A stretch of DNA of 64,000 nucleotides, from the NCBI GenBank assembly GCA_026874595.1, contig CM049306.1:44206019-44270018 (forward strand), written 5' to 3'. Below, piece by piece: positions 1-64,000 of this stretch. Each line of letters opens with the position of its first letter. Position 1 is the stretch's first letter. A program made the translations under genes and the position numbers. Below the pieces are notes generated by a model. That model was not told the origin of the DNA, searched no databases, and saw only the letters and a program-made list of their open reading frames with translations. This DNA is from Sipunculus nudus (taxonomy: Eukaryota; Annelida; Sipuncula; Golfingiida; Sipunculidae).

Positions 1-1287
1 GAGAGCACACATCCTAGACAGGTTTCATTTAAAGAAGATATATCTAGTTGGGCAAAACTTTTTTAACATACGGGGCTGTCATGAAACGCTTGAAATCTAA
101 GAAATATCCCTTCACCCAGGTGCTCAAAGGGCCAAATAATGCACGGATGTGGCATTTCTGTGCGTCGGACGCAGGTATTCTGTTGTTTACACACAGCAGC
201 AGCACCTCGGGATCAGGTACATCATGGCTCATACAAACGCACTTGAAAACAACAAAATAGCCGTTGAAAAAAAAACCCCGACGAATTATATCAAAGCAAT
301 TTATCCCTGAGACACCAGGTTATAAAAATAGTGATCAGGATGAAATGTCTTGACTAATATTTAAGATACAATGTTTACTAGAGGATATGACCTAAATAAG
401 ATGAAAAAACACGCTCGTGATGGGTACAGTTAAATTTCATGCAACTAGAGAATGCTTCTTTAATATTATAGTAAATATCTAATCAACCAGAGCGCCACCA
501 TTGAGCGTGCACCTCAACTATAGCGTAAAAAAGTACAAAAAAAAATATTCCACAGCTTTAATTCCTATAGAAATAACAAACAAATGTACATGTATTTAAT
601 TCTTGAATTTCTGTCTTGTTTTCTAGAGCTCTTAATCTGTTTCCATTATTTCTATTTATCATTATCGACATCAAAGGTTTCTTATTTAAACGTAAGAAAA
701 CATGTTCTATATATATTATAATATAATCAATTTAAATAAGAAAAAATTGATATTACAGAATTTTCACGTTAAATCTAGTTGAAGGATTTAAAATTTTTGT
801 ACATGTTTATCGACATTTTTTTTCTCTGCTATACCTTTCTTAAGAAAATTATAATAATAATTTCTGCCTCTCGTGAGTACTTACTTGAGATATATTAATT
901 AAAAATCAAAGACATATGCTGACAGACAAACAAACTGACAGAGAAAGAGACAGTAAGACAAACTCCCAAACATGAATCTGATGCACATATGGGCCGGAAT
1001 TAAGTCCAAACCACATGAAGACATTCTTCCCACACAAACTAAAGCAAATATAATAAAATAAATCGGTGGCGACGAAAAAATACTTAACCAATACAACGGC
1101 ACGGATACCTTCTTGCTCCAAGTATTCGTGACAATTTGCCATATGGCAACATTTACTTCGTGAGAGGAGCACATAGTTTGCCTTATCCATTAATAAAGGC
1201 ATCCCGAGGCTGAAGGACAGCTTGAAAGATCAAGAGGGAAATAGAACGAGTGCACAGGTTTCACATTTGTGTTTTTTTTTTCACCAG

Positions 1288-1520
1288 TGAACGAGTTACC
1301 ACTGGCTGAACAGTTAATAAAAAAATGTTGCCTGTCTGGAGCATGTGACGCGAGAGAGCTAAAACTACCACTTGGTATTTTAGGACATAGGGAAGAAAGG
1401 CTGGGTTCTGTGGATAATATGGTACACAGTACTTGTGATAGGCTTCTGACTCTAACAGTTGTGACAGTATCCCGTAAGCCTCTACATTTTAAGAAGCCAT
1501 ACGGGGATTTGGATGAATAA
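1288..1520 (+). other. Weak exon-like open frame in copy A, unrecognised
   Basis: A run of T followed by CACCAG ends at 1287 and looks like a 3' splice acceptor. After it, one frame stays open for about 77 codons to a TAA at 1518. The frame includes the peptide LAEQLIKKCC and ends KKPYGDLDE. The same frame is open in copy B (48544-48776), with two amino-acid changes and one silent change that I can see. The opposite strand is also open over the same bases, and the copies are too similar for conservation to mean much. I do not recognise the protein. It could be a chance open frame, or an exon of a gene broken elsewhere. Confidence 0.15.
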
Positions 1521-2086
1521 TTTAACACACAATTTATATGTGTTCATGTATATATGGTAGCCTGTGTCAGTTCGGTCTGTCAGACGGTATGCGTCTGTAT
1601 AGATTGGTTAAAATTCCTCTTGAGGACACGTAAATTTCTAACCCACTTTGGCACACCATTAAGTATAACTCTTGGGAGGATCAATATAAGCAGTAAGCTC
1701 AAATTGTACATAAAGCCATAATACTGTACTTACCTGGAGATGGCGTATATCTTGTTCAATTATACCATTTATATATATTGAGTCCTAAATTTCTTCTGAT
1801 CATCTGTGCCAACACGTCCTTTCAGTTGCGCGCGAATGCTTTGAATAGATGGTCAAACCCTCATTGCGTAAGCTGATAGGTGGACGGTTCATAATGAATG
1901 CTGTTCATTGGTCTGTTTTTTATCCTTTTTTATAGCAAATGGGAATCATAGATTAATCAAATTGTCAAAGCTTATCAAGGCTATTCATCCGTGTTCATTT
2001 CGTTGTTTTTTTTGTTTCATTGTTTATAGCTATATCATAAGATAATTTCAAACCGATTTAGACGACACTTTGTATAGAGATGGGAT

Positions 2087-2320
2087 ATGGTAAAGGAGGA
2101 TCCCTTCGTGCGTATCTGGAAAAAAAGTGCAGCAAAATATTTTTTTTTCCGAGGTATATCGATGCCACTCTACTTGTTTTATTTTAATGTGACATGTTTA
2201 TTTTTTCTTTACAATAAGAACCACTTTTTTTCGGCGTGGAATAATAACCCTTGTCCTGCGCTGTCTTCTCGGACCTTGGATCTGTCCCTGTTGTCCATCA
2301 ACATTCAGGAGAGTCCTTAA
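2087..2320 (+). other. Open frame starting MVKEDPFVRIW (copy A), unrecognised
   Basis: An ATG at 2087 opens a frame whose first residues are MVKEDPFVRIWKK. They resemble MPKDDPVVRVWMK at the start of the small gene candidate at 22466: the aligned positions are identical or conservative almost throughout. Copy B has the same start at 49343 with a silent change in the proline codon. After the conserved start the frame runs into T-rich sequence and looks non-coding; copy B terminates soon after. It may be a pseudogene, or a first exon whose continuation I cannot find. No function can be assigned. Confidence 0.2.
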
Positions 2321-3048
2321 TGGAGAGTGTGATCAGGTTCCAATCAGCGATAATTACCGACAGATAGTGGCTCCGACAAGACAAGAAAGCAACCTAATGG
2401 CGCCAATTAGATTCAGAAGTCCTGATGGCGTGTTTCTAATGACGGCCCTAGACCAGCCAAGTGTCGTTTGTTTAAATGGACGGTCTGGTTGTTAGAAAGA
2501 TTATCAAGCGCTGTAAATTAAGGACAGGAGGAATGGGAATCCTTAGATATTTTCCTGACAAAGTATCATATTTGTCTCTGCGTGTGATTTATCCCTCCAG
2601 GGTGTGTGCTCTGATCTTGTAACTTTCTTGGAGATCACCCTTCTCGTGGAGTGGTAATGTCGGGACACTTGGCATCTTGTTTTCTCAGTTTGGGCTCTGT
2701 GCAGCTCATCTAGTCCGCGTGAACCAAATTAACTCCCCTTGAGAACCAAAGGATAGGCAATAAACCATAATTGTTTGCCCGAAGTAGCTCTCTGCGTCAA
2801 CTTAATTACTGATGTTTAATTCTGACGAAATCACAGTTTCAATCATAGGAAAGGTAGATAATTAATTGGAGGCTGTGTCAAATATGTCGTGGACCAATTG
2901 TCTGTGAAAGTATACGTTTAGTGGATTGACAAAGAATATGAAAATATGGAAATAAATAAATCAGTCATCGACAGTGTTGCTGATTGATCTATGTGGTTTA
3001 AATGTATGTTAAAATGTATACACAAAAGTAAAAAAATAAATGCAACCA

Positions 3049-3066
3049 CACACACACACAAACATA
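3049..3066. repeat. Short (CA)n microsatellite
   Basis: A CA run at the same relative position as the run in copy B near 50306-50321. It was therefore present before the duplication. Confidence 0.7.
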
Positions 3067-3477
3067 CCTCGATCACCTTCCCTAAGGGTTTATGATAAAA
3101 AAACCCAAAAAGCGCTTAACATAAAAGATTAACTCTTCTTGGCTCACAAAAACAATCAGTGAAACTGGACAGAGATTAATTTGACGTTTTTTATTTAACA
3201 CACAGACGTGCAATAAAATCTTGTGCCTAGAACTTTGAGCATTTTAAAAGGTAATTGGTCCATTTTGGTAAAAGACCCAGTCCTCAAAAATGAAAATCTG
3301 TGCTATCAATTACTTTAGTAAATTGATCTGAAGTCTTTAATTCTATTTCAACATTTAGAATAAAAAAAATAAATAATAATACCCCCATATCTTGATCAAA
3401 AGCCCGGTATCGGCTAGTAGTAAATATACTCAATTCAATCTCCAGTCTCTCGTTTTAAATAGTGCCGAATCATCCAT

Positions 3478-3746
3478 TAGCCTTTTCTACTGATATACAG
3501 TCATCCTCGCGTATTCTCCAATGCGGTATTTATGTCATTTTACTCACTTGTTCTAACATTAATAAACAGTCATTTTACTCGGCCGGATCTTTTGAAATTA
3601 AAGAACCAGCCTTTAGGCTCTAACATTCCAAATCAGTCACTGTCTTTTCGTGTTCTACGATGCGGAATAAGTTATTTTACTCTCGAGTTCTACAATTAAG
3701 AGTTACTGACCTTATCTTTTATCTAATAGTCAGAACCAGTCATTAT
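3478..3746 (+). repeat. Degenerate ~35-bp minisatellite, part 1 (copy A)
   Basis: Imperfect tandem units built on TCATTATCCTCGCGT, then TTCTACAATTAAGAACCAG. Unit length is about 35 bases and the units have drifted. The array is interrupted at 3747 by the SINE at 3758-4130 and resumes at 4142. Confidence 0.8.
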
Positions 3747-4141
3747 CCGCTTTTCTTTTTTTTATATTTAATTATTTTTTTAAGGCTATCTTAACTACAC
3801 ATATGAACATCTGCAGATTTCCATTCCGGTTTCGGACTACGTGACAGGGCAGTATCACACGCTTCCTCTCATTTTATATCCTGGCGTTAACCAGGCCCGT
3901 TGACTATTGCACCTGGGGGCCCTGGGTGTGTAATCGTCCCCATTGCTAGGTCATACCACCGAGGAGCCCCCGAAAGGCGCAATCGTTTGTGAGTGAAACC
4001 TTCCCATTAAGCATGCAGAGCGCTCACCCTGGTTTGGGGCCGAACGTGAAAAATCTCACCGCCTCGGCTAAGATTCGAACTCACGATCTCCCGGCTTTCA
4101 GTCCTGCGCTCTACCCCTGAGCCACAGATGCCGCTTTTCTT
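3747..4141 (-). mobile_element. tRNA-derived SINE (copy A) with 11-bp target duplication
   Basis: Read on the minus strand, the head contains an A-box-like TGGCTCAGGGGTAGAGCG and a B-box GAGTTCGAATC, the two internal RNA polymerase III promoter elements of a tRNA. A tRNA-unrelated body of about 250 bases and an A/T-rich tail (3758-3790 on the plus strand) follow. The body is flanked by the direct repeat CCGCTTTTCTT (3747-3757 and 4131-4141), so element and flanks fit retroposition. Copies at 55145-55498 and 61901-62261 are the same insertion carried by duplication; 33148-33297 is a separate degenerate member. Around 4000-4040 copy A differs sharply from B and C, as if that internal piece had been replaced. 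The anticodon arm does not pair well, so it is not a working tRNA gene. Confidence 0.88.
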
Positions 4142-4850
4142 CAATACATTATAAGTCGTCATATCGACTCCTACAAGTAAGAATAAGTCATTTTCATGAC
4201 ATTATTCACAATTCCGAATCAGTCATCATCCTCGCGTTTTCTAAGATTAAAAAATGGTCATTTTCCAAAACAAATCGTTACCTTCGCGCCTTCTGTTATG
4301 TAGAATAAGTCATCATCTTTAAGTTTTCTGCGGTTAAGAACCAGTCTCTCTCAGGTCTTCTACAATAAACAACAAGTCATTATCTTCATTATTCTACAAT
4401 TAACGGCCAATCATTATCCTGGCGTCTTCTATAACTAAGAAGGAACAAGCAATTATCCTCGCGTCATTTTCAATTGAGTAAATGTCATTAAAATTTCATT
4501 ATCCTCGCTTCTTCTACAATACATAGTAAGTCATTACACTCGCTTCTTGGACATGATCAACAAGTCATTTTACTCGCGTCTTTTACAATTAAGAACCAGT
4601 CAACAACCTCGTTTCTTCTACAATTAAGAACCAGTCAACATCCTCGTGTCTTCTGCAATTCAGAACTAGTCAACATCTTCGTGTCTTCAACAATTAGGAA
4701 CCAGTCAACAGGAACCAGTCAATAATCTTGAGTCTTCTACAATTAAGAACCAGTCAACATCCTGGTATCTTGTACAATCAAGAACCAATCAGCATCCTTG
4801 TGCCTTCCACAATAAAAAAGCCAGTTAACAAACTCTTGTCTTCTTCAATA
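4142..4850 (+). repeat. Degenerate ~35-bp minisatellite, part 2 (copy A)
   Basis: This continues the array after the SINE. Units are clearest at 4560-4800, where TTCTACAATTAAGAACCAGT plus CAACATCCTCGTGTC recurs every 35 bases or so. A short internal duplication of AGGAACCAGTCAAC occurs near 4700 in all three copies. The far end is shorter than in copies B and C. Confidence 0.85.
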
Positions 4851-6431
4851 TAACCCAATGGTAAAAATAAAATCTGATGGGAGTTGAGTCAATATTTAAC
4901 CAAATATCAACCTATGTCAATTTTCATTCAAAAATATAGATTTTATTTCAATATACTGCAGATTGACTTAATTCAAGGACAGATTTCAAAGACACTTTGA
5001 AACACATTTTCATATTTAAAAAGCGTGATGATTTCTGGCTGGATAATTTTTACTTGTAAAAATGAAAAATAAACGGAACCATGTGGAAAGATGGTTTTGT
5101 TAAGAATTACTTATTTCCGTGTCTTAAGTTACATATTCTAATCAATATAGATGAGCTGGTTTCGAGTCGTCATATTTAACTAAATGAAAGACGAGACTCT
5201 CATATATATGATACGCATCAATACTGATAAAAAGGCATTCTGGGAATCAGCAAGACGTCGAAACATCTCGGGACCCATGGGGTTTCATTCTCAGATATGT
5301 CACATCTGTCTCTGATAGAGTTGTGCACCTGTCTCCGCAAGACATCAAAATCTCTCCCTCGAGAGAGTTTGTTCTCGGAGAGCAATTCTCATGGAGCACG
5401 TTTCACATTTCTATATACCTGTACTTTTTCCAAGGTCCCCGGATGTCCAGTTTGGGAAAAAATATCTTGTTTCTTTATAAATGAATCGTCCGAATCCTGT
5501 GAGATGTCATGTGTGAATTTCTTCAACACCTGAGTGCTTAGCGCTGTCAAATTTTGGGATAAATCGACTCGAAAGAGCAAGAAGAGTTCAATTTATATGA
5601 AATTCCAAGTAATGAATTTACGTATACAATATAGATCGATTAACAGATTTCAAGATTAATTCATTAAAAATAAATTTGATCTCCAATTAAACTTTAACAT
5701 TATGTTCATTTTTCAAACAATTTGCGTGAATAAAAAAAAAAAACAAACAAAACAAACAAACAAAAAATCCCCGTCTGCATTACATCTATTTTCTTTTTAT
5801 TTTCTATATATAAACAATCAGTTAAAATTACAGTAAGATTGCTTGTGTATCCACGTCTAATTACTTTTACATTGCAGCCTGCACGCGGTCCCACAACTGG
5901 TCGGGCTGCCATCCAAATCTTATGAAAACCACGGAAATGGGATTGTCTGAAAAACAGTGATCACTGTTTGTGACATAATGGTCACCGGCAAATGAAAACA
6001 CACTTACAAATTCAAGCTGATTACGGCAGTCGATACAAAGTCGACGTCACTAAAAAAACTACCAGAAAGTACTGTTCAGTCATACGGGGAAGACTTCATT
6101 CAACTTATTTTAACGGAACTAATTTCAATGAATTAAAAAAATTAATTGGACCCTGAATATATTCGCAGAATATAATAATACAGATACGGGACACATTGAA
6201 CGCAAACGACTTAAAATGAATCAAAATATTGGTATATGCAAAGGTCATGTAATTTCCCATCAGTCTATGTTAGAAATGGTCCCACACATGTTGTCATGGA
6301 AAACAACTGTCGTGACCTTTTCAGCAATACACAGCCTTTGAGTAATTAGACAGAGATTCAGTTAAAATATAAATATTTAATGAACAGACGTCTCAGGACA
6401 GCACATTAGCATGTTCAGCCTTCATGACATT

Positions 6432-7744
6432 AATACCCTCCAACGACCCCACTATACATACTAGACCACGTCCTCGTTAATGTTTCTAATTTGTGTTCAC
6501 TCCCTCGCATAATATTATTTTTAATCTTCGTTGAACTAATAATAATTTTTCTGTGGCCTCTTAACGGCGATCAATCCAACCAGTCACAAAGTTTTATAAT
6601 AATTCAGTATTAAAGTCCCAGAAAGTAAATCTCCGGTTTCATACCCATGGAGCAAATGCCATCCCTCTGAAGGGTAACTTAAGATTAAGAATGGCACTGA
6701 CACTTCAAATGATATATGATTGCGGTAGTCACGCTCCAGCCATTACTGGTGGAGGTAGAAAAATTGCGCCCAATCATATGCTCCCGGCATCCCGCGCTCT
6801 CGAACCCCACGGCAACATCTAGCCACTTGTAACTCCTATACTAATTGTTTTAACCTTTAAATTTCATTCTCCTCTGTGATGCAATAGTCTTTTTTGAACG
6901 TCTGCTACTTTCTATCAGCCCGACTTGAGTAAGTTTGATACGAGGGGCCGTACTCATGTTTCATCTAAATTTCACGGGGAAATGGTCTATAAGCATTGTA
7001 GCGGCTTTTCTCTGCGGCAACGAAAGTGTGTTGGTTTTATGGACCTCGGTTTTCAGCTTGATTGCTTCCAGCAGTATTGTGTTATCAGTATCATTTCTGG
7101 AACAAAAGGCAACGCGCAGGCGCCAGGCTGCTGAAACGACCCATCACACTACTACTTAAGTGTGGTTGCTGGCAGCGGGGAATTGTAAGCTAATACAAAA
7201 CCTTTCTATTACTATGACTTTTTATTTTTCTATGAATAAATTTTATTAATTAATCACTTTTATCAAAAACTTGCTGGCATCATTTTATTCTAAAAGGGCG
7301 GTGTACAAATCTGTTTCTGCCAGCGATATGAAATGACACAAATGACATTAACACCGATGACAGACAAAGATACATCTTAAATTATTTTTTAAATTAATTA
7401 AACTTAAATGACTGGATCATATTTTGTATGAATTCGAAAGATAAGAATTCGAAAATAAGAAGTCAAACTGTGAAAATATCTTGTCTATCTTCATAACTAT
7501 TAAAATATTGTCTCCGCAAAAGGATATCCAGTTCTATCTTTCTTCCTTGGCCTGTTTTCAGGCAGTGTGAGGCTTTAATATGTATAACCAGACGAACGAA
7601 AACAGTTGAAATGACTGGTATTACCTCTTAATGTACAACTGGTAGATTAAGTACTCTACAAAGGTGGCACACTAGATGGTTACAAATTAAGTCAAATACC
7701 ATAAAGACATTACTTTTTTCTCAGTTACATTTAATTAGTTATGC
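6432..7744. other. Unique AT-rich interval, no gene seen
   Basis: This follows the end of duplication copy A. Two overlapping short frames at 6925-7159 have no recognisable content. A weak SINE-like patch at 6600-6850 is discussed under rejected items. Confidence 0.6.
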
Positions 7745-7751
7745 ATGGTTA

Positions 7752-7830
7752 TGCACCACCTGACATGGTGGTTAAGGCGTTCGAAACCGGGTCCTGGGTT
7801 CGATCACCGTCCACACTCTGAAGGAAAACA
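7752..7830 (+). mobile_element. tRNA-derived SINE head, second family
   Basis: The plus strand has GGTGGTTAAGGCG at about 7767, which looks like the D-arm/A-box of a serine- or leucine-type tRNA. A B-box GGGTTCGATCACC follows at 7796. The spacing is shorter than in a real tRNA and no acceptor stem pairs, so this is best read as the head of a decayed SINE. The body may continue to about 7900, but I could not define its end. Confidence 0.6.
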
Positions 7831-9904
7831 GTGAAATCTCGAAGAGCTTCAGAGACTGACTGTAATGTCTTATCGACAGGTCATGACTTCTGAAAAATCC
7901 ATAGCCCAATGTATATGAGACATGAAACCAATGTCGTTAGCTATAAACTTATCGACATTCGGAGCCTTAAAGAAAGGAGAATGTTTAATTTCCCACGATT
8001 TTATCAATTGCAAGCTGATGGAATTCATTTCAAATATGTACCCCTGAAAAGCATATATAAAATATCTATTATACTACCTGTGTTCTCGCCTGAGGCAACA
8101 CTTTTACACAGAGCGGAATGTATATATGACATTATATTAACATGTAACAGTGCATTATATACATACTGAGGTTATATCTTAGATTCTGCGGTAATCTGGT
8201 CAATTTAGTAGTGGAGTTTTATTTTTGGGTGCTAGATTTACTTGCAGACGAACTAGATTCAAGCCTGGGTCAGAAGCAATATCAAAACACTGCAGCACTA
8301 CAAATGTAAATAATAAAATCATATTTTTAGCCTTACATCACCAACATTTCAGAATTCGAAGGACTGAAAGGATCGATATGAGCATCGACCAAAAAGAATA
8401 TCATAGAACTCATAATGCAGTCTCCGGTTTAACTTGTGCAGCTTTCAGTAACGCTAGAGCTTAGCCTTTTATCAAATAGGTGCCACGTGGCTATATGGAC
8501 ACTTGACCTTACGAAAATAATCCAAAATAGATCGACGACCAGCCGTGCATACAGTCTACAGTCCGTTCCAGTACCCCTGTCCACCTGTTTTTTCGCGATT
8601 ATTTTTTTGCGAATCAAAGAATGCCAAAAGTGTTTGACCTTAGGGCAGAAAGAGGAAAAAGTGTTATAAACTACTATGGAAATAATAGCCTACCTTATGT
8701 AATTTTTCTGCAAACAATTTAAAACCTTAAGTTATGAGTAACTAGTCTATTCTTTAACGACATATTGCGACTAATCTGTGAAATGGGCATATTAGGGAAC
8801 AGTGATGTCGTCATAATAGACGTGATTTACTAAAGAGGCACCAACATTCACGGGACCAATGATCAAGAGCTGCTGACGCCTGTTTACAGCGAGACCTGTG
8901 TTCTCCGCGTGCATGAGCTTCACTATTACGTCATATAACTTTATATCCATATCCAAGGAGGATAAACAATAGCAACCTATTAGGGACGCCAGGAACCACG
9001 GATATTAATGAGACATGTCAACCAGGCCGTAAAATAAATAATATTTATATCGTGAGTAGGTATACCAAAAATTACGCTTTTTCCTTTTTATGCCATTGGT
9101 GGAAATTTTGGTTGGCAAGGTTGTCTTATGTAGAGATAATCGAGAAAAATCAGGTGGACAGGGGGTGTTGAACGGACTATAGTACGCTTGATGCCAGACA
9201 GCCGGTCCCTTAGACGCAACAAGAGACATACCTGACCAGAATGTTTATATTTTTAATCTTTTAGTCTTCAGATCCTTCAGTGAGCAAACTATACTCTGTG
9301 CTGTTTCATTACTAATGATGTTATGAATATGCCGCTGATGAAAACCAATAACCAATTAAGTCTGATGTACCGGCAACTGACCTACATCTCCCCTGATATT
9401 ACGTTATCAAACGATTTCTGTTTTGCCTTAGTGATGACTGCGCAGATTCGGACTCGCAAGAGGTTTGATTTATGGTCATTGACACTCAAACCCAAAAATG
9501 CACTTTGGGTGCTCAATACACCAACGGCGTAGCGAATAGTAAAATGTAAAATGTCCAAATACGTTTGATAAAATTTGTTTCAAGGCAAATTGCATAAAGA
9601 TGGGTGCTTTTGTGGTAAGACTTCACGAAACAAGCAAGTGAAATGCAAACACAAGGGATTTCCTTTAAATGTAACAGATTTTGCTTTTGACAGTTGATTC
9701 GAGTAGTTCAGGGTGTCTCACAGTGCTTCCACTTTACTTTTGCTACCCATACTTCAACTACAATTGAACCTATCCTGTTTTGGCATGATTTAATTGATTT
9801 TCTCCATGAGTTTCACTTCTTCTCCAATATTCGCCCGTGTAATAGACTGGTCGCATCACCTATTGGCAGGGTCATTACATCTACCCGTGAATCCCCGACT
9901 ATTA
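7831..9904. other. No recognisable feature
   Basis: Only short open frames occur on both strands, often overlapping antisense (for example 8429-8669), with no motif I recognise. Confidence 0.5.
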
Positions 9905-10335
9905 TTTGATGCGGCGGCGGTGCGTCAGGCAGCCACCTACGGGCTCCGTACGGCCACCGTACAGTAGACGTACGGATGTCGTAGGATGCCCGTGTGATTT
10001 TTAACGCCTACTCGGCTACCCGAGACACGTACGGTGTACCTGCGGCTGTCGTAAGGGGTCTTTCCGGCTTCCGCAAGGTTAGCTTGCGGCGTCCGCAGGG
10101 TTAACTTACTTTACCGTGCGAAGGCCGTGAGAATGAGGAAGACACCTTGCCGTTCCCGCACGTCGGCCGCATAATTATTCCTTCGGTTTCAAAAACCTAC
10201 TAGTGATCTACGGTACGCGGTGGCCGCAGCGGGTTTTAACCGAGGCTTAAGTATTCCTGCGGTCACAAAAACAGTACTGTACTCTACGGTATGCAGTGAC
10301 TGCAGCGGGTTGTGACCGAGGCTTTACCGGGTAAA
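9905..10335. repeat. GC-rich patch with recurrent CGTACGG words and a 76-bp tandem pair
   Basis: Base composition jumps from AT-rich to GC-rich here. CGTACGG/CCGTACG-type words recur between 9945 and 10040. Near the right side two units repeat at a spacing of 76 bases: ATTCC..CGGT..CAAAAA..CTACGGTA..GCAGCGGGTT..ACCGAGGCTT, starting at 10177 and 10253. No long open frame crosses the patch. It may be a mobile-element fragment or a short minisatellite; I cannot name a family. Confidence 0.55.
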
Positions 10336-12413
10336 TTCTATGACTTTTTCGTGAAAATCTCTATGAATACTTAAATATACAGTATCTTGTCTCAGTTCGA
10401 TTCTCCGCATTTTCCGCGGATATTTAATGAGGTCAAAGGTCACCAGATTTCTTTGCGGTGTCGCCACCATAACTGTCAAGGGTACCTACGGATTTTGATG
10501 AAACTCACTATGAATTATAACCATAAAGTATCTCATCTGAGTTAAAATGTCTGCAAAATGTGTCATATTAAAAAAAAGTCACGAGACATTGTGGGCATAT
10601 TATCCACACTTTTGTCCTGTTCCCTCCAACCATTTTCTCCAAGCATTACATCTTTTCGAAATCATGAACAATAAACACGTTGGTAGCTGCAAATACGTCA
10701 TCAAACGGTAAGTTAACACAGCGCATATTTGCTTTATTTAAGGGGGAAATAAACATACATAAACACACATATATATTTGCATATATATGAAATATATATA
10801 TGAAATTCGAAGTTTATTATAAAAAATAAATATAAATATATATATCGAAATATTTCTTCTAAAATAATAAATCTAAAGGAATTAACGGAATAAACATGTT
10901 TCGTCCAAAGTTAAAAACAACCATAGCATATCAAAACAAGGAACCCATGGGTCACTGTGCTCAGCTGAAGTTGACCTTGAAGGTAAAAATTTAAAATAAT
11001 ACCAAATGGAGATAAAATGTAAGAGGAAGAGGTAATATAGGCAATGGTTGGTTTAAATGATTGGTTTGTATTGATGAGCAAGAAGTTGTTGCAAATAGTA
11101 TTTTGTGAACTGACCATGTGTTTCCTAATGTTGAAACTGAAGCATGTGAGCATTTTGTGAACTTATGATCTGTACTGTTACAATGATCATTAATTGGCTT
11201 ATTGATTAAGTGTTGACATTTCAGTAGTTTACACATTTGTTCAATAGAATCTATTTTGTTTGTATAATATATATTATTAAATATATATGTATTTTTTTGT
11301 TTTATGAAATGTACACAGTTGAAATATGACTAATTAACAACAAACATACAGGGCAAACACAGCCTGATCTCCATTTCTGCGGAGGCAGGAAAATAATGAA
11401 CAAATGTTTGTATTAGATCCTCATTTTTTATCACATCAATTTTTTTTTATTATAGGTTTATATTTCTATACATTTCTAATATAACATATAAATCTGAATA
11501 TTAAAGTTGATTCATAATTCTTAATTGCATCATCATAAATTGCAATCTTGTCAGATAACAGCACATCATGCATACAAATGTTTATTTATTTTATACCACG
11601 AAAATATATCTTTTAAATCTGCAAAACAATAAATATCTAAAAATAATACTTGATTTAGATTTCACTTTTTTAAATTATATCTTAATTTATCAAAAATGTG
11701 CTTCATATTTTATAAATTTAAGCATACTGATGGGTTTAATTATATTTGTTAAAATCATTTAAAAGAAAACTGATTTCTTTAAAAATGCTACATAAACACA
11801 ACATGGCTTCTTCTGGATAACACCTTGAATTACTTTTTCAAGGAAAGTTTTTGTATATTGGAGTGGAAACAGCATTACAATTTAGGAGAAACAGTGACAA
11901 CAATAACAATTATACTGCACAATTGGGTTGGGTTTTCGAGGGGGGGGGGGGCGGGGCGGGATTGGGGTGGTGATATTAGAATAACTGTACACCTGTCACA
12001 GCAGGGGATCTCCCCCAGTGACTGTAACAAATCAGAAACCCTGGCATAGCTGACTTCCAGTGACCTGGATTGGGACCATGCATCTGTAATCTGTTATTAA
12101 AGCAGATGACTACAATAGAGCCTCAAGAAAAAATCAATAACTAGCCTTATTTTCAAGCTTTTATTTTCAAATTTCAGATTTAAACAAATTAAAATACTTA
12201 TGTTTACATGCTGTGAAAGCTAAATCAATGGTACCTACAGGAAAAAAGTCCCATGGTCAAAGTTTGGCAAAATTTAAGGTACTGATTTTATTTTTATGAT
12301 AATAACTGAACAAATTTACAAAATTCAGATCTAATTTTTGGTTAACAATTGAATCTTAATTAAACATAGTTAGATACTTGGGAAAACAGACTCTAGTTTC
12401 AAAATTTTTCATG
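10336..12413. other. AT-rich interval without a gene
   Basis: It holds TA-rich stretches near 10760-10850 and 11265-11290 and a guanine-rich run at 11940-11976 (12 Gs, then further G groups), which could form a G-quadruplex on the plus strand. The short frames are AT-rich and unconvincing. Confidence 0.55.
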
Positions 12414-12757
12414 TTAGGCCAAAATAAAAAAAAGGTATGGTCCTCAGGCACTTTTTTTTCAGAAATCAATGCGGGCGGGCGCTTTTTTTCTTTTAAATTT
12501 TTTGGTATGTTTCGATAAAAATGTCAAATGATAAGGGAAAAGCATGAAAAGAACAGTTTTATTTTGCTGAATAAGTAAAAGCACTAAAAAAACAAAGGAA
12601 ATTGTATGGTTTTATCTTCTTGAAAGAAATTTCGGAGCGGCATCAGCTCAAAATCTGAAAGTTTTTATTTATAATCAAAATAAAAAGTTTTGATGCGGGG
12701 GTTTAAAATTAATGCGGGCGGTGCCTGAGAACCATACCTTTAATTTTTTTTGGGCCT
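12414..12757. mobile_element. MITE with ~40-bp imperfect terminal inverted repeats
   Basis: The left end contains GGTATGGTCCTCAGGCAC (from 12434). The right end contains its inverse, GTGCCTGAGAACCATACC, at 12721-12738. The pairing extends outward through A/T-rich DNA to TTAGGCC on the left and GGGCCTTA on the right. Inside each arm a GCGGGCGG word recurs near 12470 and 12713. It has no coding capacity, so it would be non-autonomous. The exact termini and target duplication are not certain, and the superfamily is unknown. Confidence 0.75.
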
Positions 12758-12959
12758 TAAGTGAGTAAATATTTTTCCTGATTTTTTACAAAGTCCATTA
12801 TGTTCGGACCCATAACCTATTGAAATTATACTTAACAGACTTAATTTATGGCATGTACATAGGAACTATATAGAGGAACATTTTTCATAAATATGAGGAA
12901 GAACAGATGAGTGGTTTTGTTATTAGGCAGTCCTAAAGTGTGGAAATAGGTTTTTAATA

Positions 12960-13200
12960 AATAATTGAGGTTTTTCCTTAATTTCTCAAAGGAACGAAGT
13001 CACTAAGACCAGGTTTTTCGGCTTGGTAGGAGATCTTGGGGACATCTTACATTATGCCGAATTTTGGATTCCCAGGTCTTAAGGTTTCCAAACGTGCCAC
13101 ATCTACGGACGGACGGGCGGGCAGACGGACGGACGACGGACAATGGACAACGACTATAGCTCAGATGACTTATAGTATAAGTCATCTGAGCTAACTAGTA
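12960..13200 (+). mobile_element. Pearl/Helentron-like 3' end: ACGG-type microsatellite plus perfect hairpin
   Basis: GGACGGACGGGCGGGCAGAC-like repeats at about 13107-13140 are followed by a perfect hairpin: 18 bases at 13157-13174, one spacer base, and the exact inverse at 13176-13193. CTAG follows immediately at 13195. A hairpin next to a CTRR-type end is typical of Helitron/Helentron elements, and ACGG microsatellites typify the pearl group of bivalves. The 5' end was not located, so the left boundary is a guess. Confidence 0.6.
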
Positions 13201-16200
13201 AAGTCATTTGTACAGCTCTTGCAATACAATATATACATGCAATACTTCTTTTGCACAGGCAGGCAGAACCGTTTTACATGAACTGAACGTATATAGGCAT
13301 AATAGAAAAAGACACCTTTGGGAAAATCTCGTCATCTCATAACCGGACCGTAAACTATCATAGAGTGAACAAAAAATACTTTAATAGAATCATTAGAATA
13401 CATTAATATAAAAAAAATCTTCTGAATAGAAAGTGGATATAAATAAACGTCTTCTGGTCCACATGAAACATGAAAAATTAAGACGTCTTTTTTTGTAACA
13501 GCAGTAAGGGGATACAACAAGGTGGGTCAGCTGTTTTCCGGGACTGCAGAATGCAGTCGATTATTTAAGTCACACTTAAGTACTTCCTCTAGAAGGGAAA
13601 GTATTTATTTGCTGAACAGACAATTGCGGATCATCATCATGAGATGTAGGAACCATTGGAGATTCTTGATATTACTAGATTCGGATGGATATAAATTTGT
13701 TCCCGGAAAATTCCCGGAAACGTTTTTGCAAAATCTCATTCCTTTCGCGACAACTGTTTTATGTTACGAACATCAAATACCGGTATGTGTATTTTGTAGA
13801 TTATACTCTGGATACGACGGTTTAACTTCTTGCGGAATCTGAAGGCATAATATCCTTGAGTCGTTACTGGATTCTACGTTACTCAAAAACGACAAGATTC
13901 AGTTAGAGATACAAAAAAGTCCTTTCTGCTTCAACATAATTATTGCAACATCATATAACTACAGAATCATAGCTACATAAAAAATGAAAATCTATCCGGG
14001 TCAAATTATGTTCGCCGATGCGCCACAAGAAATCAGAAGCAAGACTTTTGTTTTGATGGACTGTGTAAATACAGCGGCACACTGTGAACCATGTTTTGTA
14101 CGTCTGCTGTACCAATACAAGCCTTAGCTCGTCAGAGAAATGCGTTAAGTCCCCCTTACCCGCACCGGTAGTGATAGACTGATAAAAACCCAATGGCAAA
14201 AAAAAGTTCCCGTGACAGACTTGTATAGGTATAATATAAAATTTATATGTTAGAAAATGCTGTCTTTATGTTTCCTTTTTCAATATCAGTACTTTCTACA
14301 ATAATATTCACGCCAAGAAAATGCACATAACCAAGCAAGCCTGCATGCTGTGTAAGATCATAAATAAAACATGCTCGTGTTTACATAGATAGTAATCATT
14401 CAGTCTGCATTGTCTCAGCTGTTTGAAGAGTGGTTAATTGATCAAAATCACAGGTAGGATACAGTTTCTTAGAAAAGCGGGCCTCAACACCCTGATACAG
14501 CCAGTAAACAGATGTTCTTGAGTGCTATAGAACTTATTTCATAATCCTCGGTGCAGAGAAGGGAAGAAAACGGCTCGATACAGCAAAATCCGCTGCTGTT
14601 TTTTGTTTAATTAAGCGTGTAAAATACAATTTCCCAATTTCCCAGATGTTTGATATCGAAAAAGAGTGGGACGCGCACCCCTTGCGCCCTCTAAATCGGC
14701 CCCTGAATCACACACCTTGCCTGGGATAGTATTTATTTTGTATTAAAAAGTTCATATGAAATGAACCTGCTGCATGAGACATTGATATTACATACCAACC
14801 CCTATATTACACGCTAACTATATACTTGTACTTATAATATGTACTTGTATATAATGTTCATGCACCTTCCAAGCACGGACACATAGTTAAGATTAAACAG
14901 ACAACGATAAAGAATAGTTACAAATACCCTTACACCTGCCGGCCCCTGTGCATGAATTCAAAGAATTCAAAATCAGCCATCAACAAACATTAAAAACACC
15001 ATAAATCTACCAGGGGGCGCCGTGAATGTTTACAAAGATCCTTCAACCAACTCAAGTTCCGTAAATACTCTCATACAGTACGTTTGTCACGGCAGATTTT
15101 TGCTCCTATAATTTCCCGCTCGTTGTTGTTGACGTTGCACTCATGTTGGTATACACTCCGTGAATCTGCGTGCGAACAACACTTGTGTATAAACAGTACT
15201 TAGATGACGCTACATGCCGTGTTATTATTTCCGTTTTCCGTTCTATCATCTTGAAGCAGTGTCATCTTTTGTGATCATTCCATGTTCTTTGATATAGCGT
15301 TTAGTATATGAAGGTAATGGAGTTTCCATGATAGAAATGGGAGTTCTGTGATATACTGGTATCATTTCGGACCCTTTTTTGTTACAGTATATTTGTGTTT
15401 AGGAATGCGTTTAATTATAATTCAACTTGTTTTTGTTCATGTTTGATTCCGTAATTTAAGGGCCACGTCTCGTTACAAAATGTACTGACGCGTTGTAACC
15501 CATCTTTTTACCTACAGTCGTCTAAAGCATGTTTGTCCTCTCGTGGCCCATGTTATCCAAGAAAAATGTAAGGGAGCCAATTTACAGGTCAACCTGACTA
15601 AAGACCTGTACTCAGAAAAAAGCATGTTAATTACGAACAATCCTAGAAACAGCCATCTGTTTACAATGCACATACACAGTCTGTAACTTATTATCGTTAC
15701 TGCATTTTAAACCAAAACCATTGGTGTATTTAGAAGCCCCTTAGAATTTTGTGGGAATAGATTACTTAACTCTTGATTTCTAAACATCAAATTGCTGGAT
15801 CTTTTTCAAATGTACTTCTAATTACGATATGTTTATATTACATTTTGTGAAGATATATATATATATATTGTAAGCACAAAATTCTGCAAAATGAAATGTG
15901 CAACAGTTAGGTAACCTAACCGTACGTTTATCAGAACGTTAGCTTTGTGAAACGGGTGACGTGCCAACATTTATTCCTGACCTGCTGACACGGCTAACAC
16001 TTTTCACTTAAATGCCATGCTCATCAATTTCCTTGTATTCAAAAATCCCTTTATGGTCTCCATACGATAGACGTGCTGACGTCTTAACGTTGCTTAGAGA
16101 GCAGCAATGATTCTACGACCAGACGGCGCCTGTAGCTATAATCAACGTGAACGTAACCGTGTGTTTCTATTGTCCAAGGTGCGTCTAAACACACTTATGT

Positions 16201-18512
16201 GGTAATGACTAAATAGTGGCATATATCGATGTGTTTCGCATTTCTGCTACAAACATGGCGTTGAGATTTATGGCAGACTACTTTTTACCCGCATAGTTTG
16301 CCTCAAAAGGAAGGTTGCCAGATCAGTTGAAAGGAATGCCATATCACAGAAAAAAATACGCCATTTAAGGCTTTAATGAATACACACACACTTAGCTCCT
16401 GAGTTCCAGAGTGGCGTGATATGGACAATCTGAGAATCATTCAAGTGTTGACTGTCAGGAAATTTATAAAAATAACATCCGGACGTAAACAATATAACCT
16501 GCTTATTTATACAGGTATTAGTCCAGCTTGTCGCTTCTGAATAAAAATTTCTCAACAGATCAAACATCTATAGAACTTCCTAAGTGTGCCGGCCATTTGA
16601 GGAGCGTCAACCTGGGCGTCGGCCACGGAGACTCTTACAGATCGTGCTAAATTGGATCCGCTTAATCACTGGGAACTCTCGGTGACAGGACGCTTTAAAG
16701 TTACGTGGGAGTGATACAGTACTAAAGACTCTATGGAACCTGGTGATCAAATAAGATAGTTAGTTAATAAAATGAAAGGTTAACAACCACTACATCCCGA
16801 CAACAGGCAGTTTTATTGTGCATTAACCGTTGGCATGGCCGCCGTAGACATGTTACTATGGACGTTAATGGTGAATCAGTTGGCCATCATATCCTACAGG
16901 TAAGGTGTAGAATAATAATTCTTAATCTGGAAGTAGGTATAAATTAGAATGGTACTAGTTGAGTGCACACCTCCGCAAAGCAAACAGTCCTACTGGATCG
17001 GCCCGTTTACACAGAATCACCTTAGCATTTAATGTGGTTTCCGTTGCCCAAATCCTGAGAGGAGAATGCACAGAAGGAGGCGAAAAACATAACTTTGTTA
17101 AAACGTGTAGACCATAAACCATGGAGTTTATTTGAATTTGAAAGTGAAGCCATAGCACATGAGATATAGGTTACAGTGCCATAATTTATATTTCCAATAT
17201 GGTGTTATATATATCAGCCTTCAGTTTCTCCAAGATTATTTTTTAGTATACCAATTTTTATGATAATTTCACCAGAAGTTTAAAGATGAGAAATATGATC
17301 TTTTGTGTGAATTTCCATGGACCTGAGTTTGGATGGATCACAATATGACCTGCTTTTAGGTTTCCGCAGAGGACATAGCAAGACATGTCACACCCGACAA
17401 GCGGAAGACGACCAAAAAAATGATCGCATGAATGACTTACAGTCAGCTAAGCTTGAAACATTATAACGCATCACAGACAAAAACATTTTGAAACTCATTG
17501 CTAACAGTACACTGATAAAGTATATACATACTATGATTATATTTATGCGCCAAGCCACATGCACAAAATTTATATTATAGAAACTAATAAAAGGTCAGAT
17601 CCATAATCATTCGATACACATATAGCACTGTCCAACAAGATATATATTTCAGGTATGCAAGTACTTTACACTAACGGGATACAGGGAATCGTATGAGGCA
17701 AGCATATAATACTTGCACGATAGCTAATATACATCATGTAATCTTGTAACAAACACGGCTCAAGAGACCGTAGATATTAAAATGTGAAATATCAAATAAG
17801 ACATCGAGCAGAAATCTGAAGCATTGCTTCGACAGCCTGAAATGTAAGGAGATACGCTGAGTGCTACAGCTGTAACACTTTAAAGCTACACTTAGCTGCT
17901 GAGCATCCGGGCATGATTTGAACGCCCGAGGCGAGGCTTTACTCCCGCACTTAATGTTACTAATGGGGGCGATAATGAAGGTCCCTAAAAATCACGAGTG
18001 GGGCAGTTAATGCGATAGCCAACCTTTATTCAAACTCCCAGGCCGCTTCGACTGGCTGATATATTTCATTTTATTGGTTTAAGCACACAAGCAACGTGTC
18101 CTCTCTGCAATCGTATGGGAGTGAATTCCAAAAGGATCTCCCAAATCGATCCGAAATATCATGTAACGTAATTTCTCATTATTAATTATATCTGCAATAA
18201 AGATGAATTTTTATTTCAAATATTTATCAGGTCATCTGTATCCCTGAAAACAAGTAATTATTTCAATGAAAAGATTAATTGTACGATGATTGTTCGCCTA
18301 CCCCGGTGGAGTTACCTGAAATTTTAGTTTGGCTGTACTGTTCTTTCTAAAACGTCATGATTTTCCAGCATTAATACTATCAGCCTTTCAATATAGATTT
18401 TTAAAAAATATTACAGTTTATCTGTATTGACAAACATGGGTAACCAATTCAATGAAGAAATGATATTAGAAGGATTGTTTGTCTACCCAGGAGTAGGGTT
18501 AGTGCCTCCGCC
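13201..18512. other. Long interval without a recognisable gene
   Basis: It contains scattered short frames (the longest is 106 codons at 13522-13842, plus strand), a short (TA)n at 15856-15869 and a B-box-like word near 17910. None forms a convincing gene, transposon end or RNA gene. A distant intron or intergenic DNA is the simplest reading. Confidence 0.5.
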
Positions 18513-18540
18513 GTGTGTGTATGTGTGTGTGTGTGTGTAT
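18513..18540. repeat. (TG)n microsatellite
   Basis: A TG run with one TA interruption. Confidence 0.9.
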
Positions 18541-21500
18541 TTGTTCTCAACATAATTCAAGTAACCATGAACGGAATCTCATGAAATCGTCAGGGCATTT
18601 CGGGAATGAATGGAAGAACTGATAAGATTTTGGTGTTGATTCGGCGCATAATCCGGATCCAAGAACGTCACCAAGGAATAGTAAATATTCTACGGTCACT
18701 AAGGCACGAATGAACTTGGGAATACTTGGTCCAAATAAGTGAGTGGAGGAGGCTTGCATTCATTAGAATACAGATTTCTAGTCTTAGTATTGTTTTACTG
18801 CTCTATCATGGACTAACTATACTGATAAACGCCGGGGAATATTGTTGTGCTAGTAAGAATGAGTGCTTAGAAATTTCTACATTGACCTTAACCGTGTTTA
18901 TTAACTGCTGAAGAGCCAAGCAAAAGTCTTAACAGCGTGATACTAGGTATATGAAAGACGGTGTTTTCTCTATGTTTGTTGTTGCCGCGACTGAAAGAGG
19001 TTGTAGTGCCCGGCCCAGAACACCAGATAGCGTTACCGGAGACTCAGGTGTCGACACCATGATGATAATCTACAGAGTACAGCATGTTAGAATAAAAACA
19101 TAGATTTTTTTGCGGTTTTTATTGAATGGCTCATACTTTGCCCATTAAAAGTTATGGTTGCAGCCATAGAGTGCTAAACAGGATTATGATAAAACTATCC
19201 GGGTATATATTGTGCATGTGCAAGAATGATCTGTTCATATCTTATTGAAATTGGCTAGAAATAGGTGTATGCATGGGCATTTTCAAGAATTACATGTAAA
19301 CATCCTAATTTGTAGCTCTTCGGGAAACTGAAATTTTGGACTCTAAAAAGTTAGCTTTACTCTGTTATAAATATTCCTGTATTCATTAGCTGTTATCATT
19401 GGACATCATACCTGAATTCGACTAGGAGCTCTGACTTATAAACCAGACTGACCACTCAATTACTAATAATAATTTGAAAGTTTTTATGATTACCTCCATA
19501 TAAGGAAAAGGTTCAATCATAAATCTGCATACTAATATATCTCCCTGTGTGTTTTTTTTCAATTCCTACCCGTTGAAAACCCTAGGACAGCTTTAAAATA
19601 AAGATTTCTTTTGGGTTGATTGGATCCTTACTGGTAGCTTTTTTAGACCAATATCGTTGTGATAGTAACAACACCATAGAAGTGCAGTTTTCGGCATTGC
19701 TGCCGTCAAGATTTAGAAACTCTTTCCAATCAAAGAGTAGTCTTGAGTCATTTAAAAACAAGCTATATCTATACAAAATATGGAGACTTATATTTTTAAT
19801 TCGGCTTGAATACGAAACTATTGATAGATCAGACACTAATAAAGAGAAGGGCGGGGGAGCAAGTTTCGGTACTCATCAAAGAAGAACATAAGTACTTCCT
19901 AATTCTTTAAACATCAAAGATATAATACTCACCAAAGTACGCCCAGGTGCGGTGCTCATCAGTTTCATGCATGTATAGCTCTGATTGACTGTGTAATTGA
20001 TGAGTAGCAGATGTTTTATTGTTATAACATAGCGGCATGCTGAGAGAGATGCAAGCAAATTATAAATAAATCTCTTTTGGATCCACGATACTGGCAGCTG
20101 TTGGCAGCTTCTTCAGTAAGAAAAAGTTACACAGCGAGATATTTCTGCTATTGAAAAAAGTCCTCATTGATTCTATGGATCTGTAGTGTTTATACGCCCG
20201 CTTAATATAAAATTATCAAATTTTCTTTATTTATATTTGGAAATTATTTAATATGAATATATAATTTCTCTATGACCTGAAAACAAGAAGCAGGATATTT
20301 TCAATCAACACGAAATTTAAAAAAAAATCAGATGCATGTTGCAACAAAGGTTTCTTTCAAATGACTGCACAAATCATCTTGCAATAAAGAAAGCCTGCAA
20401 TTAATCAAATATTGTTGTTCTGTCAGTTGGTCTGCTTCACTGAAATTGGAATACACTACCTCATTTATATTTTATCAAAGAACGTTGTTTTGTTGTGGAT
20501 AAAATATGTATAACCATTAACTTCGAACACCCTTGGACCATTATAGAAAATATGAAAATTGCCCCCGGAAATCTGGAGACATGGACTGGCGCTCCACATA
20601 TTAAGGTGCCACTTGATCGACAGGTTCTTAAGACAGGGAGACCAAGTCTTAATGAGAGGTTTGGATGTCAGCCATAAAGGCTTCAGTTTCCCTTAATCAA
20701 TCAGTCCGTCGTCAACAGCTGACAGCAAGCCTGACATTGATGCTTTGATGAAAGCACTGCATCTATTGCTCCACAACGATTTTGCTCACAGACTCAGTGA
20801 CCTGTTTTATGAGAAACGCGACTGTAAGATGAGCGGATGAAGTGGTCATACTTTTGCCATTATCGCACTTTAACCCGCATTTTTTGTATTGCGAATCACC
20901 ATTCTTTTATTAAATCAGATTTACTTCAAATAGTTTTAACTGAGTCACTTTATGATTACAGTTGTTTAATATTTAGTTATTCTCAACTTTAGGTGTATTT
21001 CATCTAGTCCTGCGGGTTTTTATCGATTTTATACATAAATAAGATATGTGCATGCTCATATTGGTAACAATGTATGAATACACTGGAGTTATTACACAAA
21101 AATACAGACACAACTTGGCACACAAAAGTGTGGTACCAGAAATTGTAGGGATATAGCTCCTATCAAACCATCTCTTTTTTTTGTATTCAAGACAGATGAA
21201 ATTCACAAGTGCTTGTTAGAATCTCACCTCCGTGAGCAAGCGTCTCATGCTAACATAAGAAATTGGAATAGTTTCACAGTGATCATCAGATGGAGGTAAT
21301 GATCATTTGCTGTACCGTTTAAAACCGCATCAGTCGCAGTTCTGTCATATGAAATGGATGGTATGCACCGTACGAACCTAGGGACAGTGACTTGGCTTGT
21401 TGTTCACTACCGTAATTCATGGAAAGATTTTAACTGAATAAATAAATTGTCTGGGATTCTGCAAACGACCATGTAGAGTGACAATGTAAACTTGCCACAA

Positions 21501-21687
21501 GAAAATGTAACAATTCTATTATGGACCGCCAGATCATTTCTACAGCAAACTGTAATTTATCAATAGTTTCGGCTTTGTTCCAGCAAGACGGTATTTTCGA
21601 AGATTCCTTGCTAGTTACTTTTACCAGGAAAACAAATCACATTATTGTCATAATGCTTTACGGTTGTTCGGTTAGGAGAATATAAAT
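18541..21687. other. No recognisable feature
   Basis: Frames of up to 91 codons overlap antisense at 19582-19891 and look accidental. No repeat ends were seen. Confidence 0.5.
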
Positions 21688-21900
21688 GTATGCAGGGGCG
21701 GATCCAGGATCTAGGAAAAGGGGGTCCAACCCAGGAGGACAAATGGAACCCCTAAAAAAAGGTCCTCAGGTCTAAAAAAAAAAGGGGGGGGTGTCCAGAC
21801 GGCCAAATTTTGTCTTAAGCCCTTAAAAAACGCTGTTTCTTAAAAAAAGGGGGGTCCGGACCCGCTGGACCCCCCCCCCCCCGGATCCGCTTCTGGTATG
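21688..21900. mobile_element. 203-bp MITE with CAG-start termini and GTATG direct repeats
   Basis: The left end is CAGGGGCGGATCCAGG (21693). The right end, inverted, is CAGAAGCGGATCCGGG (ending 21895). GTATG flanks it directly on both sides (21688-21692 and 21896-21900). The interior is made of purine-rich words and a C run. The CAG...GCGGATCC ends resemble many hAT-type MITEs, but those normally give an 8-bp target repeat and only 5 bp match here, so the superfamily is uncertain. Related ends are seen at 32951 and 33911, and a relic at 61202. Confidence 0.75.
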
Positions 21901-22318
21901 AAAAGGCTATGATCGGAAACCTAACAGGCTGCTGAGGAAGAATGCCAGGGCAGGGAGGGATTTAACCGGAGGGAACAACAAAGAGTTTTTGACGAGTTTC
22001 TTATTTCGAGACGGAGGTGCCTTTTCGATCCAAGCCTCCAAAGTAAGATGGCGAAGTTACAAAGAACCTCAACACAACATTTAGTGTTATATCTTAACCA
22101 TATGTTGTGAATTCTTCAGAACACAGAAAACCTGCAATCAAGAAATCTTAAAACCAGCTGTTCACCTGCGTAATTTGTAGAATTTATACGATTTCTGGCT
22201 TAATCTGGGTACACATTAATGGATTGTAGGTCATCCCATGATGATAACATTTATAATAACCCCCTTCTGGCGGATGTATATGAGCCTGTTTATCTACAAC
22301 CTGTTAGTAAACAAGGTA

Positions 22319-22384
22319 CACGTGCCCATGTTTACAAACAGAAAACCAATATGTAACAGAGATGAGTGACTGCGCATGTGCGGC
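22319..22384 (+). promoter_or_regulatory. Promoter-like motif cluster upstream of the 22466 ORF
   Basis: An E-box CACGTG (22319), a CCAAT box (22346) and TGCGCATGTGCGG (22371, close to the NRF-1 palindrome) lie within 150 bases before the ATG at 22466. Each word can occur by chance; only the clustering and position suggest a promoter. Confidence 0.25.
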
Positions 22385-22465
22385 AGTTGAAAGGTCACCT
22401 GTTGTTGTTAATGAGAGCAAATCCATTTTTGTATTCATTAACAAATCGCTTGGTTAGTCTATAAC

Positions 22466-22750
22466 ATGCCGAAAGATGACCCTGTAGTACGTGTTTGGAT
22501 GAAGTTCAGCACATTCAGCGACATATATACCAACACACGTCATAAATACGTAGATCTTAACCAAATGGACAACCTGGTCAACGTGGAATTCGCGCTTTTT
22601 GCCTCTTCTATGAAAAATCGAGATGTTACCGTTTATCAATACAGTTCAGATATAGGACTTGATTCTTTAAATAACATATTCATCCACACTGGACGGAGAA
22701 TGGCTCACGATAAAAAAGATTTTCCTGTACACTTAATTCACAAATTTTAA
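22466..22750 (+). CDS. Candidate small intronless gene, 94 residues, unrecognised
   Basis: An ATG at 22466 opens 94 codons to a TAA at 22748, with an AATAAA polyadenylation signal at 22791, 40 bases after the stop. An in-frame stop lies 27 bases before the ATG. The predicted protein is soluble, of mixed charge and free of transmembrane segments or obvious low complexity: it starts MPKDDPVVRVWMKF and ends KDFPVHLIHKF. Residues 1-13 resemble the start of frames at 2087 and 49343 in the segmental duplication, while the bases before the ATG do not, which hints at protein-level relatedness. I recognise no domain and infer no function. It could instead be the last exon of a gene or a chance frame; the AT-rich setting makes chance less likely but not negligible. 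Confidence 0.35.
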   Translation: MPKDDPVVRVWMKFSTFSDIYTNTRHKYVDLNQMDNLVNVEFALFASSMKNRDVTVYQYSSDIGLDSLNNIFIHTGRRMAHDKKDFPVHLIHKF

Positions 22751-22790
22751 AAGACTAGTGTAAAAATGTCAAATTTTGTAAGATATGTAT

Positions 22791-22796
22791 ACAATA
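22791..22796 (+). terminator. Polyadenylation signal AATAAA after the 22466 ORF
   Basis: The canonical hexamer lies 40 bases past the stop codon. The word is common in AT-rich DNA, so it supports the ORF only modestly. Confidence 0.3.
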
Positions 22797-23203
22797 AATA
22801 TATACAATTTGTATAAATTTGTGTAAATGCATTATCGGATCAGTTGTTCAGTTGAACTCTCTTAAATTTACGCATCATTCAAGCTTGATCATTAAAAGCA
22901 TCCCAAGTGCATTTGGGTAATTGATTAAATTCACATAAATCCCGTAACCATGACATTAAAAAACTATTCAAGAAGAGTTTCTTTACTCTGGCATGTCAAA
23001 TTACAATATGATAATTATTTCTGTGACAGCTTGTTATAAATGAAATTATGATGGATCGATAACACTAGTTTATGACACTAGAAACCTAGAATTCAAAGAT
23101 GACAGAACAAAATATTCATGCACAAAGGGTCACGGATGACGATACTGTGACCGGTCACGATAATTGTTTAATTAAGCATTCAATAAACTTATGGGATATA
23201 TTT

Positions 23204-23206
<3 letters not shown>

Positions 23207-23280
<74 letters not shown>
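23207..23280. repeat. (AT)n microsatellite, about 37 units
   Basis: A pure AT run. The Ile-Tyr open frame across it is an artefact of the repeat. Confidence 0.97.
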
Positions 23281-23284
<4 letters not shown>

Positions 23285-23590
23285 ATGTTTCCGTGGAGCA
23301 AGACTCGATCCCACTTTGGACGTATAAAAGTACATAAAAGCTGTATCGCTTAAAAGAATGTTAATAATGTAATTTCAAAATGACAGAAGCAAATAAACCC
23401 TTTAATGAGAAAGAAATCAAACCAATCTATATTTCTTTGTCCGCCTAGAATGGCCGTCTGCTGTTTGCCTGCAGGTTGTAGTGAAGTCACATACGTCTGT
23501 AGTTAAGGTGTACTTAGGGCGAACACATTTATAATTCGGAACGGACTGGGGTACGGTGGCTCGTATAGGACATGCACGAAATTATTTTTT

Positions 23591-23848
23591 ATCACGTTCC
23601 CACGCGATAGTATCTCGTGGCCACGCGAAAATTATCTCGTTCCCACGAGATAGTATCTCGTTCCCACGCGATAATTATCTCGTTCCCACGCGTTAGTATC
23701 TCGTGGCCACGCGATAATTATCTCGTTCCCACGAGATAGTATCTCGTGGCCACACGATAATTATCTCGTTCCCACGAGATAGTATCTCGTTCCCACGCGA
23801 TAATTATCTCGTTCCCACGCGTTAGTTTCGCGTGGCCACGCGTTAGTA
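23591..23848. repeat. Left arm array of 21/22-bp palindromic units
   Basis: Units vary at set positions: GTTCCCAC versus GTGGCCAC in the centre, GAGAT versus GCGAT or GCGTT after it, and TAGTA versus TAATTA as the joint. The alternating joints give a 43-bp higher-order period. Confidence 0.9.
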
Positions 23849-24535
23849 TGCCATGCTATAGCTCAAACCCTCATTTGGACAAGAATGTCTGTGGTCTGTT
23901 TTATATCGAGCGTCGATGCAGCTTGAATTGTTTGTATGTGTTTCGTTGTATGTGTGTTTGCGCCGAATGCTTTTAGGTAAATTTCAGCAGTTTTCATTGC
24001 CTTGGTTCACCATTTCATTGCGTTGGTTCAACTAGCCCATTTTTATTTGTTCATGGAAAACTGTATTGAGTTTGTTTTAGGGTAAGGGTGATATAAACCC
24101 TTGTGTACCAAACATAAATGAAGCTGAAACACTTGTTTCTATTTTACCTTCCCAGAAATTTTATTTTTTTAGGACTAGGGTTGGGGTTATTTAATTTCGG
24201 GTATACCGAACAGGGTAAACAACATGTCGGTTTGTGTTATGTCTCAAGAAAGAAGCTAACAACAAAGGTCTCAGCCATGCCACTTCATTATGACTAGGGG
24301 GAGGAGTTAAGAAGACCTTTTTACGAGAAATTTGCTCATTCTTCCCCCTTCACATTTTTCTTTCTACAATAAAACTTCAGTTATGTATTCATAGGCGGCG
24401 AAACCGTTGGGGGGGGGGGGGGGCGCGGGGGCCGAGCCCCCCCCCCCCATAATTTTTTTCGGGGGGGGGGGGGGGCTGAGCAAACATAATGATGGGTATA
24501 AAAACATGTAATATTATTATTGGGTATTTGCACCC

Positions 24536-24536
24536 T

Positions 24537-24599
<63 letters not shown>
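24536..24599. repeat. (CA)n followed by (TA)n microsatellite
   Basis: CA at 24536-24550 continues as TA at 24551-24599. The same CA-then-TA arrangement recurs at 32869-32920 in another MITE. Confidence 0.95.
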
Positions 24600-24601
<2 letters not shown>

Positions 24602-24633
24602 TCTTCTGCTCAGTACTTGGAGTACCATATATA

Positions 24634-24915
24634 CAGGGCCGCAGACTCCGGGATTTGCGGTGAAAAAGTTGATATTCTATGTGAAAATGAATCCATTGCC
24701 AGACAATTAACAAATAATCTCCCTACGAGGATCGAGGTACTGTTTCACTTAATAAGCATTGACCAATAAAATGCACCAGAATGCAGTAGTACCCATACAG
24801 TTTTCCAAAATTTTCAAAACCTTGAGAGGATGAGACCCCCTCCCAACCACCCCCCCCCCCGTCGGGGACTACCCCATCAAATCCCCCCCTGCCATTTGTG
24901 TCAGGCTACGGCCCT
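24634..24915. mobile_element. Small MITE with AGGGCCG(C/T)AG ends, nested
   Basis: CAGGGCCGCAG at 24634 pairs with CTACGGCCCT ending at 24915. Such ends are common in hAT-type MITEs. The inverted repeat is short and I found no target duplication. Confidence 0.4.
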
Positions 24916-24921
24916 TTTTTT

Positions 24922-25089
24922 ATAAATATATATATATATATATACATATATATATAAATAATAATATATATATAATATATATGTATATATAATATATATA
25001 TAATATATATGTATATATAATATATATATAATATATATACTAGTATATATATAATATATATTATATATATATACATACATATAAATATG

Positions 25090-25124
<35 letters not shown>

Positions 25125-25140
25125 ACATATATATGTATAC
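24922..25140. repeat. TA-rich complex microsatellite
   Basis: Repeats of TATATATAA and TATATGTA, with several local palindromes, partly at a period of about 34 bases. Confidence 0.9.
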
Positions 25141-25454
25141 TATTTGGGTATAATATTGGGCCCCCAATGAAAATTTGGTTTCGCCGCCAATGGTAATTTA
25201 TATTGTGAAAATTTATTATGAAAAATATTTTACCGGAACTAGCCCCCCCCCCCCCCCCCTTTCCCCGCTCACACATTCTCCAGACAAACATGGCCCACGA
25301 GTGTTGTACGAGTGCCCGTTGTATCATTTCAGGTCTCAGCATATTAATTCCATTCTAAATTCATGCAAATAATTGACCATAGTCTTCATCCAGTGTATAG
25401 AAGCATGCCTCAAGGATTTAAGATGTAGGTCTTACTGTATTATCTATCTACATT

Positions 25455-25581
25455 TATCTCGTTCCCACGCGATAATTATCGCGTGGCCACGCGATAGTAT
25501 CGCGTGGGAACGAGATAATTATCGCGTGGCCACGAGATACTAACGCGTGGGAACGAGATACTATCTCGTGGGAACGAGATA
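25455..25581. repeat. Right arm array of 21/22-bp palindromic units
   Basis: This is the inverse of the left array, with about six units. CGCGTGGCCACGCG occurs at about 25490. The right array is about half the length of the left, so the arms have changed size independently. Confidence 0.9.
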
Positions 25582-25931
25582 AAAATAATTTTGTGCATGT
25601 CCTATACGAGCCACCGTACTGGGGGTCCCTGACACTGGGAAACCAATATGAGTTAACAGATCATTGAAGAGCCCTCACAGAATGCATAAGAGGCTTTTAG
25701 TTGATAAATACTCGTGACCGAACTCCACAATGTAACACTTGGCTGAACTGTTTTTTGGACGAGTTTACCAGACCATTAACCGTCATACGGTCATAGAAGT
25801 TCCATTTCCATATACTTACCTTGTTGTTCAATATCCGGGAAATGTGTCAAACCAAAAAAATAAGTATAAAAATAAATAATTATAATGAAGATGGCCTGTA
25901 CAATTATCATAATTGTCTGCTTTTACCATGG

Positions 25932-28815
25932 CAGCATAATGAAAATGTAGGGCTTAATTTTCAACAAGGCAAATGAAAATCTATCTTACATATTATATAA
26001 AAAACAGAAAGATTTAAGAATATTAGAAATAAGTCTCATTTTACAACATGTCAGACCGACTTATGGCGGTCAAGATCTATGGTCTCATGCGAAAATAGCC
26101 TCATTTGACAGCTTCTGATTGGATGTTGTCATTTAAAAACTGTAGAAACTTATAATCAGCTAAAACAACGGTCTCTACTCCTGCAGAGACACATCTGATC
26201 GGTCAGAGTCCAAAAATATTGTGGAATATTTTCTGGATATTTATTGTAAAATTCTTATTTTCCATATTAGGCCGTTACTTTCATATGCAACTTTCTAGGA
26301 AATAATTGAAGAAAATATAACTATAAAATCTTAAGAAAATTATAAACTAAAGCAGGTGGACAAGGGTTGGTGAAACAGAGTCTAATAAAAACACGAATTG
26401 CACCCAGAATGTTTATTATGGACGCTTTCTCGCTGGGACTTTATCACGGCGGTATAACAAATTTTTTGGTCGCAAAATACAATTACATCGGGTCCCCGAG
26501 TGGATGACTTATACCTCGTTTGAAAACAACAGGATGGTCAATGTATTACTTGCCTAGATAAGAAGCAAGTCGTCTCTGATGAATCTCTTAAATAACCATA
26601 ATACCAGTTCAGTTGAGGAAAAGGATTAAGAATTTCTTACCATATCAAGGACGTCTCCGAACACAGTTCTATACGGACCGTCTGGTAAGACATTTCATTA
26701 GACTGCGATGGATTTATCATATAACATAATGAAAATGACAGTTACCGAAAGCTCCTAAGCATCAAAAAGCAAGGTTAGTTGACTATGGATTAAATTACAA
26801 TTTTTGGTAGAAATATTTATTTTGCAGTTGTGACTGATTGATGGCTGTTCAAATAATACCGACCGTAAAAATTAAATTTTACTTGGTTTATGGCTGTCAG
26901 GTACAAACTTTTTAAAAAATCCTCGTGATGTTTCTCATCCAATTCACGTAAGTATATAGGTCTAGTATTGTACTTTGAAACGATAAATGAAAATGGTGCT
27001 TAACGTGCGTCGAGCGCCTGACACGATAGTGACTACCATATCGAAAAAAGAAACTGAAATTCAGAATTTTTACATTTCACTTAAATCGTGAAAATTACTG
27101 CTGAGCGAATCTGCGAAGTCAGATCGTCCCAAGTCTCAATTCCCACAGCTTTAGTGTCTGTAAAACCTTGAAACTCATTTTCTTTCTCCACGGCTGGGGT
27201 ATTTACACCTGGCCTTTCTCACACCCAGAACACTTTCCAATGATATGGACGAACAGATTCAACTGTAAACTACAGAGACTGCTCCAATACATAAGAGGGC
27301 CTCTGACAGAACTAAACTTTAAGAGAATAATACGAAAAAAGATTAGCTCAACCACAAATAAAAATATTAGAAGCTGCTTCGAACTCCGATTTTTCAAAAC
27401 CGATTCATAACTTTTCAAGTAAAGTAGCTCATATACAATTCAATCATCTCGCGCAACAAAATAATTTCTCTCAGATCGAGGAAAAAAAGTGACCCAAGGT
27501 TCATGATGCTCAGCTGACTAGAAAGACATTCCCAAGAGGAAATTTATCATCTGAATGCCTAATTTTGTAGGTGGTATCCCCATTCAACTGTAGAAATAAA
27601 CAGGAAGAAAAATTCCAGTATAATATGTCCAGCCATTCCACTATTATCAAGCCTTTTTGTATGCAGGATGCTGAGCTAAAAATGACCATGCACATTTACA
27701 TGAACATCACTGGATGTCAAGACAGAATATTCTAGGTCTAACAGGAAACTTTGACTGGAGATCTGCCTTGGACCTCCTTGGTTGTGAAGCTGGAAGATTC
27801 TAGATCTAACGGTTACGATTTGTGCCATGTTAACGACTGCTTCATCTGAATGTCTCAAAACAGAGGAAAAATGCGTTAAAATAAGAAAAAAGTACAGGTG
27901 GCGCCAACAGTCTTCAGGAAAAGATGAAACACTCCATGATCAATATGCATGAAAAAAACCCATGGCAATCAATGCATTAATTTTTCAGATACTAAAGCGT
28001 TTGTGACAAATTTTAAAATATTCTGGGGGGGGGGGGGGGGGGTAATTTTGAGCCCAAAAGTTCGGAGAATATAGGTCACAATGACCGAATTTCAGGTTTC
28101 CAATTAGCTTTTTTATGGACGTCCACTGGTGTTTACAACGTGAAAAGATTTTAGGCCTAGCGGTACAAGTTGTGTCTAATATGACTGACCGGGTGCTCAC
28201 AATCATGTTTTCCGCCTGAAGTTTGCAATTATAGGTCACCATGACATAATTTCAGGTTTAAAAAAAGACCTCTCTGAGTTAGAAGTTTCTAGGTCTAACG
28301 GTTATGATTTTTGTCCTGTTAACGGACTGTCTGCTTCATCTGAAGGTTTTAAAAATAGAGAAAAAATATTGCGTAAAAATCAGAAAAAAATTACAGGTGC
28401 GCCACCAGTCGTCAGGTAATGAAAAAAACACTCCATGATCAATTTGCATGGAAAGAATCGTGGCAATCAATGAATTAGTAATTCAGTAACTGGAGATTTT
28501 GTATCAATTTTTTTACCTATATTTATATTCGGGTTACTTTCGAGCCCCATAGCTCAGAGGATGTAGGTCACAGTGACCTAATTTCAGATTTCAAAGGAGC
28601 ATTTTATGGACATTATTTGATAAGTTAAAATATTCTAGTTCCAGCAGTTAGGATCTGCGCCCTGTTCACGGACGTACGGACAGGCGTACGGCACGACGGA
28701 CACATGGATGGACGACAGAATAGGGTGATTGTTATAGCTCAGGTGACTTTCAGTCAGCTTAGCTAAAAACAAACGGCGGCCTGAAAGCATAAATATACCC
28801 AAGATGAAGTCTCTA
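25932..28815 (+). repeat. Dispersed repeat family R2, copy 1, with a nested element
   Basis: The stretch matches 38272-40232 in the same orientation through many shared landmarks, including GCAGGTGGACAAGGGTTGG (26353) and ACGGCGGCCTGAAAGCATAA (28773). A reverse fragment of the same family lies at 60900-61090. Relative to copy 2 this copy carries an extra segment, 27489-28765. Divergence is clearly higher than between duplication copies A and B, so this is an older repeat. No protein frame survives in both copies. The type of element is unknown. Confidence 0.85.
27489..28765 (+). mobile_element. Pearl/Helentron-like element with ~500-bp core repeats, inserted in R2
   Basis: Two core units lie about 499 bases apart; for example CAATATGCATG at 27941 and CAATTTGCATG at 28440. 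Shorter blocks such as AGGTCACNATGACNTAATTTC recur at 28073, 28232 and 28566. The core is followed by ACGG-type repeats (CGGACGTACGGACAGGCGTA at about 28670) and an imperfect hairpin, AGCTCAGGTGACT..AGTCAGCTTAGCT, at 28735-28764. R2 copy 2 lacks the whole segment and joins GAGGTAAAA to the ACGGCGGCC flank, acting as an empty site. A G18 run occurs at 28025-28042. I infer a Helentron-related non-autonomous element by architecture only. Confidence 0.7.
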
Positions 28816-29007
28816 TTGAAAGTCAAACTTTTTTTTCAGTCAAACATCTAGTACGTTTGGTGGTACATTTCCATCTATCTTCAATCAATGCATGAAGATG
28901 TGGAACAGAGCTCTGGAAGTTGCTTCGCCTGTTGCTACGATTTAATTTATGAAATAAATAATTACTAGATCTAGATTTGATTTTTTTCATTAATTCGATA
29001 AACTTTA

Positions 29008-29889
29008 CCAATTACTAGGGCTGGGTATCGGTCCGCCTCTTCCGGTACAATACGTAATTCGATACCGATACGTATTGACGATACGTTTCATTTTTCTTTG
29101 TAAATCATTTCTTAATAAAAGCTCTGTTTCTTGTTTTTATATGTTTTTTTTTATTTTAACATACAACATATTTAGTATGCTATGCACTTAAGCAGTTTAA
29201 GCTTGATATTAAATGAATAAACCAACCAGTTGCTTTTAATTACTTCTTTGTATCCTTAGCACCCCCCCCCCCCCCCCCCGCACACACGTGTTTTATTGCA
29301 TTCGATGGGGAAGAACATAGGCTGTTTTTTTTGTCATGTAATTACAAAGTTTTATATAATTCTGTGAATATGAATCCCATTAGTCACTCTCCTGTTTGTA
29401 CAGGAATTGTCCCCAGGCTTTAACCATTTATTTGACATCTGATGTTGAACGCGGGAGTTCCGAGTAACCTATGACCGTTAAAAAATTTAGAGATTGAATG
29501 ACATATATAAAGATAAGATATTTACGTGAATGTACCCTGTTCCTTGTACCAATATGTGAGGTGAATAAAAGTTTCATTAATAAAGAGAAACGTTTTTATC
29601 ATTCTCCTATTATCGCTCACATGCGCCTGCTTGTCATGGAAGCACTGACGTGCATGCGTATATACATTTATTAACAAGTCCTAAAAGCCAAAGCAACAAC
29701 TATATAGGCTGCAGTGCATTTAGATTTATAAATCATCATGGTTATATGTAAAGTTAGAGTTAGAATGCTAATCATTAGCAAGCAATCGATACGACCAATA
29801 CAGCATGCAACGCATTTCGGTTATCGTATCGACGTCGTGTATCGATTCGTATCGATATATCGATATATTGATACAGCCCTACCAATTAC
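29008..29889. mobile_element. hAT-type non-autonomous transposon with perfect 8-bp target duplication
   Basis: The element runs from TAGGGCTGGGTATCG (29016) to ATACAGCCCTA (ending 29881), an inverted pair beginning TAGGGCTG. CCAATTAC flanks it on both sides (29008-29015 and 29882-29889). An 8-bp duplication and T/CAGGG-type ends are the hallmark of hAT elements. The subterminal regions are rich in GTATCGATACG-like words on both arms. The 866-bp interior has no transposase frame and holds a C18 run (29262-29279). It is therefore a deletion derivative or MITE moved by a transposase made elsewhere. Confidence 0.9.
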
Positions 29890-30646
29890 CGGTGATGAAA
29901 TGACCGGTGAATGATTTTTTTTTTCAATTGCAAGACAGGGAAGTAAAGAGGAGTTTGTTTCTATGCTTTAACTTTAAGTTCCTGTTCCCTTGGATTATGA
30001 GGAATCGCTTTCTTTTTAAACGTCCAAACTTTAACTCATATACAATGTCTCTGTCCCAAACATCTGCGCGGACTCATGGTGGTGAAGAGATACGAGGAGA
30101 TGGCGGTTCTTGTTTGGGCGGTTTGGAATATCTGTCTGTGTGGATAGTTATTTATCTCGATGGTATGTGTCCGGTCCACAGTATTTGTCTTAACCTCATT
30201 CCCTCCCTCCACTCCTTACAGAGAGCCAGCTGGTCTTTTTCAAGGCATTTTTGGCGACAATCCTCTAAAACGATACGACACAAATCCAGTTTTCTTATAT
30301 AAAGTAATTACTTCTTGCAAACTTAATTAAATCTAGTAGAACCTGGTAAGGTAATTAGTGAAAGATTGGATGACTCCCTTATATAATATTGAAAGGAGTG
30401 TTAAGGGTTATTTATTTTTTTAAAGGTTTTCTTGAGAAAAATCTGATTTTTACACGCCACATTCATCTCCCACTGAATGACAAAATTGTCTCTACCGTGA
30501 CTTCCTCTCCAAAAACACAACATCTAAACACGGTACCAAATGAAGCTGGACTGCTCCCGACACCAATCAACTACATGTTGAATGAGGGCCTATTCAGGGC
30601 AATGAATACACAAAACACATTTTCCATCGATGGAATCGTAAACACT
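29890..30646. other. Unique interval with the longest ORF of the window, unrecognised
   Basis: A 131-codon frame on the plus strand (29907-30302) begins right after the hAT element. Its start codon lies next to a T run and its composition changes midway. I see no domain or splice support and do not call a gene. Confidence 0.4.
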
Positions 30647-31038
30647 TTAAAGGGGCCCAATCGCCTATAAAGCATGTTGAATTTACACGGAAATAGCTTT
30701 TCCTTTAAAGCTATTGTCGCGCAGCCACAACTAGTGTCAATCAGGAGATGCCCTGACTGACTTGGGCAAAAATGTAATAAATATTCCGGCTGACTGAAAT
30801 ACCGCGTGTTGCGGCTCATAATCGGACCTCCGGTCACACGGCCTTGTTAGGGTAAACAGACACACATGGACTGTGTTTACCAACACGCAGAGCCATAACA
30901 AGGTGCTTAACAGCCATTTTGGCGGTACCGAGACTGTGCGAGACGTAATGTTTTTAGCTTGAAACTTTTGAATAAAGCAAATTGAACTAATTGTGTGGAT
31001 GAAAAGGTATATAATTGCTCCTGATTATGTCCCTTTAA
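30647..31038. mobile_element. TTAA-flanked MITE
   Basis: TTAA (30647-30650) precedes AGGGGCCCAATCGCCTATA. The other end, inverted, reads AGGGACATAATCAGGAGC and is followed by TTAA (31035-31038). A TTAA target is the signature of piggyBac-type transposition, although the usual CCC start is absent. The 384-bp body has no open frame of note. Confidence 0.65.
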
Positions 31039-32745
31039 AATAAAACCATATCATAACTTGTGTTTTATTAAGTACTTGCCTTTCCACTCACAGATGCGTA
31101 TTCAGGATAAAGAGAATTGTTTTTATGTGTTTATGACAGTCGATATTGATATTTTAAATTAACTAGAAGAATCGTGAAGGCAAGTGATATTAAAATAGCA
31201 AATGGCTCTAGCAGCAGTAAAATATATACATAAAGAAGGTATTTACAAGGTAAAGCTTTTAACAAGGTCATCATATAAGTTTTTTTTTATTATGAGATAA
31301 TGGCCTTTTGGCATTCTGAATTAAATGTTTCACCAACACGGGCTATAACGTTAAATCCTTGCCGGAGATGACTAAAAACAATTCATGCTCTTAGAGATAA
31401 GGTGCATGCATACTGGCAAGGTGTCAATATTCCTGAAATCGACAATCTCCTTGGCACGCGGATGTAAATTTCGGTGTCACAGGTGGTTCATCCTTGTGTA
31501 GTAAAAGATGTACGTTTCACTTGTGGTTTACTCTGATTTAATCCATGTTATTCCTAGGGTTGTCATTTGACAATTTTTACCATAGGATTACCAGAAAATG
31601 TTTGTTCTAAACTGTTTCTGGTCGCCAAAAATGTTTTTTGTACGTTGTGAACTTAGAGAGGAATATATTAAGGGCGGAAATATACATTAAACAATGCAAT
31701 ATAATAAAGGATGAAACATATTGAACGAGTAATGTATAAAATAAGAGCACACAGTGACCACATACCACCTCCGACAATGTATTAATTTAATGCAAGAAAA
31801 TAATCTCTATATAGTAGTGTGTTGCTATCAAACAGCTGCAACACCAGATGTCACTTCAAATGAATCACAGCTGCAAAGTCTGAAAAGAGAAACATTTTAA
31901 CAGACAAAAAGCCTGTATCATCATAATATGAATAACATAACCTTGAGTAGATAAGAGGTTTTTCATGTTATTCAGCTCAGGAACCTTTAATTTTCGTCAC
32001 GAGGTTGTTGCGCGGTAATGGTTTACGAGGGGAAGTAGCAACCTTTTAGATCATTTCCAGGTTTTCCAGCGGTAATCTGAAAAAAAAAGAGAAAAATGTA
32101 GATTTGCATGCAAGTTAATTACAAATAAAAATTGATTATAAAAGTTTAAGTGGTATTAAAACGGGAAATGATCAGACGTCTATAAAGTAGCTTTGTTATG
32201 ATATTTGAAAAAAAACAAAAAACTGTGACATTTAAACCTTTGAGTTCCAGTATAAATATCTTGTTTGGATCACAAGCAAGTAAAGTTTGCAACAGGAATC
32301 GTTCTTTCTCACCTCATATGGTGTGCATTTTGGTCGAATAAGTCGCGGGACATACAGCTAATAGCTGGTGAAAAACGTTTTTGTAGCCATGCAGATTTAA
32401 TATTTCCCAAATATTTAGGGATATAGGTTTTATAGTTCGCCTTTGTACATACAAGTCTAAATAAAATAGATTTCCGTGATTAGGCTTCGATGTATTCTCA
32501 CCGTTTTCTAGTTAGAGATCGTAACGTGTTTCTAATCCCTACGGCGTGTATATTAAGTGTGTGTACCGCAGGCACTTGACACGATTTTCGGGGTGGGGTC
32601 AATATAATAATCACTGGTGGACTCCTCGCCTAACCGTCGTAGCATATCAGATCTTTAATCAAGCTGGTTCCCTTATTTGAGTGCCTATTTATCCAAAGTA
32701 TGCCATTTTCGCTCAGAAACGCCTTAAAATAACTCATAATCGAAT
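31039..32745. other. No recognisable feature
   Basis: AT-rich, with no open frame long enough to consider and no repeat ends that I could pair. Confidence 0.5.
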
Positions 32746-32768
32746 GGGGGGGGGGGGGGGGGGGGGGG
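32746..32768. repeat. G23 homopolymer
   Basis: The longest G run in the window, directly left of a MITE end at 32773. C runs follow at 32809-32821 and 33869-33882. Confidence 0.95.
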
Positions 32769-32868
32769 CGCTCAGGGGCGTAGCCAAGAGGGGCCGCAGG
32801 GGGCCATGCCCCCCCCCCCCCGCCCGCTCGTATACAGTACTCGCCGTCCTTTCGGAATTTTACTTAAT

Positions 32869-32884
32869 ACACACACACACACAA

Positions 32885-32920
<36 letters not shown>
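32869..32920. repeat. (CA)n then (TA)n microsatellite
   Basis: CA at 32869-32895 passes directly into TA to 32920. Confidence 0.95.
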
Positions 32921-33147
32921 GCATTAAATCAGTGGCGGATATATGCTATCAGTGGCGGATCCAGAGGGGGCCCCCCGTTGAGCTGCTACATCTCTCATTT
33001 TATCATATTTCCGATTTTAGTGATTAATTTTCGTTTTACATTTTTCTTATGATTTATAAGGAATTAGACTTTATTTAATTTATCTGCAGTTACAAGTACT
33101 TTCAAATTTATTAACTGAATATAAGGATATTTATTAACAGCTGCGGA

Positions 33148-33297
33148 ACAACTGCAGATCGATCGAGCACCTGGCCCTGGTTGGGGTCGACCGTGAACAA
33201 TCTTACGGCTCCTCTGGTGATACCGGTACTCAAACTCGCAATCTGTGTTGAGCTCTTAGAAGTCCCGTGTGCTGTCGAAACCACGGAACCCGGTAAA
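33148..33297 (-). mobile_element. Degenerate member of the 4-kb tRNA-derived SINE family
   Basis: On the minus strand a B-box-like GCGAGTTTGAGTA is followed by GTAAGATTGTTCACGGTCGA and CCCAACCAGGG. This parallels the sequence after the B-box in the SINE at 3758-4130 and especially 61901-62261. The head is badly decayed. It is an independent insertion, unlike the three duplicated copies. Confidence 0.55.
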
Positions 33298-33770
33298 ATG
33301 CAAAGTTTAACATAATAATTCAGTTTATCAGTTATTCACCACGAGAATTACATTTAACAGATAATATTTTGATAGTTACAAACGTGATTGCGCTCTTGCG
33401 CCATTGACTCGTTTGAAAGCAATTGAATTTTTATATCCTAATTTTGAAGAAATATAAATATTAAATATTGAACCTCTCAACAGTTTGACTACATAACGCA
33501 TTGACATAAGGGAACAATATTTCAGGAACAGGAAATCCTTATTTTTTTTAGAAAATTGCCTGAAAATGTCCTCTTTACATTGTATATTCAAATATTTTCC
33601 CTATATGTGAGGGGGAAACCCCCTCCCATACCGTCCCCATGAACCTGTAACTTACCTTAATTACACCATGGTTCATAATTGAAAATATAAAAAAAAATAT
33701 ATATATATTTTCATACACGAAAATATATAAAGTATAGTAAAAATTTATAATAATAACAATAATAATAATA

Positions 33771-33772
<2 letters not shown>

Positions 33773-33823
<51 letters not shown>
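33773..33823. repeat. (TA)n microsatellite
   Basis: It is preceded by an (AAT)n stretch at 33748-33772. Confidence 0.95.
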
Positions 33824-33824
<1 letters not shown>

Positions 33825-33957
33825 TTGTATATATAACCGTTTTCCAGTTGCCCATACATGCAAATTAGCCCCCCCCCCCCCCACCCCCCGTTTTCGAATT
33901 TCTTGATCCGCCACTGATCATGCCCCCTCCCTTCCCTCAATCCTGGCAACGGCCCTG

Positions 33958-36361
33958 GCGCAGATATACACACAATCAAGAATGCAAAGGGAGAAATAGT
34001 GAGAGATTAATTTTCCATATATCACTCTCTTACCCAATACCTCATCAGCTTCTCTTGTCCAGCCCAGGAACGTTGGTATTAATGTACACAAGGGTGGGCA
34101 AACATTGATTACCCGTAATGAAAGGCCCTCATTCAATGTAACAATAAACCCCTTCCAAAGATTAGGGATTGAGAATTGACTACGCCCGAGTCAAGGCCGA
34201 TGTATAAATTTCCTTACGAAAACACTAGATAGAACAGTGCATTGCATAGAACAAAGCGATTTTAATTAAACCGCTATTTATTCTTGTGTAAAAACTAGCT
34301 ATAGAGGCAAACATCTACGACGCAAATTTATACATATCAACCAGTTATACTTTATGCCTAAAGAACAGACACCTTCTATGAAGGAAAAGTGTGTAAACAG
34401 ATAAAGTTAATATAGTGCAAAATTTCATTTTCCATTAATAAAATCCCATAGATAACTCTCAGATAATCCGGAAACAATCATTGACATTCATATATAAGAA
34501 AGTGGTTTTCTCTCAAGATTTATTTTATGACCCATTACTCGATAATAAACAATATTATTTCTGAAGCACTCCAAGCTGATATACCAAGTACACGGCAAGG
34601 CTACCAAACGTTTATCTGAATAACAGGCCACGCAGGTCGCCTGTCGTAAATAAGTGTGCCCCTAAAACAACTCCATGTATTATACTAGACGCACCTTCTC
34701 TTCCACGTGTGGCCAAAGAGCGTCATAAATTAGTCCAGATAAGCTACTTAACTGTGTATTGCCAGGCTGATCTGGTAACTACGTTCCCAGGGGGACAATG
34801 GATGAGTTTTCATTTGAAATGGATTACGTCATCTTCGCAAGGAAGAATACATCTTAGCAGCCTATAGTGAGTACTGCTGTGTAAATGTACGGCCAGTCTT
34901 CGAATATAACGTGATTTGATGACTCTCTTATGTCATCGTAAGCCTATTAAGTAAATACTCCGAACGAATGGTTTGTCGGGAGTACCGGCCCATTATCTGT
35001 CTACCCTAGATCTGGCGTTATATGACGATAAACATTCCACGCAGTAAATAGGGTTTGCAATTCTTATGCATGGCCATTGATTATTCTATTATTATTGGAA
35101 AACGACCGCTAATTAAGTGGAAAAGTAATATTACCAAGATCCAGTGGCATTACGTTCAAGATCAATACTTCTTCACAAAACAATGTTGTTTTACTTTGGG
35201 TGTTTTTTATGAGGGAGAGAGAGAGAGAGGGATGCCAAGGATCATATCGTTAAAAAAGCTGACATAATTTACGGTTTTCGCCTCCAATAAACGCAAATGT
35301 AGTATAGGCGATTAGCTTTTGAAGAGAAAGAGTTGCTAAATTTTAAAAATAAAAATACATTAATAACAGAAAATTTTATTCGAGACTGCCTATCTTATAT
35401 AAGAAAAAATATCTTCTGTGCTTATATGAGGGTGGTCGGAACTTGCGTTGATTATTAAAAGTGCTCCTTTTTTCTCACCATTCCGGCTTACATAAGTGAA
35501 AATATGATGTTTGGCATTATATATCAACCAGTAATTATTTTTTTTAAATAATACACTCAAAACACGTAACAACATTTTGTGACTATGTTGCAATGTAATA
35601 TCTTTAATCCGTTTTATTTAAGCCCCCTATTAAAATTGATTGTTGTCAACGTTGCTTTTACCGTTATTGCTGCTTCATACCTTGATCCGATCAAATGACG
35701 TCCTGGGTCACAGGGATACTGAAATGTTTCCCCATGGGCCGGTGGAATAAACAAAATGTTAATTTCTGTTGGCGGCTGTTTTGGACAAAATAATGATACG
35801 AGTGGCCTGATTGTGGTAAATTTGAGCCGCTTTCATGCTAATTCCCAAAGCCATAGTTTCACCTTTGTCATATGCTATAACGGACACCAGGGTCGCAGAT
35901 ATCTGTAGATATTATGTTTCGGATGTCTCTAAGGCCTCTACTGTTTTTCAAATAGCATACCCAACCTGGTGCAAAGATAAGATTTCTTTAAGACAAATAT
36001 TTACTTTTTAAGTGTCTGTGCCACAGCTTTTTAATTTTTTATATATATATTTGGCTTAGTATTTCTTTTGTCTTGTAATGGCTGCCGCATTGCTGTCAGT
36101 CTCATTTTAGGGGGACTAATTTATATACCACAGTACAGTTTTGTTTTTCTTAAAATATTATGATGTTTGAGCTTTTTTTTTTATTCTAAAAACCTTTGCT
36201 TACTCCTGTACACAAGTGGCGATCAGTTTCCACCGGACGCGATTAGACGGGCGCAGTCGATGCCGCAGTTAAGGCTTATTTTTTTTCAGATGACAGAGCC
36301 AACAAACTTGTTCTCAGTGTGTCGCAACGCTTATGACAGGTACTGCCATCACGCGGCAAAT
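33958..36361. other. No recognisable feature
   Basis: Only short frames occur. A GAGAGAGAGAGAG run lies at 35214-35229. Confidence 0.5.
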
Positions 36362-37700
36362 TACTGTAGATTCAGATAATATCGTGGGCTTAAAATTTCG
36401 TGGTTTTTGTACAAAACGCATATCGTGGGGTATTTAAAATTCGTGGAAAGACAAAGAAAACTTTAGGAAATTATGTTTATTAATACCTCCATTTGCGCAA
36501 GGAAGACGAGCCCGACGTACACAGGTGGTTCGGCTTTGATGCTTATCACACGGTGCGCCTGTACCGCGGTCATTCGGGTTAGTGTTGAACAAACAAGCTC
36601 CGCCCGACCGAGTCTAACAAAGAATTTATCAGCCGTGACCGACACTTGCGGGCAGATACATCGGCTATTAGTTATAACACCCGATCACACCACATAGACA
36701 GAAAACGTAAACCATCACTTAACCAGAGGAAAAATGAAACGGGACCGTCCACATGAAGGTTTTTAACGTTTTTTGTCTAATCTAGGCGGTAGTCACATGT
36801 GGCGCCTGTAAATCCCTGACGGGGCGGTGAGACCAGACACGGTTCGTTCGTCATTCATCATGTCAACTATATTTGGAGATTACAAAGAAATAATTTGCAT
36901 AATAGTATTCTGTGACGCTTACTTACGCTAAAATATATGTACAACTATCGGCAATATTCGGAAGAACTATCGCCTGCATATATTATCAATGGCTCACTGT
37001 TATGCACGCAACTGTTGTCGCAATATTCGGAATAGGTGCGTCCCGCAGTAATCGCGGTAATGCAAAGAGTTTACACGGCCCTTGTCTTTAAGGCCAATAG
37101 GTAGCGTAAGTCTCGTTTAATCTCTATTGAAAGAAGGTTGAAAAGGCCGGTTCCGAAAAAGCCATGCCTCGGTAGCTGTAGTTTCGAACATTGGAACTTG
37201 TGTACCGTTATTGGCGTGTTAGAACTACCGCTTTGCGCGACAGAAATGTGGTTCTGTTCTTGAATTTTTCACCCGAAATGTTGAGGAAATGAGGAAATTT
37301 GGGGATACGTTTTCAGTTTAAATTACACTTTGATATTGTTTTGTTGTAAACATATCAGGGGGCCGTGTTTGTTCGATGTTAGGGGAAATAATTTGATTGA
37401 CAAAAAGAATATTGATAAATCCCATATTTTAATAGTAATTTACGAAAAAGCAATTCGGTGCATTTAATAAATGTATCAAAGACAATCATAAAACAGTAGT
37501 AAACAATTTTTGTATCTTTATTGAAAATCAGCCAGCGGTAACAATTATATATATAAAGTCGACCACCAGCTACCGTTAGGATTCCGTATATCCTCTGACC
37601 GTGTGATTTTTTGATCGTTGGAATCATGAATTCGTGGATTATCTTGATCCACGAAAACCACGAAAATAAAATCCGAACTAATATTTCTGATTCTACACTA
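36362..37700. mobile_element. 1.3-kb MITE with TA target and TTTCGTGG-rich ends
   Basis: The left end reads CTGTAGATTCAGATAATATC (36364). The right end, inverted, reads GTGTAGAATCAGAAATATTA (ending 37698). Both lead to repeated TTTCGTGG words inside: 36400 and 36440 on the left, and their inverse at 37627-37665 on the right. TA flanks both ends (36362-36363 and 37699-37700), fitting a Tc1/mariner-like target. Interior frames such as 36473-36697 overlap antisense and show no transposase motif. CAATATTCGGAA recurs inside near 36953 and 37021. Confidence 0.75.
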
Positions 37701-38271
37701 TATAACCGATTTAAGGATTTCCGACCGACTCGGTTAGTCCAGTGGTTTGGGGACGGTTAGGGTCTTTTCCAGTGACGGCAGCAGTTATCAGTAGTCTTTC
37801 CCAGAAATTTATTAAAGACTTACAAGGTTCAGTCATCGATTATATCGCGCTTCAAGACGGCAACTAATATTGCGATTTAAATCTATGTAATACATATATC
37901 CACTGGCGATGGCTGTAGTAATCGCGACGGGATTCTCAGAGCTAAAGTGTTAAGGGCTGGTACTGTGTTGAGTTTATCATTAGATGCAGTCAGTGTTTTA
38001 TTTTACACCTTTTAAGAGCAAGCATAAATACAAAAGCACTCGCAAGATCTGACCTCTGGTAACGTGGTCTTTACTTTAAAACGGACATACGTTTACTTAT
38101 TCACAGAACCATAAAAACGTAAAAAAAACTTTTGTATTCAGCCAAAATGAGCTAATAGCATGAGCCAACTCCTACAACGGCAGCCAACTCGTACGGGATA
38201 CAGGAAATGATCGACTTGTTACCATAGACTGTAGCTAAAGTTAAGATTATCGACGATACCACGTTATTAAG
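37701..38271. other. Unique interval with an isolated A-box-like word
   Basis: TAGTCCAGTGG at about 37736 fits an RNA polymerase III A-box, but no B-box follows at a suitable distance. Nothing else was seen. Confidence 0.4.
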
Positions 38272-40232
38272 GCAACATAATGAAAATTTAGGTTAAAAGA
38301 TTAAGGGTCTAAATTTCAACAAGGTAAATGAACATCTATCTAACATATTATTTTAGAAAAAGAAAGATTTAAGAATATGAGAAATTAGTCTACATTTTAC
38401 AACTTATCAGCCCGACTAGTGGCGGTAAAGATCTATGGTCACATGCGAAAATAGGCTCATTTGAGAGCTACTGATTGGATGTTGTCATTTAAAGATTGAA
38501 AAACAATACGACCAGCTAAAACAAAAGTCTTTACTTATCTGATCGGTTATAGTACACAGAGATGTGGAACATATACTGGACATTTATTGTAAAATTCTTA
38601 TTTGCCATATTAGACCGTCACTTCCATGTGCAACTTTCTAGGAAATAATAAAAAAAAAGAATTAAATAAATTTTTATGAAAATAAAATCTAAAGCAGGTG
38701 GACAAGGGTTGGTGAAACAGAGTCTAATATAAACACGACTTGCACCCAGATATTTTTTTTTATTATGGACGAATCCTTGGGCTTATCATGGCAGTATAAT
38801 ACATTATTTGGTCGCAAAATACAATAACACAGGGTCCCTGAGTGGATGACTTATACCTCGTTTCAAAACAACAAGATGATCAATGTATTACTTGACTACA
38901 TAAGAAGCAGGTCGTCTATGATGAATCTATTTAATAATCATCATAACTGTTCAGTTGAGAAAAGATAATGAAGGATAATGAAGTTTTAACCTTATCAAGG
39001 ACGTCTTCGAACACAGCGTTGTATACGGACCGTCTGGTTGAAAATTTAATTAGACCGATGTATTTATTATATAACCTAATGAAAATGGCAGTTACCGAAA
39101 GCCACTAAGCATCAACAAGCAAGGTTAGTTGACTGTGGAGTAACTTACAATTTTTGGTGAAATATTTTTTTTTTGCATTTGTGACTGATTGATGCTTGTT
39201 TCCATTATACAGACCGTAAAGTTTAAATTTTACCGGGTTAATGGCTGTCAGGTACAAACTTTTTATTAAATTCCTTATTGTTTCTTATCCAATTCACATA
39301 AGTATTTAGGCTTGCTTGGCTCTGAACCGGGAAATGAAAATGGTGCTGAACTTGCTTCAGGCTCCTCAATATCTCACACCATGGTGACTACCTAATCGAA
39401 AAAGAAACCGAAATGCAGAATTCTTATATTTCGCTTAAATGGTGCAAATGCCTGCTGAGTATATTTTATCTGCCGAAAGATTCATGTAACCATATACCAT
39501 TTTATGTGACAGTGTAATTACCAGCTGTCATTGAATGTGCTGCTTTAACATGTGTTTTCCAAGTTTCCCAGATTGAATGTTCAAAATCCGAGACAAATAA
39601 GACGTCTCAAGTCGCAGGTCGAAGACAGATCGTGCGAATACCAAATTCCGACAGCTAGTGTCTGCAAAACCTTGAAACTCATTTTCTTTCTCCACGGCTT
39701 GGGTATTTAAATCTGGCATTTCTCACACTGTGAACACTTTCCAATGAGATGGGCGAATAGATTAAACTGTAAACTACAGAGACTGCTCCAATACCTAAGC
39801 GGGCCTTTGACAGAACTCAACTTTAAGTCAATAATAAAAAAGAAGATTCGTTACAAACACAAATAAATATACCATAAGCTGCTTCGAACTCACATTCATG
39901 TGAATACATAAACTATCTTATAAATATATTTGGATCAACACCGTATGTTTTTGTTAAAAGCATTCTTTACTTTTTAGATTAGGTACCTTAAAAAACTACC
40001 TTGGTCTGCATGCCGATAGTGCTGAAAATTAATGTCAGCCCGTTTGAAAATCCTAACACACATATACCTAGATCGACTTGGATTCATCCTTTTTTTTTAA
40101 ACCGATTCGTAACCTTTCAAGTAAAGCTGCACACATACAAATTCAGTTATCCCGCCCCACCAAAAGCTTAGGGCGAGGTAAAATTTAACGGCGGCCTGAA
40201 AGCATAAAGATACCAGAGACGAGGTCTATATT
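38272..40232 (+). repeat. Dispersed repeat family R2, copy 2 (empty site for the 27-kb element)
   Basis: This is colinear with 25932-28815 but lacks the pearl/Helentron-like segment. It also has 182 bases (39900-40081) missing in copy 1, bounded by ATTCAT at 39894 and 40082. That may be a small insertion with a 6-bp duplication or a deletion in copy 1. Several small indels separate the copies and no shared coding frame was found. Confidence 0.85.
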
Positions 40233-41340
40233 GCCTATACCGTCTCTTCACCCTTCCACCAGAGGTCGTTTCTGTTCAAAGCCAGCCTCTTCCTGCTGGC
40301 ATTTTGGGATGCCAGGCTCCATTTTCAAAATTTAAGAAAAAGTCTTCCGTTTACATTGCACGTGTGTAGACTTACAAGATATCACTTAATATGTAAGGGT
40401 CTTACCACAAGAACACGTTATTGGTCTTGACTAAATTTTATTTCAGCTATTATACACATACTCCACCCGTATATTTTATGCCTACGCTCTAATATTTAGG
40501 ATTCATGGTGCATCCTTGGGAAAGGATTTCTTTACCCACAATGCATTGCCAGGAGAGCCGTACTCTTGCATGGGGAGGATGCTGCGCAATGCGTCGTCTC
40601 ATTTGATAGACAATAGATTAAGAATTAAGTCTTCAGAACTGTTTCAAACAGTATCAGAACGTGCAAGAGCAGATAAATATATATGAAACTATGAAAATTG
40701 GAGAAGAAATGTTGATAAAAATAATAATAACGACAGTCGTCACACGTTACGATACGTTTTTAAGTATCGTTTTCACTGTATCATGCATATACTCAACTCA
40801 TCCTACTTCAGTTCCCCGTTTTCGGCGTTGCTCCTTCCCAGAACGTTCCTTGGGTGCTGTGTTTTTTAATGGACGGTCAGTTAGTCCAGAAATTATCCTC
40901 GGACTTCTCTTAAATCACAACCTCGTGCCCTTATCGAACCTTCATCCCCCCACACACATTATATCCAATAAAATCCAGGGCAAAACACACGTGGTCATTA
41001 ATAAAGGACTCTCCAGCCAGGTGACTGATAAGAAGTAACTGATGACAGCAAGTGCCCTGCGGGTAGTAGCCTACACCCACTGCTTCATTAACCATATGCT
41101 ACACACCACTGTCTTAGTGAAATAAACAAAAGTTTGCTGACTGCCACTACTGCATTTGTAAACATAATCCGTATGCAGAATACATGGCAAAGGATTGATT
41201 GACTGATAAACTTTGATTACACTTTGCTTGCTTTTTTCACATTTCAAGCTTACTTATCAAACAAGAGAATTCAAGGTTTCTTCATAACGTAGCTCTAACA
41301 GACGTAATAAATACAAGGAATCTGATGTATCAGATTTACA

Positions 41341-41345
<5 letters not shown>
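40233..41345. other. Interval with a 125-codon frame of no recognised content
   Basis: The plus-strand frame at 40661-41038 is the second longest in the window. It begins in A-rich sequence and carries no domain I recognise. No splice sites or polyadenylation signal argue for it. Confidence 0.4.
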
Positions 41346-41399
<54 letters not shown>

Positions 41400-41403
41400 A
41401 TAT
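41346..41403. repeat. (TA)n microsatellite
   Basis: It is interrupted once by TTT near 41386 and abuts the LTR-like sequence that starts TTGTTACGG. Confidence 0.95.
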
Positions 41404-42130
41404 TGTTACGGTCCTCAATTATGCGGCAAATCCGACTCAACAGACAGTAACACAAAAGTTCAGACCCCTTTTCTCAAAGGAAAACATAAGACGTTATACG
41501 TGCTGAGAAGGTGCTCTTTTCATTACAAACATGGCATTATATACATAATATACATATGTACAATAACAAACGAAAATATAGGATTACCACATAATAACAG
41601 CTAAACTAAGTCTCTGGAATATCCTGTACCACAAATAAAGACTTAACCGTAGAGGAAACGAGTTCGGCGTTCACAAGATGTTCTGGGTGATTTAGAATAA
41701 ATATGTCCAGTTCAGCGTTCAACAGAAGTTCATGATGGTTCACTAAAAATAAAAATTCCAGGCGCTCAACAGAAGTTCACGGCAGGCATGACGACGGATA
41801 TCACTAAAAGTTCCAAATATCCATATTATGCTGTTGGGAGGTACAACAGCCATGATCTGATGATATAAAAAAGAGCCCTCGGAGCGTCTCGAGTGTAACC
41901 CTTTTATATAGTGCGATACGAGTCATTTGGCCAATGTTCGCGCGTTCTTATTTAGTCCTTAATAACACACTACAAAGGGACTGGAAAAAAACAGGTTGCC
42001 TGGCACATACAGCGAACACAGTAGAGACCGGGGTCGACCAAACGTCCAGACCCAAGCGGCGGACCCCAATTAAGGTCGAGATACCAATATGAAATTGGCA
42101 ATTGATTCTTCAGCAGTTGACAACATTATG
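41404..42130 (-). mobile_element. Possible solo LTR (minus strand)
   Basis: On the minus strand TATATAAAAGGG (plus 41899-41910) would be a strong TATA box. The sequence ends GACCGTAACA next to the TA microsatellite, a usual type of LTR 3' end. Downstream of the TATA box three units of about 50 bases repeat (41667-41815, around GCGTTCAACAGAAGTTCA). The LTR start is not fixed: TGTTGTCAAC near 42127 is one choice. No target repeat, primer-binding site or internal coding region is seen. It could equally be a host promoter. Confidence 0.3.
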
Positions 42131-44364
42131 ACCACTCAATTATACAGAGCCCGCAACCAGATTTTTTAGTTTATCTTTAAATTGTATCTTTTCCCTTTCT
42201 ACAGAGGATTGTAGGTATTAATTTAGTTACTATGACACAGATGTAGGTAAAATGGACTATGCTTCCATTTCACTGGAACCAGCGTCAGCACTAGCAGCGG
42301 CCTGAAAAGTGAATCACTGCTGACAAAATGGACATTGGCGTTGCTCACCTGGACTGAGTCGTACACAAGGAAGCCGTATTTTTTATATCCCACAATTTTT
42401 TATCTGACAGGATGCGTTGTCTTTTTTCACTCTACCGGGTGTACCCCCTTTGGCGTGGCAGATGATCCTCTCCTTAGTAATGACTTTAGATGCGAGGCAA
42501 CGACCAGACTAGCTCCCGACTTCTTGTATTGCTAGGCTGAATAATGACTCTGAGTGTTAGCACTTTTGTTTTTTATTCCTACCAGATAAAGCATGATAAA
42601 AAATTATGAAACGTTAAAAAGTTGAAATTTGTTTCCGTTTAGGCAGGACGATACACCAGTGAGATTTTTTAAAGAAAAAAAATGAATAAATAAAAACCTA
42701 TATGAACGTATAAAAAATATATGAAAGTATGAGATTCCTGCCATCTAATTCTGATATCATGTCGGTTTGATAAACTATAAAATTAAATATAATTGCCTAT
42801 ATATACTAGAAGTTCTTTCCAGATTTAGTCACTTGCAATATATATAACCATTTGTTCTTTTAAGCTTTATTCACTTGCCGTATTAATTTCCAAGTTCCGA
42901 ATCAGGACATCAGACTTTTAGTTTGTACCGTCATCCGGCGTGCCACAGCTGGGTTTAATCCCTGTCGCACCCGATTTACGACCTCCAAGTCTGAGACCAT
43001 AGATAACGAGTAAGCTCATCTGAAATAATTATGGGCAATGAATTAGCCAGAAGTTAATAACAACTTGAAGTAAGATAAGAAGATAAACTCTCTTCTAATT
43101 TCTGCTAACAAAAATGCGCAAAAATTTGTTCTACATATTGTTGAATGACAGTGATTCATCATAGGTATCTGCCTTTTTTTTACATAAAGAGAAAGGAGTT
43201 TCAGAGTTAAAAAAAAAAAAGTTGCTATATATACTGCTCCTCGCAATGTAAGCTGGGATACAAATGTAGGAGTCTGCGAACAGTGTTGTTAAAAGGATGC
43301 CAGGGAACACTGGACACTAATATATATGTCACTGTTTTCTGTATTAATCCTCTTATGTGAGTTAAACCGAACAGTAAAATTCAGGTTCTGAAGTAAGAGA
43401 TCCCTTATCCCATAAAGCAACTGTTAAGACAATATTAAATTTAAGGCCATTGTCTTGGAAAGACATTAAATCTCAACACACAGAACTACTCAGCTTATTT
43501 AGGTTGCGATGAAAGAGCTTTGTATCATCACTAAGCTTGATTAAGGTTTCATATCCGGATGAATCCGAAAAACTTAGCCGTCGCTTTGTCGAGCAGCACG
43601 GTAAATGATTTATCTTGCAAAATACATTAACAAAACTGCATGAGTTTGAAAGGTCACAGAGCTATGTTTTGCGAACAATAAGATCAGGGCCTCCTGAGGA
43701 TTTTTAGTCAATGTGGGCAGACCGCGGTTATGACATTAACTAGATTTGGAGGCTCCTTGGGGAGACATAGAGGGAATATGTTTATATTCCGATAATGATC
43801 TATTTTAATCACTGGCTCCCGGATGACCAGGGTAACACTCTTCGGGTGAGAGCTTTCAGATATACGAGTCTGGTGGGACTCATCTGAATGCCGACGACAA
43901 AAGAATCTTTCAAGGATTTCGAATAAATTTTAATATAACAGGTTACCCTGAAAAGTGTGTTGCCATGGTGACCTGTCGAATCTGTCGGGCTTTTGCATTA
44001 CATGGTGATGTAGTCCGTCTGCTCTTTTTAACCAGGGGTTGGATAGATTCATCAGAATTTTCAGAGTTATCTTTTCTAGCCAGCATTTTAAGGCTTGACT
44101 GCAGGGTATATATGAAGGAAAATTAAGGTTGCGCAAACATTCAATGGCAGCAAGAAAGGAGGTCCGTATGACCAAACTGTAAAGTTAAAGTGTAAACAGG
44201 TGTTCAAAAAAAAGGTGTTCAAAGACTTTTGAAGAAAACTTTAATTAATACGTTGAAGCATAACTTGTTGACTCTAATTTGTATAACTTTTTTATATAAT
44301 TTTTTATGAGCCTATTTTTTACATGGATTATACAATTAGTTATTTTAACTAATCGAGGCACTTT
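42131..44364. other. No recognisable feature
   Basis: Short frames only; AT-rich; no paired repeat ends seen. Confidence 0.5.
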
Positions 44365-44540
44365 CCATGGCTCAGGTGGTAGCGTTCGATAGTGTCAAGA
44401 GGTGGAGGAAACCAGAGAATGCGGAAGAAACCACGACCTTGGACGGGCAGCTTCAACCAAGTCTCATAACCAGGCTGGGGATCGAACCCGTGTGCCAGCA
44501 GAGAGAGCCGAACGTTTTATCCCTCGACTGTCCAGAATAT
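44365..44540 (-). mobile_element. tRNA-derived SINE-like sequence, third family
   Basis: On the minus strand a B-box GGGTTCGATCCCC (plus 44475-44490) follows a D-arm-like GTCGAGGGATAAAACG. The body includes CTCTGGTTTCCTCCACC, a kind of conserved core word seen in several animal SINE families. The plus strand at 44368-44390 also shows an A-box-like TGGCTCAGGTGGTAGCG, so a composite or inverted structure is possible. The 60-codon frame across it is not a gene. Confidence 0.55.
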
Positions 44541-44922
44541 AATGATTAAACTATGAACAAAAATGTGTAATGAAATTACAGAAATATAACTATAAATACA
44601 TTTTTTTAGTTTGTGAGGCGCATAAAACTTCAGAATAAAAAAGAACTGCACAAATTCACCTTAACAACTGCACATTTCCAATTTTCAAGTAGGGGTTAAC
44701 TGCAGGTTAAATTATACCCTTTCTGGCTGATGGAGAAAGAATTTTATAACAGGATGTTCCTTGCAATATCTTGCTTCGATAACACTTTCGGCAAAAGCTG
44801 TGAACAGAGCCAACACTTTTCGGAGCCGGCGCAATTTTTCCGCAATGGCACATCTTTAATAAAGTAAAATCAATGGAATCTGACCCTTTCCCTGTGTCAC
44901 ATGTCTAATGAACACAAATATG

Positions 44923-45105
44923 CTATAATACAGGCTTCTTTGGGTACACTCTATGAAAATTACACCCTTTTACTTGATGAAACGCAGTTAAAATAACATC
45001 CTGCCTGGTCAACCTTCCCCTTGAACCTTCTACTTTCACATTGGCAGTGTCTCCCTCTTCGGGCGACCAGATCGTAATATTTAAAGGCTTTGCAGTCTTT
45101 TTCAT
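44923..45105 (-). CDS. Small open frame, 60 residues, unrecognised
   Basis: On the minus strand an ATG directly preceded by TAA opens 60 codons to a TAG. The peptide starts MKKTAKPLNITIWSPEEG and ends NFHRVYPKKPVL. It is charged and balanced, and less AT-biased than most frames nearby. ATTAAA, a weak polyadenylation variant, occurs about 70 bases downstream on that strand. I recognise no family. It might be a small gene, a first exon, or chance. Confidence 0.18.
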   Translation of the reverse strand: MKKTAKPLNITIWSPEEGDTANVKVEGSRGRLTRQDVILTAFHQVKGCNFHRVYPKKPVL

Positions 45106-45389
45106 TTATCTCAGTGTGTGTGATGGGGGAATGTACAACTAAAATCCCTGCTTCCCGTTGGAAGCTTACCCGTCCAGTACTATACTTAATATAATATCAT
45201 TGGATGATTTATTCATGTGTGCCCATTACAGATTTCTGAGCCTTTGTCCTGATAAAAAAAATACCAAGGATTGTACTCTGGATTTGACAAAACCTCAAAA
45301 ATTAAGCAGAGTATAAAGGATGTATTTCCTCAGCGATGATTTATATTTCCAAGGATGATATTCATTATTCTCACACAATAGATTTTACC

Positions 45390-45735
45390 AAGAACTAATC
45401 TTACTTCTGAAATACACGACCCCCACGCATATATTTCCGGTGTTGCAAATTACTCACTGCAAATTACTTACATATAGGATAACTGAAATGCCAGGGTAAC
45501 ATATGAGATCATACATACCCTAATAGGAAGGTATACTACATTGTCAAAGCTCGGAACGGAGCCAATAGATTGAAACAAGAACTAATCTTACTTCTGAAAT
45601 ACATCACCCCTACCGCGATTATTTCCGTTGTTGCAATTTACTCACTACATATACGATAAATGAAATGCCAGGGTAACACCTGTGAACATACTCTGTTGGA
45701 AGGTACCACATTGTCATAGCTCGGAACAGAGCCCA
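45390..45735 (+). repeat. Two-unit tandem duplication, period about 187 bp
   Basis: AAGAACTAATCTTACTTCTG starts units at 45390 and 45577. Both continue through AAATGCCAGGGTAACA and AGCTCGGAAC. The second unit is shorter by small deletions. The units have diverged, so the duplication is not recent. Confidence 0.85.
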
Positions 45736-45928
45736 TATAAAAAACTAGCGTAAGGTAAGTTATGATTATATGCACATAAAAACGGAGGCGATTACCTCGA
45801 CACAAAATGAGGACCGCCCCGAATAAGACCCACTGTCTAAATTGAAATAGCGTCTGTCTGCATTTCCAATTATATTACAATTAAATATTAACAATTAATC
45901 ATAAATATCAACACAATATAAAATACAA

Positions 45929-47019
45929 TACAGTGGAACCCCGCCTTGCGACCACCCCACAATTGCGACCACCCCACAATTACGACCATATTGCTTGGTC
46001 CCGAATTTTTTTTAGTTTATTTATGTTTAAAAATGACCCAAAATTACGACCACCCCTGAATTCAGAATTACGACCAGATTTCCTGTCCTCAGCGCTAATG
46101 CGACCCCGCTAATGCGACCACCGCCGAGAAGTACTGAAACAACATTTGTCACGAGTCAACGGCTGCGTCTTGTCACAGGCGCCTTAACGAAAGATCAAAG
46201 CGGGTAACAAGGTTTCTTAACCCGAGTGTTAATCTGGTCCCGCATATCTTCCCGACTCGGTGTCTTCGTTGAGACTCGTTGAGGTGTAGGTTATAGATCA
46301 AAGAGGGTAACCATCGGCCTGATTACTTAATGAGCCGGTCTGACCTGGGGTCAAATGCTAATTGCCCCTCAGTGATCACCTGTGAGCAGTCCGTAGAATG
46401 TATAAATAAAGCTTGCATGGGGGTAAAATCCCTCACATTATTTTGCCTTTTCTGATCGTTGTCAGTTTATTTCTCTACTGGTTAAGTTTGCATTTAAATT
46501 GCTTGCTGTTAGGCAACCATGCCTCTGAAAGAGCTCTCCTTGAAGGATAAAGTGGCGTTAATCAAGGCGGCAACACCACGCGCAGTCAGCACCAAATGGC
46601 TCAGCAGTTTAGCGTCGGGAATACTCAAGTGCACGCAATATATACTCAAGCGGAAGGCTAAATATATGACAGCCACGCATAATGTTCAATATGCATTCGG
46701 TAGGTTGAAATCGTATTGTCTTAGTGTTATTATTTGTTAATCATCAGTCACTACCTATGTGTACATGTATGTTAATTTTATCATGAATAAATATGTTCAG
46801 CTACACACACACACAAAAATTCATAATAAGGGTCCTCCGCTAAGTAAAATATTTTGTTATAATTCACATTAAAGATATGCAATAGATAAATTCTGATACA
46901 CATTAAATATCAGCGTGTTATATGCGACCACGTTGAGAGTTTCACAAATACGACCACCCCCAAATTACGACCAATTTGCTCAGTCCCCAGGGTGGTCGTA
47001 ATTGTGGGGTTCCACTGTA
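45929..47019 (+). mobile_element. Tigger/pogo-type DNA transposon, internally deleted
   Basis: The left end CAGTGGAACCCC (45931) and the right end GGGGTTCCACTG (ending 47017) are inverted. TA lies outside both (45929-45930 and 47018-47019), the target of the Tc1/mariner superfamily. Subterminal ACGACCACCC words recur in both arms (45949, 45967, 46048 and inverted near 46990), possible transposase binding sites. CAGTGGAACC-type ends and the CENP-B-like fragment inside (46519) point to the pogo/Tigger group. At 1087 bp it lacks the catalytic domain and is non-autonomous. Confidence 0.9.
46519..46740 (+). pseudogene. Tigger/pogo transposase N-terminal fragment (CENP-B-type HTH)
   Basis: The ATG at 46519 follows a TATA-like TATAAATA (46401) within the element. 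Residues 5-51 carry the pattern of a CENP-B N-terminal/psq helix-turn-helix: LSLKDKVALIKAA at the start, then KWLSSLA in the middle and ILKRKAKYM at the end. In full-length proteins of this family that domain binds the terminal repeats and is followed by a second DNA-binding domain and a DDE catalytic core. Here homology ends after about 55 residues and the frame stops at 73, with no DDE core in the remaining 280 bases. The turn region lacks the usual G-K spacing. I infer a truncated, inactive copy. Confidence 0.75.
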
Positions 47020-48543
47020 TATCATTTTATAGATACAAAAAAGACACTGTAAGAATGAATGTTGGGTGTATAAAAGAACCTCTCTTGTGGTGATCTCGGT
47101 TGGTTTAATACAAAATCTAATACAAAAAGGAGATGAACCCAAACATCGGGTACATAAATATCTCTTTTTTTACTATATCACGTGGATCGTTAAGTATAAT
47201 GCCAGTTTTTATAATCTTCTATTAGCTGTGAAATGTTACACTGGTTTTTTTTTAAAAGCAGATGGGAGAGAACACATCCTAGGCAGGTTTCCTTTAAAGA
47301 AGATATATCTAGTTGGGTAAAACTCTTTTAACATACGGGGCTGTCATGAAACGCTTGAAATCTAAGAAATATCCCTTCACACAGGTGCACAGCGGGCAAA
47401 ATAATGCACGGATGTGGCATGTCTGTGCGTTGGACACACGTATTCTGTTGTTTACACACACAGCAGCACCTCGGGATCAGGTTCATCATTTCTCATACAA
47501 ACGCACTTGAAAACAACAAAATAGCCGTTGAAAAAAAACCCGACGAATTATATCAAAGCAATTTATCCCTAAGACACCAGGTTATAAAAAATAGTGATCA
47601 GGATGAAATGTCTTGACTAATATTTCAGATACAATGTTTACTAGAAGATATGACCTAAATAAGATGGAAAAACATGCTCGTGATGGGTACAGTTAAATTT
47701 CATACAACTAGAGAATGCTTCTTTAATATTATAGTAAATATCTAATCAACCAGAGCGCCACCATTGAGCGTGCACCTCAACTATAGCGTAAAAAAGTACA
47801 AATAAAAATATGCCACAGCGTTAATTCCTATAGAAATAACAAACAAATGTACATGTATTTAATTCTTGAATTTCTGTCTTGTTTTCTAGAGCTCTTAATC
47901 TGTTTCCATTATTTCTATTTATCATTATCGACATCAAAGGTTTCTTATTTTAAACGTAAGAAAACATGTTCTATATATATTATAATATAATCAATTTAAA
48001 TAGGAAAAATTGATATTACAGAATAATCACGTTAAATCCAGTTGAAGGATTTTTCATTTTTGTACATGTTTATCGACATTTTTTTCTCTGCTATACCCTT
48101 CTTAAGAAAATTATAATAATAATTTCTCGTGAGTAATTACTTGAGATATATTTAATAAAAAATCAAAGACATCTGCTCACAGACAAACAAACTGACACAG
48201 AAAGAGACAGTAAGACAAACTCCCAAACATGAATCTGCATGCACATATGGGCCGGAATTAAGTCCAAACCACATGAAGACATTCTTCCCACACAAACTAA
48301 AAAAAAAATAATAAAATAACTCGGTGGCGACGAAAAAATACTTAACCAATACAACGGCACGGATACCTTCTTGCTCCAAGTATTCGTGACAATTTGCCAT
48401 ATGGCAACATTTACTTCGTGAGAGGAGCACATAGTTTGCCTTATCCATTAATAAAGGCATCCCGAGGCTGAAGGACAGCTTGAAAGATCAAGAAGGAAAT
48501 ATAACGAGTGCACAGGTTTCACATTTGTGTTTTTTTTCACCAG

Positions 48544-48776
48544 TGAACGAGCTACCACTGGCTGAACAGTTAATAAAAAAATGTTGCCTGTCTGGAGCAT
48601 GTGACGCGAGAGAGCTAAAACTACCACTTGGTATTTTAGGACATAGGGAAGAAGGGCTGGGTTCTGTGGATAATATGGTACACAGTACTTGTGATAGGCT
48701 TCTGACTCTAACAGTTGTGACAGTATCCCGTAAGCCTCTACATTTTAAGAAGCCATACGGGGATTTGGGTGAATAA
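48544..48776 (+). other. Weak exon-like open frame in copy B, unrecognised
   Basis: This is the counterpart of 1288-1520, again preceded by a T run and CACCAG. Visible changes are one silent (GAG-CTA for GAG-TTA) and two replacements (R to G, D to G). Confidence 0.15.
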
Positions 48777-48844
48777 TTTAACACACAATTTATACGTGTT
48801 CATGTATTTATGGTAGCCTGTTTCAGTTCGGTCTGTCAGACGGT

Positions 48845-49132
48845 ATGCGTCTGTATAGATTGGTTAAAATTCCTCTTGAGGACAAGCAGATTTCTAACCC
48901 ACTTTGGCACACCATTAAGTATAACTCTTGGGAGGATCAATATAAGCAATTAGCTCAATTTGTACATAAAGCCATAATACTGTACATACCTGGAGATGGC
49001 GTATATCTTGTTCAATTATACAAATTATATATACTGGGTCCTAAATTTCTTCTGATTATCTGTGCCAACTCGTCCTTTCAGTTGCGCGCGAGTGCTTTGA
49101 ATATATGGTCAAACCCTCATTTGGTAAGCTGA
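48845..49132 (+). other. 95-codon frame intact in copy B, broken in copy A
   Basis: The frame starts MRLYRLVKIPLEDKQ. In copy A the matching stretch reads into a stop right after the E-D codons (GAGGACACGTAA). A downstream stretch around 49585-49783 (…DGVFFNDGPRPAKC…) is likewise open in B and frameshifted in A by one T. No family is recognised. Either a decaying gene or a chance frame would look like this. Confidence 0.15.
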
Positions 49133-49342
49133 TAGGTGGACGGTTCATAATGAATGCTGTTCATTGGTCTGTTTTTTATCCTTTTTTTATAGCAAATGGG
49201 AATCATAGATTAATCAAATTGTCAAAGCTTATCAAGGCTATTCATCCGTGTTTATTTCGTTGTTTTTTTGTTTCATTGTTTATAGCAATATCATAAGATA
49301 ATTTCAAACCGATTTAGACGACACTTTGTATAGAGATGGGAT

Positions 49343-49414
49343 ATGGTAAAGGAGGATCCTTTCGTGCGTATCTGGAAAAAAAGTGCAGCAAAATATTTTT
49401 TTCCGAGGTATACG
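49343..49414 (+). other. Open frame starting MVKEDPFVRIW (copy B)
   Basis: The same start as at 2087. Here the frame ends within about 25 codons, after KKSAAKYFF. Confidence 0.2.
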
Positions 49415-50576
49415 TTCTGATCGATGCCACTGTACTTGTTTTATTTTAATGTGACATGTTTATTTTTTCTTTACAATAAGAACCACTTTTTTCGGCGTGG
49501 AATAATACCCCTTGTCCTGCGTTGTCTTCTCGGACCTTGGATCTATCTCTGTTGTCCATCAACATTCAGGAGAGTCCTAAATGGAGAGTGTGATCAGGTT
49601 CCAATCAGCGATAATTACCGACAGATAGTGGCTCCGACAAGACAAGAAAGCAACCTAATGGCGCCAATTAGATTCAGAAGTCCTGATGGCGTGTTTTTTA
49701 ATGACGGCCCTAGACCAGCCAAGTGTCGTTTGTTTAAATGGACGGTCTGGTGGTTAGAAAGATTATCAAGCGCTGTAAATTAAGGGGAGGAGGAATGGGA
49801 ATCCTTAGATATTTTCATGACAAAGTGTCATATTTGTCTCTGCGTGTTATTTATCCCTCCAGGATGTGTGCTCTGATCTTGTTTCTCTCCTGGAGATCAC
49901 CCTTCTCGTAGAGTGGTAATGTCGGGACACTTGGCATTTTGTTTTCTCAGTTTGGGCTCTGTGCAGCTCATCTAGTCCGCGTGAACCAAATTAACTCCCC
50001 TTGAGAACCAAAGGATAGGCAATAAACCATAATTGTTCGCCCGAAGTAGCTCTCTACGTCAACTTAATTACTGATGTTCAATATGACGAAATCACAGTTT
50101 TTTCAATCATAGGAAAAGGTAGATAAATTGGAGGTTGTGTCTATGTCCTGGACCAATTTGTGAAAGTATACATTTAGTGGATTCACAAAGGATATGAAAA
50201 ATATGGAAATAAATAAATCAGTAATTGACAATGTTGCTGATTGATCTATGTGGTTGAAATGTATGTTAAAATGTACAAAAGGCAAAAGTACAAATAAATG
50301 CAACCACACACACACACACAAACATACCTCGATCACCTTCCCTAAGGGTTTATGATAAAAAAAACCCAAACAGCGCTTATCATAAAAGATTAACTCTTCT
50401 TGGCTCACAAAAACAATCAATGAAACTGGACAGAGATTAATTTGACTTTTTTTAGTAAACACTCAGACGTGCAATAAAATCTTGTGCCTAGAACTTTGAG
50501 CATTTTAAAGGTAATTAGTCCATTTTGGTAAAAGACCCAGTTCTCAAAAATGAAAATCTGTGCTATCAATTACTTC

Positions 50577-52340
50577 ATAAGATACCAGTATATTGATAAC
50601 TTTATATAACTTTATTGTACACACACACAGAGAAAGAGAGAGAAACAGACAGACAGAGACAGACAGACATGATAACCTTATTGAAAAATGAAATATCTCA
50701 TATAACCTTCTTAGTATGTATGCTGCAGATGGTTACAGATTAAATATACTGTGAATAACACAACCGAACCAGACCAAAGCCAGCTCCAGATTCAGTAATA
50801 CAGGCCTCGAGTATGTTAATCCACAAGTAAACTTTGTGGAATGTCTTTACGGCCCCGTCGAATAACAGTCAGACTTCTTATTTCAGGACATAAACTGTTC
50901 TTGTACTGCCCGGTCTGCCTTAATCCGGAAGGGTTCATCCTGTAGTGACAGTGCTATCATTACTCTAGGCTCACAATTACATGGCTCACAAACTGGTCTT
51001 TTCAAGGTTTAGTCATGAAGAATAGGTTAAAATTACATATCCTCTTTTAATTTTCTGAATGACAACAAAAATAAAAAAAACAGGCATTGTAATATATAAA
51101 CGAGACTTTAGTTGTCGTCTTGCAAGAGGATATTTAGTGGAGATTGCTTCATGGAACGTGACAACGTTTGTATAAGGTTAAAAATGTTGGACTTTGAAGT
51201 TGTTTGTCCGTAGATTAATCTTCGTCAGAGCCGTTTTGTAAATGACAAACTGTCATAGGAGCCTTTGTGCTCCGGCAGCCGCCAAGACAATTGACTTAAT
51301 TGAAAAGAGCTTCAGTTTTTCACTTCGACTCCTTATGAACGAGTGTGATTTCTGAAGTTTTTTTTAAAGAAATACTGGAGGATAACCAGGAATACATTTT
51401 GCTATCTTCATATGCAGTCACTACTGCTCAGCTGCATGATTATCGTTCAAGATCAAGCGACATAATTTTCACCACATATGGGCGACAACATAATGCTTCG
51501 AATAATTCCCCATTGCTATGCTGTCCAAGACATGCCTAGCACTATAAAAAGTAATTTCCTGACTTTCCGGAATTACTAGCGATATTCCGAGCCATAATTT
51601 TGACATAATACCTAAGACATCAAGATTAAAGTGTGTATTCAAAACGGCAGCCCTCACGAGTGGTTTCGAGAAACTACAAGAAATTAAGTGCATGTCAGGG
51701 GTGGGTAAAGGCACTGGGATGCGACAGGAAAGTACTCTGAGAACAGCGTTTAGACGGATTTTTATTCGGCGGAGAGTGTTAGTGGCAAGGGAAGTATCGG
51801 CAAAGTTTAGGACGGAATAATACTGATTTGAACCACGCCCAACTATTCATATTCATAAAGTATGATTTTATTTGACAAATGTAGCTTACTATTTAAAAAC
51901 CAGCTTAACAAATAAAAGATAAGAGACAAACTGAAACTGTATACATCCCATTTATACGTGTCAATTGTGCACACTAATTTGTAAATAATGTTTAAATTTA
52001 AAATTGAAACCTTCAAGGCTATGGAAAGCAAAGAAAACTGAACATTCTTTATCTATTGATATTTTATAGAATTATTTCAAGTGTGTCAAGAACTTTTATT
52101 TTTTTTCCTGACAGTTTTACTTCTTCTTTATATTTCTAATATATTTTATAATTAACGCTCAGGAATCAGCGTAATGACTTTTAATTCAACCGATATATGT
52201 TTTTTTCATCCGTGTTACTTTTTGCAAATTTCGCACAGAGTAATGAGTCAAGAAAACTGTTTATGTGAATAAGCAGATTATCATTTATGATATAAATAAT
52301 AATAAAACTATGATAACAACAACAAAAACAATGGTTATAA
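50577..52340. other. Left part of the B-specific block
   Basis: It begins where A and B part company after GTGCTATCAATTACTT. It has CA, GA and CAGA microsatellite runs at 50618-50670 and otherwise no recognisable gene. No inverted ends were found to mark the whole block as one transposon. Confidence 0.5.
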
Positions 52341-53488
52341 CAAGGGCACCGCAAAGCGGAGCATCCCCTCGCATGGGAGCATAATGATATGGATTGTATT
52401 ACGAAGGTGTTAAAATGAGGAGGGGAGGTGTGTGAGCTTGAGCTTTGACGTCAAACTCAATAAGTTGTACGTGTATCGGTGGGTGAGGCATTTGTGCGAG
52501 ATGAAAGGTTTTGGTCAAACGGTTTGGCTTGAAATAGATCCACAAGCTTTTTCAAAAAGTGGGTGCTGTGGCCGTGACCTTTGACCCCATGACCTGAAAA
52601 TCAATAGGTTTCTTCATCTATGGTTCGGTGCCCCATATGTGCGAGATAAAAGGTTAAGGTCAAACGGTTTTGCTTAAAATGGGTCCACAAGCTTTTTCAA
52701 GTAGTGGGTGCTGTGGCCGTGACCTTTGAAGCCGTGACCGCAAAATCGATAGGTTACTTCATCCACGGGTGGGTGAGCCATGTGCAAGATGAAAGGTTTA
52801 GGTCAAACGGTTTTGCTAAAAATGGGTCCACGAGCTTTTTCAAGAAGCGGTTGTTGTGGTCATGACCTTTGACCCGGGACCTCAAAATCAATTGGTTTCT
52901 CCATTTATGGGTGGGTGAGCCATATGTGCGAGATGAAAGGTTTAGGTAAAACGGTTTTGCATAAAATGGGTCCACAAGCTTTTCAAAGAAGTGGGTGCTA
53001 TGGCCTTGACTTTTGACCCCGTGACCTCAAAATCAACAGGTTTCTTCATTTATAGGAGGGTGAGCCATTTGTGCGAGATGAAAGGTTTAGGTCAAACGGT
53101 TTTGCTTAAAATGGGTCCACAAGCTTTTTCAAGAAATGGGTGCTGTGGCCGTGACCTTTGACACCGTGACCTCAAAATCGATAGGTTTCTTCATCCATTG
53201 GTGGGTAAGCCATATGTGCGAGATGAAAGGTTAAGGTCAAACGGTCTGGCTTGAAATCGATCCACAAGCTTTTTCAAGAAGTGGGTGCTGTGGCCGTGAC
53301 TTTTGGCCCCGTGACCTCAAAATCGACAGGTTTCTTCATCCATTGGTGGGTAAGCCATATGTGCGAGATGAAAGGTTTTGGACAAACGGTTTGGTTTAAA
53401 ATTGATCCACAAAGCAATTTCGGACGGACAGACGGACGGACAGACGGAAGGACGCACGAACGGAGGCGTTACTATATCCCTTTCGCAA

Positions 53489-53490
<2 letters not shown>
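52341..53490 (+). mobile_element. Pearl/Helentron-like element with ~145-bp core repeats
   Basis: The leader GGGCACCGCAAAGCGGAGCA contains a small hairpin (CCGC..GCGG). From about 52430 to 53410 some seven units of 143-145 bases follow, marked by (C/A)GTGAC(C/T)TTTGACCCC at 52573, 52718, 52861, 53005, 53150 and 53295. After the core come GGACGGACAGACGGACGGAC-type repeats (53424-53455). Leader, long tandem core and ACGG-type microsatellite is the described plan of bivalve pearl elements. No coding frame spans it; apparent frames follow the repeat. The 3' hairpin was not identified with certainty. Confidence 0.75.

Positions 53491-53491
<1 letters not shown>

Positions 53492-53531
<40 letters not shown>
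53492..53531. repeat. (GA)n microsatellite
   Basis: Forty bases of GA directly after the pearl-like element. Confidence 0.95.
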
Positions 53532-53535
<4 letters not shown>

Positions 53536-54397
53536 AAGACGGACGAAATTCAATTTGGGCGAGAAAATTCATGTTTTACCGCAGCGGGAAATTCTATTCC
53601 TAACATTGGTGCTATAAGCCTTGGCTGGAGCTTTTATTATATTTTCACAAATTATGACTGAAAAAAGAATCTTTATCCTTCATCCATCTATTATCCTATA
53701 CTGATATCAGCGAGATAACCCTCACGGGGCACGTATGTGATTGTATATATACGGCTGTGAGTGATCGCGCTGTCACTGATGGTATGGTATGTTTGACTGC
53801 TCTGACGTATCAAAGCAGACGAAGGATCGCCAACCTCAAGAGGAGCTCAAAAGATCGCAGCAAGTCTGCGCTGCAGCTCAATCATGGGGAGTGATATATT
53901 GTATTTCTGTATCCCCAACGGCGATCTGAGCGAGAGTTTGTCCTACCTTGAAGGCTAATATCATCTTGAAACCCAGATTGGAGTCTGAAGGTGACTTTGC
54001 TTGTCCATGATTGACTGTTTTCTTTTATTTACACTCTGCCAAAAGGAAAATTCTATAAAAATAATGTGTTTGCCTTTGAAAATATAAATTACATTGTCTC
54101 TTCGCCATGTTCAGACCCCATGCCTTCCAGGAAATAACATAATTACGTCATTATATATCTTGTGCTAGAACATGAAATATTGATCCGCGCAACTGCAAGG
54201 AAAATAATCGATGAGAATCTTACTTATTTAGAAATAGCCCACAGATAACATTGTTCTTCTGTCCATCTTCTCGCTGTCAGACAAAAGTATGTTCTGTCAC
54301 CATGGAAAAGTGGACTGCTGGCTCCCTAGTTTTGGTGCAACCTCCGTATACCCAACGTCGCCTTTCTCTTGTTAGGCCTAATATCATGAATCTGTAG
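53532..54397. other. Right part of the B-specific block, no gene seen
   Basis: Moderately GC-balanced around 53750-53950, without a recognisable frame or paired ends. Confidence 0.45.
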
Positions 54398-54867
54398 TGT
54401 GTGAAAAAGCGCCTTACAGTGCTCCGCTCTACCAACCTATGGCGGGTCCAGACCCCTTTTGGTTCCGCTTCTTTCATATCTTCCTTACATCACCTAGCCT
54501 TTGTCTGTCTAACAATAATAATATATGTAACCAGTCAAAGACCTTCGAAAATCTGAATACCCACGCGTCCCATTTCGGTTTGCAAATGTAAATATCATCA
54601 CTGACCAGGTCAAGGTAAAACCGACAGATGCATAAATTTCTAGCCAAGAGCGCAGCGCCACAAAATAACTTTAAAAATATATGTACATGTCTTATTAAGA
54701 CAGTGTTCTACTGAAAAATTATATTTCATTTCAACATTTAGAATTTAAAAAAATGAGCCAACATTCTTCATTTCATTTAATACCCCAATATCCCGAACAA
54801 AAGCCCGGTATCGGCTAGTAGTAAATATACTCGATTCAATCTTCAGCCTGTCGTTTTAAATAGTGCC

Positions 54868-55140
54868 GAATTATCCATTAGCCTTGTGTACTGATATACA
54901 GTCAGCCTCGCGTTTTCTCCAAAGCAGTATTTATGTCATTTTACTCACTTGTTCTAAAATTAATAAACAGTCATTTTACTCGGTCGGATCTTTTGAAATT
55001 AAAGAACCAGCCTTTAGGCTCTTAAATTCCGAATCAGTCACTGTCTTTTCGTGTTCTACGATGCAAAATAAGTTATTTTACTCTCGAGTTCTACAATTAG
55101 GAGTTACTGACCTTGTCTTTTATCTAATAGTCAGAACCAG
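54868..55140 (+). repeat. ~35-bp minisatellite, part 1 (copy B)
   Basis: Counterpart of 3478-3746. Confidence 0.8.
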
Positions 55141-55144
55141 TCAT

Positions 55145-55498
55145 ATTTATCTATATTTTTAATGCTATCTTAACTACATATATGAACATCTGCAAATTTC
55201 CATTCCGGTTTAAGACTACGTGACAGGGCAGTATCACACGCTTCCTTTCATTTAATATCCTGGCGTTTACCAGGCCCGTTGACTCCTGCACCTGCGGGTC
55301 CTGGGTGCGTTATCGTCCCCATTGCTGGGTCATACCATCGGGGAGCTCCCGAAAGGCGCACTCATTTGTGAGTGAAACACGGCCGTTGGGCACGACCTGG
55401 GTGGTAGCCGACCGTGAAAAATCTCACCGCCTCGGCTGAGATTCGAACTCACCATCTCCCGGCTTTGAGTCCTGCGCTCTACCCCTGAGCCACAGAAG
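55145..55498 (-). mobile_element. tRNA-derived SINE (copy B)
   Basis: The same insertion as at 3758-4130, with the B-box GAGTTCGAATC and A-box TGGCTCAGGGGTAGAGCG on the minus strand. The right target repeat survives as CCGTTTTCTT (55499). The left one is lost with a small deletion. Confidence 0.88.
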
Positions 55499-55508
55499 CC
55501 GTTTTCTT

Positions 55509-56400
55509 CAATGCATTATAAGTCGTCATATCGACTTCTACAAGTAAGAATAAGTCATTTTCATGACATCATCTACAATTCTGAATCAATCATCATCCTC
55601 GCGTTTTCTAAGATTAAGAAATGGTCATTTTCCAAAACAAATCGTTACCTTGGCGCCTTCTGTAATGTAGAATAAGTCATCATCTTTAAGTCTTCTGCGG
55701 TAAAGAACCAGTCATTGACTCTCAGGTCTTCTACAATAAACAAAAGGTCATTATCTTCATTATTCTACAATTAACGGCCAATCATTATCCTGGCGTCTTC
55801 TATAACTACGTAGGATCAAACAATTATCCTCGCGTCTTTTTTAGTTGAGAAAAAGTCATTAAAAATTCATTATCCTCGCTTCTTCTACAATACATAGTTA
55901 GTCATTACACTCGCTTCTTCGACATGATCAACAAGTCATTTTACTCGCCTCTTTTACAATTAAGAACCAGTCAACATCCTCGTTTCTTCTACAATTAAGC
56001 AATTAAGAACCAGTCAACATCCTCAGTCAACATTCTGGTGTCTTCTGCAATTAAGAACCAGTCAACATCTTCGTGTCTTCTACAATTAGGAACCAGTCAA
56101 CAGGAACCAGTCAATAATCTTGTGTCTTCTACAATTAAGAACCAGTGAACATCCTGGTATCTTGTACAATCAAGAACCAATTAGCATCCTTGTGTCTTCC
56201 ACAATAAAAAAACCCATCAACAAGCTCTTGTCTTTTTCAATTTAGAATCAGTCAGCATACTCGTGTCTTCTACAATTAAGTAATTTTTTTTTTAAAATTA
56301 GTCATCTATCTCTCGTCTTCTTCAATGTAGAAGAAGACATCAGCCTAGTTCGCGTCCTCTACAACCCATAACAATTAACAACACTAGACCAATCCGTTGA
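55509..56400 (+). repeat. ~35-bp minisatellite, part 2 (copy B)
   Basis: Longer than in copy A. Extra units between 56220 and 56370 are shared with copy C. Confidence 0.85.
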
Positions 56401-57464
56401 AAAAGAGTTTGTCCTCAGTTATCGCATTTTATTTGTGATAAACCGTGTCAAATGGCATACTGTGACCACAAAACCTGTCCATACAGCCACATACAATTTG
56501 GTCAAATAACACTCTCTATCCTGAATATGTATTTTTGATCATAAGCATGTTTTTCGAATTGTTGCTTAACCAACTGTAATAAAACCTGATGGTAAATATA
56601 AAATCTGATGGGAGTTGAGTCAATATTTAACCAAATATCAACCTATGTCAATTTTCATTCAAAACTATAGATTTTGTTTCAATGTAATGCAGATTGACTT
56701 AATTCAAGGACAGATTTCAAAGACACTTTGAAACACATTTTCATAGTTAAAAAGCGTGATGATTTCTGGCTACATAATTTTTACTTGTAAAAATGAAAAA
56801 AATAAACGGAACCATGTGGAAAGATGGTTTTGTTAAGAATTACTTATTTCCGTGTCTTAAGTTACATATTCTAATCAACACAGATGAGCTGGTTTCGAGT
56901 CGTCATATTTCGCTAAATGAAAGACGAGACACTCATATATATGATACGCATCAATACTGATATAAAGGTATTCTGGGAATCAGCAAGACGTCGAAACATC
57001 TCGGGACGCATGGGGTTTCATTCTCAGATATGTCACATCTGTCTCCGATAGAGTTGTTCACCTGTCTCCGCAAGACCTCAAAATCTCTCCCTCGAGAGAG
57101 TTTGTTCTCGGAGAGCAATTCTCATGGAGCACGTTTCACATATCTATATACCTGTACTTTTTCCAAGGTCACCGGATGTCCAGTTTGGGATAAATATCTT
57201 GTTTCTTCATAAATGAATCGTCCGAATCCTGTGAGATGTCATGTGTGAATTTCTTCAACACCTGAGTGCTGAGCGCTGTCAAATTTTTGGATAAATCGAC
57301 TCGAAAGAGCAAGAAGAGTTCAATTTATATGAAATTCCAAGTAATGAATTTACGTATACAATATAGATCGATTAACAGATTTCAAGATTAATTCATTAAA
57401 AATAAATTTGATCTCCAATTATACTTAAACATTATGTTCATTTTTCAAACAATCTGCGTGAAAC

Positions 57465-57508
57465 AAAAAAAAAAAAAAAAAAAAAAACAAGCAAACAAAC
57501 AAACAAAG
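57465..57508. repeat. A-rich (AAAC)n-like run
   Basis: The counterpart in copy A at 5731-5768 has a different length. Confidence 0.85.
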
Positions 57509-58171
57509 AATCCCAGTCAGCATTACATCAATTTTCTTTTTATTTTCTATTTATAAACAATCAGTTAAAATTACAGTAAGATTGCTTGTGTATCCAGGTC
57601 TAATTACTTTTACATTGCAGCCTGCACGCGGTCCCACAACTAGTCGGGCTGCCGTCCAAATCTTATGAAAACCACGGAAATAGGATTGTCTGAAAAACAG
57701 TGATCACTGTTTGTGACATAATGGTCACCGGCAAATGAAAACACACTTACAGATTCAAGCTGATAACGGCAGTCGATACAAAGTCGACGTCACTAAAAAC
57801 TACCAGAAAGTACTGTTCAGTCATACGGGGAAGACTTCATTTAACTTATTTTCATCGAACTAATTTCAATGAATTTAAAAATTTAAATGGACTCTGATTA
57901 TAATCGCAGAATTTAAAAATGCAGGTACGGGACATATTGAACGCAACGACTTGTAATGAATCAAAATATTGGTACATGCAAAGGTCAGGGAATTTCCCAT
58001 CCGTCTATGTTAGAAATGGTCCCACACATGTTTTCATAGAAAACAACTGTCGTGACCTTTTCAGCAATACACAGCCTTTGAGTAATTAGACAGGAATTCA
58101 ATTTAAATATAAATATTTAATGAACAGACGTCTCAGGACAGGACATAAGCATGTTCAGCCTTCATGACATT

Positions 58172-58641
58172 TAAAAGGACATGCTCCGCAAGTCATTGAC
58201 CCAAAGAATAACTCGTGTTTATGAGATATCTGAATGGCGTGTATTAGTAGTTAAAGCTGGTGGATGCCCTTAAGGGAACATTTCTTGTGATACAGCCAGC
58301 TGCTACCGTTATTTATTGGTGTGTACTTTAGGCCCATATATTGAAATATTTTTCGATTCATGAACATTTATGGAGAAGCTTAGAACGAAAAAATATTTAA
58401 AATGACCTCTGATGTGTAATAGGTTCTAAATGAGAAAACTCAGCACACATAAAGAAGGCAAGTGTGACTTTTAAACTTTTTAACTTTTAAACTATGTCTG
58501 CAGCTACTTCTTTTCGCTACTTCTTTCTCAGAAGCTCTTGCGTCACAGACGTACACAACGTGTGACGTGATGCACAGCTCCGCGCACTTTCATAGGAATA
58601 GACAACAAAAGCACAACAACTTCCGTTATATTCTACGTCAA
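58172..58641. other. Unique flank after copy B
   Basis: Nothing recognised up to the LINE relic. Confidence 0.45.
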
Positions 58642-59130
58642 GTCCTTGTCACATCTCGACTAGACTTAGAATGATCCTCTTGTTCTTGGTTTGCAGAAAA
58701 CCATCCGTCCACTTAAGTCTGCACACTTTATTCAACGCTGCACGCCTCATTCCCTAAACAGCACAAACTTAGCACCCATTTATATCACCAGGTCACACAT
58801 TCCAACTTTCCACAGCGCATTTTCTCTAACACCTATAACTAGAGCTTGAAGAAGAAGCGATAGATTCTCCGCTGACTTAATTGTGAGCGCAGGTCACACC
58901 ACTCCTAAGATCACTTCACTGGCTCCCAGTTAAACAGCGTATTGTATTATAACGTTCTTCTCCTCATATTAAATATCTTTTTGGTATCGCTTCATCTTAC
59001 CTCTCAGAATTCCTTTTAATACACTGCCTACGATATTTGATCTATTCATCGACAACAGTGAAAAGTACCACTGGGTCAATGTACGATATATTGGAACCAC
59101 GGCTTTCTCGGGTACGGGTAAAAACGAATT
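58642..59130 (+). pseudogene. LINE reverse-transcriptase relic (C-terminal part)
   Basis: Translation of the plus strand gives VLVTSRLD at 58642-58665. In a different frame, VTPLLRSLHWLPVKQRIVL lies at 58893-58949. These two motifs lie in this order near the end of the reverse-transcriptase domain of many non-LTR retrotransposons (CR1/L2/Jockey-type), normally about 60 residues apart. Here the spacing is about 80 codons with at least one frameshift and several stops. Further on, the bases around 59095-59130 give TAFSGTGKNEL, reminiscent of the conserved tail that follows in such proteins. No catalytic motif or endonuclease is present, so this is a 5'-truncated, decayed copy. The exact clade cannot be told. 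Confidence 0.8.
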
Positions 59131-60732
59131 GCAACTCTGAAACAAGAGACCCATGAGTCTCCAGCCAGCCATAGTGAGATTTATTTTATGAAAAGACATA
59201 TCTTGCTTCCGGCTTATTTACTTGTACCCTTTTGATGACACTACATGCAGGTAAAATACCTATTTCATTAAGAGACGAAGCATTGAATCTGCCAGAATAA
59301 AGTTCCATTTATGGAGGGCAGCTTGATTGTGAAGAGGTGAGGGAAATATGTTTTTTTTCAATTTTATATTTTTTATCTGAAATATTTTTAAATTAAGAAA
59401 AGTAAAACACCTGGCCATACTATATCTTATTTTAAATTGTATAGGTAATTTGAATAGCAGGTATAAGAAATATAGCCCTTTAAGTGCCTTGGAGATTTTA
59501 TAACAAGATATATATATATATTTATATATATATATATACATATAAATATTAAGCTAATATATCGTTGTTAGTGTTGACGCCACAGGAGTGTTCTAAATAA
59601 GACAACCTGTCTTGTTTACGGAGCGATGGAAATCTGAAACAACAGAAGTATCATCTTGCTCCCCTTTCGCAATCCAATTTTTTCCGTTAGGGTGGTCTGT
59701 CTGGGGCAGCCCGTGTCTGACCTATCCTAAACACATCAAATGTGTCGTGTGGAAAAAACAGCTCTGGCTGTAACATGTAGGCCTATAGATGCAAGTGTAA
59801 ATTTTAAGCAAAAGTATACAAGAGATTTAGATTAAGACTTAAGCCCCCAAAGCCCCCACTCTAGATCCCTCATTGCGAATGCACGGGTTGGAAGGTATCA
59901 GTTTATTAGTCCTACCTATCAGGAACCAGAATGTCGTAATAGACCCATTTTGCATACGTTACCTCCAAGTTGAAATTTATATACATTTTAAATAACCATG
60001 ATTCAAATATAAACAGTAATGTTTTAATGATTATAGATTTAAGATTACACAACTTCTTGTGGTATCACTGAATAAACAAAATATGTGTAGCATAACACTT
60101 TTTTGAATAAACCACAGTAACAAAAATAAATACTAAACACTCGAGTAGAATCTAACACAGCGGTACATATATTTTTTGCGTCACCGTGACATTCAGAGAG
60201 CGGAAAGCAGGGGAAACTACTCCAGACTTTCTCTATACCTATGGTGACTTTTAAGATGCCCTGTTTGGTTGGTTTTAATAGAGACCTAGCAAAGCTTGAG
60301 GCTCTGACAGGAGCTGTCATCACGATGTGAACCTACTACACTCAGAAGTGGAGCTGACAAACTGCAATCATTGAGATGTGCTGTGGCTTTCTTTCAGAAA
60401 GGTTATGAAGCGTGAAACGTCAAGCGCCGCCATTTGCGTACTCTGTTGACTTCGGGTGGCGGCTATGTCACTTACTGACGACAGTCCATCTAATAGTGTT
60501 GCAAACGAAGCTACATTCACAGTCATGCGTGATTTTAAATAAAACCATGGTATGCAACAGTCGTGCACGTAAAAGTAGTTTCTTATAGTTAAATATCCAC
60601 TTGTACTATAGTGAACATCTATACTTTTGTGTCGTTTTTACCACGAATATTGAATTTATTTCAACATTATTAAAAAAGCTTAATAATTTTTTCGCAAACA
60701 CTTCAGATGACCGAACTGAAGATATATATAGG
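59131..60732. other. No gene; (TA)n at 59507-59546
   Basis: It contains a TA microsatellite and minus-strand frames at 60045-60323 and 60368-60568 that I cannot assign. A CGCCGCCATTTGCG word at 60425 is the only GC-rich spot. Confidence 0.45.
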
Positions 60733-60899
60733 GTGCGAAAAAGCGCCCTACAGTGCTCCGCACTACCAACCTATGGTCACCTGTTTTTGGAGAAAATTTT
60801 CTTAAACGTTTATATTTTTCAATGATGTCCTAGAATAAATCTCCAGTTTATGTTTCACAAAGTTTTGGTCTCTTCACAATGATCTAGCAGATAAGATGT

Positions 60900-61090
60900 G
60901 TCACTGCGTGAGTTACCATCTTTGTTTTAGCTTGTTATAAATTTTAGATTCCTAAGATTACAGCAACCAATCAAGAGCTGTCAATTATGTTGTTTTTGCA
61001 TGTGACCAATGATCTTGACCGCCATAGGTGGGCCTGATATGTTATAAATGACTTGTTTGTCATATTTTTATATGATTTTCTTACATAAGG
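60900..61090 (-). repeat. Dispersed repeat family R2, reverse fragment
   Basis: Read on the minus strand, CCTATGGCGGTCAAGATC..GGTC..CATGC and CTTGATTGG..TTGT match 26063-26130 and 38409-38480. It lies in the interruption of copy C. Confidence 0.75.
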
Positions 61091-61616
61091 GAAACTGAAC
61101 GGACTCTCTTATACCTATTTAAGGAATTGGAACCACTTTTGTTCCCAGTGTTCTCTAAAACCGGTTGGGGTGGGGGTGGGGGGCGGTCTGGACCCCCTTT
61201 GGATCCGCTTCTTTCATATCTTCCTAACATCAATCTAGCCTTTGTCTGTCTAACAATAATAATGTATCTAACCAGTCAAAGACCTTCGAAAATCTGAATA
61301 CCTTCGCGTCCCATTTCGGTTTGCAAATGTAAACATCATCACTGACCAGGTCAAGGTAAAACCGACAGATGCATGAATTTCTTGCCACGAACACAGCGCC
61401 ACAGAATAACTGTAAAATATATGTACATGTCTTATTGAGACAGTATTCCACTGAAAAATTATATTTCATTTCAACATTTAGAATAAAAAAAAAATGAGCC
61501 TACATTCTTCATTTCATTTAATACCCCAATATCCCGATCAAAAGCCCGGTATCGGCTAGTAGTAAATATACTCAATTCAATCTTCAGCCTGAGGTTTTAA
61601 ACAGTGGCAAATCATC

Positions 61617-61889
61617 CATTAGCCTTGTCTACTGATATACAGTCATCCTCGGGTATTCTCCAAAGCAGTACTTATGTCATTTTACCCACTTTTTCTAAAA
61701 TTAAAAAAACAGTCATTTTACTCGGCCGGATCTTTTGAAATTAAAGAACCAGCCTTTAGGCTCTAAAATTCCGAATCAGTCACTGTCTTTACGTGTTCTA
61801 CGATGCAAAATAAGTTATTTTACTCTCGAGTTCTACAATTAAGAGTTACTGACCTTGTCTTTTATCTAAAAGTCAGAACTAGTCATTAT
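61617..61889 (+). repeat. ~35-bp minisatellite, part 1 (copy C)
   Basis: Counterpart of 3478-3746 and 54868-55140. Confidence 0.8.
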
Positions 61890-62271
61890 CCGTTTTTCTT
61901 TTTTATATATTTATTTTTTTTTTAATGCTATCTTAACTACATAAATGAACATCTGCAGATTTCCATTCCGGTTTCGGACTGCGTGACAGGGCAGTATCAC
62001 ACGCTTCCTCTCATGTTATATCCTGGTGTTTACCAGGCTTCTTGACTACTGCACCTGCGGGCCCTGGGTGCGTAATCGTCCCCATTGCTAGGTCATACCA
62101 TCGGGGAGCCCCCGAAAGGCGCACTCGTTTGTGAGTGAAACACGGCCGTTGGGCACGACCTGGGTGGGGGCCGACCGCGAACAATCTCACCGCCTCGGCT
62201 GAGATTCGAACTCACGATCTCCCGGCTTTGAGTCCTGCGCTCTACCCCTGAGCCACAGAAGCCGTTTTCTT
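61890..62271 (-). mobile_element. tRNA-derived SINE (copy C) with target repeats
   Basis: The same insertion as in A and B. Both target repeats survive, as CCGTTTTTCTT (61890) and CCGTTTTCTT (62262). The minus-strand A- and B-boxes are intact, and the interior variant agrees with copy B. Confidence 0.88.
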
Positions 62272-63120
62272 CAATGCATTATAAGTCGTCATATCGACTT
62301 CTAAAAGTAAGAATAAGTCATTTTCATGACATCATCTACAATTCTGAATCAATCATCATCCTCGCGTTTTCTAAGATTAAGAAATGGTCATTTTCCAAAA
62401 CAAATCGTTACCTTCGCGCCTTCTGTAATGTAGAATAAGTCATCATCTTTAAGCCTTCTGCGCTTAAGAACCAGTCATTGACTCTCAGGTCTTCTTCAAT
62501 AAACAACAAGTCATTATCTTCATTATTCTACAATTAACGGCCAATCATTATCCTGGCGTTTTCTATAACTAAGTAGGAACAAACAATTATCCTCGCGTCT
62601 TTTTCAGTTGAGAAAAAGTCATTAAAAAATTCATTATCCTTGCTTCTTCTACAATACATGGTAAGTTATTACACTCGCTTCTTCGACATGATCAACAAGT
62701 CATTTTACTCGCGTCTTTTACAATTAAGAACCAGTCAACATCCTCGTTTCTTCTACAATTAAGAACCAGTCAACATCCTCAGTCAACATTCTCGTGTCTT
62801 CTGCAATCAAGAACCAGTCAACATCTTCGTGTCTTCTACAATTAGGAACCAGTCAACAGGAACCAGTCAATAATCTTGTGTCTTCTACAATTAAGAACCA
62901 GTCAACATCCTGGTATCTTGTACAATCAAGAACCAATTAGCATCCTTGTGTCTTCCATAATAAAAAAAACCCATCGACAAGCTCTTGTCTTTTTCAATTT
63001 AGAATCAGTCAGCATACTCGTGTCTTCTATTAAGTAATTTTTTAAAAATTAGTCATCTTTCTCTCGTCTTCTTCAATGTAGAAGAAGACATCAGCCTAGT
63101 TCGCGTCCTCTACAAAACCA
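62272..63120 (+). repeat. ~35-bp minisatellite, part 2 (copy C)
   Basis: It includes the same internal duplication AGGAACCAGTCAAC as A and B and the longer right end shared with B. Confidence 0.85.
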
Positions 63121-63829
63121 TAACAATTAACAACACTAGACCAATCCGTTGAAAAAGAATTTTGTCCTCAGTTATCGCATTTTATTTGAGGTAAGCCGTG
63201 TCCAATGGCATACTGCGACCACAAAACCTGTCCATACAGCCACATACGATTTGGCCAAATTACACTCTCTATCCTGAATATGTATTTTTAATCCTAAGCA
63301 TATTATTCGAATTGTTGCTTAACCAACTGCAATATAACCTGATGGTAAAATTAAAATCTGATGGGAGTTGAGTCAATATTTAACCAAATATCAACCTATG
63401 TCAATTTTCATTCGAAAATATAGATTTTATTTCAATGTAATGCAGATTGACTTAATTCAAGGAAAGATTTCAAAGACACTTTGAAACATATTTTCATAGT
63501 TAAAAAGCGTGATGATTTCTGGCTAGATAATTTTTACTTGTAAAAATGAAAAATAAACGGAACCATTTCGAAAGATGGTTTTTTTAAGTATTACTTATTT
63601 CCGTTTCTTAAGTTACATACTCTAATCAATATAGATGAGCTGGTTTCGAGTCGTTATATTTAGCTAAATGAAAGACGAGACACTCATATATATGATACGC
63701 ATCAATACTGATAAAAAGGCGCTGGGGGGAATCAGCAAGACGTTAAAACATCTCGGGACTCACGGTGTTTCTTTCTCAGATGTCACTTCTGTCTTTGATA
63801 GAGTTATACACCTGTCTCCGCAAGACGTC

Positions 63830-63897
63830 ACAATCTCTCTCTCACTCTCTTGGGGAAGGAGGGAGAGAAAAAGAGAGAGCAAGAGAGAAAGATAGAG
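63830..63897. repeat. CT/GA-rich microsatellite patch specific to copy C
   Basis: CTCTCTCTCACTCTC passes into GAGAGAAAAAGAGAGAGC. Copies A and B have CTCTCCCTCGAGAGAG at this point, which may be the seed from which it grew. Confidence 0.8.
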
Positions 63898-64000
63898 AAA
63901 AGTGTTCTCAGAGCACATATGTCATTTACCTATAAACCCATACTTTTTTCCCAGGTCACCGGACGTCCATTTTGGGAAAATGTTTCGTTTTATAATAAAT

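Follow-up and report, generated by a model that had tools for sequence, protein, structure and literature searches.

A fold-back element with dyad-array arms in Sipunculus nudus, probably a non-autonomous IS3EU transposon

Ends and anatomy

The element described here spans 2,067 bp (23552-25618 of the window, i.e., the whole stretch of 64,000 nucleotides of Sipunculus nudus DNA that was analysed) and is one member of a multi-copy, gene-less mobile family in which two inverted arms surround a core. The 6-bp direct repeat CTGGGG is present on both sides (Table 1). Its most probable identity is that of an IS3EU-type (IS3EU/GingerRoot) DNA transposon, non-autonomous and in fold-back form. Fold-back form and IS3EU are each already known; no publication joining the two was found in a literature search (Repbase/Dfam may catalogue the family). 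If the assignment is right, the fold-back form extends to the IS3EU superfamily.

Table 1. Features of the window copy, in window positions.
Feature	Position	Strand	Remarks
Left target-site duplication	23546..23551	.	CTGGGG, same letters as 25619-25624
Left terminal inverted repeat (stem)	23552..23589	+	starts TACGGTGGCTCGTATAGGACATG; inverse complement of the right stem
Left arm	23590..23846	+	12 dyad units, TATCTCGT-N4-ACG(C/A)G(A/T)TA, 21/22-bp spacing
Core	23847..25454	.	no frame of at least 120 aa; simple repeats and inner inverted repeat
Right arm	25455..25581	-	6 dyad units, the innermost one flipped
Right terminal inverted repeat (stem)	25582..25618	-	ends AGCCACCGTA
Right target-site duplication	25619..25624	.	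CTGGGG

The left and right stems measure 38 and 37 nt, respectively (an earlier note on this DNA had given 40 bp), and are inverse complements apart from a single substitution and a length difference of one T in a poly-T stretch. A 24-mer of the stem occurs twice in the window, namely at both ends of the element. The form of an element end can be written as the pattern TACGGTGGCT-N6-GGAC. The ends placed previously at 23551 and 25619 are each one base too far out: the copies set the start of homology at TACGG, and the shift arose because the outer GTAC is palindromic and masks the border. The TGGG that had been taken for a 4-bp flank is part of the duplicated CTGGGG. The fold-back element itself is real, stems, arms and core being common to 16 full copies with defined ends; the alignment of full copies proposed in that note yielded the TACGG ends and the 6-bp duplication. 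With long inverted arms of tandem repeats around a core, the element has the structure of the fold-back class.

Read from stop to stop, the window copy has no frame as long as 120 aa; its core has a homologue in each of the 15 further full copies. Simple repeats in the core are enclosed by an inner inverted repeat, GGCGGCGAAACC (24394-24405) and GGTTTCGCCGCC (25177-25188), which the majority sequence of the copies has too; the segment 24394-25188 is perhaps an old nested element.

A family of copies

The host assembly searched (G000) comprises 1.43 Gb in 153 contigs. It contains 256 exact matches to the 23-mer end TACGGTGGCTCGTATAGGACATG (121 + 135), vs. 0 for the reversed control. A 114-nt query from the left arm gave 822 first-look candidates, 40 of which were scored. 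Both ends are present in 15 of the 20 stretches fetched, i.e., 16 full copies with that of the window. They have ends, arms and core in common, a mean pairwise identity of 0.943 (about 0.94) and a departure of 2-6% from the majority sequence.

The 6-bp target duplication is exact in 28 of the 37 copies examined, the chance expectation being one pair in 4096. In the first set it is exact for 12 of the 16 full copies; L025 has one mismatch in six, L021 and L027 have one additional base beside an end and no exact 6-bp duplication, and L028 has an 8-bp repeat instead. Among the first 100 of the 256 ends listed, at least 27 plus/minus pairs lie within 5 kb; 6 of these pairs were already in the first set and the other 21 are 19 further pairs, L038 and L094/L095. 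The duplication is exact in 15 of these 19 (the four failures match at 3, 1, 1 and 4 of 6 positions), and for one of the four, L066/L067, an exact 6-mer is found outside a doubled end. It is exact for L094/L095; the flanks of L038 show no match, and the right one also reads as a unit array.

Four ends diverge after 20 nt: L063, L081 and L082 are diverged relatives with arms, and L080 runs into other sequence. The three relatives keep the first 20 bp of the end; the array of L082 is longer, with many different centres.

It is hardly credible that the arms are independent satellites flanking a unique sequence by chance. Their number of units does vary between copies, and some satellites of C. 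gigas are annotated as IS3EU-related (table of PMC8268682), but the same stems and the same core bracket the arms in 16 full copies, with target duplications outside. For this element the copies rule out such an origin, and free arrays would be a later escape only. The oyster satellites concerned, CgiSat35 and CgiSat47, provide a DNA/IS3EU assignment in a mollusc (PMC8268682); their monomers, of 690 and 129 bp, respectively, differ in length from the unit described here.

The right stem is a fairer test of divergence than the left stem or the left array, because the first 15 copies were selected by their left-arm match. It differs from the majority sequence in 4 of 576 cells, vs. 459 of 11726 in most of the core (Fisher p = 5e-6), a core figure that misaligned simple repeats may inflate; when only the left portion of the core is used for comparison, p = 0.005. 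With CpG sites set aside, departures are somewhat fewer in the left array than in this left portion (p = 0.013, with the first 15 copies picked by that arm), and the right array shows no higher conservation than it (p = 0.26).

Assignment to IS3EU

The superfamily is inferred from the ends and the duplication alone: the assignment is made because the TACGG..CCGTA ends, the 37/38-nt stem and the 6-bp duplication match published IS3EU elements. The latter always have TA..TA termini and usually 6-bp TSDs (PMC10045372); those of rust fungi have 6-bp TSDs, TIRs of more than 30 bp and TAYGG..CCRTA ends (PMC12730594). Each of these properties is found here, i.e., TACGG..CCGTA termini, TIRs of 38/37 nt and a 6-bp duplication, exact in the proportion given above. 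The differences are that the copies read here are without transposase and that long dyad-array arms have no mention in the passages of PMC10045372 and PMC12730594 compared.

An origin in another superfamily with 6-bp duplications, e.g., GingerRoot taken apart from IS3EU or a derivative of Polinton, would make the TACGG ends a coincidence and is judged rather unlikely. Polintons have AG.. ends and carry integrase and polymerase genes. The duplication length agrees with them, but the TACGG ends differ and the copy has no frame as long as 120 aa, so that membership is rejected. Polinton-like copies are nevertheless present in the host genome, and no partner gene for the fold-back element was found in the 5 of 147 rve_3 loci examined. 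Polinton likewise gives 6-bp TSDs, and GingerRoot has 6-bp TSDs with ends mostly TA..TA (PMC10045372). Against this, TACGG..CCGTA ends with a TIR of more than 30 bp fit the description of IS3EU (PMC12730594), which is the assignment preferred here.

The search of the genome with the rve_3 profile gave 147 matches. No transposase gene with these ends was found among the 5 loci examined and the two longest end pairs, an absence that means little; the other 142 matches (L031-L035 included) lie outside that set. Three of the loci (L036, L042, L043) are Gypsy-like and two (L040, L041) are Polinton-like; the two longest pairs examined, L037 and L038, considered as candidate autonomous elements, belong to the same family with inserts (frames judged by eye). 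None of the 8 window ORFs of at least 120 aa has a Pfam match. PF24764 may be an IS3EU domain.

It must be noted that L040 and L041 (C3) are Polinton-like elements with open frames, with many similar matches listed, and that the best rve_3 matches are mostly on small contigs (C106, C110, C118, C128, C134, C135), which may be bacterial.

Arms built of dyads

The arm unit is a 20-bp dyad, TATCTCGT-N4-ACG(C/A)G(A/T)TA, repeated every 21/22 bp. The units of 21/22 bp with a 43-bp higher period reported earlier were recovered by measurement: in the window copy, one unit follows another at a distance of 21 or 22 bp, and two make up 43 bp. The left arm does have about twice as many units as the right one (12 vs. 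6). With at most one mismatch and on both strands, CTCGTTCCCACG has 12 matches vs. 0.06 expected and CTCGTGGCCACG has 11 vs. 0.03 expected, the latter being near self-complementary so that some sites are counted twice. The unit arrays are not due to chance. Of the 18 dyad matches in the window (at least 10 of 12 half-site bases), 17 are inside the element.

In the 16 full copies, 8-14 units were detected on the left and 4-16 on the right, and a distance of 21 or 22 bp separates neighbouring units in 320 of 331 cases, the remainder being mostly due to missed units. Among 196 left and 173 right units, the half-sites TATCTCGT and ACG.G.TA hardly vary, positions 5, 16 and 18 excepted. Variability is highest at the first two bases of the centre (0.9-1.1 bits), and positions 16 and 18 (1.0-1.3 bits) vary almost like the centre in current copies. 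For the three diverged copies (22 units in all, L082 providing 14), the four positions of the centre have 0.4-0.9 bits vs. 1.0-2.0 elsewhere. As arm units are related by descent, all these position statistics are descriptive and are not tests.

The alternation of centres, which to the earlier note looked maintained, is loose in the window copy. With A for the centre TCCC and B for GGCC, the left arm reads ABAAABABAAAB (odd units A, even units B or A) and the right arm, taken inward, AABAB followed by one A in flipped orientation. The half-sites, and not the TCCC/GGCC alternation, are what is kept: they persist under varying centres, including in the diverged copies and in the sister family described below.

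It had also been suggested that the arms hold transposase-binding sites. They are indeed built like rows of protein-binding sites; the binding itself is what we infer for the dyads. A spacing of 21.5 bp is, by arithmetic, about two helical turns. Alternatively, the dyad arrays might be passive tandem repeats spread by slippage or unequal exchange, or might act only via hairpins or cruciforms. This is possible, though doubtful. The number of units differs among copies as given above, the left arm folds strongly as a single strand (z = -10, 0 of 200 shuffles as good) and fold-back arms are known to seed satellites, as in Tetris (PMC4079207). On the other side, spacing is kept, half-sites outlast changes of the centre both in the three diverged copies and in the sister family (suggestive only, since units are related by descent), and selection for hairpins alone should also hold the centre complementary, which TCCC is not.

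The likeliest account is that an IS3-like transposase would mobilise the element in trans, with the dyads as extra binding sites, by analogy with the binding domain of Galileo. A DDE (IS3-like) transposase made elsewhere would recognise the TACGG ends. The dyad rows of both arms, with dyads about two helical turns apart and presumably on one face of the DNA, would assist it. The transposase would then pair the ends, move the element (by cut-and-paste or copy-out) and insert it with a stagger of 6 bp. Beyond the anatomy, all steps are put forward in this conditional sense. The account is favoured by the near-constancy of the right stem and by the sister family described below; against it weigh the 9 copies in which the 6-bp duplication is not exact, the right array at non-CpG sites and the variability of positions 16 and 18. 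If right, the family is a natural test of the function of fold-back arms, in which half-sites hold sequence and phase while centres drift.

P-type elements have target duplications of 7-8 bp. With a 6-bp duplication and no transposase seen, membership of the Galileo/P superfamily was rejected. Galileo, FB and Tetris share with the present family long inverted repeats with internal tandem repeats of variable number (PMC3688188, PMC4079207), and some repeats of Galileo bear transposase-binding sites, as demonstrated for the binding domain (PMC3688188). Galileo belongs to the P superfamily (PMC3688188), whereas ends and 6-bp duplication point here to IS3EU; the repeats of Tetris are about 220 bp long (PMC4079207) vs. 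a 20-bp dyad at 21/22-bp spacing here.

Unit and stem strings gave only chance matches in print, with unrelated titles (Leishmania metacaspase; rabbit haemorrhagic disease virus antibodies). The unit pattern has 0 matches in viral contigs and 2 single matches, in bacterial bins, in a collection of genome contigs, where about 4 are expected by chance (estimate).

Nested copies and a sister family

Two ends in the same orientation within 12 bp are found at 10 sites genome-wide, vs. 1 for the backwards control and about 0.5 expected: 5 belong to the family itself (L067, L029, L028, L088, L013), 4 to a sister family (L083-L086) and 1 to a diverged relative (L087). Copies from both families sit inside the last ~16 bp of the ends of other copies.

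The end of the sister family is TACGGTGGCTGATTTAGGACAC, the first 10 bp of the TIR being shared with the main family. In L084 and on C13, its arms contain TATCTCGTGATCTCGAGATA and CATCTCGAGATCTCGACATA, dyads set at a distance of 21 bp. Their form, ATCTCG-N6-CGAGAT, has the same half-sites with a new centre, and an A/T-rich array lies alongside. Sister loci (L083-L086, L089, L090) are on C4, C7 and C13, with copies nested in each other's ends.

In the five main-family loci listed above, the last 10-16 bp of a terminal repeat either hold another copy of the family or are found doubled. Three nested cases were read on both sides. In L029, a copy is nested in the terminal repeat of another with the duplication CGAGCC; the outer repeat of the resident is GCTTT (5 bp exact, within a T run). 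Nesting is likewise seen for the sister copy at C13:51547924 (duplication TAAATC, outer repeat CAACTTC). L028 is a nested copy in a terminal repeat with its 8-bp repeat. L067 has a doubled end within the outer duplication CCTATC, which may reflect the recombinational loss of a nested copy. For L088 and L013 the left end was not found in the stretches read, and a sister copy on C7 has one doubled end and no clear duplication.

Uniform targeting would lead to 0.0004 such events (256 ends of 16 bp, 128 insertions, independence assumed). The ends may attract insertion; those doubled ends for which no nesting was observed could also stem from some other route of terminal duplication. New insertions of IS30 and IS911 similarly target the ends of resident copies (PMC9333248). 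IS30 inserts beside the IR and forms IR-IR junctions (PMC9333248), whereas insertion is within the TIR here; a 6-bp duplication accompanies two fully read nested cases, a third having an 8-bp repeat. That two related families have repeatedly inserted into their own termini suggests an IS30/IS911-like targeting rule in a eukaryote. We tentatively propose, as a less probable extension, that in an animal-type genome an IS3-like transposon lineage would direct new insertions to its own ends: a stem-bound transposase, perhaps along the dyad arrays, would mark resident copies, and the arrays would be loading platforms in at least two families with different spacers. Such self-targeting, if true, would be the eukaryotic counterpart of bacterial IR-targeting.

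Other repeats of the window

Large duplications occupy 1-6431, 47266-58171 and 61185-63843 of the window. Positions 1-3315 correspond to 47266-50575 (95%), and 3345-6431 to 54778-58171 and 61468-63843 (about 89-94%). A tandem array at 52478-53412 has 6.5 copies of a 145-bp unit. Two dispersed repeats, 25949-27386 and 38304-39891, are 81-86% identical, and the first adjoins the element on the right.
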